Below are positions 1 to 64,000 of a stretch of 64,000 nt of DNA, piece by piece. The stretch covers positions 806,001 through 870,000 of the forward strand of contig NZ_JANADO010000001.1 in NCBI RefSeq assembly GCF_024199845.1. Reading direction: 5' to 3'. Both the position numbers and the translations under genes were made by a program. Every line of letters begins with the position of its first letter. The stretch's first letter is position 1. Origin of the DNA: Bradyrhizobium sp. CCGB12. GTDB lineage: Bacteria; Pseudomonadota; Alphaproteobacteria; Rhizobiales; Xanthobacteraceae. Under the pieces are notes generated by a model. The model did no database searches. It saw nothing but the letters and a program-made list of their open reading frames with translations, and was not told the DNA's origin.

Positions 1-775
1 CCGTTTCGGTGATCAGGGAGCCGCCGAGCAGCTCACCAAGGGTGAGCGCGATGATGGTGACGACCGGGAGCGACGACGGCTTGATCAGATGCATCGCGAA
101 CAGCCGAAACTGCCCGAGGCCGCGGCCGCGCGCGACGGCGGCGTAGTCCTGTGCGGATTCGTGGTCGAGGTTCGCGATCAGCACCTCGGCGATCTGTGCG
201 GAGATCGGGATGCCGAGCGCGATCGCGGCGAAAAAGGTCGCCCAGAAGCTGTTGGGCGCGATCACGCGGAAAAGTCCGAGCTGAAAGCCGAAAACGTGGA
301 TCAGCACGAGGCCGATCACGAAATTGGGCACGGACAGGAACAATGATGGAAAACCCCGCAGTAAGCCTTGGCCGAAGCGCTTGGGAAGGAACTGCGTGCC
401 GTAGGCGATCGTCGCCGCCAGCAGCAGCGCGACGGCAAAGGCCGACGACGCCAGCACCAGTGTCGAGGGCAGCACCTCGGCGATCAGGGTTGTCACCGGC
501 CGGCTGGACCGCATCGACAGACCGAGATCGCCGGCCAGGAAATGGGACAGCGACGTCCAGAGCTGTACGAGAATTGGCTGGTCCAGCCCCTGGGCTGCGA
601 TGATCTGTCTGATCTCGTCCTCGGTGAAGCCGTTCTGGGGATCGCGCAGGACGTTGGTGATGGGGTCGCCCGGCAGGATGCTGACGACGACGAACGTGAA
701 GACATAGGCGAGCAAGATGACGGCAAGGGCCTGGACGAGGCGCCTTGCGGCATAGCGCAGATAAGGACCACTCAT
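1..775 (-). CDS. ABC transporter permease, peptide/opine type (DppB-like), partial at left edge
   Basis: Inner-membrane permease of a family-5 (dipeptide/oligopeptide) ABC importer, truncated by the window edge. From the ATG at 775 the frame stays open for 258 codons to base 2. The opening MSGPYLRYAARRLVQ, the first membrane helix and the SILPGDP stretch of the first periplasmic loop are the usual DppB start. Several hydrophobic segments follow, and near the edge AQDYAAVARARGLGQFR is the EAA-type loop that docks on the ATPase. It lies 38 bp downstream of the binding-protein gene 814-2466 on the same strand, so the two form one operon whose DppC, DppD and DppF partners should lie left of the window. 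Substrate is unknown; peptides, opines or other small amides are all handled by this family. Confidence 0.9.
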   Translation of the reverse strand, partial: MSGPYLRYAARRLVQALAVILLAYVFTFVVVSILPGDPITNVLRDPQNGFTEDEIRQIIAAQGLDQPILVQLWTSLSHFLAGDLGLSMRSSRPVTTLIAEVLPSTLVLASSAFAVALLLAATIAYGTQFLPKRFGQGLLRGFPSLFLSVPNFVIGLVLIHVFGFQLGLFRVIAPNSFWATFFAAIALGIPISAQIAEVLIANLDHESAQDYAAVARGRGLGQFRLFAMHLIKPSSLPVVTIIALTLGELLGGSLITET

Positions 776-813
776 GCCGGCCGCCTTCTCACATCGTTCG
801 AGTGCACGGCGCC

Positions 814-2466
814 TTACTCGCTGATCGTCGCCGTGTAATAGCTGGCGTAGGCGACGCCGTTGTAGACTTCGCCCTTCAGCTTCGGCGATTGCACGTAGAT
901 GCGTTGGACGATCTGCGTGCGCGGAATGAAGTACCCCTGCTCAAGGACGTAGGTCTGCAGCTGGTCGAGCAGCGGGTCACGGATCTGGGCGGAGCCGGCG
1001 CCGGCGATCTTGTCGCGGAGATCGTTGAGGCTCTTGTCGCTGTCGCCGAGGTTGAACCAGTTCTCGCCGTTGTTGGCGTCTGTGAGGATGCTGGCGACCG
1101 TGCCGGCGTCGATGAAGCTGCGCGTCACCTCGTAGGCGGGTACGGCCGGACCGCCGAACCTGACCTTCTCGCCGAACGTCACGACGTCGTAGGCGCGAAT
1201 GAAGACCTTCCAGCCGACCTTGCCGAGCTGCTGGGCGATCAACTCGTCGATCGCCTTCGCGGTCGCAAGGTAGGGGTTGGAGTAGAGCGTCAGCGAGAGT
1301 TGCTTGCCGTCCTTGCTGCGGATTCCCTTGGAGTCCTTGATCCAGCCCGCTTCGTCCAGAAGCTTCTCGGCCTTGCCGAGATTGTAGGCCAGCAGATCGC
1401 TGTGATCGGTCGCGCCCGGCACATTGCTCTGGATGAAGGACGTCGCCAGCTTCCAGTCTGGTGTGTAGACGGTGTCGATGATTTCCTTCCGGTTAATGGC
1501 GGCCTGGAGCGCCTGGCGCACCTTCAAATCGTTGTAGGGCTCGAGCTTGGTGTTGATCGCGAGGCCGTTGACGAAGCCGAGATAGCGCGGGGTCGCGGTG
1601 ATGAAGCCTGCTTCCTTGAGAGACTTCAGTTCCTGCGGGGAGGGGCTGTAGGCGACGTCGGCCTGGCCGGACTGGACGGCGGCCACCCGCAGCGATGGCT
1701 CGGTCACCAGCTTGTAGGTAATGGAGTCGAGGAAGGCCGGGCCGGTGTGGCCGACGGCCGCAGGACCCCAGTTGTAGTCCTTGCGCTTGATGAGTTTGAC
1801 GAAGTCTCCCTCCTTCCAGGAATCGACCACATACGGGCCGCTGCCGGATGTCTTGGAAAGATCGGCCTGTTGCGCGGCAGGCTGCGCGATGGTCTTTGGG
1901 GAGATCAGGATCGAGCCGTGGTAGCCGAGGGTCGGGATGAAGCCGAGCGTCGGCGCCTTGAACGAGACCTTCACTGTGGTCGCATCGATTGTCTCAGCAC
2001 GGTCGTAGGTCTTCGGGAACAGGCCAATCGGGTTGATGCCTTCGCTCTTGCGGCCGGCGTACCAGATGTCGAGGTTGGCGACGACGGCCGCAGCGTCGAG
2101 CGGGCTGCCGTCGGAAAAAGTCACGCCCTTCTTGAGATGGAGGGTGAACTGCGTCGCATCGTCGTTCTGCTCCCAGCGCTCGGCAATCCACGGGCTGACC
2201 TTACCGTCAGCGTCGACGTAAACGAGCTTGTCGGTGACGTGGCCCCAGATGTGGCCCTGGAAGCTGGAGATGGCGCTGTTGTTCGGGATCCACGTGCTGC
2301 CGAGCGAGTCGATGAGAAAGGTGATGTTGCCGCCGTTTTGCCGACCGTCGGCGCTCTGAGCCGGCGAAAGACCTGCCATGTCCGTCAATGCGGTGGCGGC
2401 CACCACGGCGGCGGCGACCAGCAGGCGACGCCGGGAGAACGAGAGCGGAAGGAAGCGAACGGTCAT
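814..2466 (-). CDS. ABC transporter substrate-binding protein, family 5 (DppA/OppA-like)
   Basis: Periplasmic ligand-binding protein of 550 residues, first gene of the minus-strand peptide-type importer operon. The N-terminus carries SRRRLLVAAAVVAATAL followed by an Ala-rich cleavage region near residue 38, which is compatible with Sec or Tat export. The family-5 landmarks are present: DKLVYVDADGKVSPWIAERW, then the TLHLKKGVTFSDGSPLDA block, then a KTSGSGPYVVDSW block near the middle and a VRQALQAAINRKEII block further on. Length matches the family. The start is the ATG next to the divergent intergenic region. Ligand cannot be read from sequence. Long open frames exist on the opposite strand here and are codon shadows. 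Confidence 0.92.
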   Translation of the reverse strand: MTVRFLPLSFSRRRLLVAAAVVAATALTDMAGLSPAQSADGRQNGGNITFLIDSLGSTWIPNNSAISSFQGHIWGHVTDKLVYVDADGKVSPWIAERWEQNDDATQFTLHLKKGVTFSDGSPLDAAAVVANLDIWYAGRKSEGINPIGLFPKTYDRAETIDATTVKVSFKAPTLGFIPTLGYHGSILISPKTIAQPAAQQADLSKTSGSGPYVVDSWKEGDFVKLIKRKDYNWGPAAVGHTGPAFLDSITYKLVTEPSLRVAAVQSGQADVAYSPSPQELKSLKEAGFITATPRYLGFVNGLAINTKLEPYNDLKVRQALQAAINRKEIIDTVYTPDWKLATSFIQSNVPGATDHSDLLAYNLGKAEKLLDEAGWIKDSKGIRSKDGKQLSLTLYSNPYLATAKAIDELIAQQLGKVGWKVFIRAYDVVTFGEKVRFGGPAVPAYEVTRSFIDAGTVASILTDANNGENWFNLGDSDKSLNDLRDKIAGAGSAQIRDPLLDQLQTYVLEQGYFIPRTQIVQRIYVQSPKLKGEVYNGVAYASYYTATISE

Positions 2467-2831
2467 GGATAACCCCTGGTGATTGATGTCGTCGGGCGCA
2501 TCACGGCAGCCGCCGCGATGTTTCGGTACGATCGGCGCTTCCGCTTAGGAGAAGCGAAACGAACAGAGCTGGCCATTCCAAATTTCGCTTGAGACGAGCA
2601 ACAAATGCCTCGGCACCAAGGCAATCGGCGCGACAGCCATTTTGTCATCGGCGCAAGTGCGCGCGATTGAAGTCAACTTGGAGACGATTCTTCCAGGCCG
2701 CCAAATCACGTGGAGCATCGTCACATTGAAAAGACATTCTGCAAAATCCCGAGCTAGGTAGAACGCCACTGACGCCGACGCACGAAATATGAATTTTGTG
2801 ACCATCGAATTGCGCGTCGGAGTTTGCGAAG
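2467..2831. other. Divergent promoter region without a gene
   Basis: This 365 bp gap separates the minus-strand peptide importer from the plus-strand sulfonate-type importer, so both promoters should lie here. Small open frames cross it, but none has a convincing ribosome site or protein-like composition. GGAG at 2819-2822 serves the downstream GTG at 2832. I see no clear operator palindrome. Confidence 0.5.
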
Positions 2832-3800
2832 GTGACGCCGTTTCAGTTGGGACGGAGCAAGTTCGATTTCATGATGGATGCGTCGCTACTTTCCGGGCCG
2901 GCTAATGCAACTGCGGCGCCCACGGCTGGTCGTACGGAACCATTCCTCCGCGCCGGTGATTCTGTCGCGACAGTGGTTGCCGATGTCGCCTACTCGTCGG
3001 AGGCGTCGCGATCGCGCGCGCGTGGCTTGTCATGGCGCTCGTTCGTTCTGCCCTGGCTCCTGCCGTTCGGCCTGCTCTTCGTCTGGCAATTCCTCTCGGC
3101 AACAGGAATCGTATCCACGGCGATCGTTCCGGCCCCATCCGATATCTGGGACGCGGCACGGCAGCTTGCCGAGCGCGGCGAGTTGCAGCACGACATCCTT
3201 GTCAGCCTTCGCCGGGTTGCGATCGGCTTCAGCATCGGCGCCCTGGGAGGGCTGCTACTCGGCCTCGCTGTGGGGCTGTTCGAGTCGGTGCACGATCTCG
3301 TCGATCGGTCGCTGCAGATGATCCGGACCATCCCGCATCTGGCGCTAGTGCCGCTGATGATCCTCTGGTTCGGCATTGGCGAGGAGCCGCGGCTTATTCT
3401 CGTCGCGATGGGGTCGCTCTTCCCGGTCTACATCAATACGGTCGGCGGCATCCGCAACGTCGATCCCAAGCTGATCGAACTTGGAAAGTCGTACGGCCTC
3501 GGGCGCGCCGAGCTGGTCTGGTCCATCATTCTGCCGGCTGCGCTCCAGCCCATCCTGGTCGGCATGCGCTATGCGCTTGGCGTGGCCTGGCTCACCCTGG
3601 TTGTCGCTGAAACGATCGCGTCGCGGGACGGTGTTGGCTACCTCGTGCAGAATGCACGCGAGCTCCTGCGCATCGACATCATCGTTCTGGCCATCATTCT
3701 TTACGCCATCGCGGGCTGGATGTCGGATTTCGTCACACGTTTGATCGAGCGGCGCCTGCTGCGCTGGCATCCGAACTATGCCGATAGGGTGAAGGCATGA
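2832..3800 (+). CDS. ABC transporter permease, sulfonate/taurine/nitrate type (SsuC/TauC-like)
   Basis: Inner-membrane permease of 322 residues. The first ~65 residues are a poorly conserved cytoplasmic tail; membrane helices begin around WLLPFGLLFVWQFL, and the BPD_transp_1 core contains the EAA loop LIELGKSYGLGRAELVW and a C-terminal SDFVTRLIERRLLRWH, both typical of SsuC/TauC. The GTG start at 2832 has a GGAG nine bases upstream; ATGs at 2871 and 2874 are possible alternatives that would shorten the tail. It overlaps the ATPase gene by 4 bp, so the two are translationally coupled. With the binding protein at 4546 it forms a complete importer, probably for an organosulfur or other small anionic compound. 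Confidence 0.92.
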   Translation: MTPFQLGRSKFDFMMDASLLSGPANATAAPTAGRTEPFLRAGDSVATVVADVAYSSEASRSRARGLSWRSFVLPWLLPFGLLFVWQFLSATGIVSTAIVPAPSDIWDAARQLAERGELQHDILVSLRRVAIGFSIGALGGLLLGLAVGLFESVHDLVDRSLQMIRTIPHLALVPLMILWFGIGEEPRLILVAMGSLFPVYINTVGGIRNVDPKLIELGKSYGLGRAELVWSIILPAALQPILVGMRYALGVAWLTLVVAETIASRDGVGYLVQNARELLRIDIIVLAIILYAIAGWMSDFVTRLIERRLLRWHPNYADRVKA

Positions 3801-4525
3801 GCGGGGCCGGCGTCAACCTGCGCTCGGTCGGCAAATCGTTCGCGGGCCGCAAGGTGCTTGATAACGTCGATCTCGACATCGCGGCCGGCCAGTTCGTCTC
3901 GATCATCGGGCCGAGCGGCGCCGGCAAGTCGACGCTCCTGCGTCTTGTGGCGGGGCTGGACGTGCCCTCGCGTGGCCGCATCGAGCTCCGGACGACGGGC
4001 CACAAGGCGGACGTGCGCCTGATGTTTCAGGAGGATCGCCTTTTGCCGTGGCGAACCGTCCTCGGCAACGTGCTGCTTGGCGTCAGGGGCAGGAAGGATG
4101 ACGCCGGTCGCATCCTCGAAGCCGTTGGCCTGCAGGGGCGTGAGAGTGAATTTCCGGTCGGACTGTCGGGCGGCCAGCGCCAGCGCGTGGCGCTGGCGAG
4201 GGCGCTGATCCATGAGCCGGACTTGTTGCTGCTGGACGAGCCGTTTGGAGCGCTCGACGCCATCACCAGGGCTGCGATGCAATTGCTGCTGGGGCAGTTG
4301 CTGATCGCGCGGCCTCGCACTGTCCTGCTGGTGACGCACGACGTCGAGGAGGCGTTGCTGCTCTCCGACCGGGTGCTCCTGGTCAAGGACGGCGGCATCG
4401 CGCGCGATCTGATCTTCGACCAGCCGCGTCCGCGGCATCGCGGAGACCCGGTGCTGTCGGCTTTGAAAGAAGAGCTGCTCGATGGCCTGCTGACGGCCGA
4501 GCGCGATTTGGTTGGTGTTGCATAA
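3797..4525 (+). CDS. ABC transporter ATP-binding protein (SsuB/TauB-like)
   Basis: Cytoplasmic ATPase of 242 residues that powers the neighbouring permease. Walker A is GPSGAGKST (about residues 39-46), the Q-loop lies in LMFQEDRLLPWRTV, the signature is LSGGQRQRVALARAL, Walker B is LLLLDEPFGALD, and the H-loop is VLLVTHDVEEAL. LLPWRTV after the Q-loop glutamine is characteristic of the nitrate/sulfonate/taurine subgroup. The start ATG overlaps the permease stop (ATGA). Only 20 bp separates its stop from the binding-protein gene. Confidence 0.95.
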   Translation: MSGAGVNLRSVGKSFAGRKVLDNVDLDIAAGQFVSIIGPSGAGKSTLLRLVAGLDVPSRGRIELRTTGHKADVRLMFQEDRLLPWRTVLGNVLLGVRGRKDDAGRILEAVGLQGRESEFPVGLSGGQRQRVALARALIHEPDLLLLDEPFGALDAITRAAMQLLLGQLLIARPRTVLLVTHDVEEALLLSDRVLLVKDGGIARDLIFDQPRPRHRGDPVLSALKEELLDGLLTAERDLVGVA

Positions 4526-4545
4526 CAAGACGAAAGGACGACGTT

Positions 4546-5628
4546 ATGACTTTTGGTGGTTCGACACGCGGTGGCGCGGGTCTCTCGCGGCGCTCGGTCC
4601 TATCGATTGGTGCTGGATTTGCCGCGGGCGCGACCGGGGCAGCCTGGGCTTCGCGCGCGAATGCCGCCGATGCCGTGCCGCCGCAGCTGACCGTCGCGGT
4701 GATCGGAGACGGCCGTACCGGCGTCTGGGCATCGCTGCGGGCAGGCGTCGGCGGCCGCAATTTCGAACAGGAGCTCGGCACCAAGATCGTCTGGCAACCC
4801 GGCTTCACGGCATCGCTGCCGGTGATGGAGGCGATCAAGGCCGGTTCGGTCGATTTCACCTTTGCAACGGCGACTGCGGTCGTGAATGCCGTTCCGGCGC
4901 GTGTGCCGATCGTGCCGCTTGCGGCCTATCCGCTGCCGGTCGACGAGGTCGATTTCCTGGTGCAGGTCAATTCGTCGATCAAGACGGCGGCCGATCTCAA
5001 AGGCAAGAAGATCGCCCACCAGAACGGCACGACCGGCACCTACAGCCTGATCAAATATCTGGAGACCGCCGGCCTCAGATTGTCTGATGTCCAGGCCGTC
5101 AGCTTGAGCGGGGCGGATGCGTTCACGGCCTTCGCGCAAGGCAGCATCGACGGCTGGATTCACTGGCAGCCGGCTACGGCGTTGGCGCTGACAAAGCTCG
5201 GTGGCAAGGCCCGTCTGCTGCCCGACGTGAAGACCTACGATTACGCCTTCTACGTCGCGCGCAGCGACGTCGCGGTGAAATATCCGCAGCTCTTCGCCAG
5301 GTTCGTGAAGATCATCCGGGAGACCCAGGCCTATATCTTCGCGCATCCGGCCGAGTCCGTTGCGCTGTGGGCCTTGCAGGGCGGCTTTCCGCCGAATGGA
5401 ACCGAGCAGGCCGTCTACGAGAAGCTTGTCCGCGATGCCAGGCTGTCCGAATCGACGGCGGTTGCGCTCAAGCCGATCGATGAGGCCGCCGCTGCATCGA
5501 CGCAGGATCTCGCCGACAATTTCCATGCCCTCGGTGTGCTCCCGAACAAGGTCGACGTCCGATCGTTCCTGCTTGGCACGCAGTTCGACACGGCGAAGAA
5601 GGCCGTTGCGCTGGAGCTCGGCGCCTGA
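4546..5628 (+). CDS. ABC transporter substrate-binding protein, aliphatic sulfonate family (SsuA-like)
   Basis: Periplasmic binding protein of 360 residues. The leader contains LSRRSVLSIGAGFAAGA, a twin-arginine type signal, ending near ASRANA (about residue 40). The mature part has the NMT1/SsuA pattern: a search motif with IVWQPGFTASLPVMEAIKAG, then DLKGKKIAHQNGTTGTYSL, then the sugar-free alpha/beta lobe ending in FHALGVLPNKVDVRSFL. The start ATG at 4546 has AAAGGA upstream. It is third in the operon with SsuC/SsuB-like genes and is followed after 31 bp by the OsmC-like gene. Because the operon continues into an FMN monooxygenase of the DszA/NtaA group, the ligand is plausibly a sulfonate, sulfone or related compound; this is inference. 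Confidence 0.9.
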   Translation: MTFGGSTRGGAGLSRRSVLSIGAGFAAGATGAAWASRANAADAVPPQLTVAVIGDGRTGVWASLRAGVGGRNFEQELGTKIVWQPGFTASLPVMEAIKAGSVDFTFATATAVVNAVPARVPIVPLAAYPLPVDEVDFLVQVNSSIKTAADLKGKKIAHQNGTTGTYSLIKYLETAGLRLSDVQAVSLSGADAFTAFAQGSIDGWIHWQPATALALTKLGGKARLLPDVKTYDYAFYVARSDVAVKYPQLFARFVKIIRETQAYIFAHPAESVALWALQGGFPPNGTEQAVYEKLVRDARLSESTAVALKPIDEAAAASTQDLADNFHALGVLPNKVDVRSFLLGTQFDTAKKAVALELGA

Positions 5629-5659
5629 GCGGCGATAACGACAACACGAGAGAAACATC

Positions 5660-6085
5660 ATGAACGCTCAAACCGGCGAGACGGTGTCGATCACCTCCGC
5701 CACCATCGGCCAGTTCGGCCGCTATCTGCTCAGTGCGGGTAAAAACCATTTCATTTCGGACCAGCGTGTCGCCGTCGGCGGTCCCGGCGAGGCGATCAAC
5801 GCCGGCGAATTGCTGCTGTCGTCGCTCGGAAGCTGCTCGCTCGGGCTTATTCAAAAGACCGCGAAGGAGCAGGGGGTCGTGCTGCGCGAGGCTGGATCCG
5901 AAGTCTCGTTCCGGCGTCACGCGACCGATCCGACGCAGTACGAATGGATTCGTATCGCGGTGCGCCTGTCCGGCGTGACGGCGGGCGAGGCTGAAACGCT
6001 GGTTGCCGGTTTCACCGCCAATTGCCCGATCTACAATACGCTGAAGCGCGGCGGTCCCGTCGAGATCTCCTGGACTGTGAGCTGA
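5660..6085 (+). CDS. OsmC/Ohr-family protein (peroxidase-like)
   Basis: A 141-residue OsmC-fold protein. The two cysteines expected for thiol-dependent peroxide reduction are present: Cys59 in LLSSLGSCSLG and Cys122 in TANCPIYNTL. INAGELLLSSLGSCS is the typical OsmC helix around the first cysteine. Members detoxify organic hydroperoxides in the cytoplasm as homodimers. It sits between the sulfonate-type importer and an FMN monooxygenase, with 3 bp to the next start. It could protect against peroxide or sulfur by-products of the oxygenase, or belong to a less-studied OsmC branch found in organosulfur clusters. Confidence 0.88.
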   Translation: MNAQTGETVSITSATIGQFGRYLLSAGKNHFISDQRVAVGGPGEAINAGELLLSSLGSCSLGLIQKTAKEQGVVLREAGSEVSFRRHATDPTQYEWIRIAVRLSGVTAGEAETLVAGFTANCPIYNTLKRGGPVEISWTVS

Positions 6086-6088
6086 TCC

Positions 6089-7450
6089 ATGCCTGACAAG
6101 AAGCTGCACCTTGCCGCCTTTGTCTCCGCAGGTCCTGTGTCCGGCAGCCATGCCGGATGGCGGCATCCGGAAGCGGACGGCGATCTGCTGTCCGCCGCCT
6201 ACTACCAGAACATCGGCCGGTTGCTGGAGCAGGGGCGTTTCGATCTTCTGTTCATTGCCGACATCCTCGCGATCCCGGACACGCTGGGCGGCAGCCTCGA
6301 CAGCCAGCTTCGCTACGGCGCGCTGGGCGCGCTACGGCTCGATCCGCTGGTGGTGCTCTCGATCATTGCGGGTGCGACCAAGCATCTCGGTCTCGGCGCG
6401 ACCATTTCCACGACCTATGCCCAGCCTTATGTGCTGGCTCGCGCGCTCGCCACGCTCGATCATCTCAGCGGTGGCCGCGCCGCCTGGAACATTGTCACCT
6501 CATTCCAGGAGGCAGAGGCGCGCAATTTCGGCCTGACCGAGCAGCTCTCGCGCGAGGGACGCTACGAGCGCGCCGACGAGTTTCTCGAGGTCGTCACCAA
6601 GCTGTGGAATTCGTGGGAGGACGGTGCGCTGGTCCGCGATCGTCAGACCCCGCTGTTCGCCGATCCTGCGCGGGTGCACCGGATCGATCATTCCGGCAAA
6701 TGGTTCAACGTGCGGGGCCCGCTCAATGTCAGCCGGCCGCCACAGGGGCGCCCCGTCTTCATCCAGGCCGGCGCTTCGGATCGTGGTCGCGATTTTGCGG
6801 CGCGATGGGCGGAGGTCATCTTCGTGACGCCAGGCCTGATCTACGTCGCTGTCGAATTCCGCAACGACCTGCGCGCTCGCGCGGTGCGTTTCGGTCGCGA
6901 CCCCGATACGATCAAGGTGCTGCCTGGTATCGTCCCTGTCATTAGCGACACGGATAAGCAGGCCAAGGCGCTGCACGACCAGCTCCACGACTTGTCGCAT
7001 CCCGAGTCCGGTCTCTCGACATTGTCCTATCACCTCGGCGTCGATCTCTCGCGTTTCCCGCAGGATCAGGTCCTGCCCGAGAATCTCGACGTGCCCGGTG
7101 TCGAAGGGCATTACCGCGAGGTTTCCGAACTGACGCGCCGTTCGGGCCTGAGCCTTGCCGAACTCGGACAGCGCTATGGCGCGGGCAGAACCACCAGCGG
7201 CTTCGCCGGCACGCCGGGCACGGTGGCCGATCGCATGCAGGAGTGGTTCGAGGCCGGCGCCTGCGACGGCTTCATGTTGCAGGTCCCATATCTTCCGGGC
7301 GGGTTGGAGGAGCTGGTCCACGGTCTAGTGCCGGAGCTGCAACGTCGCGGACTGTTCCGAACCGAGTACGATGGGGCGACCCTGCGCGACTCGCTCGGCC
7401 TGCCTCGGCCGGCGGACTGCGGGACTGCTTTTGCATCCTCGACGCCATAG
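6089..7450 (+). CDS. FMN-dependent monooxygenase, NtaA/SnaA/DszA/SoxA family
   Basis: A 453-residue flavin-dependent monooxygenase of the bacterial-luciferase superfamily. Visible landmarks are HLAAFVSAGPVSGSHAGWRHP at the N-terminus, FDLLFIADILAIPD, the LDHLSGGRAAWNIVTSF block and a QAGASDRGRDFAARWAEVIF block, all in the order seen in NtaA and DszA. Enzymes of this family oxygenate and cleave C-N or C-S bonds using FMNH2 supplied by a separate reductase; no reductase is encoded nearby. The importer and OsmC gene upstream suggest the substrate enters through that transporter. Ordinary length for the family. It is the last gene of the operon and converges on the integrase with 17 bp between them. 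Confidence 0.9.
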   Translation: MPDKKLHLAAFVSAGPVSGSHAGWRHPEADGDLLSAAYYQNIGRLLEQGRFDLLFIADILAIPDTLGGSLDSQLRYGALGALRLDPLVVLSIIAGATKHLGLGATISTTYAQPYVLARALATLDHLSGGRAAWNIVTSFQEAEARNFGLTEQLSREGRYERADEFLEVVTKLWNSWEDGALVRDRQTPLFADPARVHRIDHSGKWFNVRGPLNVSRPPQGRPVFIQAGASDRGRDFAARWAEVIFVTPGLIYVAVEFRNDLRARAVRFGRDPDTIKVLPGIVPVISDTDKQAKALHDQLHDLSHPESGLSTLSYHLGVDLSRFPQDQVLPENLDVPGVEGHYREVSELTRRSGLSLAELGQRYGAGRTTSGFAGTPGTVADRMQEWFEAGACDGFMLQVPYLPGGLEELVHGLVPELQRRGLFRTEYDGATLRDSLGLPRPADCGTAFASSTP

Positions 7451-7467
7451 ATAGAAGCGCCAAACGT

Positions 7468-8853
7468 TCATCCCGTCGAGTTCCAGAATGATCCTTGTCC
7501 AATCTGAGCGACCGGGCGGACTAAGCTTTGTTTCCTATCGGAGGCGGCGCGTTGGCTTGCTCGTCGGATACCACCTCTTCCCAGCCAATCCTGCAGCGCA
7601 CCCTCTCGGCTTATCGGCGCGCCCAACGCATCAAATACGGCGCTGCTGATCGCCTGCTGCTGGTTGCGCAGATGATCTTCTAGAAGCTTGTGCCGCGTAA
7701 TGTAGCCTGCGTTTACTCCGGAAATGGCATGGTTCATCAGGAGCTTGGCGTCGATGTCCGAGACGCCGGCTGCCGTTGCAATCGTGCGGAAGGTCTGACG
7801 CAGGTCGTTGCCCCACTTCGATAGAATTTCGCGGTCCTCCTTTGTCTCCGCCAAATGCCCCGACGCGCTATCGGCCGGAAATACCCACTCTCTTGCTTGC
7901 GCAGGATACATCTGCCTGCCGAACCGGATTGAGCGGACGAGGCAAAGGACCATCTGTCGCGACAAGGGAATATCGAAGGCTTTCTTCCTGCCACCCTTCG
8001 GTTTGGGAATGTGCAGCGTCCGCCGCCGAAAATCGATGTGTTCCGGCCTAGCTTCCTGGAGCGCAGTGGGCCGAGAACCGCAAAGGAGAGTAAAGAGGTG
8101 GAACTCTCTACGCACGGGGTTCTCTAGGGCGGCGAGCTGCGCGAACCAGCCCGTCAGGTCGGTGGACCCCATCCCGGTGTTGCGACGCTCCTCTTCATTC
8201 CAGTCGACCGCATCGGCCGGATTATCTGACGGCAACGACCTGTTCGTCTTCCGCGCATGATTGTAGATAGCCCGCAGGGTTCGCATGCTGCCATTGGCCA
8301 TGTATGGCCCGTTCTCACTTGTGACTTCATCGTGCTTCTTGGCTACGCGAGCTGGGTCGGTTGCGAGCTCATGGAGCGTGATGTCCAACCACGCCGCGAA
8401 AACTCGTTCGACGTGATCGCGGTAGCCCTCGATGGTCTTTTCGCTGCGATTCTTGCGGATTAGATGGGCCTCGAGGTACCGCTGCCACGCCTGCCTAAGC
8501 GTGATGCTTGCGACCGCCCCGACATTTCCTACTGCAGGAGCGGGATTGGTCCGTTCGGCTTGCTTCTCGTCCTTCGGATGCCGTCCCCGGCTGATCTGGG
8601 CCAAGTACTCCTTGGCGGTCGCACGGGCAGCTCGGGTCGACATCTCACGAGCATCGCCAATGGAAACCCTGATGGATGAAGCCCGTTTGCCGTCCTGCCT
8701 GAGGTCTCCCTGAACGGTGAAAGTGCGTCGTCGCTTTCCGATGACGACAAAGAAACCTTTCAGCTCGGTGTCGCGCGCCAAGTACCAACCGTCCTTCGGG
8801 GCTGGTAGCTGAGCGATCGTCTTGTCCGTGAGGGGAATTCGAATATCAGCCAT
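7468..8853 (-). CDS. Tyrosine recombinase/integrase of genomic-island (P4/DUF4102) type
   Basis: A 461-residue site-specific recombinase. The N-terminal part (LTDKTIAQLPAPKDGWYLARDTEL) is the DUF4102 arm-binding domain; a SAM-like core-binding domain follows (LRQAWQRYLEAHLIRKNRSE). The catalytic part shows Arg I in LLCGSRPTALQEA, the lysine hairpin HIPKPKGGRKKAFDIPLS, box II in GNDLRQTFRTIA, a conserved His in LLMNHAI and the nucleophile Tyr in GVNAGYITRHKLL. Box II starts with Asn where most relatives have His. The gene starts about 180 bp from the tRNA-Lys fragment at 9030-9079 and reads away from it, the standard placement of an island integrase beside its attachment site. It is apparently intact. 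Confidence 0.92.
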   Translation of the reverse strand: MADIRIPLTDKTIAQLPAPKDGWYLARDTELKGFFVVIGKRRRTFTVQGDLRQDGKRASSIRVSIGDAREMSTRAARATAKEYLAQISRGRHPKDEKQAERTNPAPAVGNVGAVASITLRQAWQRYLEAHLIRKNRSEKTIEGYRDHVERVFAAWLDITLHELATDPARVAKKHDEVTSENGPYMANGSMRTLRAIYNHARKTNRSLPSDNPADAVDWNEEERRNTGMGSTDLTGWFAQLAALENPVRREFHLFTLLCGSRPTALQEARPEHIDFRRRTLHIPKPKGGRKKAFDIPLSRQMVLCLVRSIRFGRQMYPAQAREWVFPADSASGHLAETKEDREILSKWGNDLRQTFRTIATAAGVSDIDAKLLMNHAISGVNAGYITRHKLLEDHLRNQQQAISSAVFDALGAPISREGALQDWLGRGGIRRASQRAASDRKQSLVRPVAQIGQGSFWNSTG

Positions 8854-9029
8854 AAGCGAGAGTCCATGCCCGCTAAAACGGTTCTCAAACGGTGTTAGCG
8901 GATCGAGCAGTTGGAAGGTTTGTGTTCGAGGGAGCGCGAAGCTATGCGATAAAATAAGGAAACATCAACGGCTTACTGAAGGGCGTCGTACCCTGGCGCG
9001 CTCTTGGAAGCTGTGGGAAAGTGCCGGTT

Positions 9030-9079
9030 CTGAACTCTTAATCAGCGGGTCCCAGGTTCGAGCCCTGGTGCGCCCACCA
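9030..9079 (+). other. Attachment-site candidate: duplicated 3' half of tRNA-Lys (CUU)
   Basis: The sequence from the anticodon loop to the encoded CCA of a lysine tRNA is present. It contains CTCTTAA (anticodon CTT), a 3' anticodon stem TCAG, a five-pair T arm CCAGG-TTCGAGC-CCTGG, the acceptor strand TGCGCCC and ACCA. No D arm or 5' acceptor strand can be drawn from the bases to its left, and the anticodon loop has an extra A at about 9034. Such 3' halves are left when an element integrates into a tRNA gene, and the integrase next door fits. The element therefore lies to the left, with the intact tRNA gene expected at its far end outside the window. Confidence 0.8.
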
Positions 9080-9377
9080 AATCAATCACTTATCCAGAAA
9101 AGCCGTTTGAGTATCTGATTTTCAAACGGTGATTTTGCTGTGGTGGTTGCTTTCAAAGACGGCTCGCGGGTGCCGCAACCGGCGAATGCGTGTGCATGAT
9201 TAGAAATACCAGGGCCGGAAGGCGGGCGGGCGCTTACAAGTATTCTCAGTTTTCTAAAGTTGCGGGTTTGGTGCCCGCTCTCCGCAATTCGCGCGATCTT
9301 AGACGAACTGCGATTTTACTCGCTCCGCGTACACGGCAAAAGTGATAATTGTCGACGAAACCCGTTGTCGGACGCCG
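9080..9377. other. Island-flank spacer without a gene
   Basis: About 300 bp right of the attachment site with no supported gene. An inverted repeat CCGTTTGA (9103-9110) / TCAAACGG (9122-9129) followed by TGATTTT could be a weak terminator. TCAAACGGTG recurs at 8885-8894 just upstream of the integrase. A T-arm-like hairpin GCGGG-N7-CCCGC lies at 9262-9278, but no tRNA can be folded around it. Confidence 0.4.
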
Positions 9378-9575
9378 TTAACGCACCGCAACTGCCATTC
9401 CGGCCAATGCTGCCGGAAGTGACCAGGCCCAATCTTCCATCAGCAAAACCGCCCCTGCAGCAACGAGGCACCCCAGGATGAAGCTGAGCAGACGCTGCAG
9501 CGAGTGATTGAGGGGCGTGGAATCGAGCGGCAGCAGGCGGTTGCGTGCGGCGTTCGGCAGACGTGATGAGCCGCG
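9378..9575 (-). pseudogene. C-terminal fragment of an unidentified membrane protein
   Basis: On the minus strand an open frame ends at TAA (9378-9380) and reads NRLLPLDSTPLNHSLQ, then LLSFILGCLVAAGAVLLM, then a short DWAWSLPAALAGMAVAV tail. That is protein-like, with two hydrophobic helices, but has no start codon of its own. Toward its N-terminal side the frame runs into the palindromic repeat at 9592-9709. I read it as the 3' remnant of a gene whose front was lost. Parent family not identified. Confidence 0.45.
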
Positions 9576-9591
9576 GCTCTATCCCCTTCGT

Positions 9592-9709
9592 CGTCCCGGC
9601 GAAGGCCGGGACCCATACGCCGCAGCAGATGTTGTGAAAGGGACTCGTCGTCTCAGCAGTGCAAACCAATTCGCATTTGTGGTTATGGGTCTCGGCTTTC
9701 GCCGGGACG
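9592..9709. repeat. Palindromic intergenic repeat element (RIMP/Bradyrhizobium type)
   Basis: Two 26-base arms, 9592-9617 and 9684-9709, are inverted copies differing at two positions. Each arm is itself a hairpin (CCCGGCGAAGGCCGGG in the left arm). Elements with these GGCGAAGGCCGGGACCCATA arms are abundant between genes in Bradyrhizobium and relatives (established knowledge). It lies just downstream of the GntR gene stop at 9728 and may act as its terminator or mRNA end. Confidence 0.8.
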
Positions 9710-9727
9710 GCACCGAATTTGTTGCGC

Positions 9728-10411
9728 CTAGGTCTCCCGGCCTTCGCTCCAGACGTGTCGGGATCGCTCCATGTGCTTCTGCATCAGCGCAACGGCGCCG
9801 GCTTCGTTGCGCTTGGCGAGGAGGTCGAGCAACTGGAAATGTTCGGCGGCGGAGTGGGCGATGTATTCGCGGCTCTTGCCGCTCTTGAAGCCATGCAGGC
9901 GAACGCGGTCGCGCAGGGTCTCGACGAGGTCGGCGAGGGGCTTGTTGCCGAGCGTGGCGATCAGCTCGACGTGAAACTTGCGATCGGATTCGAGAAACTC
10001 GATCAGATTGCCCGCGTCGGCGGCGCGTTTGGTGACCTCGGCGAGGGCGCGCAGCTGCTTCAACTGCGCCGGCGCGAGACCCGCACGAGCGATCTCCGCG
10101 ATGCTGGGCACTTCGAGCATCGTGCGGATCGCGTAGATGTCCTTTAGCTCGTTTGAGGAGAGGGCGACCACGCGAAATCCGCGATTGCGCACCGGCTCGA
10201 GCAGGCCTTCGCGCGCGAGATCGAGCAGCGCCTCGCGCACCGGCGTTGCCGACACCCCGAGCTCGGTCGCGAGCCGCGGCACCGAATAAAGCTGATCGGC
10301 CTGCATCTGCCCGGTGATGATCTGCCCGCGGATCACCGTGCGTGCCTGCTCGCGCAGGCTCGGACCCGACACCAGGCTGAGCGCGCCGCTCTCTCTCATA
10401 TCCATCGCCAT
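9728..10411 (-). CDS. GntR-family transcriptional regulator, FCD subfamily
   Basis: A 227-residue regulator. The winged helix-turn-helix occupies roughly residues 18-80 (SLREQARTVIRGQIITGQM, LATELGVSATPVREAL, LVRNRGF-like wing). The FCD ligand domain follows, with the metal-binding pattern D/H at ESDRKFHVELI and two later His in AEHFQLLDLL and KHMERSRHVW. FCD proteins usually bind carboxylic acids and repress adjacent catabolic genes. It is divergent from the sulfatase-dipeptide importer block, with two related near-palindromes in the shared 117 bp promoter, so it probably controls both itself and that operon. Confidence 0.92.
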   Translation of the reverse strand: MAMDMRESGALSLVSGPSLREQARTVIRGQIITGQMQADQLYSVPRLATELGVSATPVREALLDLAREGLLEPVRNRGFRVVALSSNELKDIYAIRTMLEVPSIAEIARAGLAPAQLKQLRALAEVTKRAADAGNLIEFLESDRKFHVELIATLGNKPLADLVETLRDRVRLHGFKSGKSREYIAHSAAEHFQLLDLLAKRNEAGAVALMQKHMERSRHVWSEGRET

Positions 10412-10448
10412 GCTCTATCCAAGATTCTCCTCGGCGTAAATGTCATGT

Positions 10449-10496
10449 GTAACATATTACTCGTTGACGACCGCAGCGTGATATGTGATATTTTAC
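10449..10496. promoter_or_regulatory. Putative paired operator for the divergent GntR regulator
   Basis: Two similar 12-mers, GTAACATATTAC (10449-10460) and GTGATATTTTAC (10485-10496), lie 36 bp apart in the intergenic region between the GntR gene and the sulfatase gene. The first is a near-perfect palindrome (10 of 12). AT-rich short palindromes between divergent genes are typical FCD-GntR operators. Assignment is by position and symmetry only. Confidence 0.45.
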
Positions 10497-10528
10497 TATA
10501 ACGACAAGAGAACTATAGGGAGGTTGCC

Positions 10529-11947
10529 GTGGTTGACCGCATTCTCATGATCGTGTCCGACACCGTCCGCTGGGACTTGCTCGGCTACAATGGCGGGCAC
10601 GTGAGGACACCGAACCTCGACCGGCTCGCCGCCAAGTCGATGGTGTTCGACCGCTATTATGCGTCGAGCTTCCCGACCGTCCCCGCGCGCTACGACTATC
10701 TCACCGGCAAGCCGGCCTTCGCCGGCGTCGGCTGGGGCGCCTTGCCGCGCGCCGACCGCTCGATCGCGACCGCGTTGACCGAGGTGGGCTACACCACGCT
10801 CGGCGTGGTCGACACGCCGTTTTATCAGATCAACGGCTATTCCTACGATCGCGGCTTCAATTTCTTCTACGATATGAAGTCCCAGCTCTTGGGCACGCCG
10901 CATTACTCTTCTTATAGCGCGCCGAACAAGACCAAGCGGCAGGGTGAAGGCAAGCTGCCGCAATGGCCGATCACCGGCAAGGTGAAGCCCGACCCCCGCG
11001 TCGGCGAGATGGATTGCCCTGCGCCGCTCACCATGGTGCAGGCGGCCAGGTGCCTGGAGCAGATCTACGAGGACAAGTTCTTTGCACTGGTCGACACCTG
11101 GGATCCGCATGAGCCTTGGGATCCGCCGGCCTATTATACGCGTCATTATCTGCCCGACTATGCCGGCGAGCGCGTGCATCCGCCCTATGGCGATTGCAAA
11201 AAACACGGCATGACCGACCGCGACATCGCGGTGGCGCGGGCGCTCTATAGCGGCGAGCTCGAACTGGTCGATCGCTGGATTGGCCATCTGCTCGATCAGG
11301 TCGCCTATCTCGGCATCGAGGATTCCACCGCCGTCATCTTCGTCTCCGACCACGGCTTCCTGCTTGGCGAGCACGGCATGATGGGCAAGATGGTGCGCCG
11401 CGCGCCCGGCGAGGCGACATGGATGCGCTCGCCGCTCTATGAAGAGATCGCGCGCGTGCCGTTATTGATCCATGTGCCCGGCGCCAAGCCCGGTCGTACC
11501 GGCAAGCTCGCCTGCGCGCTCGATATCGCGCCGACGATCTGTGACATGGCCGGCCTGCCACGTCAGTCGGAGATGCTTGGACATTCGCTGCTGCCCGGCG
11601 TGCGCGGCCAGAAGTTCGAGGGACGGGACCACGTGCTGACCGCGCTGCCGCTGGCCAATCCCGGTGACACCGTCGAGGTCGTCGACGATCTGATGCGCAC
11701 CGTCGTCGAGTGGCAGCCCGTCACCATCACGACCGAACGATGGTCGCTGCTTTATGCGACGCCGACCGAGCCGGTCGAGCTCTACGATCTCAGCGCCGAT
11801 CCGAAGCAGACCACCAACGTCGCGGCGAAGCATCCCGACGTGATCCGGTCGTTGCTGAAGCTATATGCGGAAGATCTCCGCCGCGCCGGCGTGACGCCAA
11901 AATACGCCGACCCGCGTCTTGCCGGACTGCTCGAACCCGCATCCTGA
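10529..11947 (+). CDS. Sulfatase-like hydrolase (alkaline phosphatase superfamily) with Thr at the nucleophile position
   Basis: A 472-residue cytoplasmic-looking hydrolase; no signal peptide. Metal-binding landmarks of sulfatases are present: IVSDTVRWDLLGYNGG at the start and FVSDHGFLLGEHGMMGK in the second half, with a C-terminal ELYDLSADPKQTTNVA block. At the place of the formylglycine motif C/S-x-P-x-R the protein has Thr50-Val-Pro-Ala-Arg54 followed by YDYLTG. Thr cannot be converted to formylglycine, so it may work as a Thr-nucleophile phosphodi/monoesterase or sulfamidase-like enzyme. GTG start at 10529 has AGGGAGG upstream. It leads the dipeptide-importer block, 68 bp before the binding protein. 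Confidence 0.85.
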   Translation: MVDRILMIVSDTVRWDLLGYNGGHVRTPNLDRLAAKSMVFDRYYASSFPTVPARYDYLTGKPAFAGVGWGALPRADRSIATALTEVGYTTLGVVDTPFYQINGYSYDRGFNFFYDMKSQLLGTPHYSSYSAPNKTKRQGEGKLPQWPITGKVKPDPRVGEMDCPAPLTMVQAARCLEQIYEDKFFALVDTWDPHEPWDPPAYYTRHYLPDYAGERVHPPYGDCKKHGMTDRDIAVARALYSGELELVDRWIGHLLDQVAYLGIEDSTAVIFVSDHGFLLGEHGMMGKMVRRAPGEATWMRSPLYEEIARVPLLIHVPGAKPGRTGKLACALDIAPTICDMAGLPRQSEMLGHSLLPGVRGQKFEGRDHVLTALPLANPGDTVEVVDDLMRTVVEWQPVTITTERWSLLYATPTEPVELYDLSADPKQTTNVAAKHPDVIRSLLKLYAEDLRRAGVTPKYADPRLAGLLEPAS

Positions 11948-12015
11948 GTGGTCGGCGCTGCGCGGGTTCTGCGTAGCGCCGAAATCCTGCGTCGATTAAA
12001 TCGGTGGAGGGCGGC

Positions 12016-13593
12016 ATGATGACTTACATCACGCGAAGGCGGTTCCTCGGCACTACGGGTGTGGGGCTGATCGGACTGGGCTATGCCGCGGGCCTTCCGG
12101 TCGCGGCAGGCGATGAGGCTCCGGCGCCGAAGCGCGGCGGCGTGCTGACCATTGGCCAGGACGAGAACCCGATCGGGCTCGATCCGCACAAGACGGCGGC
12201 GTTCTCGACCACCAACATCGCCGAGCACATGTTCAGCTGTCTGCTGAAATGGGATGCGACGGTCAGTCATGTCGAGCCCGATCTCGCCCTGGCCTGGGAG
12301 AATCCCGATCCGCTGACCTTCGTCTTCCATCTGCGCGACGGCGTGAAATTCCACAATGGCAATGTTCTGACCAGCGAGGACGTCAAGTTCACGTTCCAGC
12401 GCATGGTCGATCCTGCCACCCGTTCGCCCTGGCTGTCGATCTTCTCGGTGATCTCTGCGATCGAGGCGCCAGACTCGAAGACGGTGGTCTTCCGTCTCGC
12501 TCATCCATTCTCGCCATTCCTCAATTATCTGGCGAGCGTCAGATACACCGCGATCGTCAGCCGCGAGGATGTCCGGCAGCGCGGCGATCTCATCAAGGGC
12601 GGCGTTGGCACCGGACCGTTCATGCTGGACGAGTTCCGGCCGAACTCGCTGATCAGTCTGAAACGCAATCCCTATTATTACGAGCCCGGATTGCCCTATC
12701 TCGACGGTCTCGATTTCCGGATCATTCCCGACGAGGGCAGCCGCATGGCGGCGCTTCGCGCAGGGACCGTGCAACTGACCTGGATGAGCCGTCCCGACTC
12801 GGCCGCGCAAATGCAGGATGTCGCCGATATCGTCGCGCCGGAGCCGACGTCCTTTGCGCGGCTGATTCTGCTCGAATTCGATACCCGCAAGCCGCCGTTC
12901 AACGACGTCCGCGTTCGGCGCGCCTTCAGCCTGGCGCTGAATCGCGAGCTGATCGTCAAGGTGATCTGGCGCGGCAAGGCTGGGCTCGCGGCCGCGCTGC
13001 CACCGATGCAGGCGCCGTTCGCCGTTCCGAGTAGCGAGGTATCCGGCTTGCCTTATGCGAAGGAGGACGTCGCTGCGGCAAAGGCATTGATGGCGGAGGC
13101 CGGCTACGCAGGGGGCTTTGAGACGATCTTCGCAGTCTCGCCAGCGAACTACGGCGACGTTCAGATTGCCCAGATCGTCCAGCAGATGGTCGGGCGGATC
13201 GGCATCAGGATCAAGATCCTGCAGAAGGAATGGAGCCAGCTCGTCACCGACTTCCAATCGACGGAATCGCCGATCTCCATGGCCGGCCTGGTGTGGGGAC
13301 CCGATCCCGACACTAACATCTCGATCCGGCTGGATTCGAAATCCACGGTCAATCCGGGCAAGACGGCCGATCCCGTGCTGGACGATCTGCTCGCCAAAGC
13401 GCGCCAGAGCTATGACATAGCCGAGCGCGTCAAGCTCTACCGTGAGGTCCAGCAGCGCGTCGCCGACATGGCCTATATCATCACGCCCTGTGCGGCGGCG
13501 ATCAGATGGGAGATTTGGTCGAGCAAGCTGCAGGGCTATCAAGCGTTGCCGTCGTCGCAGCGCGTCGCTCTTCGGCAGGCCTGGCTGCGGTAG
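12016..13593 (+). CDS. ABC transporter substrate-binding protein, family 5
   Basis: Periplasmic peptide-type binding protein of about 525 residues. The leader YITRRRFLGTTGVGLIGLG is a twin-arginine signal, with mature protein beginning around GDEAPAPKRGG. Family blocks: RGGVLTIGQDENPIGLDPHK, LKWDATVSHVEPDLALAWE, FHLRDGVKFHNGNVLTSEDV, GTGPFMLDEF and RVRRAFSLALNRELIVK. GGAGG at 12006-12010 lies five bases before the ATG at 12016 and eight before the ATG at 12019, so either is suitable and an earlier in-frame GTG at 12004 is not. It supplies the importer encoded by the next genes. Confidence 0.92.
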   Translation: MMTYITRRRFLGTTGVGLIGLGYAAGLPVAAGDEAPAPKRGGVLTIGQDENPIGLDPHKTAAFSTTNIAEHMFSCLLKWDATVSHVEPDLALAWENPDPLTFVFHLRDGVKFHNGNVLTSEDVKFTFQRMVDPATRSPWLSIFSVISAIEAPDSKTVVFRLAHPFSPFLNYLASVRYTAIVSREDVRQRGDLIKGGVGTGPFMLDEFRPNSLISLKRNPYYYEPGLPYLDGLDFRIIPDEGSRMAALRAGTVQLTWMSRPDSAAQMQDVADIVAPEPTSFARLILLEFDTRKPPFNDVRVRRAFSLALNRELIVKVIWRGKAGLAAALPPMQAPFAVPSSEVSGLPYAKEDVAAAKALMAEAGYAGGFETIFAVSPANYGDVQIAQIVQQMVGRIGIRIKILQKEWSQLVTDFQSTESPISMAGLVWGPDPDTNISIRLDSKSTVNPGKTADPVLDDLLAKARQSYDIAERVKLYREVQQRVADMAYIITPCAAAIRWEIWSSKLQGYQALPSSQRVALRQAWLR

Positions 13594-13619
13594 CGCGGGC
13601 GAGCGCGGAGGGAGATTCG

Positions 13620-14573
13620 ATGCTCAAATATGCCGCAGGCCGCATTGTCTTCGCCGTGCCAGTGTTGGTCGGCGTCTCCTTGATGAGCTTTGCGATCATT
13701 CATCTGATTCCCGGCGATATCGTCAGCGTGCTCGCCGGGCCCACCGTTGCGCTGGATTCCGAAGCCGCCCAGAACATCCGCCATGCACTTCATCTCGACC
13801 AGCCGCTGCCGGTGCAATATGGGCTGTGGCTTTCGGCTGCGCTGCGCGGCGATTTCGGCAACTCGCTGGTGATGGGCCTGCCGGTCGGCCCGCAGATCGC
13901 CTCGCATCTGCCGGTGACGTTGCTGCTGACCGCGTTGTCGTTGCTGTTCGCGCTTCTGATCGGATTGCCGGGCGGCGTTGTCGCCGCGACGACGCGCGGA
14001 CGCTGGCCCGATCTTGCCATTCGCGGCGTCGGGTTGCTCGGCCTTTCAACGCCGCCGTTCTTCGTTGGTGTTGCTGCGGTGCTGCTGCTGTCGATCTATT
14101 GGCCGTCGTTCAAGACGCTGGGTGCCGTCGACCTGCATCGAGACCCCTTCGGCAGCCTACAGACGTTGCTGCTGCCGGCCTTCGTGCTGTCGCTCGCGGC
14201 CGCGACCACGATTATGCGCTACACCCGCGCCGCCATGCTGGAGGTGCTGGCGGAGCCGTTCATAGCAACCGCACGCGCCAAGGGTGCCGGCCGCATGCGC
14301 GTGCTGATCCGACACGGCCTACGTAACGCGTTGCTGCCTGTTGTGACCGCGGTCGGTGTCACCGCCGCGCATCTGGTCGCCGGCGCCGTCGTGGTCGAGC
14401 AGGTGTTCGGCCTGCCCGGTATCGGGCAGTTGATGCTCAATGCGATCTATCATCGCGACTATACGCAGGTGCAGGCGACCGTGCTCGTCGTCACGACGCT
14501 GGTGGTGCTGATCAACATCGTGGTCGATCTCAGCTACTACTTGCTTGATCCCAGGATTCAGCAGCATGGTTGA
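13620..14573 (+). CDS. ABC transporter permease, DppB-like
   Basis: Inner-membrane permease of 317 residues, first of the pair for the second peptide-type importer. It opens LKYAAGRIVFAVPVLVGVSLM, then HLIPGDIVSVLAGP, both DppB hallmarks; the EAA loop FIATARAKGAGRMRVLIRHG is near residue 220, and the tail VVDLSYYLLDPRIQ is standard for the family. The ATG at 13620 follows GGAGGGAGA; the frame is open further upstream but that part overlaps the binding-protein gene and is not protein-like. The stop overlaps the DppC-like start by 8 bp. Confidence 0.93.
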   Translation: MLKYAAGRIVFAVPVLVGVSLMSFAIIHLIPGDIVSVLAGPTVALDSEAAQNIRHALHLDQPLPVQYGLWLSAALRGDFGNSLVMGLPVGPQIASHLPVTLLLTALSLLFALLIGLPGGVVAATTRGRWPDLAIRGVGLLGLSTPPFFVGVAAVLLLSIYWPSFKTLGAVDLHRDPFGSLQTLLLPAFVLSLAAATTIMRYTRAAMLEVLAEPFIATARAKGAGRMRVLIRHGLRNALLPVVTAVGVTAAHLVAGAVVVEQVFGLPGIGQLMLNAIYHRDYTQVQATVLVVTTLVVLINIVVDLSYYLLDPRIQQHG

Positions 14574-15453
14574 CGCGCTTCCGACCATGATCGACGTGCC
14601 GGAGCGGCCGCAGCTGCAGGCCGCACCGGTACGATTTTATCATCGCACGCGGCTGCGCTGGAACTTGCCGCTGGTCATTGGTGCGGCAATGGTGCTGCTA
14701 TCGATCGCGCTTGCGCTCGCGGCGCCATGGCTCACTACTCATGATCCGCTCGAGATCGCCGATGCTTCGCTCTCGCCGCCGTCGCGCGAGTTTCTACTGG
14801 GGACGGACCAGCTCGGGCGCGATGTGCTGACGCGCATCCTCCACGCCGCGCGCAGCTCGCTCGCCGTCGCCTGCCTGAGCGCCGCGCTGGCCTTTGCCTC
14901 GGGCACGCTGATCGGTCTCGTCGCCGGATATTCATCGGGCCTGGTCGACGCCTGCCTGATGCGCCTGCTCGATATCCTGCAGGCCTTTCCCGCGTTGCTG
15001 CTGGCGATTGCGCTGGTGGCGGCACTTGGGCCGAACCTGCCAAATCTCGTCCTCACCATGGGCCTGCTGTTCATGCCGCGCTTTGCCCGCGTCGCACGCG
15101 CCTCGACGCTAACGGTGCGGGAGCGCGACTACATCACCGCGGCCATCGGGCTCGGGGTCTCCCGGGCGCGGACCATGGTCCGGCACGTGCTGCCCAACAT
15201 CGCCGCGCCCTTGATCGTCGAGGCGTCGCTGACGGTGACGATTGCGATCCTGACTGAGGCCTCGCTGTCGTTTCTCGGACTCGGCGTGCAGCCGCCCGAT
15301 CCGACCTGGGGCGGCATGATCGCCGAATCCACCTCGGTGATGGCACTGGCGCCTTGGCTCGCACTCAGCCCGGGCGTCGCCATGGTGTTCGTCGTCATCG
15401 GTTTCACGCTGATGGGCGACGGTCTGCGTGATGCGCTGGATCCGCGAGGCTAG
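14566..15453 (+). CDS. ABC transporter permease, DppC-like
   Basis: Partner permease of 295 residues. After a ~30-residue cytoplasmic N-terminus come LPLVIGAAMVLLSIALALAA, the HDPLEIADASLSPPSREFLLG linker with LGTDQLGRDVLTRILHAARSS (OppC_N signature), and the EAA loop DYITAAIGLGVSRARTM. It ends GDGLRDALDPRG, the usual DppC C-terminus. Starts inside the DppB-like gene (8 bp overlap). The amidase gene begins 3 bp after its stop, so importer and enzyme are one transcript. Confidence 0.93.
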   Translation: MVDALPTMIDVPERPQLQAAPVRFYHRTRLRWNLPLVIGAAMVLLSIALALAAPWLTTHDPLEIADASLSPPSREFLLGTDQLGRDVLTRILHAARSSLAVACLSAALAFASGTLIGLVAGYSSGLVDACLMRLLDILQAFPALLLAIALVAALGPNLPNLVLTMGLLFMPRFARVARASTLTVRERDYITAAIGLGVSRARTMVRHVLPNIAAPLIVEASLTVTIAILTEASLSFLGLGVQPPDPTWGGMIAESTSVMALAPWLALSPGVAMVFVVIGFTLMGDGLRDALDPRG

Positions 15454-15456
15454 ATC

Positions 15457-16896
15457 ATGCTGAACAAGACAAAGACCGACGCGACAGCCGATTTTCCCGC
15501 CGATATCCATTGGGCTTCGGCCTGGCAGCTCCGCGAGGCCATCGTCGCACGACGGCTTTCGGCCGTTGAAGTCGCAAAGCACTTCATCGCCCGGATCTCG
15601 CGCCTGGACCGGCGTACCCATTCCTTCGTCACGCTTGCGGTGGATGCCGCGCTTGAGCAGGCGCAGGCCATCGATCGCCGCATCCATCGCGGTGAGCCGG
15701 TCGGGCCGCTCGCCGGCGTGCCGGTCTCCATCAAGGATCAGTTCTGGACCAAGGGCATCCGCACTACCAGCGGCTCGCGGATCTATGCCAACCACGTGCC
15801 GGAGGAGGATTCGCTCCATGTCGCGCGTGTGAAGGCAGCTGGCGGCGTGATCATCGGCAAGACCGCCACACCTGAATTCGGGACGTTTTGGCGTACTGTC
15901 GGCCGCATCGCGCCCGAATGTCTCAACCCGTGGGATTCCCGATGCACCTCCGGGGGATCGAGCGGCGGGGCGGGGGCGAGTGTCGCAGCCGGCTTCGGCC
16001 CGCTCGCGCTCGGCAGCGATTCAGGTGGATCGATCCGGCTGCCCTCGGCGATGTGCGGGGTGCTCGGCGTGCTGCCGAGCAACGGCCGGGTCCCGAGCCA
16101 CGGCTCGCTCGGATCCACGCTGTTCCTTTGCAGTGCAGGCCCGATCAGCCGTGACGTCCGGGATGCGGCCACACTGCTGCAGCTGCTGGCACAACCCTCG
16201 GCCGACGATCCGCTGTGCCGGCTGGATGAGCCGCCCGATTATCTCGCGCGGCTCGATGAGGGGATTGCGGGACTACGGCTCGGTTGGTGGGAAGATCAGA
16301 GCGTCGCAGACCAGGTTGACGCCGATGTTGTCGCTACGATCAGGAAAGCCGCCCTCGGCCTCAGCGACCTCGGCGGCAGCTTTGTCGACGAACCCGTGGT
16401 CCTCGACACGCAAGGCATAGACGAAGCCTGGCGGGTGCTCGACTTCGTCGACCGTTACGCTTCGCTCGGCGAGAGCCTCTATGCCGATGTCGCGGCGCGA
16501 CGCAAACTGACTCAATATGCGCGGGAACGATTTGCCTGGGCCAAAGGCGTGAGCGGTGCCGACTACTCGCGCGCGGTGCGCCGGCGCGCCGGATTTGTCC
16601 GCTCGTTCCAGGCCGCGTTCCAGAATTGCGATCTCGTGCTCGCGCCGACGCTCGGCTTCACCGCGCCTGTCATCGAATCCGTTGGCCCCGCCCAGCGTAT
16701 CCCGGCGCTGGTCGCCTATACGCTGGCCGTCAATCTCGCCGGCTTTACCTCTGCCACGGTCCCATGCGGCTTCGTCAATGGCATGCCGGTCGGCCTGCAG
16801 GTGATAGCGCCGCCCAATCAGGAATCGCTCGTACTGCGTGCCGCGCGCGCCATTGAGCAAGCTTGGCCGTGGAGCGGCCGCAAACCCGCAATGTGA
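15457..16896 (+). CDS. Amidase, amidase-signature family
   Basis: A 479-residue amidohydrolase with the Ser-cisSer-Lys triad: Lys93 in VPVSIKDQFW, the cis-Ser in CTSGGSSGGAGAS (168/169) and the nucleophile Ser192 in SDSGGSIRLPSAMCGV. It cleaves carboxylic amides to acid plus ammonia or amine in the cytoplasm. Its position between the permeases and ATPases of a peptide-type importer suggests it hydrolyses the imported amide. Distinct from GatA in context, since no gatB/gatC is near. Substrate not predictable. Confidence 0.92.
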   Translation: MLNKTKTDATADFPADIHWASAWQLREAIVARRLSAVEVAKHFIARISRLDRRTHSFVTLAVDAALEQAQAIDRRIHRGEPVGPLAGVPVSIKDQFWTKGIRTTSGSRIYANHVPEEDSLHVARVKAAGGVIIGKTATPEFGTFWRTVGRIAPECLNPWDSRCTSGGSSGGAGASVAAGFGPLALGSDSGGSIRLPSAMCGVLGVLPSNGRVPSHGSLGSTLFLCSAGPISRDVRDAATLLQLLAQPSADDPLCRLDEPPDYLARLDEGIAGLRLGWWEDQSVADQVDADVVATIRKAALGLSDLGGSFVDEPVVLDTQGIDEAWRVLDFVDRYASLGESLYADVAARRKLTQYARERFAWAKGVSGADYSRAVRRRAGFVRSFQAAFQNCDLVLAPTLGFTAPVIESVGPAQRIPALVAYTLAVNLAGFTSATVPCGFVNGMPVGLQVIAPPNQESLVLRAARAIEQAWPWSGRKPAM

Positions 16897-16921
16897 AGAC
16901 GTCAACCAGGAGAAAACCAAC

Positions 16922-17731
16922 ATGGAAAACTACGCAAAACTGTTCGACCTGACCGGCAAACGCGCGCTCGTCATCGGCGCAGCGAAAGGCATCGGCCAGG
17001 CCGGCTGTTTCGGCCTTGCGAGCCACGGCGCGCATGTGATCTGCGCTGACATCGACATTGCAAATGCCCGTGAGACGGCCGCAGCGATCAAGGCCGACGG
17101 ATATTCCGCGGAAGCTCTGCATGTGGACATGTCGGACGCCAAGAGCATCACCGATGCGGCCGCCGCGGTCGGCGCGCCCGACGTGCTGGTGGTGACGCCC
17201 GCGGTCAATGTACGCAAGCGCGTGGTCGATCTCACTGACGAGGAATTCGATCGCGTGATCGCGCTCAATCTGAAGGGCACTTTCCGGGCATTCCGTACCT
17301 TCGCGCCGAAGATGGCCGACCGTGGCGGCGGCAGCATCGTCGCCTTCTCCAGCGTGCGCGCGATGGTGGTCGAGCCGGGGCAGGGCGTCTACGCCGCGAC
17401 CAAAGCCGGCACGCTGCAGCTGGTCCGGGCGCTGGCGGCCGAGTTCGGCGAGCGCGGCGTGCGCGCCAACGTGATCGCGCCGGGCGTGGTTGAGACGCCG
17501 CTCACTACGCAGATCAAGCAGGACAAGGCCTGGTATAGCGCCTATGCCGAGAAATCGATGCTGCGTCGCTGGGCGCAGCCGTCCGAACTCGCCGGCGCCC
17601 TGGTATTCCTCGCCTCCAATGCGAGCTCCTATGTCACCGGTTCCTATCTGCTGGTCGACGGCGGTTGGACAGCGGCCGACGGCCGCTTCTCGCCGCCGCT
17701 GCCGAGCAGCGCCAACCTTGCGGCAAGCTGA
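16922..17731 (+). CDS. Short-chain dehydrogenase/reductase (SDR)
   Basis: Classical SDR of 269 residues. The NAD(P)-binding motif is GAAKGIGQAG (about 19-28), Asp in ADIDI suggests NAD preference, and the catalytic residues are Ser144, Tyr157 and Lys161 (SSVRA, then VYAATKAG). The conserved NNAG is replaced by TPAVN, as in a minority of SDRs. The ATG at 16922 follows CAGGAGAAAA. Embedded in the importer-amidase operon; it may oxidise a hydroxyl on the released acid or amine. A more distant upstream start would overlap the amidase and is unlikely. Confidence 0.9.
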   Translation: MENYAKLFDLTGKRALVIGAAKGIGQAGCFGLASHGAHVICADIDIANARETAAAIKADGYSAEALHVDMSDAKSITDAAAAVGAPDVLVVTPAVNVRKRVVDLTDEEFDRVIALNLKGTFRAFRTFAPKMADRGGGSIVAFSSVRAMVVEPGQGVYAATKAGTLQLVRALAAEFGERGVRANVIAPGVVETPLTTQIKQDKAWYSAYAEKSMLRRWAQPSELAGALVFLASNASSYVTGSYLLVDGGWTAADGRFSPPLPSSANLAAS

Positions 17732-17740
17732 GGCGTCGCC

Positions 17741-18736
17741 ATGCCGCTGCTCCAGGTCGAGAATCTTCGGACCTATTTTCACACCCGGGTGGGCGTGATG
17801 AAGGCCGTCGATGGCGTCGACCTGGAGGTGGGCGAGGGGCGGACGCTCGGGATCGTCGGCGAATCCGGAAGCGGCAAGAGCGTCACCGCGCTCTCGATCA
17901 TGCGCCTGATCGAGCGTCCGGGGCGCGTCGCCGAAGGCAGCCGCCTCCTGTTCGACGGCCGCGATCTTGCCGCGCTGTCGGAAGCGCAGATGCAGGCAGT
18001 TCGGGGCAACGCGATCTCGATGATTTTTCAGGAGCCGATGACCTCGCTCAATCCGGTCTACACCGTGGGCAATCAGATCGTCGAGGCGATCAGGCTGCAT
18101 CGCCGGATCAGCGCGCAAGAAGCGCGCACGCGTGCCGCCGCGCTGCTGGAGTTGGTCGGCATTCCCTCACCTGAGCTGCGCTTCTCGGCCTATCCGCATC
18201 AGCTGTCGGGCGGGATGCGGCAGCGGGTGATGATCGCGATGGCGCTCGCCTGCGAACCGCGCTTGTTGATCGCGGACGAGCCGACCACCGCGCTCGACGT
18301 GACCATTCAGGCCCAGATCCTCGCGCTGCTGCGCGAGCTTCGTGAGCGGCTCGGCATGGCGATCGTCCTGATCACCCATGATCTCGGCGTGGTCGCTGAG
18401 ATGTGCGACGACGTCGCCGTGATGTATGCCGGGCGGGTGGTCGAGCGTGGCCCCGTCCGTGCGATCTTCCGCAATCCGCAACATCCCTATACCGAGGCGC
18501 TGCTGCGCTCGATCCCGCGGCTCGGCATGACGCAGGCGGAGCCGCTTCACGTCATTCCGGGGAAGGTGCCGAGTGCGCTGCATCTGCCGCCGGGCTGTCG
18601 TTTTGCCGCGCGCTGCGACTACGCGATCGAGCACTGCCGCCGCCAGGAACCGGCCCTGGCTGCAGCGGGCGAGGGACGGACGGCTTGTTGGCTGCGCGGG
18701 TCGCAGCTTCCATCCGAGGAGGCCGTGCATGCCTGA
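17741..18736 (+). CDS. ABC transporter ATP-binding protein, DppD-like
   Basis: First of two ATPases of the dipeptide-type importer, 331 residues. Walker [10 protein letters not shown]-loop [17 protein letters not shown], signature [15 protein letters not shown], Walker [17 protein letters not shown] and H-loop [12 protein letters not shown]. The C-terminal oligopeptide/dipeptide extension contains [20 protein letters not shown] with the cysteines seen in DppD/OppD. Overlaps the next ATPase gene by 8 bp. Confidence 0.95.
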
Positions 18737-19751
18737 GCCGCTGCTGCAAGCCCGAGACATCGAGAAGCATTTTCCGGTGCGCCATGGCCTGTTGCAGCGC
18801 GTCAGCGGACAGCTGCGTGCGGTCGATCGCGTCAGCCTCGGCATCTTTCCCGGCGAGACGTTGGGTGTGGTCGGGGAATCCGGCTGTGGCAAATCTACCC
18901 TCGGCCGCATGCTCGCTGGGCTGTTGCCGGTAACCTCGGGCGAGCTGTCGTTCGACGGCAAGGACGTGTCCTCGCAACGCGGCGCCGCGCTCAAGCAGCT
19001 GCGGCGCGACATGCAGTTCATCTTCCAGGATCCGACCAGCTCGCTCGATCCGCGGATGACGGTGCGTGACATCGTCGCCGAAGGGCTCGACGCGCAGGGC
19101 ATCGCGACCGGCCGCGCCCGGGACATGCTGGTTGCCGACATCCTCGACCGGGTCGGGATGCAGCAGGACGCGCTACAGCGCTATCCGCACGAATTCTCGG
19201 GCGGCCAGCGCCAGCGCATCGGGATCGCCCGGGCGCTGGTGCTGCGGCCAAAGCTGGTGGTCGCCGACGAGCCGGTGTCGGCGCTCGACGTGTCCGTGCA
19301 GTCGCAGGTGCTGAACCTGCTCGTTGCGCTGAAGCGGGAGTTCAAACTAACTTATGTCTTCGTTGCGCATAATCTTGCCGTGGTCAGCTACATCAGCGAC
19401 CGCATCGCGGTGATGTATCTCGGCAAGATTGTCGAAATCGGCGAGGCCGCCAGCCTCTATCACGATCCGCGTCACCCCTACACGAAGGCGTTGCTATCGG
19501 CGATGCCGCAGCCGGATCCCGACAGTAAGCCGGAGCGGATTGTTTTGCGCGGTGATGTGCCGTCTCCGATCGATCCGCCATCGGGATGCCGGTTCCGGAC
19601 GCGCTGCCCGATCGCGCAGGAACTCTGCGCGACGAGCGAGCCTGCACTTGAATCCAAGTTGAGCGAAGCTCGCGATCACCTCGTCGCCTGCCACTTCGCC
19701 TCTTCAGAATCCGGCCGCGCCATAGCGGCCGCTGATCCGACTTCACTCTGA
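18729..19751 (+). CDS. ABC transporter ATP-binding protein, DppF-like, with an altered C-terminus
   Basis: Second ATPase of the importer, 340 residues from the ATG at 18729 inside the end of the DppD-like gene. Walker [11 protein letters not shown]-loop [15 protein letters not shown], signature [15 protein letters not shown], Walker [18 protein letters not shown]-loop FVAHNLAVV; the OppF extension has [15 protein letters not shown]. The family normally ends near DHLVACHFA. Here about 15 extra codons (from about 19706, reading [13 protein letters not shown]) come from the antisense strand of a decayed sdaA fragment, so the original stop was lost at a recombination joint. Core ATPase looks intact. 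Confidence 0.93.
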
Positions 19752-19966
19752 CAATCGGCCTCGGCCCCAGAGATCGAGGCGTTGTGCTTGATCAGCCCGC
19801 CGATAGCCGTAAGCAGGAAATCGGCAATCTTGTCGGGCTCCGCCCCAATGCAGCGATCCAAATAAGAATCTCAACACCGCGGGTACCACGCGGCGGCCCC
19901 GTTAATCGGCGAAGTCAGCTTGCCTCCGGCTGCTTCCTCGATCTCGGCCGTCGCCTAGACACTCAG
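19705..19966 (-). pseudogene. Internal fragment of L-serine dehydratase (sdaA remnant)
   Basis: The minus strand encodes [16 protein letters not shown], then [15 protein letters not shown], then [12 protein letters not shown]. This matches residues of the full serine dehydratase encoded at 35380-36759 (there [20 protein letters not shown]). DNA similarity to 35696-35965 is evident over about 260 bp with small indels and stops. No start, no iron-sulfur C-terminus. It shares its left end with the 3' end of the DppF-like gene. Confidence 0.85.
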
Positions 19967-20020
19967 TCGCCCTGCGAAGCGATCTTGGCAGGCTCGCCCG
20001 CTTCCAAAGAACTCGCCTTG

Positions 20021-20045
20021 CAATATTTGATATATCATGTATCAA
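20021..20045. promoter_or_regulatory. Putative operator, TGATATATCA site 1
   Basis: The palindrome TGATATATCA (20028-20037) sits in AATATTTGATATATCA and is followed by TGTATCAA, 36 bp before the acid-sugar kinase ATG. The same core lies upstream of the importer operon at 22915 and the aminotransferase at 34079. The GntR/FCD regulator at 33090-33812 is the likely binder (inference). Confidence 0.65.
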
Positions 20046-20080
20046 GATTAGAAGCGGTTCCGGAGAGGCCTTTCGGGCGA

Positions 20081-21367
20081 ATGACAAAGCCGATCTTTGG
20101 GGTGATAGCGGACGATCTGACCGGCGGCATGGAAACGGCCGCCATGCTGATTGCTGCCGGCATCGATTGCGGCTTTGTGACTGAGCCCGATCTTGTTGCC
20201 AGCCTCGGCGATCCTCCCGCCATTGTCGTTGCACAGAAGACGCGCGTCATTCCCGCAGACCGAGCCGTCGCCAAGACCGAGAGGGCGGCGCGGGCGCTGC
20301 TTGCGCGAGGCGCGAGGCAGATTTTCTTCAAGTATTGCGCGACGTTCGATTCGACCGACCGGGGCAATATCGGTCCGGTGTCGGACCTGCTGATGCAACT
20401 CTCAGGTGCGGAATACACCGCATTTTGTCCGGCTTCTCCTGCCCTCCGCCGGACCGTCTATAACGGCCATCTGTTTCTCGGCACCGAGTTGATCTCGGAA
20501 TCGCCCAAACGCAACGATCCGCTGACGCCAATGACCGATCCGGATCTGGTCCGGGTTCTGCAGCGGCAGACCCAAAACAAGGTTGGTCTTTTGGCTCACC
20601 CCCTCTTGGGCGCGGGGCTCGATCCCCTGAAACGCGCGATAGCAGAGGAGACTGCGCGAGGTGTCCGCTACTTCATTGCGGACACTATTTACGAGCGCGA
20701 CCTCGCGACGCTTGCCGCGCTCACCAGCGATTGGAAGCTGATGACCGGCAATGCGACAATCGTCCAGCACTATCCGGAGATATGGAAGGCGCGGGGGCTC
20801 ATCCCGACGGCGAAGACATCACCAAGTCTGCCTGCGGTCGGCGGAGCCGGTGTCGTTCTCGCCGGGAGTTGTGCCGAGCGGACATTGGAGCAGCTCGCCG
20901 AGTTCGAGAAATGCCATCCCGTACTCCGCATCGATCTTCTCAAGGCGGATGGCGTCGAGTCGGCGGTTGCTGCCGCGCTCGACTGGGCACGGCCGCGGCT
21001 GGAAAACGGTCCGGTCGGCATCGCGACGTCGGAGTCTCACGACGCCGTCAATTTGGCTCAGCAGCGATATGGCCGCGAAGGCGCGGCGCAACTCGCTGAA
21101 GGCATCCTTGGTCGACTAGCCGTCTCGCTTCGCAGCGCCGGCGTGCGGCGTTTCGTCGTAGCCGGCGGTGAGACGTCTGGCTCGATCGTCGATCACCTTG
21201 GCATTCGGCGCTTGCGGGTCGGTCCCTATGGCGGGCCGGGTATCGGCACGGCCGTGACTGACGAAGACGATCCGGTCGCTCTTTGTCTGAAGTCGGGCAA
21301 GCTGGGTCCGGTCGACCTGTTCGCGACAACACTTCAATCAATGCTGCATCCGGAGGGCATCAATTGA
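20081..21367 (+). CDS. Four-carbon acid sugar kinase family protein (DUF1537, OtnK/DtnK-like)
   Basis: A 428-residue kinase of the DUF1537 family, which phosphorylates four-carbon acid sugars such as 3-oxotetronate, threonate or erythronate with ATP. The N-terminal domain opens FGVIADDLTGGMETAAML, the family signature, with FKYCATFDSTDRGNIGPV following. The C-terminal nucleotide-binding domain has FVVAGGETSGSIVDHLGI and GPYGGPGIGTAV. The ATG at 20081 gives the standard N-terminus; the frame is open upstream through the sdaA remnant but is meaningless there. The stop overlaps the aldolase TTG start. Co-occurrence with a class II aldolase is the known OtnK-OtnC pairing. Confidence 0.9.
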   Translation: MTKPIFGVIADDLTGGMETAAMLIAAGIDCGFVTEPDLVASLGDPPAIVVAQKTRVIPADRAVAKTERAARALLARGARQIFFKYCATFDSTDRGNIGPVSDLLMQLSGAEYTAFCPASPALRRTVYNGHLFLGTELISESPKRNDPLTPMTDPDLVRVLQRQTQNKVGLLAHPLLGAGLDPLKRAIAEETARGVRYFIADTIYERDLATLAALTSDWKLMTGNATIVQHYPEIWKARGLIPTAKTSPSLPAVGGAGVVLAGSCAERTLEQLAEFEKCHPVLRIDLLKADGVESAVAAALDWARPRLENGPVGIATSESHDAVNLAQQRYGREGAAQLAEGILGRLAVSLRSAGVRRFVVAGGETSGSIVDHLGIRRLRVGPYGGPGIGTAVTDEDDPVALCLKSGKLGPVDLFATTLQSMLHPEGIN

Positions 21368-22011
21368 ACGAAGGTGAGCTCAGGCAATCCGTGCTGGATG
21401 TGGTTGCCCGTCTGGAAGTCAAGGGTTTCAATCACGGCAGCAGCGGAAATGTCAGCTGCCGCATGGGCGAAGACATTCTCATCACACCGACCGGCGGCAA
21501 TAGCGGCAATACGACGCCCGACCGTCTGGTCCGTTTGAGACGCGATGGAACGGTCGTCGGAGACGGCCTGCCGTCCAGCGAATGGCACATGCATCTGGCC
21601 ATTCTGAACGCCTATCCGCACGTGAACGCGATCGTGCACACCCACGCTGACTGCTGTGTCGCCCTGTCCTGTCTTGCAAAACCAATTCCGGCTTTCCACT
21701 ACATGGTCGCCAGTTTTGGTGGAAACGATGTGCCCTGTGCGCCCTATGCGACCTTCGGCACCCGAGCCCTCGCTGACGGCGCCGTCGCTGCGCTGGAACA
21801 GCGCAAGGCATGCCTGTTGGCGAACCACGGCATGATTGCCGCAGGCAAAGGGCTGCAGGCAGCCTTCGACCTCACGGTGAAGCTCGAAACCCTTGCGCGG
21901 CAATATCTGCTGGCCTGCCAGGCCGGCGCGCCTGCAATCCTTCCCGACGATGAGATGGTGCGGGTGCTCGAACGCTATGGCAGCTACGGCCGCGCTGCCT
22001 TGCCGGCCTGA
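21364..22011 (+). CDS. Class II aldolase/adducin family protein (OtnC-like 3-oxotetronate 4-phosphate decarboxylase candidate)
   Basis: A 215-residue zinc aldolase-fold protein. GFNHGSSGNVSCRMG is the phosphate-binding loop, HTHADC and the later LANHGM supply zinc-ligand histidines, and SSEWHMHLAIL contains the catalytic Glu region. Members are fuculose-phosphate aldolases, ribulose-phosphate epimerases or, next to DUF1537 kinases, OtnC decarboxylases that yield DHAP. I choose the TTG at 21364 as start: GGAGG at 21352-21356 is seven bases upstream, the product begins exactly at the conserved NEGELRQSVLD, and it overlaps the kinase stop by 4 bp. A longer in-frame start at 21283 would run through the kinase end. 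Confidence 0.87.
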   Translation: MNEGELRQSVLDVVARLEVKGFNHGSSGNVSCRMGEDILITPTGGNSGNTTPDRLVRLRRDGTVVGDGLPSSEWHMHLAILNAYPHVNAIVHTHADCCVALSCLAKPIPAFHYMVASFGGNDVPCAPYATFGTRALADGAVAALEQRKACLLANHGMIAAGKGLQAAFDLTVKLETLARQYLLACQAGAPAILPDDEMVRVLERYGSYGRAALPA

Positions 22012-22021
22012 GGAGACAATC

Positions 22022-22810
22022 ATGGAGATCACCGGCAAATCCAAGATCATGTTCGTGTTGGCCGACCCGATCGACCATGTTCGGGCGAGTGCGGTGATCA
22101 ACGCTTATTTTCAGTCGATCGGCGATGACGTCGCGGTGTCGCCGCTCCATATCTTGCCCGGCGATCTCGGAGCGGTCGTCGCGAGCGTTAGGTTGATGCG
22201 CAACGTCTTTGGTTTCGGCGTAACGATTCCGCACAAGACGCAGGTGATCGAGCATCTGGATGAGATCACGCCCACGGCGCGGATGATTGGTGCCGTCAAT
22301 TTCGTCAAGCGAACGGCCGAAGGCCGGCTCATCGGTGACAACCTCGATGCGAGAGGATTCATCTCGAGCCTCGCCCAACACGAGATCGCGGTGCGTGGCC
22401 GGAAGGTGCTCCAGGTCGGGGCGGGTGGAGCGGGGCGCGCGACCGCCTTCGGCTTGGCGGAGGCCGGCGCGCGCGAGCTTACGATCATGAACCGTGACGA
22501 GGAGAAAGCTCGCGCACTCGCGGCGGCCGTGGCCGAGCACTATCCAGCCACGAAAGTCAGCGCCAATCATGCAGAGGCACGGTCATTCGATCTGATCGTC
22601 AACACGACGTCGCTCGGCATGAAAGCGGATGATCCGCTGCCCCTGGATATCGACAGTATCGGTCCGGGCGCTGTGGTCAGCGACATCATTGTGAATCCGG
22701 CCGTCACACGACTTCTCGCCAAGGCTGCCGGGCAGGGCGCGAGGACTATCGGCGGAAAGCCCATGCTCGATGCGCAAATGGCCCTTGTCGCACGGTTCAT
22801 TGCACGCTAG
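22022..22810 (+). CDS. Shikimate dehydrogenase-family oxidoreductase, atypical substrate site
   Basis: A 262-residue AroE-like NAD(P) enzyme. The catalytic Lys is in FGVTIPHKTQVIEHLDE and the catalytic Asp in GDNLDARGF. The Rossmann motif is VGAGGAGRATAFGLAEAGA, followed by NRDEEKA, where a basic residue after NR-like suggests NADP is possible. The shikimate-binding Ser pair of true AroE (HSxSP) is replaced by HVRASAV, so the substrate is probably a smaller hydroxy acid. Third gene of the kinase-aldolase operon (10 bp after the aldolase stop). It may act as the tetronate dehydrogenase for which OtnK/OtnC pathways use other families; inference. Confidence 0.88.
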   Translation: MEITGKSKIMFVLADPIDHVRASAVINAYFQSIGDDVAVSPLHILPGDLGAVVASVRLMRNVFGFGVTIPHKTQVIEHLDEITPTARMIGAVNFVKRTAEGRLIGDNLDARGFISSLAQHEIAVRGRKVLQVGAGGAGRATAFGLAEAGARELTIMNRDEEKARALAAAVAEHYPATKVSANHAEARSFDLIVNTTSLGMKADDPLPLDIDSIGPGAVVSDIIVNPAVTRLLAKAAGQGARTIGGKPMLDAQMALVARFIAR

Positions 22811-22829
22811 CCTGATATATCAAATATTA
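22811..22829. promoter_or_regulatory. Putative operator, TGATATATCA site 2
   Basis: TGATATATCA at 22813-22822 directly after the stop of the AroE-like gene and about 90 bp before the GTG of the ATPase gene. On the reverse strand the 16-mer AATATTTGATATATCA is identical to site 1. Confidence 0.65.
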
Positions 22830-22914
22830 TATCGAGGAAGTTCCAGGCAGATACGAGGGTTGGCGCGAGACCGCGGCCCTTCTCGACGATAACGGAAGAA
22901 GGAGATAGGTCTCC

Positions 22915-24024
22915 GTGAATATTGCATCGGCCAGACAAGCGGTATCAGGCGCATCGATCCGCATCAGTCGCCTGGAGAAGCGCTTCGGCGCGGTGTCTGC
23001 CGTCGATGGCGTCGATATTGATATCGCGGCCGGTGAGTTCATCGCCCTGCTCGGGCCGAGCGGCTCCGGGAAGACCACGATCTTGATGAGCGTTGCCGGA
23101 TTCGAATTCCCGACCAGCGGGAGCATTCACGTCGATTCCGAAGATCTGACCTACGTTCCTTCGAACAAGCGCAATCTGGGAATGGTCTTCCAGAACTATA
23201 CGCTGTTCCCCCACATGTCGATTCTCGACAACGTCGCCTTTCCCCTGAAGATGCGTGGCCTTGAGAGGGCTGAGCGCCATGCGCGTGCGGAAGCCGCGCT
23301 CGAAACGGTGCGCCTTGCCGGCTATGGCACGCGTCGTCCGAACGAGCTTTCCGGTGGTCAGCAGCAGCGCGTCGCTTTGGCCCGAGCGATCGTCTATCGC
23401 CCGCGCGTCCTGCTAATGGACGAGCCGCTCAGCGCGCTCGACAAGAATCTGCGCGAGGACATGCAGCTCGAAATCAAGCGGTTGCATGCCGAGCTTGGCA
23501 TCACAGTCATCTTCGTGACTCATGATCAGAGCGAAGCGCTGACCATGGCGGACCGGATCGCCGTTCTGAAGGATGGCAGGATCCAGCAGATCGGGCCCGC
23601 GCGCGAGCTCTATGAGCGTCCTGCCAATCTCTTCACCGCGGGCTTTATCGGCGAGATGAATTTCGTCGACGTTACCGTCGAACGCGCGAGCGACACCGTC
23701 GCGGTGAGGCTGCCGTGGGGCGAGACATGGAGCCTTCCGGCGAATGCTGCCGTCGAGCCGGTGAGGGCGGGCGAGTCGGCAGTTCTGGCGGTGAGGCCGG
23801 AGCGCCTGCAATTTGGTGCCGGCACCGCGCCCGTCATCAAGGTCACGCTCAGCGATATCGTCTATGCCGGATCGGCGCTGCTCCTGATCGGGCGCCTTGC
23901 CGATGGCACAGAGATGCGTGCACGCATCGCCGGTGCCTCCGATGTCGGTCACCTGGCCCCGGGTGATATCGCGTCCTTCTCCGTGCCCATGGAGGCGCTT
24001 CTGCTCTATCGAGGGCGTGAGTGA
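22915..24024 (+). CDS. ABC transporter ATP-binding protein, spermidine/putrescine type (PotA-like)
   Basis: A 369-residue ATPase. Walker A GPSGSGKTT, Q-loop MVFQNYTLFPHMSILDNVAF, signature LSGGQQQRVALARAI, Walker B VLLMDEPLSALDKNLRE, H-loop FVTHDQSEALTMAD. A C-terminal TOBE domain follows (SAVLAVRPERLQFG). GTG start at 22915 has AAGGAGA about ten bases upstream. Heads a four-gene importer operon with the operator TGATATATCA in front. The class imports polyamines, opines, 2-aminoethylphosphonate or similar solutes. Confidence 0.94.
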   Translation: MNIASARQAVSGASIRISRLEKRFGAVSAVDGVDIDIAAGEFIALLGPSGSGKTTILMSVAGFEFPTSGSIHVDSEDLTYVPSNKRNLGMVFQNYTLFPHMSILDNVAFPLKMRGLERAERHARAEAALETVRLAGYGTRRPNELSGGQQQRVALARAIVYRPRVLLMDEPLSALDKNLREDMQLEIKRLHAELGITVIFVTHDQSEALTMADRIAVLKDGRIQQIGPARELYERPANLFTAGFIGEMNFVDVTVERASDTVAVRLPWGETWSLPANAAVEPVRAGESAVLAVRPERLQFGAGTAPVIKVTLSDIVYAGSALLLIGRLADGTEMRARIAGASDVGHLAPGDIASFSVPMEALLLYRGRE

Positions 24025-24899
24025 TGAAGCCGGTGCGATCGGATTTTTGGCATTCCGACGGCCGCCGGCTGAGTGGTCTTTCGACGCTGTTTCTGCTCGC
24101 GCCGTTCTTCGCCGTCATCGCCTTCGTCTTCATCTATCCGATCGTGCAGCTCCTGGTGATCAGCGTCACCGAGCCGCATCCGACCCTCGACAATTACGCC
24201 CGCGTCGTCGGCAACCCGGTTTACGCACGCGTCTTGGCCCGCACGCTCTGGACCGCGACGCTGGTGACGGTTCTGTCGGTGATCCTCGGATTTCCGGTGG
24301 CCTACTATATGAGCCGGTCAAAGGGCGCGGTCGCCGGCTTCGTCGCGGTGTGTGTCATCCTGCCGCTCTGGTCCAGTGTGCTTGTCCGCACGGCAGCCTG
24401 GTCCATTCTGTTCCAGCGCAACGGGTTGATCAACTCGGCGCTGATGGGGCTCGGCCTGACTTCGCAGCCCTTCAAGCTGCTCTATACCCAGAGCGCGGTG
24501 GTCATCGCCATGACCCACGTGCTGCTGCCGTTCATGATATTGCCGATCTACGGTGCCTTGCGCAGCATTCCGAACGATTACACGCGTGCCGCCGCCGTGC
24601 TGGGCGCAACGCGCTGGCGCACCTTCCTCGAAGTCATCCTGCCGCTCAGCCTGCCGGGCGTCGTCAGTGGCTCACTTCTGGTGTTTCTCACGGCGCTTGG
24701 CTTCTTCATCACGCCGGCGCTCCTGGGCTCGCCGCAGGAGATGATGGTCTCGACGCTGGTTTCGCAGCAGATCCGTGAGGTGCTCGACTGGCCTTTCGCG
24801 GCGGCCCTCGTGGGCGTGCTCACCCTGTTCGTGACATTGCTGGCCGTTATCTTCAGCAAGACCCTGCGTTTTGACCGGTTGATGGGGGCAGCGTCGTGA
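24024..24899 (+). CDS. ABC transporter permease, PotB-like
   Basis: Inner-membrane permease of 291 residues. A helix starting LFLLAPFFAVIAFVFIYPIV is followed by about five more, with the EAA loop DYTRAAAVLGATRWRTF near residue 200 and GFFITPALLGSPQEMMV after it, the usual PotB pattern. The ATG at 24024 shares its A with the ATPase stop; a GTG one codon earlier is equally possible. Overlaps the next permease start by 4 bp. Confidence 0.93.
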   Translation: MKPVRSDFWHSDGRRLSGLSTLFLLAPFFAVIAFVFIYPIVQLLVISVTEPHPTLDNYARVVGNPVYARVLARTLWTATLVTVLSVILGFPVAYYMSRSKGAVAGFVAVCVILPLWSSVLVRTAAWSILFQRNGLINSALMGLGLTSQPFKLLYTQSAVVIAMTHVLLPFMILPIYGALRSIPNDYTRAAAVLGATRWRTFLEVILPLSLPGVVSGSLLVFLTALGFFITPALLGSPQEMMVSTLVSQQIREVLDWPFAAALVGVLTLFVTLLAVIFSKTLRFDRLMGAAS

Positions 24900-25690
24900 A
24901 GCCGCCCGCCGACAAGGGATCGCTCGCGCTCGGCGCATGCGTTTATGCCGTGCTGGCCTTCATCATCGTGCCGCTGGTCATCGTCATTCCGATGTCGTTT
25001 GGGCAAAACGATTATCTGGCGTTTCCGCCGTCCGGCTTCACCCTGAAATGGTACGCCGAATATTTCGACAGCCGGCAGTGGCGCGCGGCGACCTTGCTCA
25101 GCCTGCAGGTGGCCTTCCTGACCGCCATCTGCGCCTCGGTGATCGGTACCGCGGCGACCTATGCCATGGTGCGCGGCCGTAGTCGGCTCGTGACCCTGTT
25201 CCAGGTTCTGCTGATCGGGCCGATCATCGTGCCGCATATCGCGATCGCGGTCGGTCTTTATCTCTTCTTCCAGACCATCGGACTCTCCGGCACCATCCCC
25301 GGTTTCGTGCTGGCACATACCGTGCTGACGCTACCCTTCGTCGTCTTCACGATGGCTGCCGCATTGGGAAGGGTGGATGCCAATCTCGAGGCCGCGGCCA
25401 TGAGCTGTGGCGCGACGCGCTTTGCCGCCTTCCGCCACGTCACCCTGCCGCTGATCCTGCCGAGCCTGGCGAGCGGTGCGCTGTTTGCCTTCATCATCTC
25501 GTTTGATGAGCCGGTCGTGTCGTTCTTTCTGTCGGGCGTGCGCCAGAAGACCTTGCCGCGCCGGATGTTCGAGGACATCGAGCAGAACCTGACGCCGATC
25601 ATTCCCGCGATCGCCACGTTGCTGATCGTTCTGTCCATCGCGATTCTACTTGGGGCTCATGCCCTCAGATCCCGCAGCAAGACCCAGTAG
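24896..25690 (+). CDS. ABC transporter permease, PotC-like
   Basis: Second permease of the importer, 264 residues, GTG start overlapping the previous stop. FIIVPLVIVIPMSFG leads to FPPSGFTLKWYAEYF, a signature of PotC-type permeases; the EAA loop is ANLEAAAMSCGATRFAAF, followed by LPSLASGALFAFIISFDEPVVSFF. Six predicted membrane helices. The binding protein follows after 30 bp. Confidence 0.93.
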   Translation: MKPPADKGSLALGACVYAVLAFIIVPLVIVIPMSFGQNDYLAFPPSGFTLKWYAEYFDSRQWRAATLLSLQVAFLTAICASVIGTAATYAMVRGRSRLVTLFQVLLIGPIIVPHIAIAVGLYLFFQTIGLSGTIPGFVLAHTVLTLPFVVFTMAAALGRVDANLEAAAMSCGATRFAAFRHVTLPLILPSLASGALFAFIISFDEPVVSFFLSGVRQKTLPRRMFEDIEQNLTPIIPAIATLLIVLSIAILLGAHALRSRSKTQ

Positions 25691-25720
25691 TCCGGGCGAG
25701 CACAACAGAGGAGTACGTCG

Positions 25721-26782
25721 ATGTCGAAGAGCATGTGGACGGCCGCCGCTTGCGCAATGACCGTTGTCTTTTCCGCAACGTTGCCAGTCGCCGCCCAGAA
25801 GCTCGAGGACCAGGTGGTGATTGCCACGACCGGCGGCCTGATGGGCAACACGCTCGCCAAGCATTTCTACGAGCCCTTCAACAAGGCAAAGAACGTGGAA
25901 GTCGTTCCCGTTGCGATCGAGGTTCCCGATCAGTGGGCGCGCGCCAAGGCGATGCAGCGAACCGGCAAGATCGAGTTCGACATCGTCACCGCAACGGGGC
26001 CCGACCTCGTCGGGCGCGCCGACATGCTGGAGAAGATCGATTGTGCCAAGCTGCCGAACGTCCAGAAGTTCGGCGTCTCCGACGCATGCCAGCCTTATGG
26101 CGTCGCGCGCACGACCGGTGGCATGCTGATCACCTACAACACGGAGGCCTTCAAGGAGAAGGCGCCGAAGAATTGGGCCGACTTCTGGGACGTGAAACAG
26201 TTTCCGGGACCGCGCGGCCTGCCGGATACTGGCGATAGCGACTGGTGGGTCCCGGCGGCGGCGCTGCTTGCCGATGGCGTCAAGGCGGACCAGCTTTTCC
26301 CGCTGGATCTCAACCGCGCCTACAAGAAGCTTGATCAGATCAGGCCAAATGTCTCCGTCTGGTGGAAGACCGGCGACCAGGTGCAACAGATCATGCGCAG
26401 CCGCGAGGTGGTTATGGCAATGAGTTACTCCGGGCGCGCGTTGGCCGTCGTGAAAGAGGGCGTGCCGGCGGCCTTGTCCTGGGATCAGGCGATCCGGGAC
26501 ACCGGCTACATGGCCATCCTGAAAGGCGCTCCCGACGTCAACGCGGCCATGGCCTATCTCGACTTCTTCTATGCAAGCTCGGAGGCGCATGTGCCGTTCA
26601 TGCGCGCCGTCAACTATGCGACCGCCAGCAAGTCGGCCATCGAATTGATGAAGCCGGAAGAACGCAATCTCTATGCGACTTCAGCGGAAAACTACGAAAA
26701 ACTCGTGAAGCCGGACTTCGCCTGGATCGGCGAGCATCGCAACGAGCTGCGTGAGCGCTGGATGGCCTGGCTGACTCGCTAA
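25721..26782 (+). CDS. ABC transporter substrate-binding protein, PotD/family 1 type
   Basis: Periplasmic binding protein of 353 residues with a Sec signal peptide ending near VAAQ (residue 26). Mature protein has VVIATTGGLMGNTLAKHFYEP, then FDIVTATGPDLVGRADML, then GGMLITYNTEAFKEKAPKNW and FPGPRGLPDTGDSDWWVPA, resembling the PotD and AfuA/opine-binding branch. SD AGAGGAG precedes the ATG. The polyamine-binding acidic residues cannot be assigned confidently, so the ligand may be a zwitterionic amide rather than a polyamine. Confidence 0.92.
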   Translation: MSKSMWTAAACAMTVVFSATLPVAAQKLEDQVVIATTGGLMGNTLAKHFYEPFNKAKNVEVVPVAIEVPDQWARAKAMQRTGKIEFDIVTATGPDLVGRADMLEKIDCAKLPNVQKFGVSDACQPYGVARTTGGMLITYNTEAFKEKAPKNWADFWDVKQFPGPRGLPDTGDSDWWVPAAALLADGVKADQLFPLDLNRAYKKLDQIRPNVSVWWKTGDQVQQIMRSREVVMAMSYSGRALAVVKEGVPAALSWDQAIRDTGYMAILKGAPDVNAAMAYLDFFYASSEAHVPFMRAVNYATASKSAIELMKPEERNLYATSAENYEKLVKPDFAWIGEHRNELRERWMAWLTR

Positions 26783-26838
26783 TCCGATGCAGCGGCGCAA
26801 CCGGCGGCCGCATCGCCCGCATGAGACAGGAACGGACC

Positions 26839-27183
26839 ATGGATCAGACCAGTGACCCCAACGCGTTGCGCTACGTCATCGACTCCAAAAGGCTCGACCT
26901 CGTGGAGGAGTTCCGTGCAAGCCCGCTGGGGGTTCACAGTCCGGAGTTGCGCAAGCTGCTGGCGCGAATGCGATGGGGCCGGCCGGAAGGCCGGTTGGTC
27001 CTCATCGTGCTCGAGCCGGGAAAGGCGTGGCGGCTGTCGCGGATCCCCAGGCGTCGCGGGGATCCGATGCCTTTTGTCGACGATTGCGTCTTCACCTCGC
27101 TCGCCGAGGCCGAATGGCATGTTTTCAAGCTGCGCTGGCTGGAGATGACCGGCGTAGCCCTACCGGCGGAGATGCTGGGGTGA
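26839..27183 (+). CDS. Small subunit-like protein of N,N-dimethylformamidase (alpha-subunit type)
   Basis: A 114-residue soluble protein. The pattern VEEFRASPLGVHSPEL-LARMRW-GRLVLIVLEPGKAWRLSRI-FTSLAEAEWHVFKLRWLE parallels the ~130-residue alpha subunit of Paracoccus/Alcaligenes dimethylformamidase (EEHAANPFGYRKHP, then an YIYSEREWDAYRIA-like strand, then EEEAMHAVFLRR). This is recalled resemblance, not a search. It overlaps the large-subunit-like gene by 4 bp, the same order and coupling as dmfA1-dmfA2. The ATG at 26839 has AGGA seven bases upstream; an ATG at 26821 is less well placed. In the known enzyme the small helical subunit caps the large one. Confidence 0.75.
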   Translation: MDQTSDPNALRYVIDSKRLDLVEEFRASPLGVHSPELRKLLARMRWGRPEGRLVLIVLEPGKAWRLSRIPRRRGDPMPFVDDCVFTSLAEAEWHVFKLRWLEMTGVALPAEMLG

Positions 27184-29441
27184 TCTACAAGACCAACGAG
27201 TATCTCGGCTATCCCGATCGCATCAGCGTGCCGGCGGGAGAGCAGGTGAAGTTCCAGCTCAGCAGCAAGCGGCGGAAGGTGAAAGTCGAGGTGCTGCGGC
27301 TGCGCTGCGGCGACGTCGACGCCAACGGTCCTGGTTTCAAGTACGAGATCATGGCAAGCAACATCGACGGCGAGCATGCTTGCCTCGATCAACCCATCCG
27401 GCCCGGCTCCAACGCCGTCATCAAGCATGATGGCGTGCTGGTGCCCACCGGTGCGCACTGGTCCTTCGGCGCCTACGTCTATCCCACGCGTATTGCCGAC
27501 AATCCCAGGGCCGTGATGGGGAATTGGTGCCAGGGTTCGGGACGGGGTTATGCGCTCGAGCTCGACGAGGATGGGCGTCCGGTACTGGTCCTCGGCCGAG
27601 CAGAGGGTGGGCCGGTTCGTTTCGTCCTCGACGTCAGGCTGCGTGAACGCGTCTGGGCTTTCATATCGTGCGCGCTCGATTTCGGGGCAGCGTCGGCCAC
27701 GGTTTCGTTGATCGTTCCGGCAGATGGCGTTCGCCCGGCGGCGGCCCACTCGCAATCCTTTGCACTACCGCGGAGCCTTGATGTCGATTCCGGACTGCCT
27801 TTCCTGATTGCGGCCCATCATTTGAACGGCGATCGGCAATATGCCGCTCATTTCGACGGCAAGATCGAGGCTCCGCGAATCTTTTCGCAGCAACTCGACG
27901 CGGAAGAGTTGCGTGTATTCGAGTGTGGTCCGCGGACGGGCGTGACCGAGGCCGGGCTCGTCGCGTTCTGGGATTTTTCCGATGGAATCTCGACGCTATT
28001 AATCAAGGACATCTCGCCGAACTGCCTGCATGGCCGCTTGCACCAATTGCCTCGCAGAGGCGTCACCAGCTTTCACTGGTCCGGCGCCGTACACGACTTC
28101 CGGCTTTCGCCGCGCGAATATGCCGCCATCCATTTCCACAGTGACGACATCTATGATTGTCAGTGGCAGACCACCTGCGCGCTCGATGTGCCCGTTGCTT
28201 GGCGATCGGGCGTCTATGCGCTGCGGCTGACGCCGACGAGCGGTGACCCCGACGGGCAGTACGAGAGCTATGTCACCTTCTTCGTGACACCGGGCAGGCA
28301 GACCAAGCGCGCCGATCTTGTAGTGGTAGCGTCGATTGGGACCTATCTTGCCTATGCCAACAGTGCGCTACGGCTCTATCAGGTTCATTTCGAGACGCTC
28401 ATGGAGCACGTGCTGTGGCTGCCGCTGGACGATGTCTTCATGCAGGAGAACCCCGAGATCGGTCAGTCAACCTATGATAGCCATGTCGACGGATCGGGCC
28501 GCGCCTACAGCTCCTGGCTGCGTCCCATACTCAACATGCGGCCGCGCGGCTACTGGTTCAACCTGATCAACGATACCCACATTCTCGACTGGCTCGAGGA
28601 GAAAGGCATCGCCTACGACCTGATCACGGATGTCGAGCTTGACCGGGAGGGCGCGCGGGCGCTTGCGCCTTACCGGGCGATGATGACGCCGACCCATCCG
28701 GAATATTTCAGCTTCAACATGATGAACGCGATCATGGCGTATCAGAACGCCGGCGGGCGGCACATCTCCATGGGCGGCAATGCGTTCTACTGGCGCTGCG
28801 GCTTTCATCCGGCAGCACCGGCCGCGCTCGAAGTGCGTCGCGGCATGGCAGGGACACGGACCTGGGAGTCCGAACCGGGCGAGGTGCATCTTGCCGGCAC
28901 CGGCGAGCCAGGCTCGCTGTGGCGGCACTCGGGTTTTGCGCCGCAGAAGCTCGTCGGCGTCGGGTTTTCCGCCATGATCAACGACACCTGCGGCTATTAC
29001 CTGCGCACCGCCGAAAGCGAGGACGGGCGCGTCGCCTTCATCTTCGAGGGCACGGGCCGCCACGAGAAGTTCGGCGATTTCGGCTTTCGCTACAACGGCG
29101 CGGTCGGCAGCGAGATCGACCGGTATGATCTCGAACTGGGAACGCCGCGGCACGCGTTGCGGATAGCGACCTCGGAAGGACTGGGAGCCGGCGCGCTGCC
29201 GACGCCGGAAGAGTTTCGAACTGTAGTCGATGGACTGGACGGCACACAGAACGCGCTTGTGCGCGCCGACATGGTGTTCTTCGAGACCGCCAATGGCGGT
29301 GCCGTCTTCGCGACGGGATCGATCACCTATGGCATGTCGCTGAGCCACAACAATTACGACAACAACATCAGCACGATCACGTTGAACGTCGTCAATCGGT
29401 TCCTCGATCCAAGGCCTTTCGTCATATCTGCCGGCGCCTAG
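27180..29441 (+). CDS. N,N-dimethylformamidase large-subunit-like amidohydrolase
   Basis: A 753-residue protein from the GTG at 27180 that overlaps the small-subunit stop. It matches the length and order of the DMFase beta subunit (about 760). An N-terminal beta domain (GYPDRISVPAGEQVKFQLS) is followed by a LamG/ConA-like sandwich (about 80-250) and a C-terminal amidotransferase-like core. DMFase uses a mononuclear iron held by two Tyr and one Glu. Candidates here are Tyr389/392 in GTYLAYAN, Tyr432 in TYDSHVDGSG and Glu508 in THPEYF, with His506. LNMRPRGYWFN and GGRHISMGGNAFYWR are family blocks. It should hydrolyse an amide or formamide, yielding acid plus amine. Substrate need not be DMF. 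Confidence 0.85.
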   Translation: MIYKTNEYLGYPDRISVPAGEQVKFQLSSKRRKVKVEVLRLRCGDVDANGPGFKYEIMASNIDGEHACLDQPIRPGSNAVIKHDGVLVPTGAHWSFGAYVYPTRIADNPRAVMGNWCQGSGRGYALELDEDGRPVLVLGRAEGGPVRFVLDVRLRERVWAFISCALDFGAASATVSLIVPADGVRPAAAHSQSFALPRSLDVDSGLPFLIAAHHLNGDRQYAAHFDGKIEAPRIFSQQLDAEELRVFECGPRTGVTEAGLVAFWDFSDGISTLLIKDISPNCLHGRLHQLPRRGVTSFHWSGAVHDFRLSPREYAAIHFHSDDIYDCQWQTTCALDVPVAWRSGVYALRLTPTSGDPDGQYESYVTFFVTPGRQTKRADLVVVASIGTYLAYANSALRLYQVHFETLMEHVLWLPLDDVFMQENPEIGQSTYDSHVDGSGRAYSSWLRPILNMRPRGYWFNLINDTHILDWLEEKGIAYDLITDVELDREGARALAPYRAMMTPTHPEYFSFNMMNAIMAYQNAGGRHISMGGNAFYWRCGFHPAAPAALEVRRGMAGTRTWESEPGEVHLAGTGEPGSLWRHSGFAPQKLVGVGFSAMINDTCGYYLRTAESEDGRVAFIFEGTGRHEKFGDFGFRYNGAVGSEIDRYDLELGTPRHALRIATSEGLGAGALPTPEEFRTVVDGLDGTQNALVRADMVFFETANGGAVFATGSITYGMSLSHNNYDNNISTITLNVVNRFLDPRPFVISAGA

Positions 29442-29474
29442 CTGGCTGGCGACTTCGGCTTATCAGGTAATATC

Positions 29475-29495
29475 GCCATCCCAGTTGGGGATGGC
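29475..29495. other. Intergenic hairpin between the two amidohydrolase-like genes
   Basis: A perfect 8-bp stem GCCATCCC (29475-29482) / GGGATGGC (29488-29495) with a five-base loop in the 74 bp gap. No T-run follows, so it is more likely an mRNA processing or stability element than a terminator. Confidence 0.4.
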
Positions 29496-29515
29496 ACTTC
29501 GAACAAGAGGCTGTC

Positions 29516-31192
29516 ATGTCAGACAAGCGCGAGTTTCAATCGCCGGAAATGGGATCCGTCAACGTCGCTCCCCGCAAGACGCGTCCGATGCATGCGGACG
29601 AGCACTGGGGCAGCCAGCCATGGTACGAGGCGCCGCGCGGCGATCCTGCCATACCTGAAGTCTACACCTACACCGACGCGATGTCGTACGATCCCGGCGA
29701 CGAGGTCGTCTTCCATTCGACGGCAACGGCCAAGGCCTGGCGGCTGCAAATTTATCGCGACGGTCTCGAGCCGGAAATGGTGCGCGAGGTCGCAGCAGTT
29801 GATGGGGTATTCGCGCCGACGCCGGACAATGCTTATTGCAGCGGCTGCAACTGGCCTGTCTCGCACCGCTGGAAGCTGCCGCCCGACCTCCGTTCGGGCT
29901 TCTATCGCGTGGTGTCCTCCTGCGAACGGCCGAACGGCGCCCGCTTCGTCCAGCACCATTTCTTTGTCGTGCGGCCGACCGAGAAGACGCGGCGGGCCAG
30001 GATCCTGATGATCCTGCCGACCGGCACCTGGACCGCCTACAACGATTTCGGTGGGGCCAATCATTATTTCGGCGTCGAAGGTCCGAACCGCGATGAACCG
30101 TCGCCGGTGCTATCGCTGCAGCGGCCGTGGACGCGCGGCATGGTCTGGCTGCCCGCAGGCGCGCCGCGCATCTGCGCTGATCCCGCGCCCGAGATGGGCG
30201 ATGCACCGCGCTATCCGATGAAGGAGTGGGCCTTCGCCAATGGCTTTGGCCAGTACTACGCCGCCGCGGGCTGGGCTCAGTACGACCGCCATTTCGTGCT
30301 CTGGGCGGAGAGCGAGGGCTATGAGCTCGACATGATCACTCAGACTGACCTGCACTATCGGCCGGAGCTGCTCGACGCCTACCCTTGCGTGACCATCATC
30401 GGCCATGACGAATACTGGACCTGGGAAATGCGCGAGGCGATCGAGCGTTATGTCGAGGCTGGTGGCCGCCTCGCGCGCTTCGGCGCCAACTTCCTTTGGC
30501 AGATCAGGCTCGAGGACGATGGTCAGCGTCAGGTCTGCCACAAGTTCAAGGCCATCCACAGGGATCCGGTCGTCGGTACCGACAAGGCACGTCGTATGAC
30601 GTCGGCCTGGGAAGACCGCAATGTCCGCTGGCCCGGCTCGTCGACCGTCGGGGTGAACGGCGTGCACGGCCTCTACGCGTCTTGGGGCGGCTTCGCGCCG
30701 AACGGCCAAAAAGGCTTCACGGTGTATCGCCCCGAACATTGGGCCTTTGCCGGCACCGGGCTGCATTATGCCGACATCTTCGGCGACAAGCAGCGCATCT
30801 TCGCCTACGAGGTCGACGGGCTCGACTATACGTTCCGTCACGGCCTTCCGTTTCCCGTTCCCGTCGAAGGCCAGCCCGGGTCCATCCAGATTCTCGCCAT
30901 GGCACCGGCGGTGCTGGCGGAGGACGAGTTCCCGGGCGAGGGCTTCCGATACTACGTGCGCAGCAGCGACCATGAAGGCCTGGTGGAGTGCGTCACTGGC
31001 GAGGTCACGCCGGAAGGACTTGCCCGCTACAAATATGGCTCCGGCATGATGGTACACATGTCCCGCGGCAAGGGCGAGGTGTTGACGGCTGCCACTTGCG
31101 AATGGGTGATGGGACTCAAGCGCGGTGATCCCTTCACGCAGCGCATCACCCGCAACATCCTCGATCGCTTTACCTCAGAGACGCGCGGCTGA
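29516..31192 (+). CDS. Second DMFase large-subunit-family protein (C-terminal core only)
   Basis: A 558-residue paralogue of the preceding core without the LamG-like domain. Corresponding blocks are TGTWTAYNDFGGANHYFG for the Tyr region, TIIGHDEYWTWEMREAIE with His297 and Glu299 for the HxE motif, YVEAGGRLARFGANFLWQIR for the GGR block, and a C-terminal GSGMMVHMSRGKGEVLTAAT. No signal peptide. The ATG at 29516 has AAGAGG upstream. The retained Tyr and HxE positions argue for a metal site, so it may be a second hydrolase on the same pathway or act on a different intermediate. Confidence 0.8.
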   Translation: MSDKREFQSPEMGSVNVAPRKTRPMHADEHWGSQPWYEAPRGDPAIPEVYTYTDAMSYDPGDEVVFHSTATAKAWRLQIYRDGLEPEMVREVAAVDGVFAPTPDNAYCSGCNWPVSHRWKLPPDLRSGFYRVVSSCERPNGARFVQHHFFVVRPTEKTRRARILMILPTGTWTAYNDFGGANHYFGVEGPNRDEPSPVLSLQRPWTRGMVWLPAGAPRICADPAPEMGDAPRYPMKEWAFANGFGQYYAAAGWAQYDRHFVLWAESEGYELDMITQTDLHYRPELLDAYPCVTIIGHDEYWTWEMREAIERYVEAGGRLARFGANFLWQIRLEDDGQRQVCHKFKAIHRDPVVGTDKARRMTSAWEDRNVRWPGSSTVGVNGVHGLYASWGGFAPNGQKGFTVYRPEHWAFAGTGLHYADIFGDKQRIFAYEVDGLDYTFRHGLPFPVPVEGQPGSIQILAMAPAVLAEDEFPGEGFRYYVRSSDHEGLVECVTGEVTPEGLARYKYGSGMMVHMSRGKGEVLTAATCEWVMGLKRGDPFTQRITRNILDRFTSETRG

Positions 31193-31213
31193 AGTCGCCG
31201 CAAAGGAGAAGAC

Positions 31214-32086
31214 ATGTTCGATCGAGCCACCGGCGACCGACAGCCCGCGTCGCGAACGACCGAAGTCGAGGAGCTTGCGCGCATTGCCAGGAGCCTTCGG
31301 CGTGACGTCATCAATCTGGTCGCACCCACGGGCCAGGGTTATGTGCAGCAAGGATTGGGGGCAGCCGACCTGTTCGCGGTCCTGTATTTCTCCGAGCTGC
31401 GTCTCGATCCGTTGGACCCCGAATGGCCGGATCGCGACCGATTCCTGTTGTCCACGGCGCACAATACGGCCATCTTCTATGCCACGCTTGCGGCACGCGG
31501 TCTGGTCGCCTGTGAGGCAGTCCATTCTTATTGTGGCGACGGATCGCCGTTCGAAATCAATGCATCGGAGCGCGTCGGGACCGTCATAGAAGCGACGCTC
31601 GGCTCGCTGGGGCAGGGGCTGTCTGTCGGGATCGGCATGGCGCTCGCCGCGCGCCGCCGGCACTCCCAGGCTCGGACCTATGTGCTGCTGGGCGACGGTG
31701 AATTGCAGGAAGGCCAGCTCTGGGAGGCGGCCCTGTTCGCGGGAAGCGCGCGTCTTTCCAATCTCTGCCTGATCGTCGACGACAACCGGATGCAGGTCGA
31801 AGGACATATCGATCAGGTCGTCACGGTGGCGCCGATCGACGCGAAGTTCGCTGCGTTCGGCTGGGCTGTCGAGACCGTCGATGGGCACGACATCTCCGCG
31901 CTGCTGGCCAGCCTCGAGCGTGCGCGCGGCGAGGAACGCCCGACATGTCTGGTGGCCCGCACGCTTGCCGGCAAGGGTGTGCCGTCGCTCGAGGGGCTGC
32001 TCGCTCACAATCTGAAACTGCCGCCCACCGTGGCGTCGAGGGCGCTGACCGAGCTTTCGCAATCTGCCAGGGAGGGATCAAGATGA
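31214..32086 (+). CDS. Transketolase-like protein, N-terminal (TPP-binding) half
   Basis: A 290-residue split-transketolase alpha subunit. The thiamine diphosphate motif is LLGDGELQEGQLWEAALFAG through LIVDDN (GDG-N about 30), preceded by GSLGQGLSVGIGMALAARR. The His-containing loop usually reading KGHAS is STAHNT here, so His is kept but neighbours differ. Start ATG has AAGGAGAA upstream. Overlaps the C-terminal half by 4 bp, the usual arrangement. Split enzymes of this type transfer two-carbon ketol units or, in catabolic loci, act on unusual ketoses or apiose/erythrulose-like sugars. Confidence 0.9.
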   Translation: MFDRATGDRQPASRTTEVEELARIARSLRRDVINLVAPTGQGYVQQGLGAADLFAVLYFSELRLDPLDPEWPDRDRFLLSTAHNTAIFYATLAARGLVACEAVHSYCGDGSPFEINASERVGTVIEATLGSLGQGLSVGIGMALAARRRHSQARTYVLLGDGELQEGQLWEAALFAGSARLSNLCLIVDDNRMQVEGHIDQVVTVAPIDAKFAAFGWAVETVDGHDISALLASLERARGEERPTCLVARTLAGKGVPSLEGLLAHNLKLPPTVASRALTELSQSAREGSR

Positions 32087-33081
32087 TCGCCGAGAACGAT
32101 CGGGACTCGCTCGAAGTTCTGGATTTCACGGCGCGCAACGCCAGCGCCGCGCCCGCGGTCAAGCACTATGGGGAAGCCCTCGTCGCGGCCGCACAGCGTG
32201 ATCCGCGTATCGTCTGCCTGACGGCTGACCTGACGCTGCCGACAGAGACCGACCTGTTCCGGGACACTCTCCCCGACCGGTTTCATCAGATCGGCATTGC
32301 CGAAGCCAACATGATAGGGATCGCCGGCGGCCTCGCACGGTCCGGCGAAATTCCCTTTGTCCATAGCTTCTGCGTATTTGCCACCCGCCGCTGCTACGAC
32401 CAGATTGCCATGCAGGTCGCCTATCCGCGTGCGAACGTGAAGATCGTGGGCGTCATCCCGGGCCTCACGACGTTGCTCGGGGTCTCACACCAGGCGATCG
32501 ACGATCTCGCGCTGATGCGCGCCTTGCCAAACATGACCGTGATCGAGCCCTGCGGTCCAGGCGACGTACGCGCGGCCGTAGCCGCGGTGGCTGCACATGA
32601 AGGGCCGGTCTATCTGCGGCTCAAGCGTGCCGATGGCGCGGATGAATCGGCTTCAGCGAAGTCGGACTTTCAGATCGGAAGAATGCAGGTGCTCCGTCGC
32701 GGCGCAGATGGCGTGCTGGTGGCCTGCGGCATGATGGTGGCGATTGCGCTACGCGCCGCTGAGACGCTTGCGTGCGAAGGCTTGTCGTTGACGGTGGTCG
32801 ACATGCCGACAGTGAAGCCGCTTGATCCGGATCTGGCCGAGCTGGCACGCTCTGCACCTTTGGTGATCGTGGCCGAAAACCACTCCATTATCGGCGGATT
32901 GGGTAGTGCGGTGGCCGAGCTGTTGCTCGAAGAAGGTGTTCATACAGGATTTCGCCGCATCGGTGTCGGCGACTCCTTCGCCGAGGGCGGCTCGACCGGC
33001 TATTTGTTCGAGAAATACGGTCTGTCGAAGCGCGCGATCATCGATGCGGTCGAGGATCTGCGCCAAAGGCGGCGTCCTTGA
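32083..33081 (+). CDS. Transketolase-like protein, C-terminal (pyrimidine-binding) half
   Basis: A 332-residue partner. LPDRFHQIGIAEANMIGIAGG contains the catalytic Glu (IAEANM), followed by PFVHSFCVFATRRCYDQI, SHQAIDDLALMRALPNMTVIEPC and the C-terminal transketolase domain with VAENHSIIGGLGSAVAELL. The ATG at 32083 overlaps the preceding stop (ATGA) after GGGAGGGATCAAG. Its stop is 8 bp from the convergent end of the GntR gene. Confidence 0.9.
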   Translation: MIAENDRDSLEVLDFTARNASAAPAVKHYGEALVAAAQRDPRIVCLTADLTLPTETDLFRDTLPDRFHQIGIAEANMIGIAGGLARSGEIPFVHSFCVFATRRCYDQIAMQVAYPRANVKIVGVIPGLTTLLGVSHQAIDDLALMRALPNMTVIEPCGPGDVRAAVAAVAAHEGPVYLRLKRADGADESASAKSDFQIGRMQVLRRGADGVLVACGMMVAIALRAAETLACEGLSLTVVDMPTVKPLDPDLAELARSAPLVIVAENHSIIGGLGSAVAELLLEEGVHTGFRRIGVGDSFAEGGSTGYLFEKYGLSKRAIIDAVEDLRQRRRP

Positions 33082-33089
33082 GGTGCTGC

Positions 33090-33812
33090 TCAGTCTTCGT
33101 CCGGTGGGATATTGGAGGTGCCGCCGTGCTTCTCCAAAAGCCGAACGAGATTCTGGCCGCCTTCCATCATGTCTGCCTGGATTGCTTCGCGAACCTTGTC
33201 CGGCCGTCGCTGCCGAAGATATTTGAGCACCGATAGATGCTGATGCTCGTTCGAATAGGTCGGTGGCGCGTGGGGGTAGAGAAAATTCAGCAATGGGCCG
33301 TTGCGCATCCAGATGTCGTCGAGGATGGCGAGAACCTCCGGAAGTCCCGATCCATCATAGAGACTGCGGTGGAATTGCCAGTTGACACGAACCGCATCGG
33401 GCCATCTGTGCTCCTTTTCGGCACTGATTAGCTCGTGATGGATCGCCTCCATCCTGTCAATGCCGGCCTCGGAAATGCGCGTCGTCGCGTGCTCCGCGGC
33501 GAGGCCCTCGAGAAACAGCCTGACGGTTCGGAGCTCGATATATTGCTGGGCTGTCATGTGGGCTACCATGATCGAGCGCCCGGCCTGCATCTCCAGTGCG
33601 CGCCCGCGCACGAGCTGCATCAAGGCTTCCCGAATGGGCGTCTCCGACACATTCATGGTCGCGGCAAGTTCGCGGATCTTGAAACGGTGACCAGGCGAGA
33701 ACCGGCCTTCCATCAGCGCCTGGCGCAGGTTGTTGTAGACAAGACTCGTCAAGCTGTCGCGGGCGACCGGTCCTACCCCGCGATCACTCAGTCTCAGGTC
33801 AACATCAGCCAT
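33090..33812 (-). CDS. GntR-family transcriptional regulator, FCD subfamily
   Basis: A 240-residue regulator. Winged HTH at about 20-90 (SLVYNNLRQALMEGRF, LAATMNVSETPIREALMQLV), FCD domain with RVNWQFHRSLY and later NEHQHLSVLKYL supplying metal-binding His. Transcribed divergently from the aminotransferase gene, and the shared 266 bp region holds operator TGATATATCA (site 3) plus a degenerate TTATATATAA at 33871-33880 near its own start. Being the only regulator between the sdaA copies, it is the best candidate controller of the whole 20-35 kb block. FCD ligands are usually hydroxy- or sugar acids, consistent with the acid-sugar kinase. Confidence 0.92.
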   Translation of the reverse strand: MADVDLRLSDRGVGPVARDSLTSLVYNNLRQALMEGRFSPGHRFKIRELAATMNVSETPIREALMQLVRGRALEMQAGRSIMVAHMTAQQYIELRTVRLFLEGLAAEHATTRISEAGIDRMEAIHHELISAEKEHRWPDAVRVNWQFHRSLYDGSGLPEVLAILDDIWMRNGPLLNFLYPHAPPTYSNEHQHLSVLKYLRQRRPDKVREAIQADMMEGGQNLVRLLEKHGGTSNIPPDED

Positions 33813-34039
33813 CTTAGGTCCTCAAACCGGTCTTGGCCTGCCTGCCGATCCGGCCCAGCCCGAGTCCATTTTATATATAATATAGGCCGGGCTGGTTGTG
33901 CACCATGGCGAAAACCTCCGCGCGTGAGCCACTGGTCTCTTATTCACTTTTGGATGCAACCGGGTCTCGAAACATTGCGCGAGCGTGCCGCCGGCGCGCG
34001 GCCGACGCGACAAAACCTCTTGGCTTGCGACACTCGTTC

Positions 34040-34063
34040 AGATATATGATATATCAATATTGA
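34040..34063. promoter_or_regulatory. Putative operator, TGATATATCA site 3
   Basis: TGATATATCA at 34047-34056, 22 bp before the aminotransferase ATG. On the reverse strand the context AATATTGATATATCATATATC is close to site 1 (one base shorter on one side). Confidence 0.65.
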
Positions 34064-34078
34064 TCAGAAGAGGCCGAT

Positions 34079-35338
34079 ATGCCGGGATTGAATAGGAGAC
34101 AGGATGCTGCGCTGCGCGCTCGCGCTGAAAAGGTCGTTCCGAGCGGGATGTGGGGGCATCTTCATGCCGCCAAGTTGCCGGACGCCTACCCACAATTCTT
34201 TCGCCGCGGCGAGGGCGGAGTGCTCTGGGATGTCGACGGCAACCGGTATGTCGACTTTATGTGCAGTTGGGGGCCCAACCTGCTCGGTCACCATCATCCC
34301 GAAGTAGACGAGGCCGCCGAGCGCCAACGGCGCGACGGCGACTGTCTCAACGGCCCCGCCGAAGTGATGGTCGAGCTGGCCGAGCTGGTCGTGGACATGG
34401 TTGGGCACGCCGACTGGACGCAGTTCCAGAAGAACGGCACCGACGCGACAACAACTTGCGTCACCATCGCGCGGGCGGCGACGGGGAAGCGAAAGATAGT
34501 GGTTGCGAAGGGCGCCTATCATGGCGCCGTGCCGTGGTGCTCACCCTCGCTTCTCGGCGTGACTGCGGAAGATCGCGCCCATCTGTCGTATTTCAAGTTC
34601 AACGACGTCGAGAGCCTTGAGGAAGCGGTGAAGGCAGCAGGCGGTGATCTTGCTGGCATCCTGATCTCTGCTTTCCGCCATGACATGGGCTTTGACCAGG
34701 AGCTCCCCTCTCCGGCGTTCGCCCAGGCTGCAAGGCGTCTGTGCACTGACAAGGGCGCCGTGCTGATCATCGATGAAGTCCGCGCCGGGTTTCGTCTCGA
34801 TACAGCCGGAAGTTGGGAAGCGCTGGGCGTCCGTCCCGACATGTCGGCCTGGAGCAAAGCTATGGCAAACGGCTACGCTCTTGCAGCCATCACCGGGGCC
34901 GACTGGCTACGTCGCGCGGCGTCCCAGGTTTTCGTGACGGGTTCGTTCTGGGCGGGTGCGGTCTCGATGGCAGCTGCCGTCGCGACATTGAAGATCGTAC
35001 GCCGGGACGACATTCCAAGCCGCCTGGCCTATCTCGGACGATTATTGCGTGATGGTCTGGAAACCCGTTCTCGCCAATTCGGCCAGTCCATTCGCCAGTC
35101 GGGCCCCGCGCAAATGCCAACGGTGCTATTCGACGACGATCCAGATTTTCGGAAGGGCTTTGCTTTCTGCAACGCCATGCTCGAGCGCGGAGTGTACTTC
35201 CATCCCAAGCACAACATGTTTCTCTGCGCCGCCCATACCGAGGCCGACATCGCCGCGGCGCTCGATGCAGCCGAGCACAGCTTTTCAGTTGTGGCGGCAC
35301 TTGGCACGGGGAGCGAGGGGCGGATGGGTCGATCTTGA
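34079..35338 (+). CDS. Class III aminotransferase, glutamate-1-semialdehyde aminomutase-like
   Basis: A 419-residue PLP enzyme. RAEKVVPSGMWGHLH at the N-terminus, FMCSWGPNLLGHHHPEV, the GTDATTTCVTIARAATGK PLP-phosphate block, KGAYHGAVPW, LIIDEVRAGFR with the cofactor Asp, and the Schiff-base Lys260 in SAWSKAMANGYALAAITG. This subgroup includes GSA 2,1-aminomutase and aminotransferases of catabolic loci. The GSA role in haem synthesis is unlikely here because alphaproteobacteria make ALA by the Shemin route. It may deaminate the amine released by the amidohydrolases. Own promoter with operator site 3. Confidence 0.9.
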   Translation: MPGLNRRQDAALRARAEKVVPSGMWGHLHAAKLPDAYPQFFRRGEGGVLWDVDGNRYVDFMCSWGPNLLGHHHPEVDEAAERQRRDGDCLNGPAEVMVELAELVVDMVGHADWTQFQKNGTDATTTCVTIARAATGKRKIVVAKGAYHGAVPWCSPSLLGVTAEDRAHLSYFKFNDVESLEEAVKAAGGDLAGILISAFRHDMGFDQELPSPAFAQAARRLCTDKGAVLIIDEVRAGFRLDTAGSWEALGVRPDMSAWSKAMANGYALAAITGADWLRRAASQVFVTGSFWAGAVSMAAAVATLKIVRRDDIPSRLAYLGRLLRDGLETRSRQFGQSIRQSGPAQMPTVLFDDDPDFRKGFAFCNAMLERGVYFHPKHNMFLCAAHTEADIAAALDAAEHSFSVVAALGTGSEGRMGRS

Positions 35339-35379
35339 ACACCCGCCATGAGGCCATGCATCAAGACGTATAGTGAAGT

Positions 35380-36759
35380 TCAGCACTCGGGCAAGTTGAC
35401 CGCCAATCCGCCCAGGCTCGTTTCCTTGAACTTCGCGTTCATGGCCTCGCCCGTCTGCCGCATTGCCTCGATGCAGTTGTCCAGCGGCATGAAATGAGAT
35501 CCGTCGCCGCGCAGCGCTAGCGAGGCCGCCGCGACCGCCTTGATGGCGCCGATGCCGTTGCGCTCGATGCACGGGACCTGGACCAGCCCCGCTGCGGGAT
35601 CACAAGTCATGCCGAGGTGGTGTTCGAGGGCGATCTCCGCGGCATTTTCAATTTGCTCGGGCGATCCGCCCAGCACCGCACAGAATCCGGCCGCGGCCAT
35701 CGCGGCCGCCGCCCCAACCTCGCCTTGACAACCAGCCTCGGCTCCAGAGATCGAGGCGTTGTGCTTGATCAACCCGCCGATCGCCGCAGCCGTAAGCAGG
35801 AAATCGGCAATCTTGTCGGGCTCCGCCCCGATGCAGTGATCCAAATAATATTTCAGTACCGCGGGCACGACGCCGGCGGCCCCATTAGTCGGCGAGGTTA
35901 CTACTCTGCCGCCGGCCGCGTTTTCCTCGTTCACGGCCATCGCGTAGACACTCAGCCAGTCGGCTGCCGCGTGGGGCTGAGAGCGATTGGCCCGCCGTTC
36001 AGCCATCAATTGCTGATGAATCCGCGCGGCCCTGCGACGCACGTGGAGGCCCCCGGGCAACTCGCCTTCCTGACTCAGCCCCCGTTCGATGCACCCGTTC
36101 ATGACCGACCAGAGACGGACGAGGCCGCGTTCGACTTCTTCAGGTGTACGGAGGTGGGTCTCATTCGCGCGCTTCATGTCCGCTATGGATAACCCACTCT
36201 CGCGCGCCATGCGCAGCATCGCGCTCGCGTTCGCAAATGGATAGGGCCACGGTACCGCGTCAGCGGCAGCCGGCGATGCTTCGCGCTCCCGCGCCGTCAC
36301 CACGAAACCGCCGCCGATGGAATAATAGGTCTCGTCCAACATCACCGCCCCGGTGGAATCGCGGGCGGACAGAACTAGCCCGTTGGCATGACCGGGCAAT
36401 GGTGGCCCGTAGTCGAAGACGATGTCGAGGGCAGGGTCGAACTTGAGCGGCGGCAGCCCATTGGGGCGCAGGAGACGACCGCGTCGGAGATCGTCGAGCT
36501 GGCGTTCGGCCGCGTCGAAATCGAATTCGGCGGGCGTCCAGCCGAGCAGGCCCAGCGCCACGGCGCGATCCGTGGCGTGGCCTTTCCCCGTGAATGCGAG
36601 CGATCCATGCAAGGTCGCTCCGACGGCGGCCGATTGGCGACCAGACGGATTCTGCCGCAAGAGATTGAGGAAATGTCCGGCGGCCGTCATGGGCCCCATC
36701 GTATGCGACGACGAGGGGCCGATGCCGATCTTGAAGACGTCGAATACGCTCAGAAACAT
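35380..36759 (-). CDS. sdaA: L-serine ammonia-lyase (serine dehydratase), iron-sulfur type
   Basis: Single-chain L-serine dehydratase of 459 residues converting serine to pyruvate and ammonia. [24 protein letters not shown] is the universal start of the beta domain, which fixes the ATG at 36759 although the frame is open further upstream. The alpha domain carries [21 protein letters not shown] and cysteines in GCQGEVG and [16 protein letters not shown] that bind the 4Fe-4S cluster. Intact, converging on the aminotransferase with 41 bp between. A decayed copy of its middle lies at 19705-19966 in the same orientation. It could feed pathway serine into pyruvate. Confidence 0.95.
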
Positions 36760-36819
36760 CACGCGCCTCTGGTCGAACCGGCTTTCTGCACGACAGGCTG
36801 TGCGGTAGCAGCCCAACCC

Positions 36820-36970
36820 TTAGACGGCAATCGCCATTCCATCGCGCTGCGGATCGGCCCCTCCCGCGCAAACACCATTGACGATGCCGATCACGTGAAG
36901 AGCGGCGAAAGGAAAGGTCTGGGCCGAACGTCTGACATCATAGCCTGCGGCGGCGAGCTGACCACTGACG
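36820..36970 (-). pseudogene. C-terminal remnant of a gamma-glutamyltransferase-family gene
   Basis: The minus strand reads LAAAGYDVRRSAQTFPFAAL, then HVIGIVNGVCAGGADPQRDG, ending MAIAV and TAA (36820-36822). This is the typical end of a gamma-glutamyltranspeptidase small subunit (GAADPRRDG motif). Nothing upstream of about 36970 continues it; the hydrolase remnant begins there. Confidence 0.6.
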
Positions 36971-36987
36971 TTGCGGCGCTTCCCTCC

Positions 36988-37251
36988 TTACGCGAGAAAC
37001 GCCCGCAGCTCTTCGAGAAAGAGCTCCGTGCCGGCTCGCCCTCCAGCATGATGTGGTTACGGCCTTCGAGCGGTACGAAGCGGGCGCCCGGAATGCCGGC
37101 CGCCAGCTGCCGCCCCGCCTCGAACGGTGCGGCAATGCATGACGAGGGTCGGCACCTTGACCTGCGGCAGCAGCGAACCGATATCGACTTCGCCGTTCGC
37201 CAGAAAATTACGCGCGGCGTCGGCCGGGGTCTCCGCTGAAGTAGTCGTCAA
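36988..37251 (-). pseudogene. C-terminal remnant of an alpha/beta hydrolase, frameshifted
   Basis: On the minus strand LLPQVKVPTLVMHC in one frame is continued by APFEAGRQLAAGIPGARFVP and LEGRNHIML in another, and ELRAFLA-TAA (36988-36990) in the first again. These are the strand with the catalytic Asp and the GRNH catalytic His region of an alpha/beta hydrolase, as found fused to cyclase or LuxR-type proteins. At least two frameshifts; no N-terminal part. Confidence 0.6.
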
Positions 37252-37287
37252 GCGACGCTTCAGCAGGGCAGGGGATGCTTCTCGGCT

Positions 37288-37551
37288 TCAGGCCACGCTC
37301 TGATTCAATCTCGCGTCGGCGAAACAACGTCCCACGACGTCAATCGGCGGCTTGCAACGGGTGTCGTTAGGCAATGCTCGCACAATTGGTAGCCTGTCAC
37401 GCTTGGCTGCCCGATTCGCTAACTGATCAACAGATGTGGCGGCCCTCGCGCTGGCATCCGCCTGAAGGGGAAATGCCTGCCGCGTGCCAATCAGAGCGGC
37501 CAGTATCATGATACAGGTAAGAAAATATGACGTGAGTGACTTGATACGCAT
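37288..37551 (-). CDS. Small exported hypothetical protein
   Basis: An 87-residue open frame with a convincing Sec signal, MRIKSLTSYFLTCIMILAAL then IGTRQAFPLQA. The mature part is short and basic, with a Cys pair in RCKPPIDVVGRCFADA that could form a disulfide. A GTG four codons earlier (37563) is an alternative start. Function unknown. Surrounding DNA is full of gene remnants, so it might also be decayed. Confidence 0.5.
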   Translation of the reverse strand: MRIKSLTSYFLTCIMILAALIGTRQAFPLQADASARAATSVDQLANRAAKRDRLPIVRALPNDTRCKPPIDVVGRCFADARLNQSVA

Positions 37552-37823
37552 GATGCTACTCACTCAACAACCCGTCTCTTAATTCTGTCGCGAGGAGAAG
37601 CTTTGCGGTTCAAGGTCTTGATTGGTCGCGTCGACTTGTGGGCGCGATGCAGGACGGGCGTGCTTCAAAAGGCGGCGCTAGGGCGCTTTGTTGCCCACAG
37701 TGTCGATCGCGACACACCGTATCGGCGCGACTCGTCGTAGGCTCTTGCTGCGTCCTTCATGGCGCTTTTCCTCCCATAGACTTGAGCCCGTCGCGAATGG
37801 CGGGCTTCCTTCGATAAGGCGAG

Positions 37824-38022
37824 TTAAGCGACGCCTGTCTTCACGAGCCGGGCGTAAGTCTCGCTCTTGTGCCACTCGAGCCAGCCTTTCTCGACAGCGC
37901 ATTTGATGCCGTCGCCGACCTCCTGGTTGCTGGCTTTGAGCGCGTAGAGGAATGGCGCGTTGATTCCCGATATGAATGCGGCCGTTCTGGACCGACTCGA
38001 TGGTGGCTGCGAGCTCGACTAG
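37824..38022 (-). pseudogene. C-terminal remnant of a periplasmic amino-acid-type binding protein
   Basis: The minus strand encodes APFLYALKASNQEVGDGIK, then CAVEKGWLEWHKSETYARLV, ending KTGVA-TAA (37824-37826). Upstream, ELAATIESVQNGRIHIGNQ continues in a shifted frame. The order looks like the C-terminal end of a family-3 solute-binding protein. Frameshifted and without an N-terminus. Confidence 0.5.
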
Positions 38023-38101
38023 TTTTCGTTTCTAGTGGCTTCAGGATCAGAGTAGGGTTGTTCGGCGGTACGCTTCATCAGCTTGCCTACAGCGATCCGG
38101 C

Positions 38102-38248
38102 TCACTCCAGAACGTCGTACTCGAACGCGACGCTCTCGGGGTCATTTTCCTCGAACCAGTTTTCCGCGGACTCAACCGTGGCGAACAAATTGATATAGTC
38201 TGCGTGGCCGACCTGCTTGCTCGTGTTGACGTAAGCAAAGACGGTCAT
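38102..38248 (-). CDS. Small conserved hypothetical protein (48 aa, rhizobial type)
   Basis: From the ATG at 38248: MTVFAYVNTSKQVGHADYIN, then LFATVESAENWFEENDPESV, then AFEYDVLE. I recognise this as a small protein recurrent in Bradyrhizobium and relatives (MTVFAYVNTSKQVGD, WFEENDPEGVAFEYEV). Acidic C-terminus, no membrane segment. A longer in-frame start at 38287 adds residues that do not fit the family. Role unknown. Confidence 0.75.
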   Translation of the reverse strand: MTVFAYVNTSKQVGHADYINLFATVESAENWFEENDPESVAFEYDVLE

Positions 38249-38540
38249 TGGTCCCTTGTCAGTTATGCGCCGGCCTTGCGAGTCCACGGGTCAAAAGCGA
38301 CCTTGAAGCCGAAAGAGGTCTAGACGATCCCTGTCGGGCTTCAAAGGAGTGACCGGTCCCAAGAAAACGGCAGGAGATTGTATCGTTACCATGGGGCAGT
38401 GCAAATTCGAGCTTTCATCCAGACTGGCTCAGCGAAGCTGGGCCGGAGAACAAAGCGATGTGCAAAAGGGCAGATCGCACACGCATGTTGGCGTACATTG
38501 CGACGGGCTGTCGAATGCGCATTTGCAATGCGAGAATCGT

Positions 38541-39470
38541 TCAAGCCAACCTAGCTCCCAGCCACTGACCGCCAGTCACCAATTCCCGGGCAGCCTCTTC
38601 CACCACTGCCATTACGGTGGCCGCTGCTGGAGATAAGGCTGCTTCCGCCGCCTGGCACAACACGATGGTACGGTGGCAACCGCCCTCCGCGAAAGGCATC
38701 GCCCGAATACGGCCCTGGTCGGCATCCATGCGGATGCACCCGCCTGGCAGCAGCGAGACGCCAAGCCCGGCTTGTACGCATTGCGTGATCAGGGCGATGG
38801 CATCGACTTCGTATTTGACGTTGAGCGGCAGGGAGCGGGCGCGAAAATGTCCTTCTGCCGTATGGCGTAGCCCATTACCGACCGAAGGAAGGATAAATTC
38901 GTGCGCTGAAGCATCCATGAAGGAAATATGGGTCTGACGGGCACTCAGGTCGGCTGAGGTCGGTCCGACAAAGAGAAGCTCCTCTTTCAGAAGTTGCTGG
39001 CAGTGCAGGCCCGATGCTGAGCGCGGTTCTGCCATTACGGCGAAATCCAGCTTTCCCGCTCGGATATCGTTACCCAGCAAATGGGTATGCTCTTGCTTCA
39101 GCTCCAGGCGAACATCGGGATAACGCGCTGTAGTGAGCTGCAACAGAGGCAAGGCGAGCACCGTCATCAAGCTGTGTGGCAGCCCGACGGCCACGACACC
39201 CGACGGTTGTTCGATCGATTTGCGTACGTCGTGCCGGGCCCGGTCGAGTTGTTTGAAGACAATCTGACAATGCTCGTAGAGCCTGGCCCCCGCCTCCGTC
39301 AGGGCAACACCCTTGGCCGAGCGTTGCAAAAGCAGGGCGCCTAGTTCCTCTTCGAGCGACTGGATGCTCTTGCTCAAGGCGGGCTGGGCCACGTGAAGAC
39401 TTTCAGCTGCTTTGCTGATGCTTTTCGCTTCGACGACGGCGGTAAAATAGCGAAGCTTGCGAAAGTCCAT
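38541..39470 (-). CDS. LysR-family transcriptional regulator
   Basis: A 309-residue LTTR. The HTH is MDFRKLRYFTAVVEAKSISK through AAESLHVAQPALSKSIQSLE (1-60); the effector domain follows (VAVGLPHSLMTVLALPLL, then MAEPRSASGLHCQQLL). The ATG at 39470 is the canonical start; the frame is open further upstream but crosses the operator. Divergent from the CitE-to-SDR operon, with a perfect LTTR box between them, so it should activate that operon in response to a pathway intermediate. Effector domain resembles the nac/cynR-type group, which does not identify the ligand. Confidence 0.93.
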   Translation of the reverse strand: MDFRKLRYFTAVVEAKSISKAAESLHVAQPALSKSIQSLEEELGALLLQRSAKGVALTEAGARLYEHCQIVFKQLDRARHDVRKSIEQPSGVVAVGLPHSLMTVLALPLLQLTTARYPDVRLELKQEHTHLLGNDIRAGKLDFAVMAEPRSASGLHCQQLLKEELLFVGPTSADLSARQTHISFMDASAHEFILPSVGNGLRHTAEGHFRARSLPLNVKYEVDAIALITQCVQAGLGVSLLPGGCIRMDADQGRIRAMPFAEGGCHRTIVLCQAAEAALSPAAATVMAVVEEAARELVTGGQWLGARLA

Positions 39471-39494
39471 GGCTGCACGTTTTGGTGGTGTCCA

Positions 39495-39517
39495 GGGCAT
39501 TCCCCACAGGAATGCCC
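39495..39517. promoter_or_regulatory. LysR-type operator (ATTCC-N5-GGAAT)
   Basis: Perfect 9-base inverted repeat GGGCATTCC (39495-39503) / GGAATGCCC (39509-39517) with spacer CCACA. It satisfies the T-N11-A rule of LTTR recognition sites. It lies 25 bp upstream of the LysR start and about 130 bp upstream of the operon start, the usual recognition-site position for a divergent LTTR promoter. Confidence 0.7.
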
Positions 39518-39649
39518 CTCTAACAACATTATATTTGTCGAACAAGCAATCTAAGGATGGAATGGCGAGGCTTTCCAGCAAAAGCCAACGCGAAGATGGG
39601 AGTTGCTGGACGGTGAGGTATAACGCGCTCTCATAGGTAGGTCGTGGCG

Positions 39650-40531
39650 ATGTCTGCTACCCGTTCCCCGTCGATGCGAAGCAAGCTCTTCGTACCGGGT
39701 TCCCGTCCCGAGTTGTTCGACAAAGCGTGGCAATCGGCCGCCGACGCAATCTCTTTTGATCTCGAAGATGCCGTCGCGGAAGACCGTAAGATCGAAGCGC
39801 GCGGCTACGTCACCAGGGCGCTTGAACATCGCACAACGGCGGGAAAGGTTGTGATTGTCCGCATCAATCCCTGGGGCGAGCCTTTCTTTGCCGATGATCT
39901 TGAGGCGGTCGTGCGACCCGGCCTCGACATCGTCAATCTCCCGAAGGTCGAAAGTGCCGAAACGATCCTGGAGACGGCGCGGCTGCTCGATCGGCTAGAG
40001 CGCGAGAACGGTATCAGCCGCCGCGTCGGCATTCTCGCCAATATCGAAACATCGCGCGGCCTGCGTGTGGCGGCCGAGATCTCGCTGTCCCATGAGCGGG
40101 TGATCGGCTTGCAGCTCGGTTTCGGCGATCTGTTCGAACCGCTTGGAATCGAGCGCACTCCACTTGCGCTGGCGCCGGTGCGCCTGGCTGTTCGGCTTGC
40201 TGCTGCCGAAGCCGGTATCGACGCCTTTGACGGAGCATTCGTCGGCGTGGCAGATGGCGAAGCGTTCCGGATGGATGCTGAAGCTGGCCGCGCGCTAGGT
40301 CTTGCGGGAAAGAGTTGCATCCATCCCAGTCAGATCGACATCGCCAACGCGGTATTCTTTCCGCGCGACGCGGAAGTCGAAAATGCGCGGCGTATCGTCG
40401 CCAAAGCCGAAGAGATGCTCGCGCGCGGTGTCGGGGCGTTCATGGTCGATGGCGTCATGGCCGATGGACCATTTATCGACCGGGCCCGCGCCGTGCTGAG
40501 AATCGCCGAAGGGGCGGCCCACCATGCCTGA
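39650..40531 (+). CDS. HpcH/HpaI aldolase/citrate-lyase family protein (CitE-like, beta-hydroxyacyl-CoA lyase)
   Basis: A 293-residue TIM-barrel lyase of the CitE family. MRSKLFVPGSRPELFDKAW is the diagnostic N-terminus; SFDLEDAVAEDRK carries a metal/CoA-site Glu-Asp, VIVRINPWG the Arg, NLPKVESAE and ANIETSRGL the metal-binding Glu, and KSCIHPSQIDIANAVF the CoA-binding C-terminal part. Members split malyl-CoA, citramalyl-CoA or related beta-hydroxyacyl-CoAs. The ATG at 39650 is eight bases after TAGGTAGG. Overlaps the CoA-transferase gene by 8 bp; together they can activate and cleave a hydroxy diacid. Confidence 0.92.
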   Translation: MSATRSPSMRSKLFVPGSRPELFDKAWQSAADAISFDLEDAVAEDRKIEARGYVTRALEHRTTAGKVVIVRINPWGEPFFADDLEAVVRPGLDIVNLPKVESAETILETARLLDRLERENGISRRVGILANIETSRGLRVAAEISLSHERVIGLQLGFGDLFEPLGIERTPLALAPVRLAVRLAAAEAGIDAFDGAFVGVADGEAFRMDAEAGRALGLAGKSCIHPSQIDIANAVFFPRDAEVENARRIVAKAEEMLARGVGAFMVDGVMADGPFIDRARAVLRIAEGAAHHA

Positions 40532-41747
40532 AACGATGAAAACCGAACGGGCCATGCCTGCAGCCGCAGGCCCTCTGAAGGGTCTACGCGTCATTGATTG
40601 CGCAACGCTGTTCGCGGGACCGATCATCTCAACGCTGATGGGCGATTTCGGGGCGGACGTCATCAAGATCGAGCACCCGAGCGGCGATCCGTTACGGAAC
40701 ATGGGCGCCAAAAAAGAAGGGCACGGCCTATGGTGGAAGACTACAGGGCGCAACAAGCGTTGCATCGCGCTCGATTTGAAGACCGCCGAGGACGCCGAGA
40801 TATTCAAGGCGATGATCATCGACGCAGATATTCTCGTGGAAAATTTCAGAACCGGCACGCTGGAAAGTTGGGGGCTTGGCTGGGATGTGCTCTCGAAGAT
40901 CAATCCCCGGCTTGTGATGGTGAGGGTGACCGGGTTCGGTCAGACTGGTCCGTATAGCCGACGTGCCGGGTTCGGCACGCTGGCCGAGGCGATGTCCGGC
41001 TTCGCTCATATCACGGGTCAGCCCGATGGCCCGCCGACTTTACCGCCATTTGGGCTCGCCGACGGCATCGCGGCTTATTACGGCTGCTTCGCCTCGATGT
41101 TCGCGATTTACGAACGTGACATCGGCGGCAGCGGCAAGGGTCAGTATATTGATCTAGCCATTTACGAACCAATCTTTGCCTTGCTGGGACCGCAGCCTAT
41201 CATCTTCGACCAACTCGGTGTGATCCAGAACCGCACTGGAAATCGTTCGGTCAACAACGCTCCGCGCAATGCATATCGCACGCGTGAGGGGCGCTGGGTG
41301 GCGCTATCGGCGGCGACGCCCAGCATCGTCAAGCGCGTGCTCGACCTGACGGGTGGTCCGGGTACGGCGGATGATCCGCGCTTCCAGACCAACCTCGACC
41401 GCATCAAGCATGTCGAGGAGATCGACCGGATCGTCGGTGGCTGGATCGCCAAACATGATTTGTCCCAAGTCCTCGAGACGTTCGAGCGCGTCGAGGCAGC
41501 GATTGCGCCAATCTACGATGTCGAGCAGATCTTCGGGGATCAGCAATATATAGCGCGAAACTCTGTGGTCTCGGTGCCCGACGAGGATCTCGGCCCGGTG
41601 CGGATGCAGAACGTCTTCCCGGTGATGTCGCGCACGCCCGGCGCGATCCGTCGCACCGGCGCACGGATCGACCAGGATCGCGACGAGATCATTGATGAGT
41701 TGCGGGCCGCAGGCCGGCTCCCGGCACAGGGAGAGGACAGAGCATGA
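40524..41747 (+). CDS. CoA transferase, family III (CaiB/BaiF)
   Basis: A 407-residue family III CoA transferase. LKGLRVIDCATLFAGPIIST and LMGDFGADVIKIEHPSGDPLR form the canonical N-terminus, NKRCIALDLKTAED and ENFRTGTLESWGLG follow, and Asp in PPFGLADGIAAYYG is at the position of the catalytic Asp. It moves CoA from an acyl-CoA donor such as succinyl-CoA to a carboxylate, here probably the substrate of the CitE-like lyase. Start overlaps the lyase stop. Confidence 0.93.
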   Translation: MPETMKTERAMPAAAGPLKGLRVIDCATLFAGPIISTLMGDFGADVIKIEHPSGDPLRNMGAKKEGHGLWWKTTGRNKRCIALDLKTAEDAEIFKAMIIDADILVENFRTGTLESWGLGWDVLSKINPRLVMVRVTGFGQTGPYSRRAGFGTLAEAMSGFAHITGQPDGPPTLPPFGLADGIAAYYGCFASMFAIYERDIGGSGKGQYIDLAIYEPIFALLGPQPIIFDQLGVIQNRTGNRSVNNAPRNAYRTREGRWVALSAATPSIVKRVLDLTGGPGTADDPRFQTNLDRIKHVEEIDRIVGGWIAKHDLSQVLETFERVEAAIAPIYDVEQIFGDQQYIARNSVVSVPDEDLGPVRMQNVFPVMSRTPGAIRRTGARIDQDRDEIIDELRAAGRLPAQGEDRA

Positions 41748-42685
41748 CAAGTGTCTGGCGGCCAAGTTCCGAACATCCGCGTGATTTTGTTGGTTACGGT
41801 CGAAAACGCCCCGATCCGCGCTGGCCTGGTAAGGCACGCATCGCCGTGAATTTTGCGATCAACTATGAGGAAGGGTCGGAATACAGCGTTCCAGACGGCT
41901 GTGATCGTACCGAGCTTGGCCTCGCCGAGGCCCCGGGTGGGCGGGTGCCGGCCGGACAGCGCGACCTCGCCTTCGAGACCATGTACGAGTATGGCAGCCG
42001 GGTCGGAATCTGGCGGCTGTTCGATCTATTCCAGGAACGGCAGTTGCCAGCAACGGTTTTTGGCTGTGCCCTCGCGCTCGAGCGCAATCAGCAGGTAGCG
42101 GAGGCCATCGCTGCTTCGAATTTCGATGTCTGTTGTCATGGCTGGCGTTGGGAAGAGCATTTCCGCCTTAGCGAAGAGGAAGAGCGAGAGCGCATCGCGC
42201 GCGCGGTTGCTTCGATCAAGCGCACGACCGGCGAGCGGCCGTTCGGCTGGTATTGTCGTTTCGGGCCGAGCGAGAATACGCGTCGCCTTATCGTCGAGGA
42301 GGGCGGCTTTCGTTACGATTCGGACGCCTACAATGACGAACTGCCCTATTGGGTCGAGGTCGAGCGCAAGACCCATCTTGTCGTGCCCTACACGATGGAT
42401 GCCAATGACGGAAAGTTTGCAGCTCCCTCCGGCTTCTCCGCGCCCGAGGATTTTGAGGGCTATCTGAAGTCGGCTTTCGACCAGCTTTATGCGGAAGGTG
42501 CCGAGAAGCCTGGGCTGATGTCGATCGGCCTTCACCCGCGCATTACCGGGCGGCCGGCAAGGGCGCGAGCTCTGGCGAACGTCCTCGATCATATCCTCAA
42601 GCATGACCGCGTCTGGGTCTGCAGGCGCCTCGATGTCGCCGAGCACTGGCACGCCCACCACGCGCCCTCCGAGGCTGGCCGATGA
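41744..42685 (+). CDS. Polysaccharide-deacetylase-family hydrolase, PuuE/allantoinase-like
   Basis: A 313-residue NodB-fold protein. RIAVNFAINYEEGSEYSVPD is the characteristic PuuE N-terminus, FETMYEYGSRVGIWRLFDLF follows, and the active-site region has CCHGWRWEEHF and GWYCRFGPSENTRRLIVEE. PuuE is a metal-independent allantoinase; relatives hydrolyse cyclic or N-acyl amides. The C-terminal GLHPRITGRPARARAL is also family-like. ATGA overlap with the CoA transferase. With the isochorismatase-type gene after it, the pair could open and deaminate an N-containing ring or ureide. Confidence 0.88.
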   Translation: MTSVWRPSSEHPRDFVGYGRKRPDPRWPGKARIAVNFAINYEEGSEYSVPDGCDRTELGLAEAPGGRVPAGQRDLAFETMYEYGSRVGIWRLFDLFQERQLPATVFGCALALERNQQVAEAIAASNFDVCCHGWRWEEHFRLSEEEERERIARAVASIKRTTGERPFGWYCRFGPSENTRRLIVEEGGFRYDSDAYNDELPYWVEVERKTHLVVPYTMDANDGKFAAPSGFSAPEDFEGYLKSAFDQLYAEGAEKPGLMSIGLHPRITGRPARARALANVLDHILKHDRVWVCRRLDVAEHWHAHHAPSEAGR

Positions 42686-43401
42686 ACGACACAACCGGCA
42701 CGCAAATCTGGGATAGCTATTTGGGTGAGGCCGACCGCGCCGTATTGGCGAGGGGGCGGTTTGCGCAGCGGATGGGTTTCGGCGCCCGGCCGGCGATCGT
42801 AGTCATCGACGCGCAACGCTACATGGTCGGCGAGCGCGGCATTCGCGACGAACGCTATCCTTCATCCTGCGGCGAAATTGGATGGGCGGCAGTCGATCGG
42901 ATCGCGGCCATCCTGGACGCCGGACGAGAGGCAGGCGTTCCGGTGTTTCTGACCCGGTTCGCCCTCGACGCCAGCGGCAATGATATTGGTGTTTATGGTC
43001 GCAAGCGCGCCTTCATGAAGGAGCGCGATGACTGGTGCATCGACGGAACGATGGGCGCCGAACTGCTGCCCGAAGTCGGACCCAAGCCAGGCGATATCGT
43101 CTTCGTGAAGAAAAAACCCAGTGGTTTCCACGGGACGCCACTGCTCGGTTATCTAATCGAGCGCAATATCGACACCGTGATCGTGCTCGGCGGTGCGACC
43201 AGTAATTGCGTGCGCGCCACCGTCTTCGACGCCGCTTCCTACAATTATCGCGCGATCGTTCCGGCCGACGCGGTGTTCGACCGGTTGCCGATCTCGCACG
43301 CGATCAGCCTCTTCGACATGGATCGGCAATTCGCCGACGTGACGGATGCGGCCGCAGTCATTGCCAGACTTCAGAAACACAGCAAGGGGGATAGACAATG
43401 A
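42682..43401 (+). CDS. Isochorismatase-family cysteine hydrolase (amidohydrolase)
   Basis: A 239-residue cysteine hydrolase. The triad is Asp43 in IVVIDAQRYM, Lys144/145 in FVKKKPSGFHGT and nucleophile Cys176 in GGATSNCVRATV with the preceding cis-peptide. Relatives are N-carbamoylsarcosine amidase, maleamate amidase and ureidoacrylate hydrolase. The long N-terminal segment before the first strand fits the N-carbamoylsarcosine-type subgroup. 4 bp overlaps at both ends. Substrate unassigned; release of ammonia from an amide or carbamoyl group is the likely reaction. Confidence 0.9.
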   Translation: MNDTTGTQIWDSYLGEADRAVLARGRFAQRMGFGARPAIVVIDAQRYMVGERGIRDERYPSSCGEIGWAAVDRIAAILDAGREAGVPVFLTRFALDASGNDIGVYGRKRAFMKERDDWCIDGTMGAELLPEVGPKPGDIVFVKKKPSGFHGTPLLGYLIERNIDTVIVLGGATSNCVRATVFDAASYNYRAIVPADAVFDRLPISHAISLFDMDRQFADVTDAAAVIARLQKHSKGDRQ

Positions 43402-44642
43402 AACGTCTTGTATTGACGGCTCTCGTGTTGGCTGCCTCGACTTTGTCCGCGAGCGCGCAAGAGACGTGGCGCATCGGCGCACTCTACCCGCTGACAGGCG
43501 GCCTGGCGCTGCTCGGCAATGAAAACCTCAATGGCGCGCGTATCGCCGTTGACATGATCAACGAGAAAGGCGGCATCGCCGGCAAGAAAGTCGAACTCGT
43601 CCAGGGCGACGCCTCGACCCCCGACAAGGCGCAGTCGGAGGCTGAGCGCCTGTCCTCGCTTGAGAATTTGCAGATCATCACGGGTACCTATTCGAGCGGA
43701 CTGTCTTACGCCGCAAGCCAGGTGGTAGAGCGCCGCGGCGGGCTCTACTGGGAGACCGGCGGCATTGCCGACGGTTTGACCAAGCGCGGTTTCAGCGGCT
43801 ATTTCCGCCTCGTGTTCACGGCGAGCTCGAACGGTCAGCTTGCCGCCAATCTCGCTGCGAGCGCCATCGCGCCGCGTCTAGGCAAGAAGCCTGCTGATCT
43901 CACCGTGCTCATCGTGCACGAAGATTCGGATTACGGTACCTCGGTTGCGACCGCGGCCGAGACCAAGGCTAAGGACCTCGGCTTCAAGGTCGCTGGGCGT
44001 CTGCCATACAAGGCCGCGACCACCGATCTCGCCCCGCTCGTGCTGCGTATGAAAGCGAGCAGCGCCGACATCGTCATCGCCTCGTCCTATGCCAATGATG
44101 CACTCCTGATCCAGCGCCAGATGAAGCAACTCGGCGTCAATGTCGGGGCTTTCATCGGTACTGGCGGCATTTACGGTCTGGCGAGCTTCGGTGAAGGATT
44201 GGGGAGCGCCGTCAATGGAATCTTCGACACCGAGGGATCGGCGGGCATCAATCCCGCATCCCTCTCGGACGAGGCGCGGACGCTGCTCGCCGAGTTCCAG
44301 AAGCGCTTCCAGGCCAGTCAGGGCAAGGCGCCATCCTACGTCGGCACCCAGGGGTTTGTCGGCACCTACATCTTGCTCGACAAGGTGCTCCGCACGGCCG
44401 GCGCGACGGATCCAGTCAAGCTGAAGGACGCCGCGCTTGCGCTCGACATTCCCGCCGGCGGCACTTCGCTCGGCTGGGGCGTCAAATTTGCCAGGCCGGG
44501 TAGCGAGATGCAGGGGCAGAACGAGCGTTCGTTCCCGGTCGCTCAGCAATGGCAGGATGGAAAGCTCGTCGTGGTGGCGCCGGACAACCTCAAGACCGGC
44601 GATCCGGTGCTGGTGCCGCTCCAGACCTGGGACAAGCGCTGA
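43398..44642 (+). CDS. ABC transporter substrate-binding protein, branched-chain amino acid/amide type
   Basis: Periplasmic LivJ-type protein of 414 residues. Signal peptide MKRLVLTALVLAASTLSASA, then GALYPLTGGLALLGNENLNG, VDMINEKGGIAGKKVELVQG and DSDYGTSVATAAETKAKDLG, all in the family order. It provides the specificity of the HAAT importer encoded downstream. Because the operon is full of hydrolases, the ligand may be an amide, ureide or aromatic acid rather than a branched-chain amino acid. Confidence 0.93.
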   Translation: MKRLVLTALVLAASTLSASAQETWRIGALYPLTGGLALLGNENLNGARIAVDMINEKGGIAGKKVELVQGDASTPDKAQSEAERLSSLENLQIITGTYSSGLSYAASQVVERRGGLYWETGGIADGLTKRGFSGYFRLVFTASSNGQLAANLAASAIAPRLGKKPADLTVLIVHEDSDYGTSVATAAETKAKDLGFKVAGRLPYKAATTDLAPLVLRMKASSADIVIASSYANDALLIQRQMKQLGVNVGAFIGTGGIYGLASFGEGLGSAVNGIFDTEGSAGINPASLSDEARTLLAEFQKRFQASQGKAPSYVGTQGFVGTYILLDKVLRTAGATDPVKLKDAALALDIPAGGTSLGWGVKFARPGSEMQGQNERSFPVAQQWQDGKLVVVAPDNLKTGDPVLVPLQTWDKR

Positions 44643-44692
44643 TCTGGCCGCGGTGGCGGGCAATCAGTCACCGCCCATAGCCTGGATACGAG

Positions 44693-45580
44693 ATGCTGGA
44701 CATCCTTCCTCAATTGCTGGTCTCGGGCCTGCTGATCGGCGGTGTCTACGGATTGCTGTCGATCGGCTTAACGTTGATCTTTGGTGTCCTGCGGATCGTC
44801 AATTTCGCGCAAGGCGAGTTCATCATGCTCGCCATGTTCGGGGCCTTCTGGCTTAACGCGCTGTGGGGAATCGATCCCTATATGTCGATCCTCATCGTCA
44901 CGCCGGTCCTGTTCGGCCTTGGCTTGCTTGCCGAACGCGTGGTGATCAAGCCGATCCTGCACGCGCCGCATGCGATGCAAATATTCGCGACCTTCGGGCT
45001 CTCGGTGATCCTTCAGAACGTTGCCCTTACCTTCTGGGGCCCCGACTATCGTTCGGTTCAGACGGCGTATTCCTCGCAATCCCTCATCGTCGGGAATGTC
45101 GCCATCTCCGTGAGCTCACTTTACGCCTTCATCGTCGCCTTTCTGATGGCGGGAGCGTTGATCGCGTTTCTGCAACTCTCGCGCGACGGCAAGGCGCTGC
45201 GCGCCATGGTGCAAAACCGCTATGCTGCCTCGCTGATGGGTGTGAACACGGACCGGCTGAACCGGCTGGCGTTCGGCGCCGGCGTTGCCTGTGCGGCGGT
45301 GGCAGGCTGCATCCTGACGCCGATGTTCTATACGTTTCCGACCGCAGGGGTCGACCTGATCATCACCGCCTTTGTCGTTGTCGTTCTCGGTGGGCTCGGC
45401 AGCGTCGCCGGCGCCATGGTCGGAGGGCTGATCATTGGCGTCACCCAGACGCTGACAGGCTTCTACGTCTCGGTCGAACTCAAGGACGTCATCGCGCTTG
45501 TGCTGTTCATCCTGATTCTGTTGATCCGTCCTCAGGGACTATTCGGCCGCGCTGGCATGGAAGAGGTCGGCACCAAATGA
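44693..45580 (+). CDS. ABC transporter permease, LivH-like
   Basis: Inner-membrane permease of 295 residues. LLVSGLLIGGVYGLLSIGLT and IFGVLRIVNFAQGEFIMLAM are the LivH start; GKALRAMVQNRYAASLMGVNTDRLNR is the cytoplasmic coupling region; GLGSVAGAMVGGLIIG and RPQGLFGR follow. About 50 bp from the binding-protein gene, 4 bp overlap with LivM. Confidence 0.94.
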   Translation: MLDILPQLLVSGLLIGGVYGLLSIGLTLIFGVLRIVNFAQGEFIMLAMFGAFWLNALWGIDPYMSILIVTPVLFGLGLLAERVVIKPILHAPHAMQIFATFGLSVILQNVALTFWGPDYRSVQTAYSSQSLIVGNVAISVSSLYAFIVAFLMAGALIAFLQLSRDGKALRAMVQNRYAASLMGVNTDRLNRLAFGAGVACAAVAGCILTPMFYTFPTAGVDLIITAFVVVVLGGLGSVAGAMVGGLIIGVTQTLTGFYVSVELKDVIALVLFILILLIRPQGLFGRAGMEEVGTK

Positions 45581-46458
45581 GCGCGTTCTTCAATGACTAC
45601 TACCTCAACATCGCCGTGATGACCTGTCTCTGGGCCGCCCTGTCCGGAGCCTGGAATTTGATGGCGGGTTATGGCGGACTTGTGTCGCTCGGACAGTCGG
45701 CGTTTTTCGGCATCGGCGCCTACATCACTGCGATCGTCTTCACCAAATACGGTATTTCGCCCTGGCTAGGCTTGATCGCTGGCATCTTTGTTACGACCGG
45801 GCTTGCTGTGGCGATCAGCTGGCCCTGTTTTCGGCTGCGCGGAGCATTCTTCTCGCTGGCAACGCTGGTCTTCCCGATCGCGATGGAAATCGTCGCCAAT
45901 AACTGGAGCGATCTCACACGCGGCCCAAGCGGCATCGCAATCCCGTTCCAGCCGGGTATCTCCACATTCATCTTCAGTTCGCGGTGGGCCTATCTCGTCG
46001 CGGCCTTCGCACTGATGATGACGGTCTACGGGATCACCCGTTGGATGCATCGTGGCAGGCTCGGCCTCTATCTGATCGCCGTTCGCGACGACGAGGCAAC
46101 CGCGGCCAGCATGGGTATCGAGACGGTCAAGGTAAAGCTGATCGTCACCATGATCAGTGCCGCGCTCACGGCCGTCGGCGGTTTCTTCTATGCCCAGTAC
46201 ATCCTGTTCCTCGATCCGCCGAGCGTGTTCTCGATCAACATTTCGGTGCAGATCGCGCTTCTGAGCATCATTGGCGGGCTTGGCACACCGCTCGGCCCGA
46301 TCGTGGGTTCGCTGGTGATGACACCGCTCGACGGGGTGTTGAGCCAGTTCTTCGGTGGTGGGCCCCGGCTGTTGATCTATGGCGCCGTGCTGCTCGGGAC
46401 CGTGCTGTTGGCGCCCAGGGGTATTGTCGGCACGGTCAAGGCATGGCGCCCCACATGA
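45577..46458 (+). CDS. ABC transporter permease, LivM-like
   Basis: Second permease, 293 residues, from the ATG at 45577 overlapping the LivH-like stop. YGGLVSLGQSAFFGIGAYI is the family signature, RDDEATAASMGIETVKVKL the coupling loop, and GGLGTPLGPIVGSLVM the last conserved block. The frame is open far upstream but that part is a shadow of LivH. Confidence 0.94.
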   Translation: MSAFFNDYYLNIAVMTCLWAALSGAWNLMAGYGGLVSLGQSAFFGIGAYITAIVFTKYGISPWLGLIAGIFVTTGLAVAISWPCFRLRGAFFSLATLVFPIAMEIVANNWSDLTRGPSGIAIPFQPGISTFIFSSRWAYLVAAFALMMTVYGITRWMHRGRLGLYLIAVRDDEATAASMGIETVKVKLIVTMISAALTAVGGFFYAQYILFLDPPSVFSINISVQIALLSIIGGLGTPLGPIVGSLVMTPLDGVLSQFFGGGPRLLIYGAVLLGTVLLAPRGIVGTVKAWRPT

Positions 46459-47201
46459 CGGGCACGACCAACCGATCGATTGGCAAGGAACTGCTGCGCG
46501 CCAGCGGGCTCGTACGCCGCTTTGGCGGACTCGTCGCCGTGAACGAGGTGTCGCTGGATGTAGCCGACCGCGAGATGGTTGGGCTCATCGGTCCAAATGG
46601 CGCCGGCAAGACATCGCTGTTCAATATGCTGAGCGGTCAACTCGGGCCCGATTCCGGCAGCGTCAGTTTTGGCGGCCAGGACATTACCGGTGCTTCTGCA
46701 AGTGTCTGCGCTCGCGTGGGCATTGGCCGTACGTTCCAGATCGTCAAGCCCCTCGTCAGCCTGACGGTCCATGAGAATGTCACCGTCGGCGCGTTGTTGA
46801 ACTATCCGCTGGCGACGGCACGCGAAAAGGCCGCGGAGATCGTTGGCCGCGTCGGCATGCATGCGCTGCTCGACCAGCAGGCGGGCAGTCTGACCTTGGA
46901 GTCCCGCAAGCGGCTTGAGCTCGCGCGCGCTCTCTCGATCGAACCAAGGATGTTACTGCTCGACGAGATACTCGCTGGCCTCAACGCTTCGGAGATCAAT
47001 GAGAGCATTCATTTGATCCGGAGCTTCGCGCATCAGGACGGCCTCGCGGTCATCATGATCGAGCACAATTTGCACGCCGTGATGTCGCTCGCCGACAAGG
47101 TTGTGGTGCTCGACTATGGACGCAAGATTGCCGAGGGCAAGCCGGAAGTGGTGGTGCGAGACCCGGCCGTAGTGGCCGCCTATCTCGGGAGCGACGACTG
47201 A
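46455..47201 (+). CDS. ABC transporter ATP-binding protein, LivG-like
   Basis: A 248-residue ATPase. Walker A GPNGAGKTS, Q-loop GIGRTFQIVKPLVSLTV, signature LTLESRKRLELARAL (the divergent LivG signature region), Walker B MLLLDEILAGLN, H-loop IMIEHNLHAVM. ATG at 46455 overlaps the LivM stop; an in-frame ATG at 46443 is possible. Signature differs from the usual LSxG, as is common in LivG of this subgroup. Confidence 0.92.
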   Translation: MTGTTNRSIGKELLRASGLVRRFGGLVAVNEVSLDVADREMVGLIGPNGAGKTSLFNMLSGQLGPDSGSVSFGGQDITGASASVCARVGIGRTFQIVKPLVSLTVHENVTVGALLNYPLATAREKAAEIVGRVGMHALLDQQAGSLTLESRKRLELARALSIEPRMLLLDEILAGLNASEINESIHLIRSFAHQDGLAVIMIEHNLHAVMSLADKVVVLDYGRKIAEGKPEVVVRDPAVVAAYLGSDD

Positions 47202-47911
47202 TGACGCTCGATATAACCGATCTCGTTGCCGGCTATGGCGACATCACCGTATTGCGCGGTGTCACTTGTTCGGTGTCGGCCAATAGCGTTGTCGCGTTGC
47301 TCGGAGCCAATGGTGCGGGCAAGACCACCACGCTGAACGCGATCTCCGGCCTGCAAGCTAATGTCTCTGGCGGCACGATCCGGCTGGAAGGCAACGATAT
47401 TACGCGTATGCCGGCCCATGAGCGGGTCGAGGCAGGCATTGCCCATGTTCCGCAGGGCCGCCAGCTCTTCGCCTTCATGAGCGTGCGCGAGAATCTTGAA
47501 CTCGGAGGCTACGCACCGCGGGCGAGGGGACACGAAAAGGACGCGCTTGACCGCGTCCTTTCCATTTTTCCTCGGCTCAAGGAGCGGCTCGGCCAACAGG
47601 CTGGCTCGCTGTCTGGCGGCGAGCAGCAGATGTGCGCAATCGCGCGCGGCCTGATGTCGAAGCCGCGCTACCTGCTGCTCGACGAGCCCTCGCTCGGTCT
47701 GGCCCCGATTGTAGTCAAGCAGGTCATGGCCGTCATCGGCCAGATTGTGGCACAAGGCATCGGCATTCTGCTCGTGGAGCAGAATGTCGCCCTGGCTCTC
47801 AAGCAGGCGCAGTACGCCTACGTGCTGGAGCAGGCCAGGATCGCGATCGAGGGCCCCGCCGCCGCTCTTCAGGACGATGATCGGGTCCGAAAGGCATATC
47901 TCGGCCTTTGA
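47201..47911 (+). CDS. ABC transporter ATP-binding protein, LivF-like
   Basis: A 236-residue ATPase, ATG sharing a base with the LivG stop. Walker A GANGAGKTTT, Q-loop HVPQGRQLFAFMSVRENL, signature LSGGEQQMCAIARGL, Walker B YLLLDEPSLGLAP, H-loop LLVEQNVALAL. Completes the importer. Confidence 0.95.
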   Translation: MTLDITDLVAGYGDITVLRGVTCSVSANSVVALLGANGAGKTTTLNAISGLQANVSGGTIRLEGNDITRMPAHERVEAGIAHVPQGRQLFAFMSVRENLELGGYAPRARGHEKDALDRVLSIFPRLKERLGQQAGSLSGGEQQMCAIARGLMSKPRYLLLDEPSLGLAPIVVKQVMAVIGQIVAQGIGILLVEQNVALALKQAQYAYVLEQARIAIEGPAAALQDDDRVRKAYLGL

Positions 47912-47953
47912 GGTACGCTGGCAAGTATCAAGTCACGGCAAAAGGGGAAAACC

Positions 47954-48712
47954 ATGGATCTCAAGCTCGCCGGCAAGGTCGCGCTTGTCACCGGTGCCAG
48001 CGTTGGCCTCGGCCGCGCGATCGCGCAGACGCTTGCCGAAGTGGGATGTCGCCTTGCAATCGTGGCCCGGCGAGAAGACCGCCTGAGAAATGCGGCGGAC
48101 GAGATTGCGGCTTCTGGACGCGAGCGGCCGTTGGTGATCGTCGCAGATATCACGCAGCACGACGCCGCCCCGCGTATCAGAGATGAGGTGCTTGCCGCTT
48201 TCGGCCGGCTCGACATCCTCGTCAACAATGCCGGCGGTTCGCGGCCCTTCGACGGGCTGGGCACGCGTGAGCAATGGGATGAGGCCATGGCGCTTAATTT
48301 TCATGCCGGTCGGGAGCTCGCCCACGCCTTCGTGCCCATCATGCAGGTTCAGAAATTCGGCCGGATCATCAATCTGACCGGGGGCGATGAGCCGCTGGCA
48401 TTGAATGGCGGCATTCCACCCAATGGGGCCACCCACATCTGGGCAAAGTCGCTCTCCCGTGTCGTCGGCAAGGATGGGATCACGGTCAATTCGATCCCGC
48501 CCGGCCGGCTACACTCCGAGCAGATCGATCAGAAATTATTGCCGACCGAGGAGTCTCAGCGCAAATGGGTCGCGGAGAATTGTCCTGCTGGCTATATCGG
48601 CGAGCCGGAAGATCTCGCAGTGCTTGTCGCCTTTCTTGCCTCGCCACTTGCCCGTTACATCACGGGCCAGGTAATCCACGTTGACGGAGGTGCGCGACGC
48701 TTCTCGCACTAG
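47954..48712 (+). CDS. Atypical SDR-family protein lacking the catalytic Tyr
   Basis: A 252-residue SDR-fold protein. Cofactor motif TGASVGLGRA and NNAG (91-94) are normal. At the active site the Tyr-x-x-x-Lys is His161-Ile-Trp-Ala-Lys165 and the Ser region reads NLTGGDEPLALNG with Thr142. NSIPPGRLHSEQI replaces the usual NAVSPG. The same HxxxK pattern occurs in a branch of SDRs in catabolic clusters, so it is probably a real subfamily with altered chemistry or a binding role. Follows LivF by 42 bp; last gene of the LysR-controlled operon. Confidence 0.88.
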   Translation: MDLKLAGKVALVTGASVGLGRAIAQTLAEVGCRLAIVARREDRLRNAADEIAASGRERPLVIVADITQHDAAPRIRDEVLAAFGRLDILVNNAGGSRPFDGLGTREQWDEAMALNFHAGRELAHAFVPIMQVQKFGRIINLTGGDEPLALNGGIPPNGATHIWAKSLSRVVGKDGITVNSIPPGRLHSEQIDQKLLPTEESQRKWVAENCPAGYIGEPEDLAVLVAFLASPLARYITGQVIHVDGGARRFSH

Positions 48713-49512
48713 GTCAGGTTCGTGAATATTTGTTAGATCGATGCGTGCAACACGCGATACAGATATGCGGTGATCCTGCAGACCGCGCTCACAATCGATC
48801 AACACGGGCTTTGCGCGGCTGGAGAGCAAAGCGAAGGTTAAGGCAAGGCGTATCGCACGCAAATGCTGCGCGAGAGCGGCGGCAAGAGCAAAGCGAGAGT
48901 TCCGGAAATGAAATCCCGGCCCGGATCGCGGGGAGGCGTGCCACGGGAAAGATTGCCGAGGGAGTGTCTATCTTGTGCCCATAGCGGAACCATCGTCTTG
49001 CAACTCGAACGGTGTTCGCCCGTTGCAGCCTGTCAGTAAAAAAGGCCGCAGCGGCTTGCGACGCTGCGGCCCCCGCCGGGTCAAAAAAATACGTGAAATA
49101 TGGTCCAGCCCCGGCGTCAACAAAGCTACGCCCCGAGGTTTTTGCGCCGCAAATAGAATCGGCGCGTCGCTTGACGAGCGAGACTAGCTGTTGCCGCAGG
49201 ACAACTAAAACCTCAGGAACCTTGACCTAAAGGTCGGTCCAAGCTTGCGGCTAATTTAGGCCAACTATCGGGTGCGACAGGCTGCCGCGCCGACCAAGTC
49301 CTCGCCTTTCGATTTCTCCAGTATGCTTGGCTTGCGCTCGGCGGGGCGTGCTTCAAGAGGGATGGAGCGGCCCCGGCGCTTGCCAGCCCCTGCCGGGGTC
49401 GCTTCCCTAGTGAGAGCCCACGCTCAGCCGCGCCGCGACACCGGCCGCAAGCGGCGCAACGGCATGTGCGCCAAGTCAAGAGAGCGACCTTCCGGGTGCG
49501 CGCAAAGCGGCT
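48713..49512. other. Long spacer, mostly non-coding
   Basis: About 800 bp between the SDR gene and the convergent hypothetical gene. Short open frames occur but lack ribosome sites and protein-like composition. One strong hairpin (49044-49071) is described separately. The part from about 49270 to 49500 is GC-rich and may be decayed coding DNA, with no recognisable product. Confidence 0.45.
49038..49071 (-). terminator. Rho-independent terminator candidate for minus-strand transcription
   Basis: Perfect 10-bp stem GGCCGCAGCG (49044-49053) / CGCTGCGGCC (49062-49071) with an 8-base loop. Read on the minus strand it is followed by TTTTTT (complement of 49038-49043). It would end transcripts coming from the hypothetical gene at 49513-50145, about 440 bp away. 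Confidence 0.5.
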
Positions 49513-50145
49513 TCAGTTGCGCAGCCGAACGCGCGACCGCTTGACGACGGACGATACGATCCGATCATAGGTTTCTAGTGCTGCCTCGGTCGCCAACTTG
49601 ACCATTTCGCGATAGGCGATCTCGTTCATTTGAGTGAAGCTGTCCCGGATCGCTTCAGCCAACTCTTCATCCGTGACCGATGATCGATTTGGCTCTGCTT
49701 TTCCCGTCAGACGGCTATACAAATTGAGACGGTAGACTTCGGCCGAAATTTGCCAGGCCCAATCTTCGAGATTTAGTTGTTCTGTCAGCAATGCAGGATC
49801 CGGAGGGTAAGTCGTTGGAGCTGGGATCAGATAGCCGATGAAGATCGGTCTAAAAACCAACCCATGGTTGGACCAATATGCTGCTCTGGTTGCACCGCCG
49901 TTGTTTGGAGCTTCGTAGAGGCCTGGGACGCGGCGCTTGACGATGTCCGTTATTGGTAACCTATTCCACGCGCAAGCATCATCGCTTCGGTTGTTCCCTA
50001 GACTCCGCTGTGCGTCACCCTGGGGACCCAGCGTTTGGCGATCTGCGCAACCGATCCTCTCCGATGTCGGCGAAGCGGCAGCGTATCCCTCCGATCGCCA
50101 TGCGCCTTTGCATGGGCCAGCTGCGATCGAGACAATCAGCGGCAC
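49513..50145 (-). CDS. Hypothetical protein
   Basis: An open frame of up to 210 codons. The C-terminal 100 residues are protein-like, acidic-basic helical: DWAWQISAEVYRLNLYSRLT, then VTDEELAEAIRDSFTQMNEI, then a MVKLATEAALETYDRIVSSV helix. A conserved-looking PIFIGYLIPAPTTYPPDPAL precedes it. The first ~60 residues look less convincing and the true start may be internal. No domain recognised, no signal peptide. It is flanked by spacers on both sides. Confidence 0.45.
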   Translation of the reverse strand: MPLIVSIAAGPCKGAWRSEGYAAASPTSERIGCADRQTLGPQGDAQRSLGNNRSDDACAWNRLPITDIVKRRVPGLYEAPNNGGATRAAYWSNHGLVFRPIFIGYLIPAPTTYPPDPALLTEQLNLEDWAWQISAEVYRLNLYSRLTGKAEPNRSSVTDEELAEAIRDSFTQMNEIAYREMVKLATEAALETYDRIVSSVVKRSRVRLRN

Positions 50146-50493
50146 GGTCCATTTCGGGCGGCCTCAGTGCTGACGAGGCAACAGGCAGCTCATAGACGTT
50201 GAACAATCTCTTACATTGGGGCCGCAATCACAGCCGCTTCAGCGGCGATCGGATATTTTGGCGGCCCTCGCGCCTAGACGCCCGGGTGCCCTTTGCAGAG
50301 CACAATATACCCGAATTTGTGCGGATCGCCGGACGAATCCAGGTACCTACATGTGATGCTCAACGTTGATCGCGGCACACGGAAACTTGGCTTACGACCC
50401 CACGTTAATCCCGCCACCCGCGGAATCGACCGCCTCTTCGCTGGCCTTCGGTCCCAGCGGTGGTACTCTTTCGAAAAACGGAGGGAGGAAGAC
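50146..50493. other. Promoter region of phaC, no gene
   Basis: About 350 bp between the hypothetical gene and phaC, divergent orientation. The phaC frame stays open into it but the extension is not protein-like. GAGGGAGGAA at 50481-50490 is the ribosome site for phaC. I see no operator. Confidence 0.45.
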
Positions 50494-52281
50494 ATGGGAG
50501 ATCGATCGACGCAACCTACGTGGGATCCTCTTGTTCTCGCCGGCCAACTGCACTCGGTCGCGAAGCAGAGCCAGTTGTTGATGCAGCGGTTCGCCACATC
50601 CCAGGCCGACGCCACGAAGGTCGGCATGGGAGACACCTCGACGCTCGGGTTTGATTTCGTCGATCTCATGACAAGAATGATGTCGGACCCGACGCCGGTG
50701 GCGAAGGCCCAGATCGACCTCTTCAACGACAGCATGGCGGTGTGGAAATCGGCGGCAGAAAGCATGTGGCTGACGCGGCCTTGCGAGTCCGACAAACTCA
50801 AGGACAAACGTTTCAAGCATCCCGACTGGACCGAGAACGCAGTCTTTAACTACGTGAAGGAAAGCTATCTGGTCGCCGCCAAGGCAATCCTTTCGACCGT
50901 CCGAGACGTAAAGGGCATGGACGACGCCACTGCTCGAAAGGTCGACTTCTACACGCGTCAGTTCGTCGACGCCATTTCTCCTTCGAACTTCGTCGCCACC
51001 AATCCGGAGGTGCTCAAAGCCACGCTAGAGTCCGGAGGACAAAACCTGCTCCGCGGGCTGGACAACCTGCTTTCCGATCTCGGTCGTGGCGAGGGTCGCC
51101 TCTCCATCACGATGACCGACATGAAGGCTTTCCGGCTCGGTGAGAATATCGCAACTACTCCCGGGAAGATCGTTTTCCAGAACAATCTGATGCAGCTTAT
51201 CCAGTACGCTCCTTCGACAAGCGACGTACGCAAGCGGCCTCTCCTCATTATCCCGCCATGGATCAACAAGTTCTACGTCCTCGATCTTCAGCCGAAGAAT
51301 TCGCTTATCAAGTGGGCGGTCGACCAAGGCCATACCGTCTTCGTCATCTCCTGGGTCAATCCGGACGAGAAGCTCGCCGAGAAGGGTTTCGAAGACTACA
51401 TGCTCGAGGGTCCAGTCGCGGCCCTGGATGCAATCAAAAGGGCGACCGGCGAAGAGGAGGTCAATGCCATCGGATACTGTCTTGGGGGCACTCTGCTCGC
51501 CTCAACCGCCGCCTACCTGGCTGCGAACGAAGACGGCAGGATCGCAAGCGCAACGTACTTCGTGACGCTGGTGGATTTCGCGGAAGTCGGTGATATGGCC
51601 GTCTTCATAGATCAGGGGCAGCTCGCAACGCTCGAAAGGCGCATGCGCGAGCGCGGATATCTCGACGCTCAGGATATGGCGACATCATTCAATATGTTGC
51701 GGGCCAACGACCTGATCTGGTCCTTCGTCGTGAACAACTACTTGCTCGGCAAGGAGCAGCTCCCGTTCGATCTATTGTTTTGGAACTCGGACTCCACACG
51801 GATGCCCGCTGCCATGCATTCATTCTACCTCCGGGCAATGTATCTGGAAAATCGTCTATCCAAGCCCGGCGGCATCACGCTCGCTGGCACCCCGATCGAC
51901 CTGTCGCGGATCAAGATCCCGTCGTTCATCCTGTCCACGCGCGAAGACCATATCGCCCCATGGACGTCGACCTATGCGGCGACGCGCCTGTATTCCGGTC
52001 CCGTCAAATTCGTTCTGTCCGCCTCCGGACACATGGCGGGAGTTATCAGCGCACCGGGCAGCAAGTATGGCCATTGGACGAACGATAATTTGCCGTCTGC
52101 CCCAGACCAGTGGTTCGCAGATGCAACCAGTCATCGTGGCTCCTGGTGGCCCGTTTGGGACGAGTGGGTGAGCCGCCTGGATCATCACCGCGTTCCGGCG
52201 CGCGAACCGGGCGGGGGCAACTTGCCAGTCATCGAGGACGCTCCCGGCTCCTACGTACGCGTGAGAGCGGTGGCATCCTAG
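50494..52281 (+). CDS. phaC: Class I poly(3-hydroxyalkanoate) synthase
   Basis: A 595-residue PHA synthase polymerising hydroxyacyl-CoA to polyester on granules. The lipase-like box is GYCLGG with nucleophile Cys329; Asp485 is in STREDHIAPW and His513 in SASGHMAGV. HPDWTENAVFNYVKESYLV and RPLLIIPPWINKFYVLDLQP are class I blocks. The ATG at 50494 follows an excellent GGGAGGA; earlier in-frame starts are not supported. No phaA, phaB or phasin gene is adjacent, so it is a stand-alone synthase, probably one of several paralogues in the genome. Confidence 0.95.
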   Translation: MGDRSTQPTWDPLVLAGQLHSVAKQSQLLMQRFATSQADATKVGMGDTSTLGFDFVDLMTRMMSDPTPVAKAQIDLFNDSMAVWKSAAESMWLTRPCESDKLKDKRFKHPDWTENAVFNYVKESYLVAAKAILSTVRDVKGMDDATARKVDFYTRQFVDAISPSNFVATNPEVLKATLESGGQNLLRGLDNLLSDLGRGEGRLSITMTDMKAFRLGENIATTPGKIVFQNNLMQLIQYAPSTSDVRKRPLLIIPPWINKFYVLDLQPKNSLIKWAVDQGHTVFVISWVNPDEKLAEKGFEDYMLEGPVAALDAIKRATGEEEVNAIGYCLGGTLLASTAAYLAANEDGRIASATYFVTLVDFAEVGDMAVFIDQGQLATLERRMRERGYLDAQDMATSFNMLRANDLIWSFVVNNYLLGKEQLPFDLLFWNSDSTRMPAAMHSFYLRAMYLENRLSKPGGITLAGTPIDLSRIKIPSFILSTREDHIAPWTSTYAATRLYSGPVKFVLSASGHMAGVISAPGSKYGHWTNDNLPSAPDQWFADATSHRGSWWPVWDEWVSRLDHHRVPAREPGGGNLPVIEDAPGSYVRVRAVAS

Positions 52282-52653
52282 CTGATCCGCACGAGCGCAA
52301 CTGCGCCGACGAAAATCGGTCGGCGGCGACGGCGACAATAGACTTCTTCATCGGCACGGATATGTCCGGTCGCAACGGCAGTGCTTACGAAGGCCCCGGT
52401 ACTATTTTAGGCTCTGGCTCGGCCATCCCTGCGTTGGGCTGCCCGGCTGATCAACCACATCGGCCCTGGCGGGAGGCATGTAGGCCTTTCCGCAATGCGA
52501 ACCCCCGGCGACTGTCTAGCTGCGCCGGGCAATTGTCGCGGAACGAAATCGGGTCGAAGTCCCTTTCTGATTAACCGCGCCAGCCACTGAGCCATAATCT
52601 CGGCTGATTCCGGCCCGATCCTGCCAGGGCTGAAGGGTGGGGACCCGTCGAAA
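52282..52653. other. Spacer without a supported gene
   Basis: About 370 bp after phaC. Open frames present are shadows or low quality. No terminator hairpin is obvious directly after the phaC stop. Confidence 0.4.
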
Positions 52654-53115
52654 GTGATCAGATTTGTTGCCTTGGGAGTGGCTGGCCTGGTGGCGCTGGG
52701 TGCTGTTGCCGCGCTTGGTCGAAGCGCTGCTCCTGTCGCCTCCGCTACAGTCGCGCCCGAGATTGTGAGCTACCCGGTTGTATCCGGTACTAAGGGTGAC
52801 CGACTGCTCGCGGCCCGAAAGGAAGATGTGGCTCTTGCCGTTCCCGCCGCAGCCACGATAGATCCGAAACCGACACCCGAGGTCGTCGTATCGGCGCCTG
52901 CACCTCAAGCGAAGGCCAAGCCAAAAGAGCCAGCCTTCGTTCCGCGTCATTGGCACGACAACGCCGCTTCCGGCTACCAAATCCGCAAGCGCAGCGCTGC
53001 CGCGTCAAAAGACGCTCAATCCGGAGCGACCGAGAGGCCAAAACAGAGCTGCAGCCAGGACGGGCTCAGCCCGCTGCTTCGAAAGCTCAATCTGCAACCG
53101 AACTGCGAGCTTTGA
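52654..53115 (+). CDS. Small exported Ala/Pro-rich hypothetical protein
   Basis: A 153-residue protein from a GTG start. The N-terminal hydrophobic segment FVALGVAGLVALGAVAALG is a signal peptide or anchor. It is followed by a disordered Ala/Pro/Lys-rich stretch (VVVSAPAPQAKAKPKEP), then FVPRHWHDN and a basic C-terminus with a Cys pair (SCSQDGLSPLLRKLNLQPNC). Similar small periplasmic proteins with a ...RHWHD... motif and disordered linker are frequent in Bradyrhizobium. Function unknown. Confidence 0.65.
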   Translation: MIRFVALGVAGLVALGAVAALGRSAAPVASATVAPEIVSYPVVSGTKGDRLLAARKEDVALAVPAAATIDPKPTPEVVVSAPAPQAKAKPKEPAFVPRHWHDNAASGYQIRKRSAAASKDAQSGATERPKQSCSQDGLSPLLRKLNLQPNCEL

Positions 53116-53899
53116 ACTCCGCGACCGCCGGAGACAGCTCGCGCGGCCGAAAGTCGAAGTTGCAAACGCGCGCGTTCGGAATCGGACAATGCAGAGTGGC
53201 GTGCGTACCCTATCGGGCGCATCAATATGGGCGGCGGCTATTCGGGGGAGCAGAAATATTGATTGCGGTCCATGATAGACCTCAATTCGCAGCTGGAAAG
53301 GAAAAAGAATGTAGGCCGCTCGAAATAATGGAGCGGCCACCGGGTCTAAAAATCAAGCGGCTGATTTCAGCCCCAGCACTCGCAACATAACCTGAATGCG
53401 CGTGGCCAAGAGTCGGGAATCCGACGTTTCAATTAAGAATGGCAGGACCCAGTGGCGTCTTGGACACACTGTGACGCTTCAGTGATCACATTCAACTTCA
53501 ACCAACGTCGCTCAACTCAGCTGATTACTGCCAATGTCCATTCGCAAAGAAGCGCGGGCCTAATGATGCGCATCATCCGAACATTTCGTCGTGGTGCCAC
53601 CTGCGGAATGCATCTTCGTATAGCTGCCACCTGGGCTTGAATTGCGTAGTGCCGGATGTCGGTGAGGTCCATTTTGGTGTTACCGGAGTGGTCAGTTGCT
53701 TGGGCTATACGTGTTTATGGCTCCGGCAGACTGCAGGTGCTGCGATTTCAATCGCTGCGGCTCTTCGCGAGAACGAGACCGCGCAAAATAATGAAAGCCC
53801 TGAGCAATCGAATGCCCTACAAACAAAGCAACTGATGCTCGTCTCCGAGCACCGTCTGCGCTTCGGCCTGGCTGCGAGTTCAACGTAAAGGCTGGATGG
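53116..53899. other. Spacer with a hairpin, no supported gene
   Basis: Almost 800 bp with only weak open frames. A hairpin GGCCGCTC (53314-53321) / GAGCGGCC (53331-53338) with A-rich DNA to its left resembles the one at 49044-49071; both are followed by CCGGGT and an A-run. On the minus strand it would be followed by T-rich sequence and might terminate transcripts from 53900-54076. Confidence 0.4.
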
Positions 53900-54076
53900 C
53901 TATTCTCGCGGCGATTGTGATTGTCGCCCTGGTCCTTGGCTTTCTTTTGCACCGATAGCGATGCGCCGCTCGTAGTGACGGGCGAGCTCCATCAGCCGCT
54001 TCTTGATAAAGGGATCGGCCTGCTCAGCCAGCTCTCTGACCATTCGCAGGCGCTCGCGGCAAAATTCTTCGTCCAT
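53900..54076 (-). CDS. Small conserved hypothetical protein (58 aa)
   Basis: From the ATG at 54076 the frame reads MDEEFCRERLRMVRELAEQA, then DPFIKKRLMELARHYERRIA, ending at TAG (53900-53902). It is a two-helix, highly charged peptide of a kind common in Bradyrhizobium (MDEKFFRERARMVRELA, KRLLDLADRYD). No clear Shine-Dalgarno sequence. Function unknown. Confidence 0.65.
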   Translation of the reverse strand: MDEEFCRERLRMVRELAEQADPFIKKRLMELARHYERRIAIGAKESQGPGRQSQSPRE

Positions 54077-54131
54077 GGGGAGAAACCCGGGTAAATAAAT
54101 CCGAGTTTATGTCGGTGTATCCGAGTTACGT

Positions 54132-54293
54132 ATGAAGCGTCCCACAAAAGCTGTGAGTTCCTTACCGAGCTTCATCAGGCCCCAGCTCGCAACCTTAAGG
54201 ACGAGAGCCCCGAAGGGCGACTACCTCCACGAGATCAAGTGCGACGGCTACCGCGTCCAAATCCATATCGATGGAGAAAATCGCAAGTCGGGT
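54132..54293 (+). pseudogene. N-terminal fragment of an ATP-dependent DNA ligase (LigD-type)
   Basis: LPSFIRPQLATLRTRAPKGD, then YLHEIKCDGYRVQIHIDGE, is the start of the adenylation domain of LigD-type ligases, with the AMP-binding Lys in EIKCDGYR (KxDG). After about residue 54 the frame loses similarity. At most one tenth of the enzyme remains, so it cannot function. The decayed part ends against the convergent AraC-type gene. Confidence 0.7.
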
Positions 54294-54384
54294 TTATCAA
54301 AGACCCCACAGGTGTGGCCGCTCTATCTTGGGAAACAGGAGGGGAAAATGTTGCCCAATGTCGGCGCGGGCTCGTGTGTTGTCG

Positions 54385-55326
54385 TTACCGGGGACGCGCT
54401 GCTCCGATGGCGCCCGGCGCGGTGCCGAAGCGCTGGCGGAATCCGCGCGCAAAGTACGTGTAATCGCGAAAGCCGCAGGCGTAGGCGATTTCGCTGAGAG
54501 GTTGACGTGTCTTCGTCAACGCGCGACACTCGATCAGATGCGCCGCACGATCCAGACGAAGCGAAGATATGTAGTCAGTGTATGTCGACCCTCGGGCTGT
54601 GAACAGCTTCTGCAAATAGCGTAGCGAAATTCCCATCTCGGCCGCCACCTCACGCGGAGAGATGTCCGGATCGGCATAGCGGTCCTTGATCATGGCGCAG
54701 ACTCGCGCGAACAGCTTGTCGGTGTGGCGTGAGCAAAGCGGGGCGGGCGGTGCAAACAGTGCGCCGAGGAGGTCATAGATCACCAGACGCATATAGTCGT
54801 CAGCCGACGCGACCGCCGGTTCTACATTGCCGACGGGGTCAAGAGCGAGTTGACTGAGTATGCGTGCCGCCTGCCCCCGCCCGCGACCGCACGTGCCACC
54901 TTGCGGCTGGAAGCCGAGATGCGACACCAGGTTCTGGCGCGGCACCTGCAAGCCAAGCCATTGCGCCTGCTGGACCCCAACGAGTGTCACGGGTCTCATG
55001 GAATCGAGCAGGACGAGTTCGCCAGCAGCGGCATTTACAACTTGGTCGTTCTGAATGATTGTCGATCCGCCCGTCAGCTGAGCTACGACGAAGTAATACT
55101 CCATCTCATCACGGCGAATGTCCAGCTTCGTCCGGTCAACGCGGACAGTGTCGCAGGCGAGATCAACCGCAGCGAACCCGAAGACGCGCCGCGGGCGAAC
55201 CCTGCCTGCGAAGATGCTGTTTCCGCGAGCAGGACTAAAACATCCAAAATTCTCGCGCAGTGCAGCTATGAAACCATCATAGCCCAATTCTGGAGCGCTG
55301 AGAAAATCATCGTTTGGCTGCACCAT
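54385..55326 (-). CDS. AraC-family transcriptional regulator, complete copy
   Basis: A 313-residue regulator. The N-terminal ~190 residues form an AraC-binding-like (FeaR/OruR-type) sensor (YYFVVAQLTGGSTIIQNDQV, then AAGELVLLDSMRPVTLVG). The C-terminal double HTH follows: DISPREVAAEMGISLRYLQK and LSEIAYACGFRDYTYFARGF with the usual RxxFG (RQRFGTAPG) ending. ATG at 55326 with GGGGA upstream. Its sensor part and 200 bp of promoter are duplicated at 55643-56435. Confidence 0.92.
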   Translation of the reverse strand: MVQPNDDFLSAPELGYDGFIAALRENFGCFSPARGNSIFAGRVRPRRVFGFAAVDLACDTVRVDRTKLDIRRDEMEYYFVVAQLTGGSTIIQNDQVVNAAAGELVLLDSMRPVTLVGVQQAQWLGLQVPRQNLVSHLGFQPQGGTCGRGRGQAARILSQLALDPVGNVEPAVASADDYMRLVIYDLLGALFAPPAPLCSRHTDKLFARVCAMIKDRYADPDISPREVAAEMGISLRYLQKLFTARGSTYTDYISSLRLDRAAHLIECRALTKTRQPLSEIAYACGFRDYTYFARGFRQRFGTAPGAIGAARPR

Positions 55327-55342
55327 CGATTCCCCAGGTATC

Positions 55343-55360
55343 AAACCTAACGTTACGTTT
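55343..55360. promoter_or_regulatory. Promoter palindrome of the AraC-type gene, copy 1
   Basis: AAACCT-AACGTT-ACGTTT, 16 bp upstream of the ATG at 55326. The corresponding site in unit 2 (56251-56268) is the perfect palindrome AAACCT-AACGTC-AGGTTT. Possible autoregulatory site. Confidence 0.35.
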
Positions 55361-55418
55361 TATCACTGCCTGCGCCGAAGCCACGGGCAAACGTTAGCTT
55401 GGCATGGCCCCTAGACAG

Positions 55419-55528
55419 GTGCCGCACAACTCCGCGTCACGCCCAATCACACCTCCGGGATCGTGTCAATGCCGTCGCGCGGCGCGTTGCGCGCTAGTAA
55501 GGACGATTGGGCGCGATCGCCTCGCGAC
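55419..55528 (+). repeat. Dispersed ~110 bp repeat, copy 1
   Basis: Contains GCGCGGCGCGTTGCGCGC and GGACGATTGGGCGCGATCGC. Copy 2 is at 56326-56435 in the same orientation and copy 3 at 63122-63236 inverted. Confidence 0.7.
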
Positions 55529-55550
55529 GCCTGAGGTCCTGTCGTATAGC

Positions 55551-55606
55551 TTCCGATCTTGACAGTCACGCGTTGCAAAGATCGGAGACAAAGATTGAAA
55601 GTTTCA
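55551..55606 (+). repeat. Short repeat pair, copy 1 (about 56 bp)
   Basis: TTCCGATCTTGACAGTCACG and CGTTGCAAAGATCGGAGAC, then GATTGAAAGTTTC. Copy 2 at 57615-57670 differs at about a fifth of positions. Each contains CCGATC/GATCGG inverted bases. Confidence 0.55.
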
Positions 55607-55610
55607 AAGC

Positions 55611-56225
55611 TTAACGGCTGGGTGTCGGTGCCCTCGACTGGACGGGCGGTGCAAACAGTGCGCCGAGGAGATGATAGATCACCAGGCGCATATAGTCGTC
55701 AGCCGACGCGACCGCGGGCTCTACATTGCCAACGGGGTCAAGAGCGAGTTGACTGAGTATGCGTGCCGCCTGCCCTTGCCCGCGACCGCACGTGCCGCCT
55801 TGCGGCTCGAAGCCGAGATGCGACACTAGGTTCTGGCGCGGCACCTGCAAGCCAAGCCATTGCGCCCGCCGAACCCCAACGAATGTCACGGGTCTCGTGG
55901 AATCGAGCAGGACGAGTTCGCCAGCAGCGGCATTTACAACTCGGTCGTTCTGAATGATTGTCGATCCGCCCGTCAGCTGAGCTACGACGAAGTAATACTC
56001 CATGTCATCACGGCGAATGTCCAGCTTCGTCCGGTCAACGCGGACAGTGTTGCAGGCGAGATCCACCGCAGCGAACCCGAAGACGCGCCGCGGGCGCACC
56101 CTGCCTGCAAAGATGTTGGTTCCGCGAGCAGGACTAAAACATCCAAAATGTTCGCGCAATGCAGCTATGAAGCCATCATAGTCCAATTCTGGAGCGCTGA
56201 GAAAATCGTTGTTCGGCTGCACCAT
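55611..56225 (-). CDS. AraC-type regulator sensor domain, truncated duplicate without HTH
   Basis: A 204-residue frame, ATG 56225 with GGGGAG upstream, nearly identical to the first ~190 residues of the gene at 54385-55326 (VQPNNDFLSAPELDYDGFIA; ARILSQLALDPVGNVEPAVA). It stops in unrelated residues (VQSRAPTPSR) at the duplication joint, before the DNA-binding domain. Whether it is expressed is unknown; a sensor-only protein could form mixed dimers with the intact regulator. Listed as a gene because the frame is intact, though it may be a pseudogene. Confidence 0.65.
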   Translation of the reverse strand: MVQPNNDFLSAPELDYDGFIAALREHFGCFSPARGTNIFAGRVRPRRVFGFAAVDLACNTVRVDRTKLDIRRDDMEYYFVVAQLTGGSTIIQNDRVVNAAAGELVLLDSTRPVTFVGVRRAQWLGLQVPRQNLVSHLGFEPQGGTCGRGQGQAARILSQLALDPVGNVEPAVASADDYMRLVIYHLLGALFAPPVQSRAPTPSR

Positions 56226-56435
56226 CGACTCCCCGGGCAAATAATTTTTCAAACCTAACGTCAGGTTTCATTACTGCCTGCGCCGAGCGACGGGCAAACG
56301 TTAGCTTGGCATGGCCCCCAGACAGGTGCCGCGCAACTCCGCGTCACGCCCAATCACACCTCCGAGATCGTGTCAGTGCCGCCGCGCGGCGCGTTGCGCG
56401 CTAGTAAGGACGATTGGGCGCGATCGCCTCACGAC
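55643..56435. repeat. Tandem duplication, unit 2 (about 793 bp)
   Basis: Second copy of 54744-55528, separated from it by 114 bp. The difference of 8 bp comes mostly from an insertion next to the start codon region (AATAATTTTTC). Confidence 0.85.
56326..56435 (+). repeat. Dispersed ~110 bp repeat, copy 2
   Basis: Same orientation as copy 1, part of duplication unit 2. Confidence 0.7.
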
Positions 56436-56501
56436 AATTCGGATCCAGCGGCATAAGAGGAGTCCGTTGGCCGTCACGGGCAGCGGCGGCGCATCGGGCC
56501 A

Positions 56502-56605
56502 GCGGGGCGCCGACCATGACACTGGGCCATCTGTTCTTCGCGGCAGTGATGACGACCTACATCTTTGTCGGTCTCTGGCTCGAAGAGCGCGATCTACGCG
56601 AGTAG
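56502..56605 (+). pseudogene. C-terminal fragment of an NnrU/MddA-type membrane methyltransferase
   Basis: The frame reads GAPTMTLGHLFFAAVMTTYI, then FVGLWLEERDLRE and stops at TAG. TPTMTxGHLLFAxxTTAYIxVxxxLEERDL is the conserved C-terminal block of methanethiol S-methyltransferase and related NnrU-like proteins. The rest of the gene is missing and residues after LEERDL are lost, so it is a remnant. Confidence 0.6.
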
Positions 56606-56697
56606 CCAAATTGACGCGATTGAAACGGACACTGGCCGTGGGCGCGGTTACAGCGCTCGACCTACGTTGTAACGCGGTGATTGGAGGAGTTTTCCGT

Positions 56698-57531
56698 ATG
56701 AGTGATGAAACACCTGTCGAACAATGGAACACGTCCGCCGAAGGCTGGGCGCACTGGGCCGCTCGGGCCACGGACTATCTTGTGCCCGCGACCGAGAGGA
56801 TGCTTGATCTCGCCAACGTCAAGCCGGGCTGCCGCGTGCTGGATGTCGGCTGCGGATCTGGGGAACAAACCATCATCGCCGCGCGCCGAGTTGGAGATAC
56901 CGGTCATGTGCTGGCCATCGACGTCGCAGCGTCCATGATCACTGCGACTGAGAAAGCCGTGCGAAAGGCTGGGATGCGGAACGTCTCGACCCGTGTCTGT
57001 CCGGCGGATGCGCTGGTGGACGATGGGGAACGGTTCGACGCCGCAATCAGCCGGCTGGTTCTGATGCTAATTCCCGACCCAGTTGCGGCTGCGCGCGCCG
57101 TTCAGACTGTGTTGCGCACAGGAGGGCTGTTCGCAGCAATCGTTACAGGCGATCCAACGAAGACCACTTACAACGCCATCGCACTAGACATTCTTGCCCG
57201 ACATGGCGGCAAGACAGACTGGGAGGATAGGCCCGGCAGCATTCGTTCCCTGGTCGATCCGACACGACTTGAGGCCGTGATGGCGAACGCGGGCTTCACC
57301 AAAGTCGCAGTGAGCAGCATATCAACGATACAGCGATTGAAGAGCGCAGCAGCGGCAACAACGATGATCCGCGAGGGGTTTGCCTTCTACAAAGCAATGA
57401 TCGCTCATCTGCCACAACAGCGACAGGACGTCGCTTGGAACGAATTGGAACAGGCACTAAAGCGCTTTGAGGACGCGGACGGCTTTGCTGGACCCGGCGA
57501 GGTCAATTTGGTGGTCGGACGCAAGCCTTAG
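56698..57531 (+). CDS. Class I SAM-dependent methyltransferase
   Basis: A 277-residue methyltransferase. SAM-binding motif I is CRVLDVGCGSGEQTIIAARR (about 42-60), the acidic motif is VLAIDVAASM, and motif IV is FDAAISRLVLMLIPDP. N-terminus EQWNTSAEGWAHWAARATDY resembles UbiE/COQ5-like and related methyltransferases. ATG at 56698 follows TTGGAGGAG; upstream open frame is not coding. Substrate unknown; no ubiquinone or menaquinone genes nearby. Confidence 0.9.
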   Translation: MSDETPVEQWNTSAEGWAHWAARATDYLVPATERMLDLANVKPGCRVLDVGCGSGEQTIIAARRVGDTGHVLAIDVAASMITATEKAVRKAGMRNVSTRVCPADALVDDGERFDAAISRLVLMLIPDPVAAARAVQTVLRTGGLFAAIVTGDPTKTTYNAIALDILARHGGKTDWEDRPGSIRSLVDPTRLEAVMANAGFTKVAVSSISTIQRLKSAAAATTMIREGFAFYKAMIAHLPQQRQDVAWNELEQALKRFEDADGFAGPGEVNLVVGRKP

Positions 57532-57858
57532 TTCGATGCCATCGTCCTGAGGGATGATACGTACTATCCGAACACCTCGTGCCGCTGCTGCGCTACAAGG
57601 TTCAGCCGTCTAGATTCCGATCTAAGCAGTCGCGCGTTGCAGAGATCGGACAAAAAAGAATGAAAGTTTCGCCGCGCAAATGATGGTTTGTAGGGCCTTG
57701 GACGGGAATTGCGCTGCGGATAACCGCATCAGCCGGCGCGTTCTGGTGACCTAAGCGGCGCCGGATCGATCGAATTGGGATATCTGCGACTTTAATCGCC
57801 TGATAGCTGAGGCGATTTGATTGGCTTATGAGGTCGAAAATTCCGGATTGGATGTGAG
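57532..57858. other. Spacer carrying a short repeat
   Basis: About 330 bp with no supported gene. It contains copy 2 of the ~56 bp repeat (57615-57670). Confidence 0.45.
57615..57670 (+). repeat. Short repeat pair, copy 2 (about 56 bp)
   Basis: TTCCGATCTAAGCAGTCGCG, then CGTTGCAGAGATCGGACA and GAATGAAAGTTTC; partner of 55551-55606. Confidence 0.55.
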
Positions 57859-58215
57859 ATGAACAATCGCCTTTGGCGTGTGACACTTATTCTAATCATT
57901 GCCATTCTGCCGATTTATACAATGGGTGACGCTCACGGCCACGATCATCAGCGCCCGGAGCTAAACGGTTGGTATGCGAGTCTGCATAGCGGCAAAGGGC
58001 CCTGCTGCGACGGCACGGACGCGAAGCGCGTCGATGACGCCGATTGGGACACCAAGGACGATCACTATCGCGTCCGAATAGACGGCGAGTGGGTCGACGT
58101 TCCGAAAGAAGCTGTTGTAGACGGTCCGAACCGTGCTGGCCGCACGATGGTCTGGCCTTACTATCTGGATGGTCATCCGAAGGCACGCTGCTTTATGCCG
58201 GGGAGCATGGGCTGA
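57859..58215 (+). CDS. Small secreted conserved hypothetical protein
   Basis: A 118-residue protein with signal peptide RLWRVTLILIIAILPIYTMG. The mature part begins DAHGHDHQRPELNGWYASLH and contains GKGPCCDGTDAKRVDDADWD, then VRIDGEWVDVPKEAVVDGPN, ending in a PYYLDGHPKARCFMPG block with a third Cys. This CCDGxDA...DW pattern is a recurrent rhizobial periplasmic protein of unknown function. His-rich start could bind metal. Confidence 0.75.
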   Translation: MNNRLWRVTLILIIAILPIYTMGDAHGHDHQRPELNGWYASLHSGKGPCCDGTDAKRVDDADWDTKDDHYRVRIDGEWVDVPKEAVVDGPNRAGRTMVWPYYLDGHPKARCFMPGSMG

Positions 58216-58288
58216 TGGCGAGCGCACGGCGATCCGTTCCTTGCACCCAGCGTACATTTGCTAAGTTGTTCAACACGGGCGTGGCGCA

Positions 58289-59137
58289 CTAGGGTCTGTA
58301 CTCAATAGAGATTCCTCTTGAGGCGGGATTGTGATTCAAGCTTTCCAACGGAGGGAGGCTTGGATGGCAAAGCAAGTCTATTGGTTGAGCGATGCAGAGT
58401 GGCAGCGAATAGAGCCGTTGTTGCCGCGAGGCCGCCGCGGAGCGCACCGGGTGGATGATCGCCGGGTGATCAGCGGGATCGTCCATATGCTGCGATGTGG
58501 GGCGCGTTGGCGCGACTGCCCGGAGGTCTACGGCCCGTATACGACGGTTTACAATCGCTTCAATCGCTGGAGCCGTCAGGGGATTTGGACCGATATTTTC
58601 TATGCCCTGACGGGGTCGACTGGCATGTACGGGGCGGCATCTGTTGATTCCACCTACATCAAAGCCCACCGCTCGGCAGCCGGCGCAAAAGGGGGGCCTT
58701 CAACAATGCCATCGGCCGCTCGCGTGGCGGGCAAACGACCAAAATCCACGCGCTGACCGATGAGATCGGGCGTCCATATGCCTTGTTGATCACGGCTGGA
58801 AACGTCCACGACCTCGACGGAGCCCGCCGTCTGCTCACTTTGGGGCATCGACCGAAGAGTGTCATTGCCGACCGAGCCTATGACGCCAGAAGCTTGCGCG
58901 AGGAACTCGCACAGCGGCGGATCAAGGCGGTCATCCCCCCAAATCCGACCCGTAAGCACCCGCATCGCTACGACAAACGCGCCTACAAAGGCCGCAACGT
59001 CATCGAGCGCATGTTTTGTCGCCTGAAGGACTTCCGCCGCATCGCCACCCGATATGACAAGCGCGCAGATATCTTCCTCTCAGCAATCCTTCTGACCGCC
59101 GCCTTGCTCTGGTGGCTCAATTGAGTCCAGACCCTAG
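58289..59137 (+). mobile_element. IS5-family insertion sequence (IS427-like) with CTAG flanks
   Basis: An 841 bp element (58293-59133). Ends GGTCTGTACTCAAT (left) and ATTGAGTCCAGACC (right) are imperfect inverted repeats. CTAG is present on both sides (58289-58292 and 59134-59137), a likely target duplication. It carries one transposase split in two frames. No gene is obviously interrupted by it. Confidence 0.88.
58364..59124 (+). CDS. IS5-family DDE transposase, read through a -1 frameshift
   Basis: The first frame (58364-58756) encodes VYWLSDAEWQRIEPLLPRGR, CGARWRDCPEVYGPYTTVYN and the first catalytic Asp in SVDSTYIKAHRSA. The second frame, shifted by -1, carries IGRSRGGQTTKIHALTDEIG, the second Asp in VIADRAYDA and the Glu in VIERMFCRLKDFRRIATRYD. 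The switch falls at AAAAGGGGGG (58687-58696), the slippery run used by IS427-group elements for programmed frameshifting. ATG at 58364 follows GGAGGGAGG. All catalytic residues are kept, so it may be active. Confidence 0.88.
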
Positions 59138-59689
59138 TCCGGTTGTGGCCTTCAGCGAACCTACACGCGTCCCAGGGCGAGGTCCGCAAAATGACCTCAA
59201 GCCGACATGTAGCCCGGCTCATGGTGCACAGCGCTGGCGCGAAGCCGGCCCCTGGTTTGATAAGTTAGCTCAGATCAACCACCGATTGCCTCGCGGGGAG
59301 CGAGCGCGTCGAGCATCGACCGGCAGCTATCGTGGCCGCTGACGTGGTGCTATTGGCGGCTTTATGTACGACGAAGAGGCCGCACATGCCTGGCGCGATG
59401 TTCGCGGATCGTGCCGTGCCTGCCATCACGGAATGTTCGTGCGTACGGACAACCGGTCATCGCGCTGATGATCAGCTCTATCGTCGCCGGCGTGTTTTGG
59501 CTCATCCATCATCGACGCCTCACCCTTGCGCCGGAAAGCAGCGCACGTCTTGATGAATGCGTCATTTTCCGACGAACTGACCGACTGGAAGTAATTTCGC
59601 CGCCAAGTGCCCGGCGAGTCCACGCTGCTCAACTCGCGTTCGATGACGGAGAGGGCCATAAAAGGGATCTTCTCAAGATGGACCTGCTG
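59138..59689. other. Degenerate region right of the IS element
   Basis: About 550 bp without a supported gene. The minus strand near 59430-59690 may hold the decayed C-terminus of the acyl-CoA synthetase, but similarity is lost in several frames. Confidence 0.4.
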
Positions 59690-61092
59690 TCCCACTTCTT
59701 GCCGCAGCGAAGATTTTCACGCTCGGCGATCTCTGGATGGGTCATCGCCAGGTTTTCGAGCTCGATAGACGTATCCATTCGCCCCCGGACTTGATGACGT
59801 CCTTCGAGCGATCCGTAACCTGCATATAACCGTCGCTGTCGATCGTGGCGACATCACCCGTGAAAAACCAGCCATCGGCACGCTCGCTTTCCGGGATCTT
59901 GTAATAAGCGCGGGCGATCCAGGGCCCTCGAATCACAAGGTTGCCAATTGCCTTGCCATCGCGCGGGAGTTCACTGTCGTTGCTATCGCGAATGCCGATT
60001 GAAAACTGCTCGTCCTTGTCTGATCTGGCGAGACCGTCGTTCAGCTCTCGACGAGGCCCTGTGCTTGCGGAGCGACTTCGAGATCGTGCCGATCGGGCTA
60101 GTTTCCGTCATGCCCCAGCCATGTAGCACCTCTACTCCATAGCCGTCTTGCAGCGTTTCCATCAGCGAGGCCGGACATGCTGTGCCGCCGATCAGCGCGC
60201 GATTGAGCGTCGTCGGCTTTACGCCGGCGCTTTGCAGATATTGAACATAGCCCAGCCAGACCGTCGGTACGCCGTTGGCGAAGGTCACTCCATTGTCCTC
60301 AAACAACCGATGCAGGCTCTCCCCGTCGATTTTCGGTCCGGCCATCACCAGCTTCGAACCCATTGCCGTTGCGCAATACGGCATTCCCCAGGACATTGCA
60401 TGGAACATCGGCGCGACAAGCGCGACCGTGTCATCCAGGGAAATGCGACAAGCGTCCGGAAGGGCTGCGGAGTAGGAATGCAGCACGGCGCTGCGATGGC
60501 TATACAGCACACCCTTTGGGTTTCCAGTCGTTCCAGAGGTATAGCACAGCCCGCACGCCGTGTTCTCGTCTAGTTCCGGCCATGCATAAGCTTCCGAGCA
60601 TCCGGAGAGAAATCCTTCATACGACGGGAAGCCGCTGGCTCCCACAATCTTCGCGTCGACTGGCTCGCCCAGATATATCCATAATTCAACAGACGGGCAT
60701 CGCGGCATTAATGTGTGTATGAGATCGATGAAAGCCAGATCGAAGAACACAACCACATCTTCGGCGTGGTTAATGACGTATATGATCTGCTCTGCGAACA
60801 GCCTTGGATTGATCGTGTGACAAACGGCTCCAAGTCCGGAAATACCGAAGTGTAGTTCGAGATGCCGATAACTGTTCCAGGCTAACGTCGCAACGCGATC
60901 GCCTGGTTTGATGCCGATCGAGCCCAGGGAATTTGCGAGCTGAGAGCTGCGCCGGCGGAGGCCGCTGTAGCTGGTGATGTGATCGCGCTTGTCGGGGTGT
61001 CGGGATACGATCTCGACATCGGGAAAGGAGCGCGCCGCGTGCATGAGAATGGATGACAGGAGCAACGGAGTTTGCATCATCAAGCCAAGCAT
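59690..61092 (-). pseudogene. AMP-dependent acyl-CoA synthetase, frameshifted and truncated
   Basis: From the ATG at 61092: MLGLMMQTPLLLSSILMHAA and KPGDRVATLAWNSYRHLELH, the P-loop YTSGTTGNPKGVLYSH, MFHAMSWGMPYCATAMGSKL and [10 protein letters not shown] are all normal for a medium/long-chain acyl-CoA ligase (AlkK-like). Near 60050-60075 a frameshift moves the coding to another frame ([20 protein letters not shown], then [20 protein letters not shown], then [20 protein letters not shown]). A second near 59762 moves it again ([16 protein letters not shown]). The C-terminal domain then disappears. Formerly part of a fatty-acid type cluster with the SDR and thioesterase upstream on the same strand. 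Confidence 0.85.
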
Positions 61093-61462
61093 GGTGAATG
61101 GATCCTCGATTTCGATGCGTTCGCCTCAGGCGCAAGCAATATTCGCGTAAATAGGAGATCCTCTGAACGCGGTCCGTTTGGCCGGAAATCTGCATCAGAC
61201 AGGACGACGTGTCGCTCGCCCTCTCTCGGGCGCCTGATCCCCTCAAGCGCCTTCACGCGCGACGCGTGAGAGGATGATAAGCCTGAAGTAAGTGACGAGC
61301 AGCCTGATCGCAAAAGATGTGTCGAGCCATACGACCAACATTGGCATGCGTTTTTCACGCGCGATTGCGGATTCGAAAGCATGCTCGGTAAAAATGCGAT
61401 CGACCCGCTCTGCCGCTGATGCCATTGTCCCACGCCCATCAGGTTGGCCGTGGGACAAAGAG
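61093..61462. other. Spacer with an uncertain small minus-strand frame
   Basis: About 370 bp. A minus-strand frame (61243-61473, GTG start overlapping the SDR stop) would give a 76-residue peptide ending in a hydrophobic MLVVWLDTSFAIRLLVTYFR segment. It has no ribosome site and no recognisable family, so I do not call it as a gene. Confidence 0.35.
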
Positions 61463-62371
61463 TCATGATTCACTGCGGCGCACTGCTAGTTCATACGCAC
61501 CCAAGGCGCTTCCTGAGAGTTCTTCGAGATGCGCGAGGCCCAGACCGCCGACGACGGCTTTCTGGACGGGCGCGACGTCGGCATTGATCTTGTCAGCACC
61601 GAACGACGTGCCTACCACCGTCCGAGCGGCGCGACTGCCCTTCGACTGGCCGACGAGCTTGGCGACGGCCTCGGCGATGTCATGAAGCTTCGGAGCGTCC
61701 TTACTTTGCAGCATTGACGTGAAGGTTCTGTAAATGGCGTCGGGAATCTGGCCGACCTCGCCGTATGACTTCGTGATGTCGTCGTCTGCAGGCCTTTGGA
61801 TGCTCGAGTACAGGCTTGTCGGGTAAGCCCCAGGCTGAACTTCCACCACGTCTATCCCGAGTTGGGAGACCTCTAGCCGAATGCTGTCGGTCAAAGCTTC
61901 GATCGCCATCTTGCTCGCGCCGTAGATGCCGACGAAAGGGAACGTCACCCGGCCGAGGACCGAACCCATGTTGATAATGAGGCCTTCGCGCTCCCGACGC
62001 ATCGAAGGCAGCACTGCCCGCGTAACGCGAAGGAGCCCGATGACGTTGGTGTCGAAGATCGCTTTCGCCTGATCGGCCGTGAAGGCTTCGGTCACGCCCA
62101 CCGACGCAATGCCGGCGTTGTTGACCAGCACGTTGATCTTGCCGGCCTCGGCGAGGATGGAAGAGATGGCGCGATCGACGGACCGGTCATCGGTAACGTC
62201 GAGTTCCACGACGCCTATTTTCTGACTTCGCAGCGCGTCGGCATGGCTGCGATTGCGACCGGCGATGTCGCGCATCGAGGCGAAGACGCGATAGCCGTCG
62301 CGCGCCAGCCTTTCCGCTGTTTCACGGCCGAAGCCGCTCGATGTGCCGGTGATGAGAATAGTCCTGGTCAT
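61463..62371 (-). CDS. Short-chain dehydrogenase/reductase (SDR)
   Basis: A 302-residue classical SDR. Cofactor motif TGTSSGFGRETAERLA, NNAG in LVNNAGIASVGV, and Ser-Tyr-Lys in NMGSVLGRVTFPFVGIYGASKMA. Acts as an NAD(P)-dependent alcohol/ketone oxidoreductase in the cytoplasm. The C-terminal extension (GTSFGADKINADVAPVQKAV) resembles the retinol-dehydrogenase-like branch. Intact. Lies between the broken acyl-CoA synthetase and the thioesterase, all minus strand. Confidence 0.92.
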   Translation of the reverse strand: MTRTILITGTSSGFGRETAERLARDGYRVFASMRDIAGRNRSHADALRSQKIGVVELDVTDDRSVDRAISSILAEAGKINVLVNNAGIASVGVTEAFTADQAKAIFDTNVIGLLRVTRAVLPSMRREREGLIINMGSVLGRVTFPFVGIYGASKMAIEALTDSIRLEVSQLGIDVVEVQPGAYPTSLYSSIQRPADDDITKSYGEVGQIPDAIYRTFTSMLQSKDAPKLHDIAEAVAKLVGQSKGSRAARTVVGTSFGADKINADVAPVQKAVVGGLGLAHLEELSGSALGAYELAVRRSES

Positions 62372-62523
62372 GGTTTGCCTTCAGTGTTGATGGGGGCCAT
62401 TGCGAGATGATCAGCCGGTATGGCTGGTCAGGAACTGGCTGGGTACCGTTACCGGGATGTCCGAGAGCGAGCTTGAACAGACGTTGGACGCGGCGGGTTG
62501 GGTGATGGAGCCTTGGACGCGAG

Positions 62524-63057
62524 TCAGAAGGCGAATTCCAGGCTGGCGTGTGCAACCAGCTTTCCCGTAGACGCAAACGAAACGCGGGTTTCCGTGAAGG
62601 CCGACGCGTTGCCAAAGCGCAATACTTCTGCTCTCACCTGATAGTCATCGTTGACGGCTGGACGCAGGAAGTGAGTGTGCTGATACACGGTGCCTTTGGT
62701 GATGCGCCCCGTCGTGCCCACAGACAGTGATGCAACCGAGTCAATGGCCGCCATAATTGCCTGGCCACATACCGCACCGCTTGACAATTTGAGCGTATCA
62801 CGTTGCGGAAGCATCGCGGACACGATGCCCGGGTAGACCTTGAACTCACGAAGGCCGAGCATTTTCACCCAAGGCGCGAAAACATACTCGTACAACTCAA
62901 GAACTGTGGCATCCGTCACAGGCAAACAATGAAGCGGAACCGGAATTCCAGGCCGCCCAACTCCCAAGGCAGGATCGGACTCGTTTTGCGTTGCCTGTTC
63001 GGTCGCAAGAGCCCGGCTTCCCGTTAGCGTCATTGTATTCACAACCTCTGTAATCAT
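62524..63057 (-). CDS. Hotdog-fold thioesterase (PaaI-like)
   Basis: A 177-residue protein. The hotdog domain covers about residues 55-177: LKLSSGAVCGQAIMAAIDSV is the central helix, then TKGTVYQHTHFLRPAVNDDY and VRAEVLRFGNASAFTETRVS, with the final strand LVAHASLEFAF. PaaI-type thioesterases hydrolyse acyl-CoA. The first ~25 residues are variable; the ATG of MTLTGS nine codons... downstream of the first ATG is an alternative start. 152 bp upstream of the SDR on the same strand, probably one transcript. Confidence 0.85.
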   Translation of the reverse strand: MITEVVNTMTLTGSRALATEQATQNESDPALGVGRPGIPVPLHCLPVTDATVLELYEYVFAPWVKMLGLREFKVYPGIVSAMLPQRDTLKLSSGAVCGQAIMAAIDSVASLSVGTTGRITKGTVYQHTHFLRPAVNDDYQVRAEVLRFGNASAFTETRVSFASTGKLVAHASLEFAF

Positions 63058-63839
63058 TGTCGTCTCCGGTTCTCGTCAAAGCGTGACTACGAAGACGGAA
63101 GCTAGGCGGCTGGGCCCCGGATGTCGTGAGGCGATCGCGCCCGATCGTCCGTACTGGCGCGTACCGCGTGACGCGCCGAGCGGCAGCGCTGACACGGTCT
63201 CGGTGGCATGATCAGGTGTGACGCAGAGTTGAGCGGGATCTATCTTGCAGCCACGCTAGCCTGCGGTTGAAACCGATGATCGGTTCCCACGCACCGTACT
63301 TTCTGACGACTGACTCGTGCTGCGAGTGGGACGTTGCCGTTGAAAAGGAGGAAGCAAATGTTCGCGCAGCACCTTGATCGAAGAAGCGGTAAGTAACTGG
63401 AGCACACGGCCTTAGAAGCATATGTCGTCGCGGTCGACCCTGCGAATTGTCGATACTCCGCTGTTGACAAAGCCTCTCGTGCTATCAGCGTCCGGTGTCT
63501 CCCGACGCTTATATCTGGCCGGCGAGATGCGTCGTGTCATGCGCTGAACAAACACCTTGAGATGTACAAACCGGCGCCAGCCGCCGCCCAAGACGCTATT
63601 GGGATTGCGCACTACGAACGACGCCGCGATGCATATCACTTCGATCCACATTATCATTTGGAGTTCCGTTTCACGAATTATGCGAGCGTGTGGTGACGTC
63701 GATCATCAGCCACGGAGCCGCTCGAGAGCGCGACCGCCAGTGTCGTGCCGCCGATGCTGCGAATGAAGCTAAGTCTCGGAGACTGAATGTCGTGAGCACC
63801 AGGCGCCGTTCCCTATACGGACACGCACATCGCAGCGCG
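63058..63839. other. Degenerate spacer with one repeat copy
   Basis: About 780 bp without a supported gene. Starts with the promoter side of the thioesterase gene and contains copy 3 of the ~110 bp repeat. Open frames here have no ribosome sites or protein-like composition. Confidence 0.45.
63122..63236 (-). repeat. Dispersed ~110 bp repeat, copy 3 (inverted)
   Basis: Read on the minus strand it has GGACGATCGGGCGCGATCGC and CTCACGACA, and CGAGACCGTGTCAG for CGAGATCGTGTCAG of copy 2. Overall about 80% similar and opposite in orientation to copies 1 and 2. Confidence 0.65.
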
Positions 63840-64000
63840 ACCCCGGCGATTGGTGAAGCTCACTTTCCCTGCATGGATACAACTGCGACCATCGGCATTT
63901 GTGATCGGCCGTCCCATACTATGGCGGCGGGCACAGCTATTCGAACGAGAAAATCGTCTTCCAGTCGTTCTTCATGCTGATGACCGTCCAATTGTTCTTC
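63840..64000 (+). pseudogene. Unidentified coding remnant running off the right edge
   Basis: In one frame GEAHFPCMDTTATIGICDR is continued, after a one-base shift near 63910, by AVPYYGGGHSYSNEKIVFQS and FFMLMTVQLFF to the last base. The second part is clearly protein-like, with a Gly/Tyr-rich motif and a hydrophobic segment, but an in-frame TGA lies just upstream of it. Family not identified; the rest lies outside the window. Confidence 0.4.

Follow-up and report, generated by a model that had tools for sequence, protein, structure and literature searches.

In the 64,000-nucleotide stretch of Bradyrhizobium sp. CCGB12 DNA analyzed here (the window), relatives of N,N-dimethylformamidase (DMFase), namely, a small/large subunit pair and a second large-type protein, are encoded among genes for an ABC importer, an aminotransferase, and sugar-acid enzymes. 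Because of this setting, the DMFase relatives probably open an uncharacterized N-containing sugar-acid compound and not dimethylformamide. We give an even chance to the proposal that the cluster as a whole serves the regulated breakdown of a compound taken up from outside, in which an amide joins a small sugar-acid-type part to an amine part.

The pair comprises a 114-residue protein (26839..27183, plus strand, ATG start) and a 753-residue protein (27180..29441, plus strand, GTG start), with the GTG of the latter overlapping the stop of the former by 4 nt. A 558-residue protein (29516..31192, plus strand, ATG start) follows. Re-reading of the open reading frames (ORFs) gave the same lengths, coordinates, and coupling as an earlier sequence-only reading of these three frames. 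The motifs named in that reading lie at residues 388 (TYLAYAN) and 506 (HPEY) of the 753-residue protein and at residues 171 (TWTAYND) and 297 (HDEYW) of the 558-residue protein.

Both large proteins were recovered by the proposed search with the C-terminal domain of DMFase: Pfam DMFA2_C (PF20254) matches the 753-residue protein with 294.6 bits and the 558-residue protein with 245.6 bits, against a curated cut-off of 27. The 753-residue protein also contains a LamG-type domain (PF13385), and its solved relatives include DMFase (6lvb; E = 7.4e-120) and N-acetyl-(R)-beta-phenylalanine acylase (8huy; E = 1e-122). The DMFA2_C and solved-structure matches of the large proteins far exceed chance.

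In the Paracoccus enzyme (PMC7686228), the iron of DMFase is held by Tyr399, Tyr440, and Glu521; activity is lost in the mutants Y440A, E521A, H519A, N547A, and E657A; and the pocket is constricted by Phe693 from the adjacent large subunit. HMMER alignment places the iron ligands at Tyr392, Tyr432, and Glu508 of the 753-residue protein and the catalytic residues His519, Asn547, and Glu657 at His506, Asn534, and Glu645. All six positions are invariant in the 37 aligned rows, which were chosen from 120 listed of 564 large-subunit relatives and are at least 42% identical. By analogy with the Paracoccus enzyme, from which both metal and activity are transferred, the pair would be a DMFase-type amidohydrolase with Fe(III) in its active site. 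The gate differs: in an alignment that adjoins a small gap here, Phe693 corresponds to Thr681, with Thr in 37/37 rows, and acylase 8huy has Ser at the aligned position. Thr in place of Phe693 points to a wider pocket and to an amide bulkier than dimethylformamide (DMF), and this replacement makes a substrate other than DMF likely, as had been proposed.

The six retained iron and catalytic residues and the presence of a small subunit would also be expected of an ordinary dimethylformamidase that lies in a sugar-acid locus by chance, but Phe693 is replaced in all aligned rows and no methylamine or formate gene was found among the neighboring genes scanned. We regard such a coincidence as very improbable, and DMFase proper was rejected as the main reading of the pair because gate residue and neighboring genes differ. 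The sequence-only reading had placed known DMFase genes in C1/methylamine contexts, an emphasis that did not hold for the family: the large-subunit profile at E = 1e-60 matches 64/385 genomes of the class (some matches being partial), and one solved relative, 8huy, takes its name from a bulky amide other than DMF.

As a single sequence, the 114-residue protein retrieved nothing above noise from the PDB (best E = 0.92) and no family in the Pfam or NCBIfam copies scanned. A profile of 30 relatives, 29 of which have PF26354 as a precomputed domain label, retrieved the DMFase small subunit, 6lvb_B, at an E value of 2.6e-5. This was the sole significant solved match, the only other one having an E value of 0.58. 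The predicted structure (mean pLDDT, 89.5) likewise retrieved DMFase small-subunit chains first in Foldseek, with an E value of 7.3e-5 and TM scores of 0.70/0.65 for 6lvb_B. A homologous small-subunit gene, as judged by profile and Foldseek, thus adjoins the large-subunit gene in the window, and together with the Pfam and PDB matches these results support the proposed DMFase-family small/large pair.

Gene neighborhoods were compared in the best 80 of 417 confirmed relatives of the 558-residue paralogue, found by scanning one genome per species in 84,980 species; many of these 80 loci come from related genera, and neighbors were seen to ~10 kb. A large-subunit gene is present in 16 of the 80, with a small-subunit gene upstream in 15 of the 16. 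The same holds for 20 of 23 further loci chosen by large subunit, which consist of 3 named plasmid stretches (the first three useful hits) and stretches from 20 of 64 matching genomes, 3 of the 23 ending at contig ends. At an E value of 1e-4, no small-subunit gene was found in the other 64 paralogue loci, which lack a large-subunit gene and some of which are short. Since the small-subunit gene tracks the large subunit and occurs in 0/64 paralogue-only loci, the paralogue appears to work without it.

The paralogue had been described as a relative of the C-terminal core of the 753-residue protein. The kinship stands, but the match is wider than the core: the predicted fold superposes on DMFase in VIA-align, with residues 29..557 aligned to 1..758 of 6lvb_A over 420 residues and ~20% identity. 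Foldseek superposition is looser (TM, 0.48 to 0.57; rmsd, 6.7 to 11.2). From the model alignment, the length, and the lack of a Pfam LamG match in this protein, we infer that it has retained the Ig-like domain at the N terminus alongside a ThuA-like domain and has no pentraxin domain in the middle.

A Tyr/Tyr/Glu cluster had been expected in both large proteins. It is complete in the 753-residue protein, whereas an equivalent of Tyr440 in the paralogue is not established. Tyr399, His519, Glu521, Asn547, and Glu657 have clear equivalents in Tyr175, His297, Glu299, Asn325, and Glu432, which are invariant in 52/52 rows (from 120 listed of 2,922 relatives plus 14 locus translations; lowest identity, 42%). 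For Tyr440 the two methods disagree: hhalign places it near Tyr233, and MAFFT, applied to every third row of both alignments (13 large-subunit and 18 paralogue rows), aligns it with Gln and shows no Tyr in 18/18 paralogue rows, mostly Gln or Glu. The MAFFT result and the low identity over the structural match would suit a related enzyme whose metal site is changed or lost and which is no iron amidohydrolase. We consider this unlikely, as the other five positions are invariant and either of two further conserved tyrosines, Tyr184 (52/52 rows) or Tyr233 (49/52), the latter close to the hhalign position, could serve as ligand. The same genome contains two more DMFA2_C domains outside the window (L001, 8954577-8955815; L002, 2207892-2209124). 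The open frames that hold them have 2,009 and 1,694 codons, and the two domains have the motif TWxAYNxWGGxNxY in common with the paralogue.

Upstream of the pair, the first cluster gene encodes an OtnK-type kinase (20081..21367, plus strand; DUF1537, with SBD_N [PF07005] and NBD_C [PF17042]). It scores 395.6 bits with the NCBIfam 3-oxo-tetronate kinase model NF043035, exceeding the equivalog cut-off of 350, and the earlier description of the locus as sugar-acid type is thereby upheld. The overlapping class II aldolase gene (21283..22011, plus strand, start uncertain; PF00596) may encode an aldolase or a decarboxylase: its product misses the FucA-type model (199.3 of 264 bits) and the model for OtnC, 3-oxo-tetronate-4-P decarboxylase (NF043034; 115.8 of 250 bits), and reaches no curated cut-off among the matches listed (25 of 33 families). 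A shikimate-dehydrogenase-like (AroE-like) oxidoreductase follows (22022..22810, plus strand; PF08501/PF01488 on the longer ORF 21893-22810), with 2egg, 4k28, and 5-ketofructose reductase 7cok as best solved relatives. Neither an OtnI isomerase nor an LtnD/DenD (6PGDH-type) dehydrogenase was recognized among the cluster genes scanned, that is, all but the two permeases.

The importer genes are also on the plus strand and encode a PotA-type ATPase (22915..24024; PF00005; TIGR01187, 361.3 versus 355.6 bits), two permeases (24021..24899 and 24896..25690; assigned from ORF, position, and recurrence in relatives), and a solute-binding protein of the opine/polyamine-binder class (25721..26782; PF13416 and solved relatives). 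Among solved structures, the binding protein comes closest to a mannopine binder (5l9s; E = 2.9e-52), with further matches to a polyamine binder (4eq7), MotA (5l9g), and an agropine binder (6hly). Opine uptake was considered from the mannopine match and downgraded to a hint because the polyamine binder matches well too.

Downstream of the paralogue are the N-terminal (31214..32086, plus strand; PF00456) and C-terminal (32083..33081, plus strand; PF02779/PF02780 on the longer ORF 31945-33081) halves of a split transketolase, a GntR/FCD regulator (33090..33812, minus strand; PF00392 and PF07729) that recurs beside the paralogue, and a class III aminotransferase (34079..35338, plus strand; PF00202). 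The aminotransferase reaches no curated cut-off among the matches listed (25 of 68 families) and is 50% identical over 397 aligned positions to aminopentol aminotransferase FumI (6hbs; E = 2.3e-136). A FumI-type enzyme would be expected to transfer the amino group of a 2-amino-3-hydroxy compound to pyruvate; the label FumI-like, given on identity, is a lead only.

Two neighbors are doubtful members of the system. An L-serine ammonia-lyase gene (35380..36816, minus strand; TIGR00720, 593 versus 345.1 bits) also adjoins the cluster in Bradyrhizobium stylosanthis (L019). Directly upstream, 12004..19751 (plus strand) holds an Opp-type importer (read from ORFs), an amidase-signature enzyme (PF01425), and a short-chain dehydrogenase (SDR) (PF13561); an arrangement of Opp, amidase (33 to 34% identity), paralogue, aminotransferase, and transketolase is found in two other loci (L036 and L051). 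Elsewhere in the window, a second catabolic-looking block (38541-47911) encodes, by Pfam, a lyase of the HpcH/HpaI type and proteins of the polysaccharide-deacetylase and isochorismatase types; its LysR-like, CoA-transferase-like, and branched-chain-importer-like frames were assigned from ORFs only. Near-identical direct repeats (54741-56435; 94% over 300 nt and 95% over 150 nt, ~900 nt apart) hold two versions of a regulator-like frame, one of them shorter when compared by eye. A minus-strand frame (7468-8853) resembles, by eye, a phage-type integrase, and no tRNA gene was found in the window.

The neighborhoods of the paralogue were divided by identity, not by tree, into 54 closer loci (L005 to L058) and 26 more distant loci (L059 to L084). 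The OtnK-type kinase is present in 30 of the closer loci, several of the 24 kinase-free ones being short, and in none of the more distant loci. The 30 kinase loci include the aldolase in 28 cases, the FumI-like aminotransferase in 22, and the AroE-like gene in 21; an AroE-like gene or SDR of at least 26% identity lies somewhere in 27. Flanks of at least 8 kb on each side are available for 40 of the 54 closer loci, which reduce to 27 when one locus is kept per genus (bins without a genus name counted as their own genera, with a second genus entry for two Bradyrhizobium loci of a different type). Among these 27, the kinase occurs in 15 and a class III aminotransferase in 14. The Bradyrhizobium sp. 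CCGB12 genome (9.43 Mb) has 3 DUF1537-type genes and 17 class III aminotransferases (from 18 matches, two of which share a frame), so that chance would place a kinase in ~0.6% and a class III aminotransferase in ~3.6% of 20-kb neighborhoods, by arithmetic from this one genome only. ORF calling and home-made profiles miss some genes, and the tblastn table is more sensitive.

The kinase, aldolase, AroE-like, aminotransferase, and transketolase genes occur together in the window and in four other loci (L011, L012, L019, and L022). Five loci (L017, L023, L024, L026, and L037) have the kinase, aldolase, and AroE-like gene with no aminotransferase in reach; conversely, L036 and L051 have the FumI-like aminotransferase and transketolase without the kinase, as do L027 and L056 with a class III aminotransferase only 25 to 26% identical. 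The occurrence of the two blocks apart, in different loci, suggests that the two halves of one amide take separate routes.

Strict coupling of the pair to the aminotransferase was rejected: away from the paralogue, a class III aminotransferase lies within the stretch covered in just 4 of the 23 large-subunit loci, one of them being this same cluster, and the two are therefore not obligate partners. The coupling holds better for the paralogue, as in the 14 of 27 one-per-genus loci. On a Variovorax plasmid, the neighbors of the pair include an SDR, an Opp importer, and a class III aminotransferase that falls in the FumI-like group; the stretch covered has no kinase. On a plasmid stretch of Agrobacterium larrymoorei (L117), a large subunit 44.5% identical to that of the window neighbors a PLP enzyme of the DSD1 family, an SDR, a RidA protein, and an Opp-type importer; the annotation of this stretch includes no class III aminotransferase.

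Within the genus, the large subunit was found at an E value of 1e-200 or better in 17/265 genomes, that of the window included, and the cluster is thus probably an accessory trait. The DMFA2_C domain occurs in 20/60 near relatives and 0/14 control genomes, and the large-subunit protein itself finds matches at an E value of 1e-100 in 9/398 genomes of the phylum. The nearest named loci are from Bradyrhizobium, and the source is closely related to known species of this genus; in B. stylosanthis, 14 of 15 compared cluster genes are 92 to 99% identical and one transketolase half is 87% identical.

We propose the following route. (i) The Pot/opine-type importer, recognized from its ATPase and binding-protein families, would take up a compound of the kind postulated above. 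(ii) The pair would hydrolyze its amide, with two Tyr and Glu holding iron and His, Asn, and Glu assisting the attack of water; the residues come from alignment, and metal and activity are assumed from Paracoccus DMFase. The paralogue, which shares the fold, may be another amidohydrolase that needs no small subunit and cleaves either a related amide or a second amide bond. (iii) The freed amine would be converted by the FumI-like aminotransferase to a ketone adjoining a carbinol, which the split transketolase could cleave. (iv) The AroE-like enzyme may oxidize the acid half to 3-oxo-tetronate or a close relative, which the kinase, placed by its family, would phosphorylate and the class II aldolase would convert to triose phosphate. 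The GntR protein is the probable regulator.

The same genes could instead form one linear pathway for a beta-amino acid, with no acid branch: the amidohydrolases would free, e.g., 3-amino-2,4-dihydroxybutanoate from an N-acyl form, and the FumI-like aminotransferase would turn it into 3-oxo-tetronate for the kinase and aldolase. The closest solved relatives include an acylase of an N-acetyl-beta-amino acid, the amine that FumI attacks lies next to a carbinol (PMC2933618), and 3-oxo-tetronate needs another source because no tetronate-route isomerase or 6PGDH-type dehydrogenase was recognized among the genes scanned. The more distant loci also fit, with a class III aminotransferase in 10/26 and a beta-keto-acid cleavage enzyme in 10/26 (not all the same loci); that of L068 passes NF053538, a 3,5-dioxohexanoate model, with 522 versus 430 bits. 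Against a linear pathway, the AroE-like enzyme would be left idle, although an AroE-like gene or SDR is so frequent in kinase loci, and the aminotransferase is missing from 8 of the 30, two of which are short (L015 and L058). We hold this alternative to be possible but rather doubtful. The loci with the cleavage enzyme (L064, L068, L071 to L073, L077, and L079 to L082) also contain differing combinations of a class III aminotransferase, a GNAT acetyltransferase, a histone-deacetylase-like hydrolase, a LysR regulator, and an amino-acid importer.

We put forward as a tentative idea that the catabolism of N-acylated amino-polyols or beta-amino acids generally begins with iron-tyrosinate DMFA2_C amidohydrolases, which would release an amine as substrate for a class III aminotransferase. 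Here, a four-carbon sugar-acid amide would be split and its halves degraded by exchangeable AroE/kinase/aldolase and aminotransferase/transketolase blocks. Relatives of the large subunit are widespread, and the public plasmid records listed mostly carry the name of an industrial solvent for them, as dimethylformamidase. The cluster links the DMFase family to a kinase whose substrate is assigned and an aminotransferase of a characterized kind; such linkage offers a concrete path to the natural substrate of an unusual iron site and suggests that many present dimethylformamidase annotations are misleading.

The sequence-only reading had regarded the system as the best candidate for an undescribed one. 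The individual parts are members of known families; for the combination, no publication on such a DMFase/sugar-acid cluster was found in the open-access literature searched (most subscription journals lie outside this scope), and the substrate is putative. Paracoccus DMFase (6lvb; PMC7686228) resembles the pair in its small and large subunits, the LamG-type domain of the latter, the Tyr/Tyr/Glu iron ligands, and the catalytic His, Asn, and Glu. It differs in its Phe693 gate, where the pair has Thr, and in gene setting, and the window cluster has in addition a second large-type protein. In the acylase entries 8huy, 8i59, and 8i5a, whose activity is taken here from the PDB molecule name (no publication on the enzyme was found in the open-access literature), the small-subunit profile finds no chain, whereas the larger protein of the window has a small subunit.

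In D-erythronate and L-threonate catabolism, OtnK and OtnC act with OtnI and LtnD. The window shares with this route an OtnK-type kinase that passes the equivalog cut-off and a class II aldolase, which fails the OtnC model, but lacks a recognized OtnI or LtnD among the cluster genes scanned; it adds the amidohydrolases, the importer, the AroE-like enzyme, and the aminotransferase. The last is, like FumI of Sphingopyxis sp. MTA144 (PMC2933618), a class III aminotransferase, but differs from it in sitting in a sugar-acid cluster.
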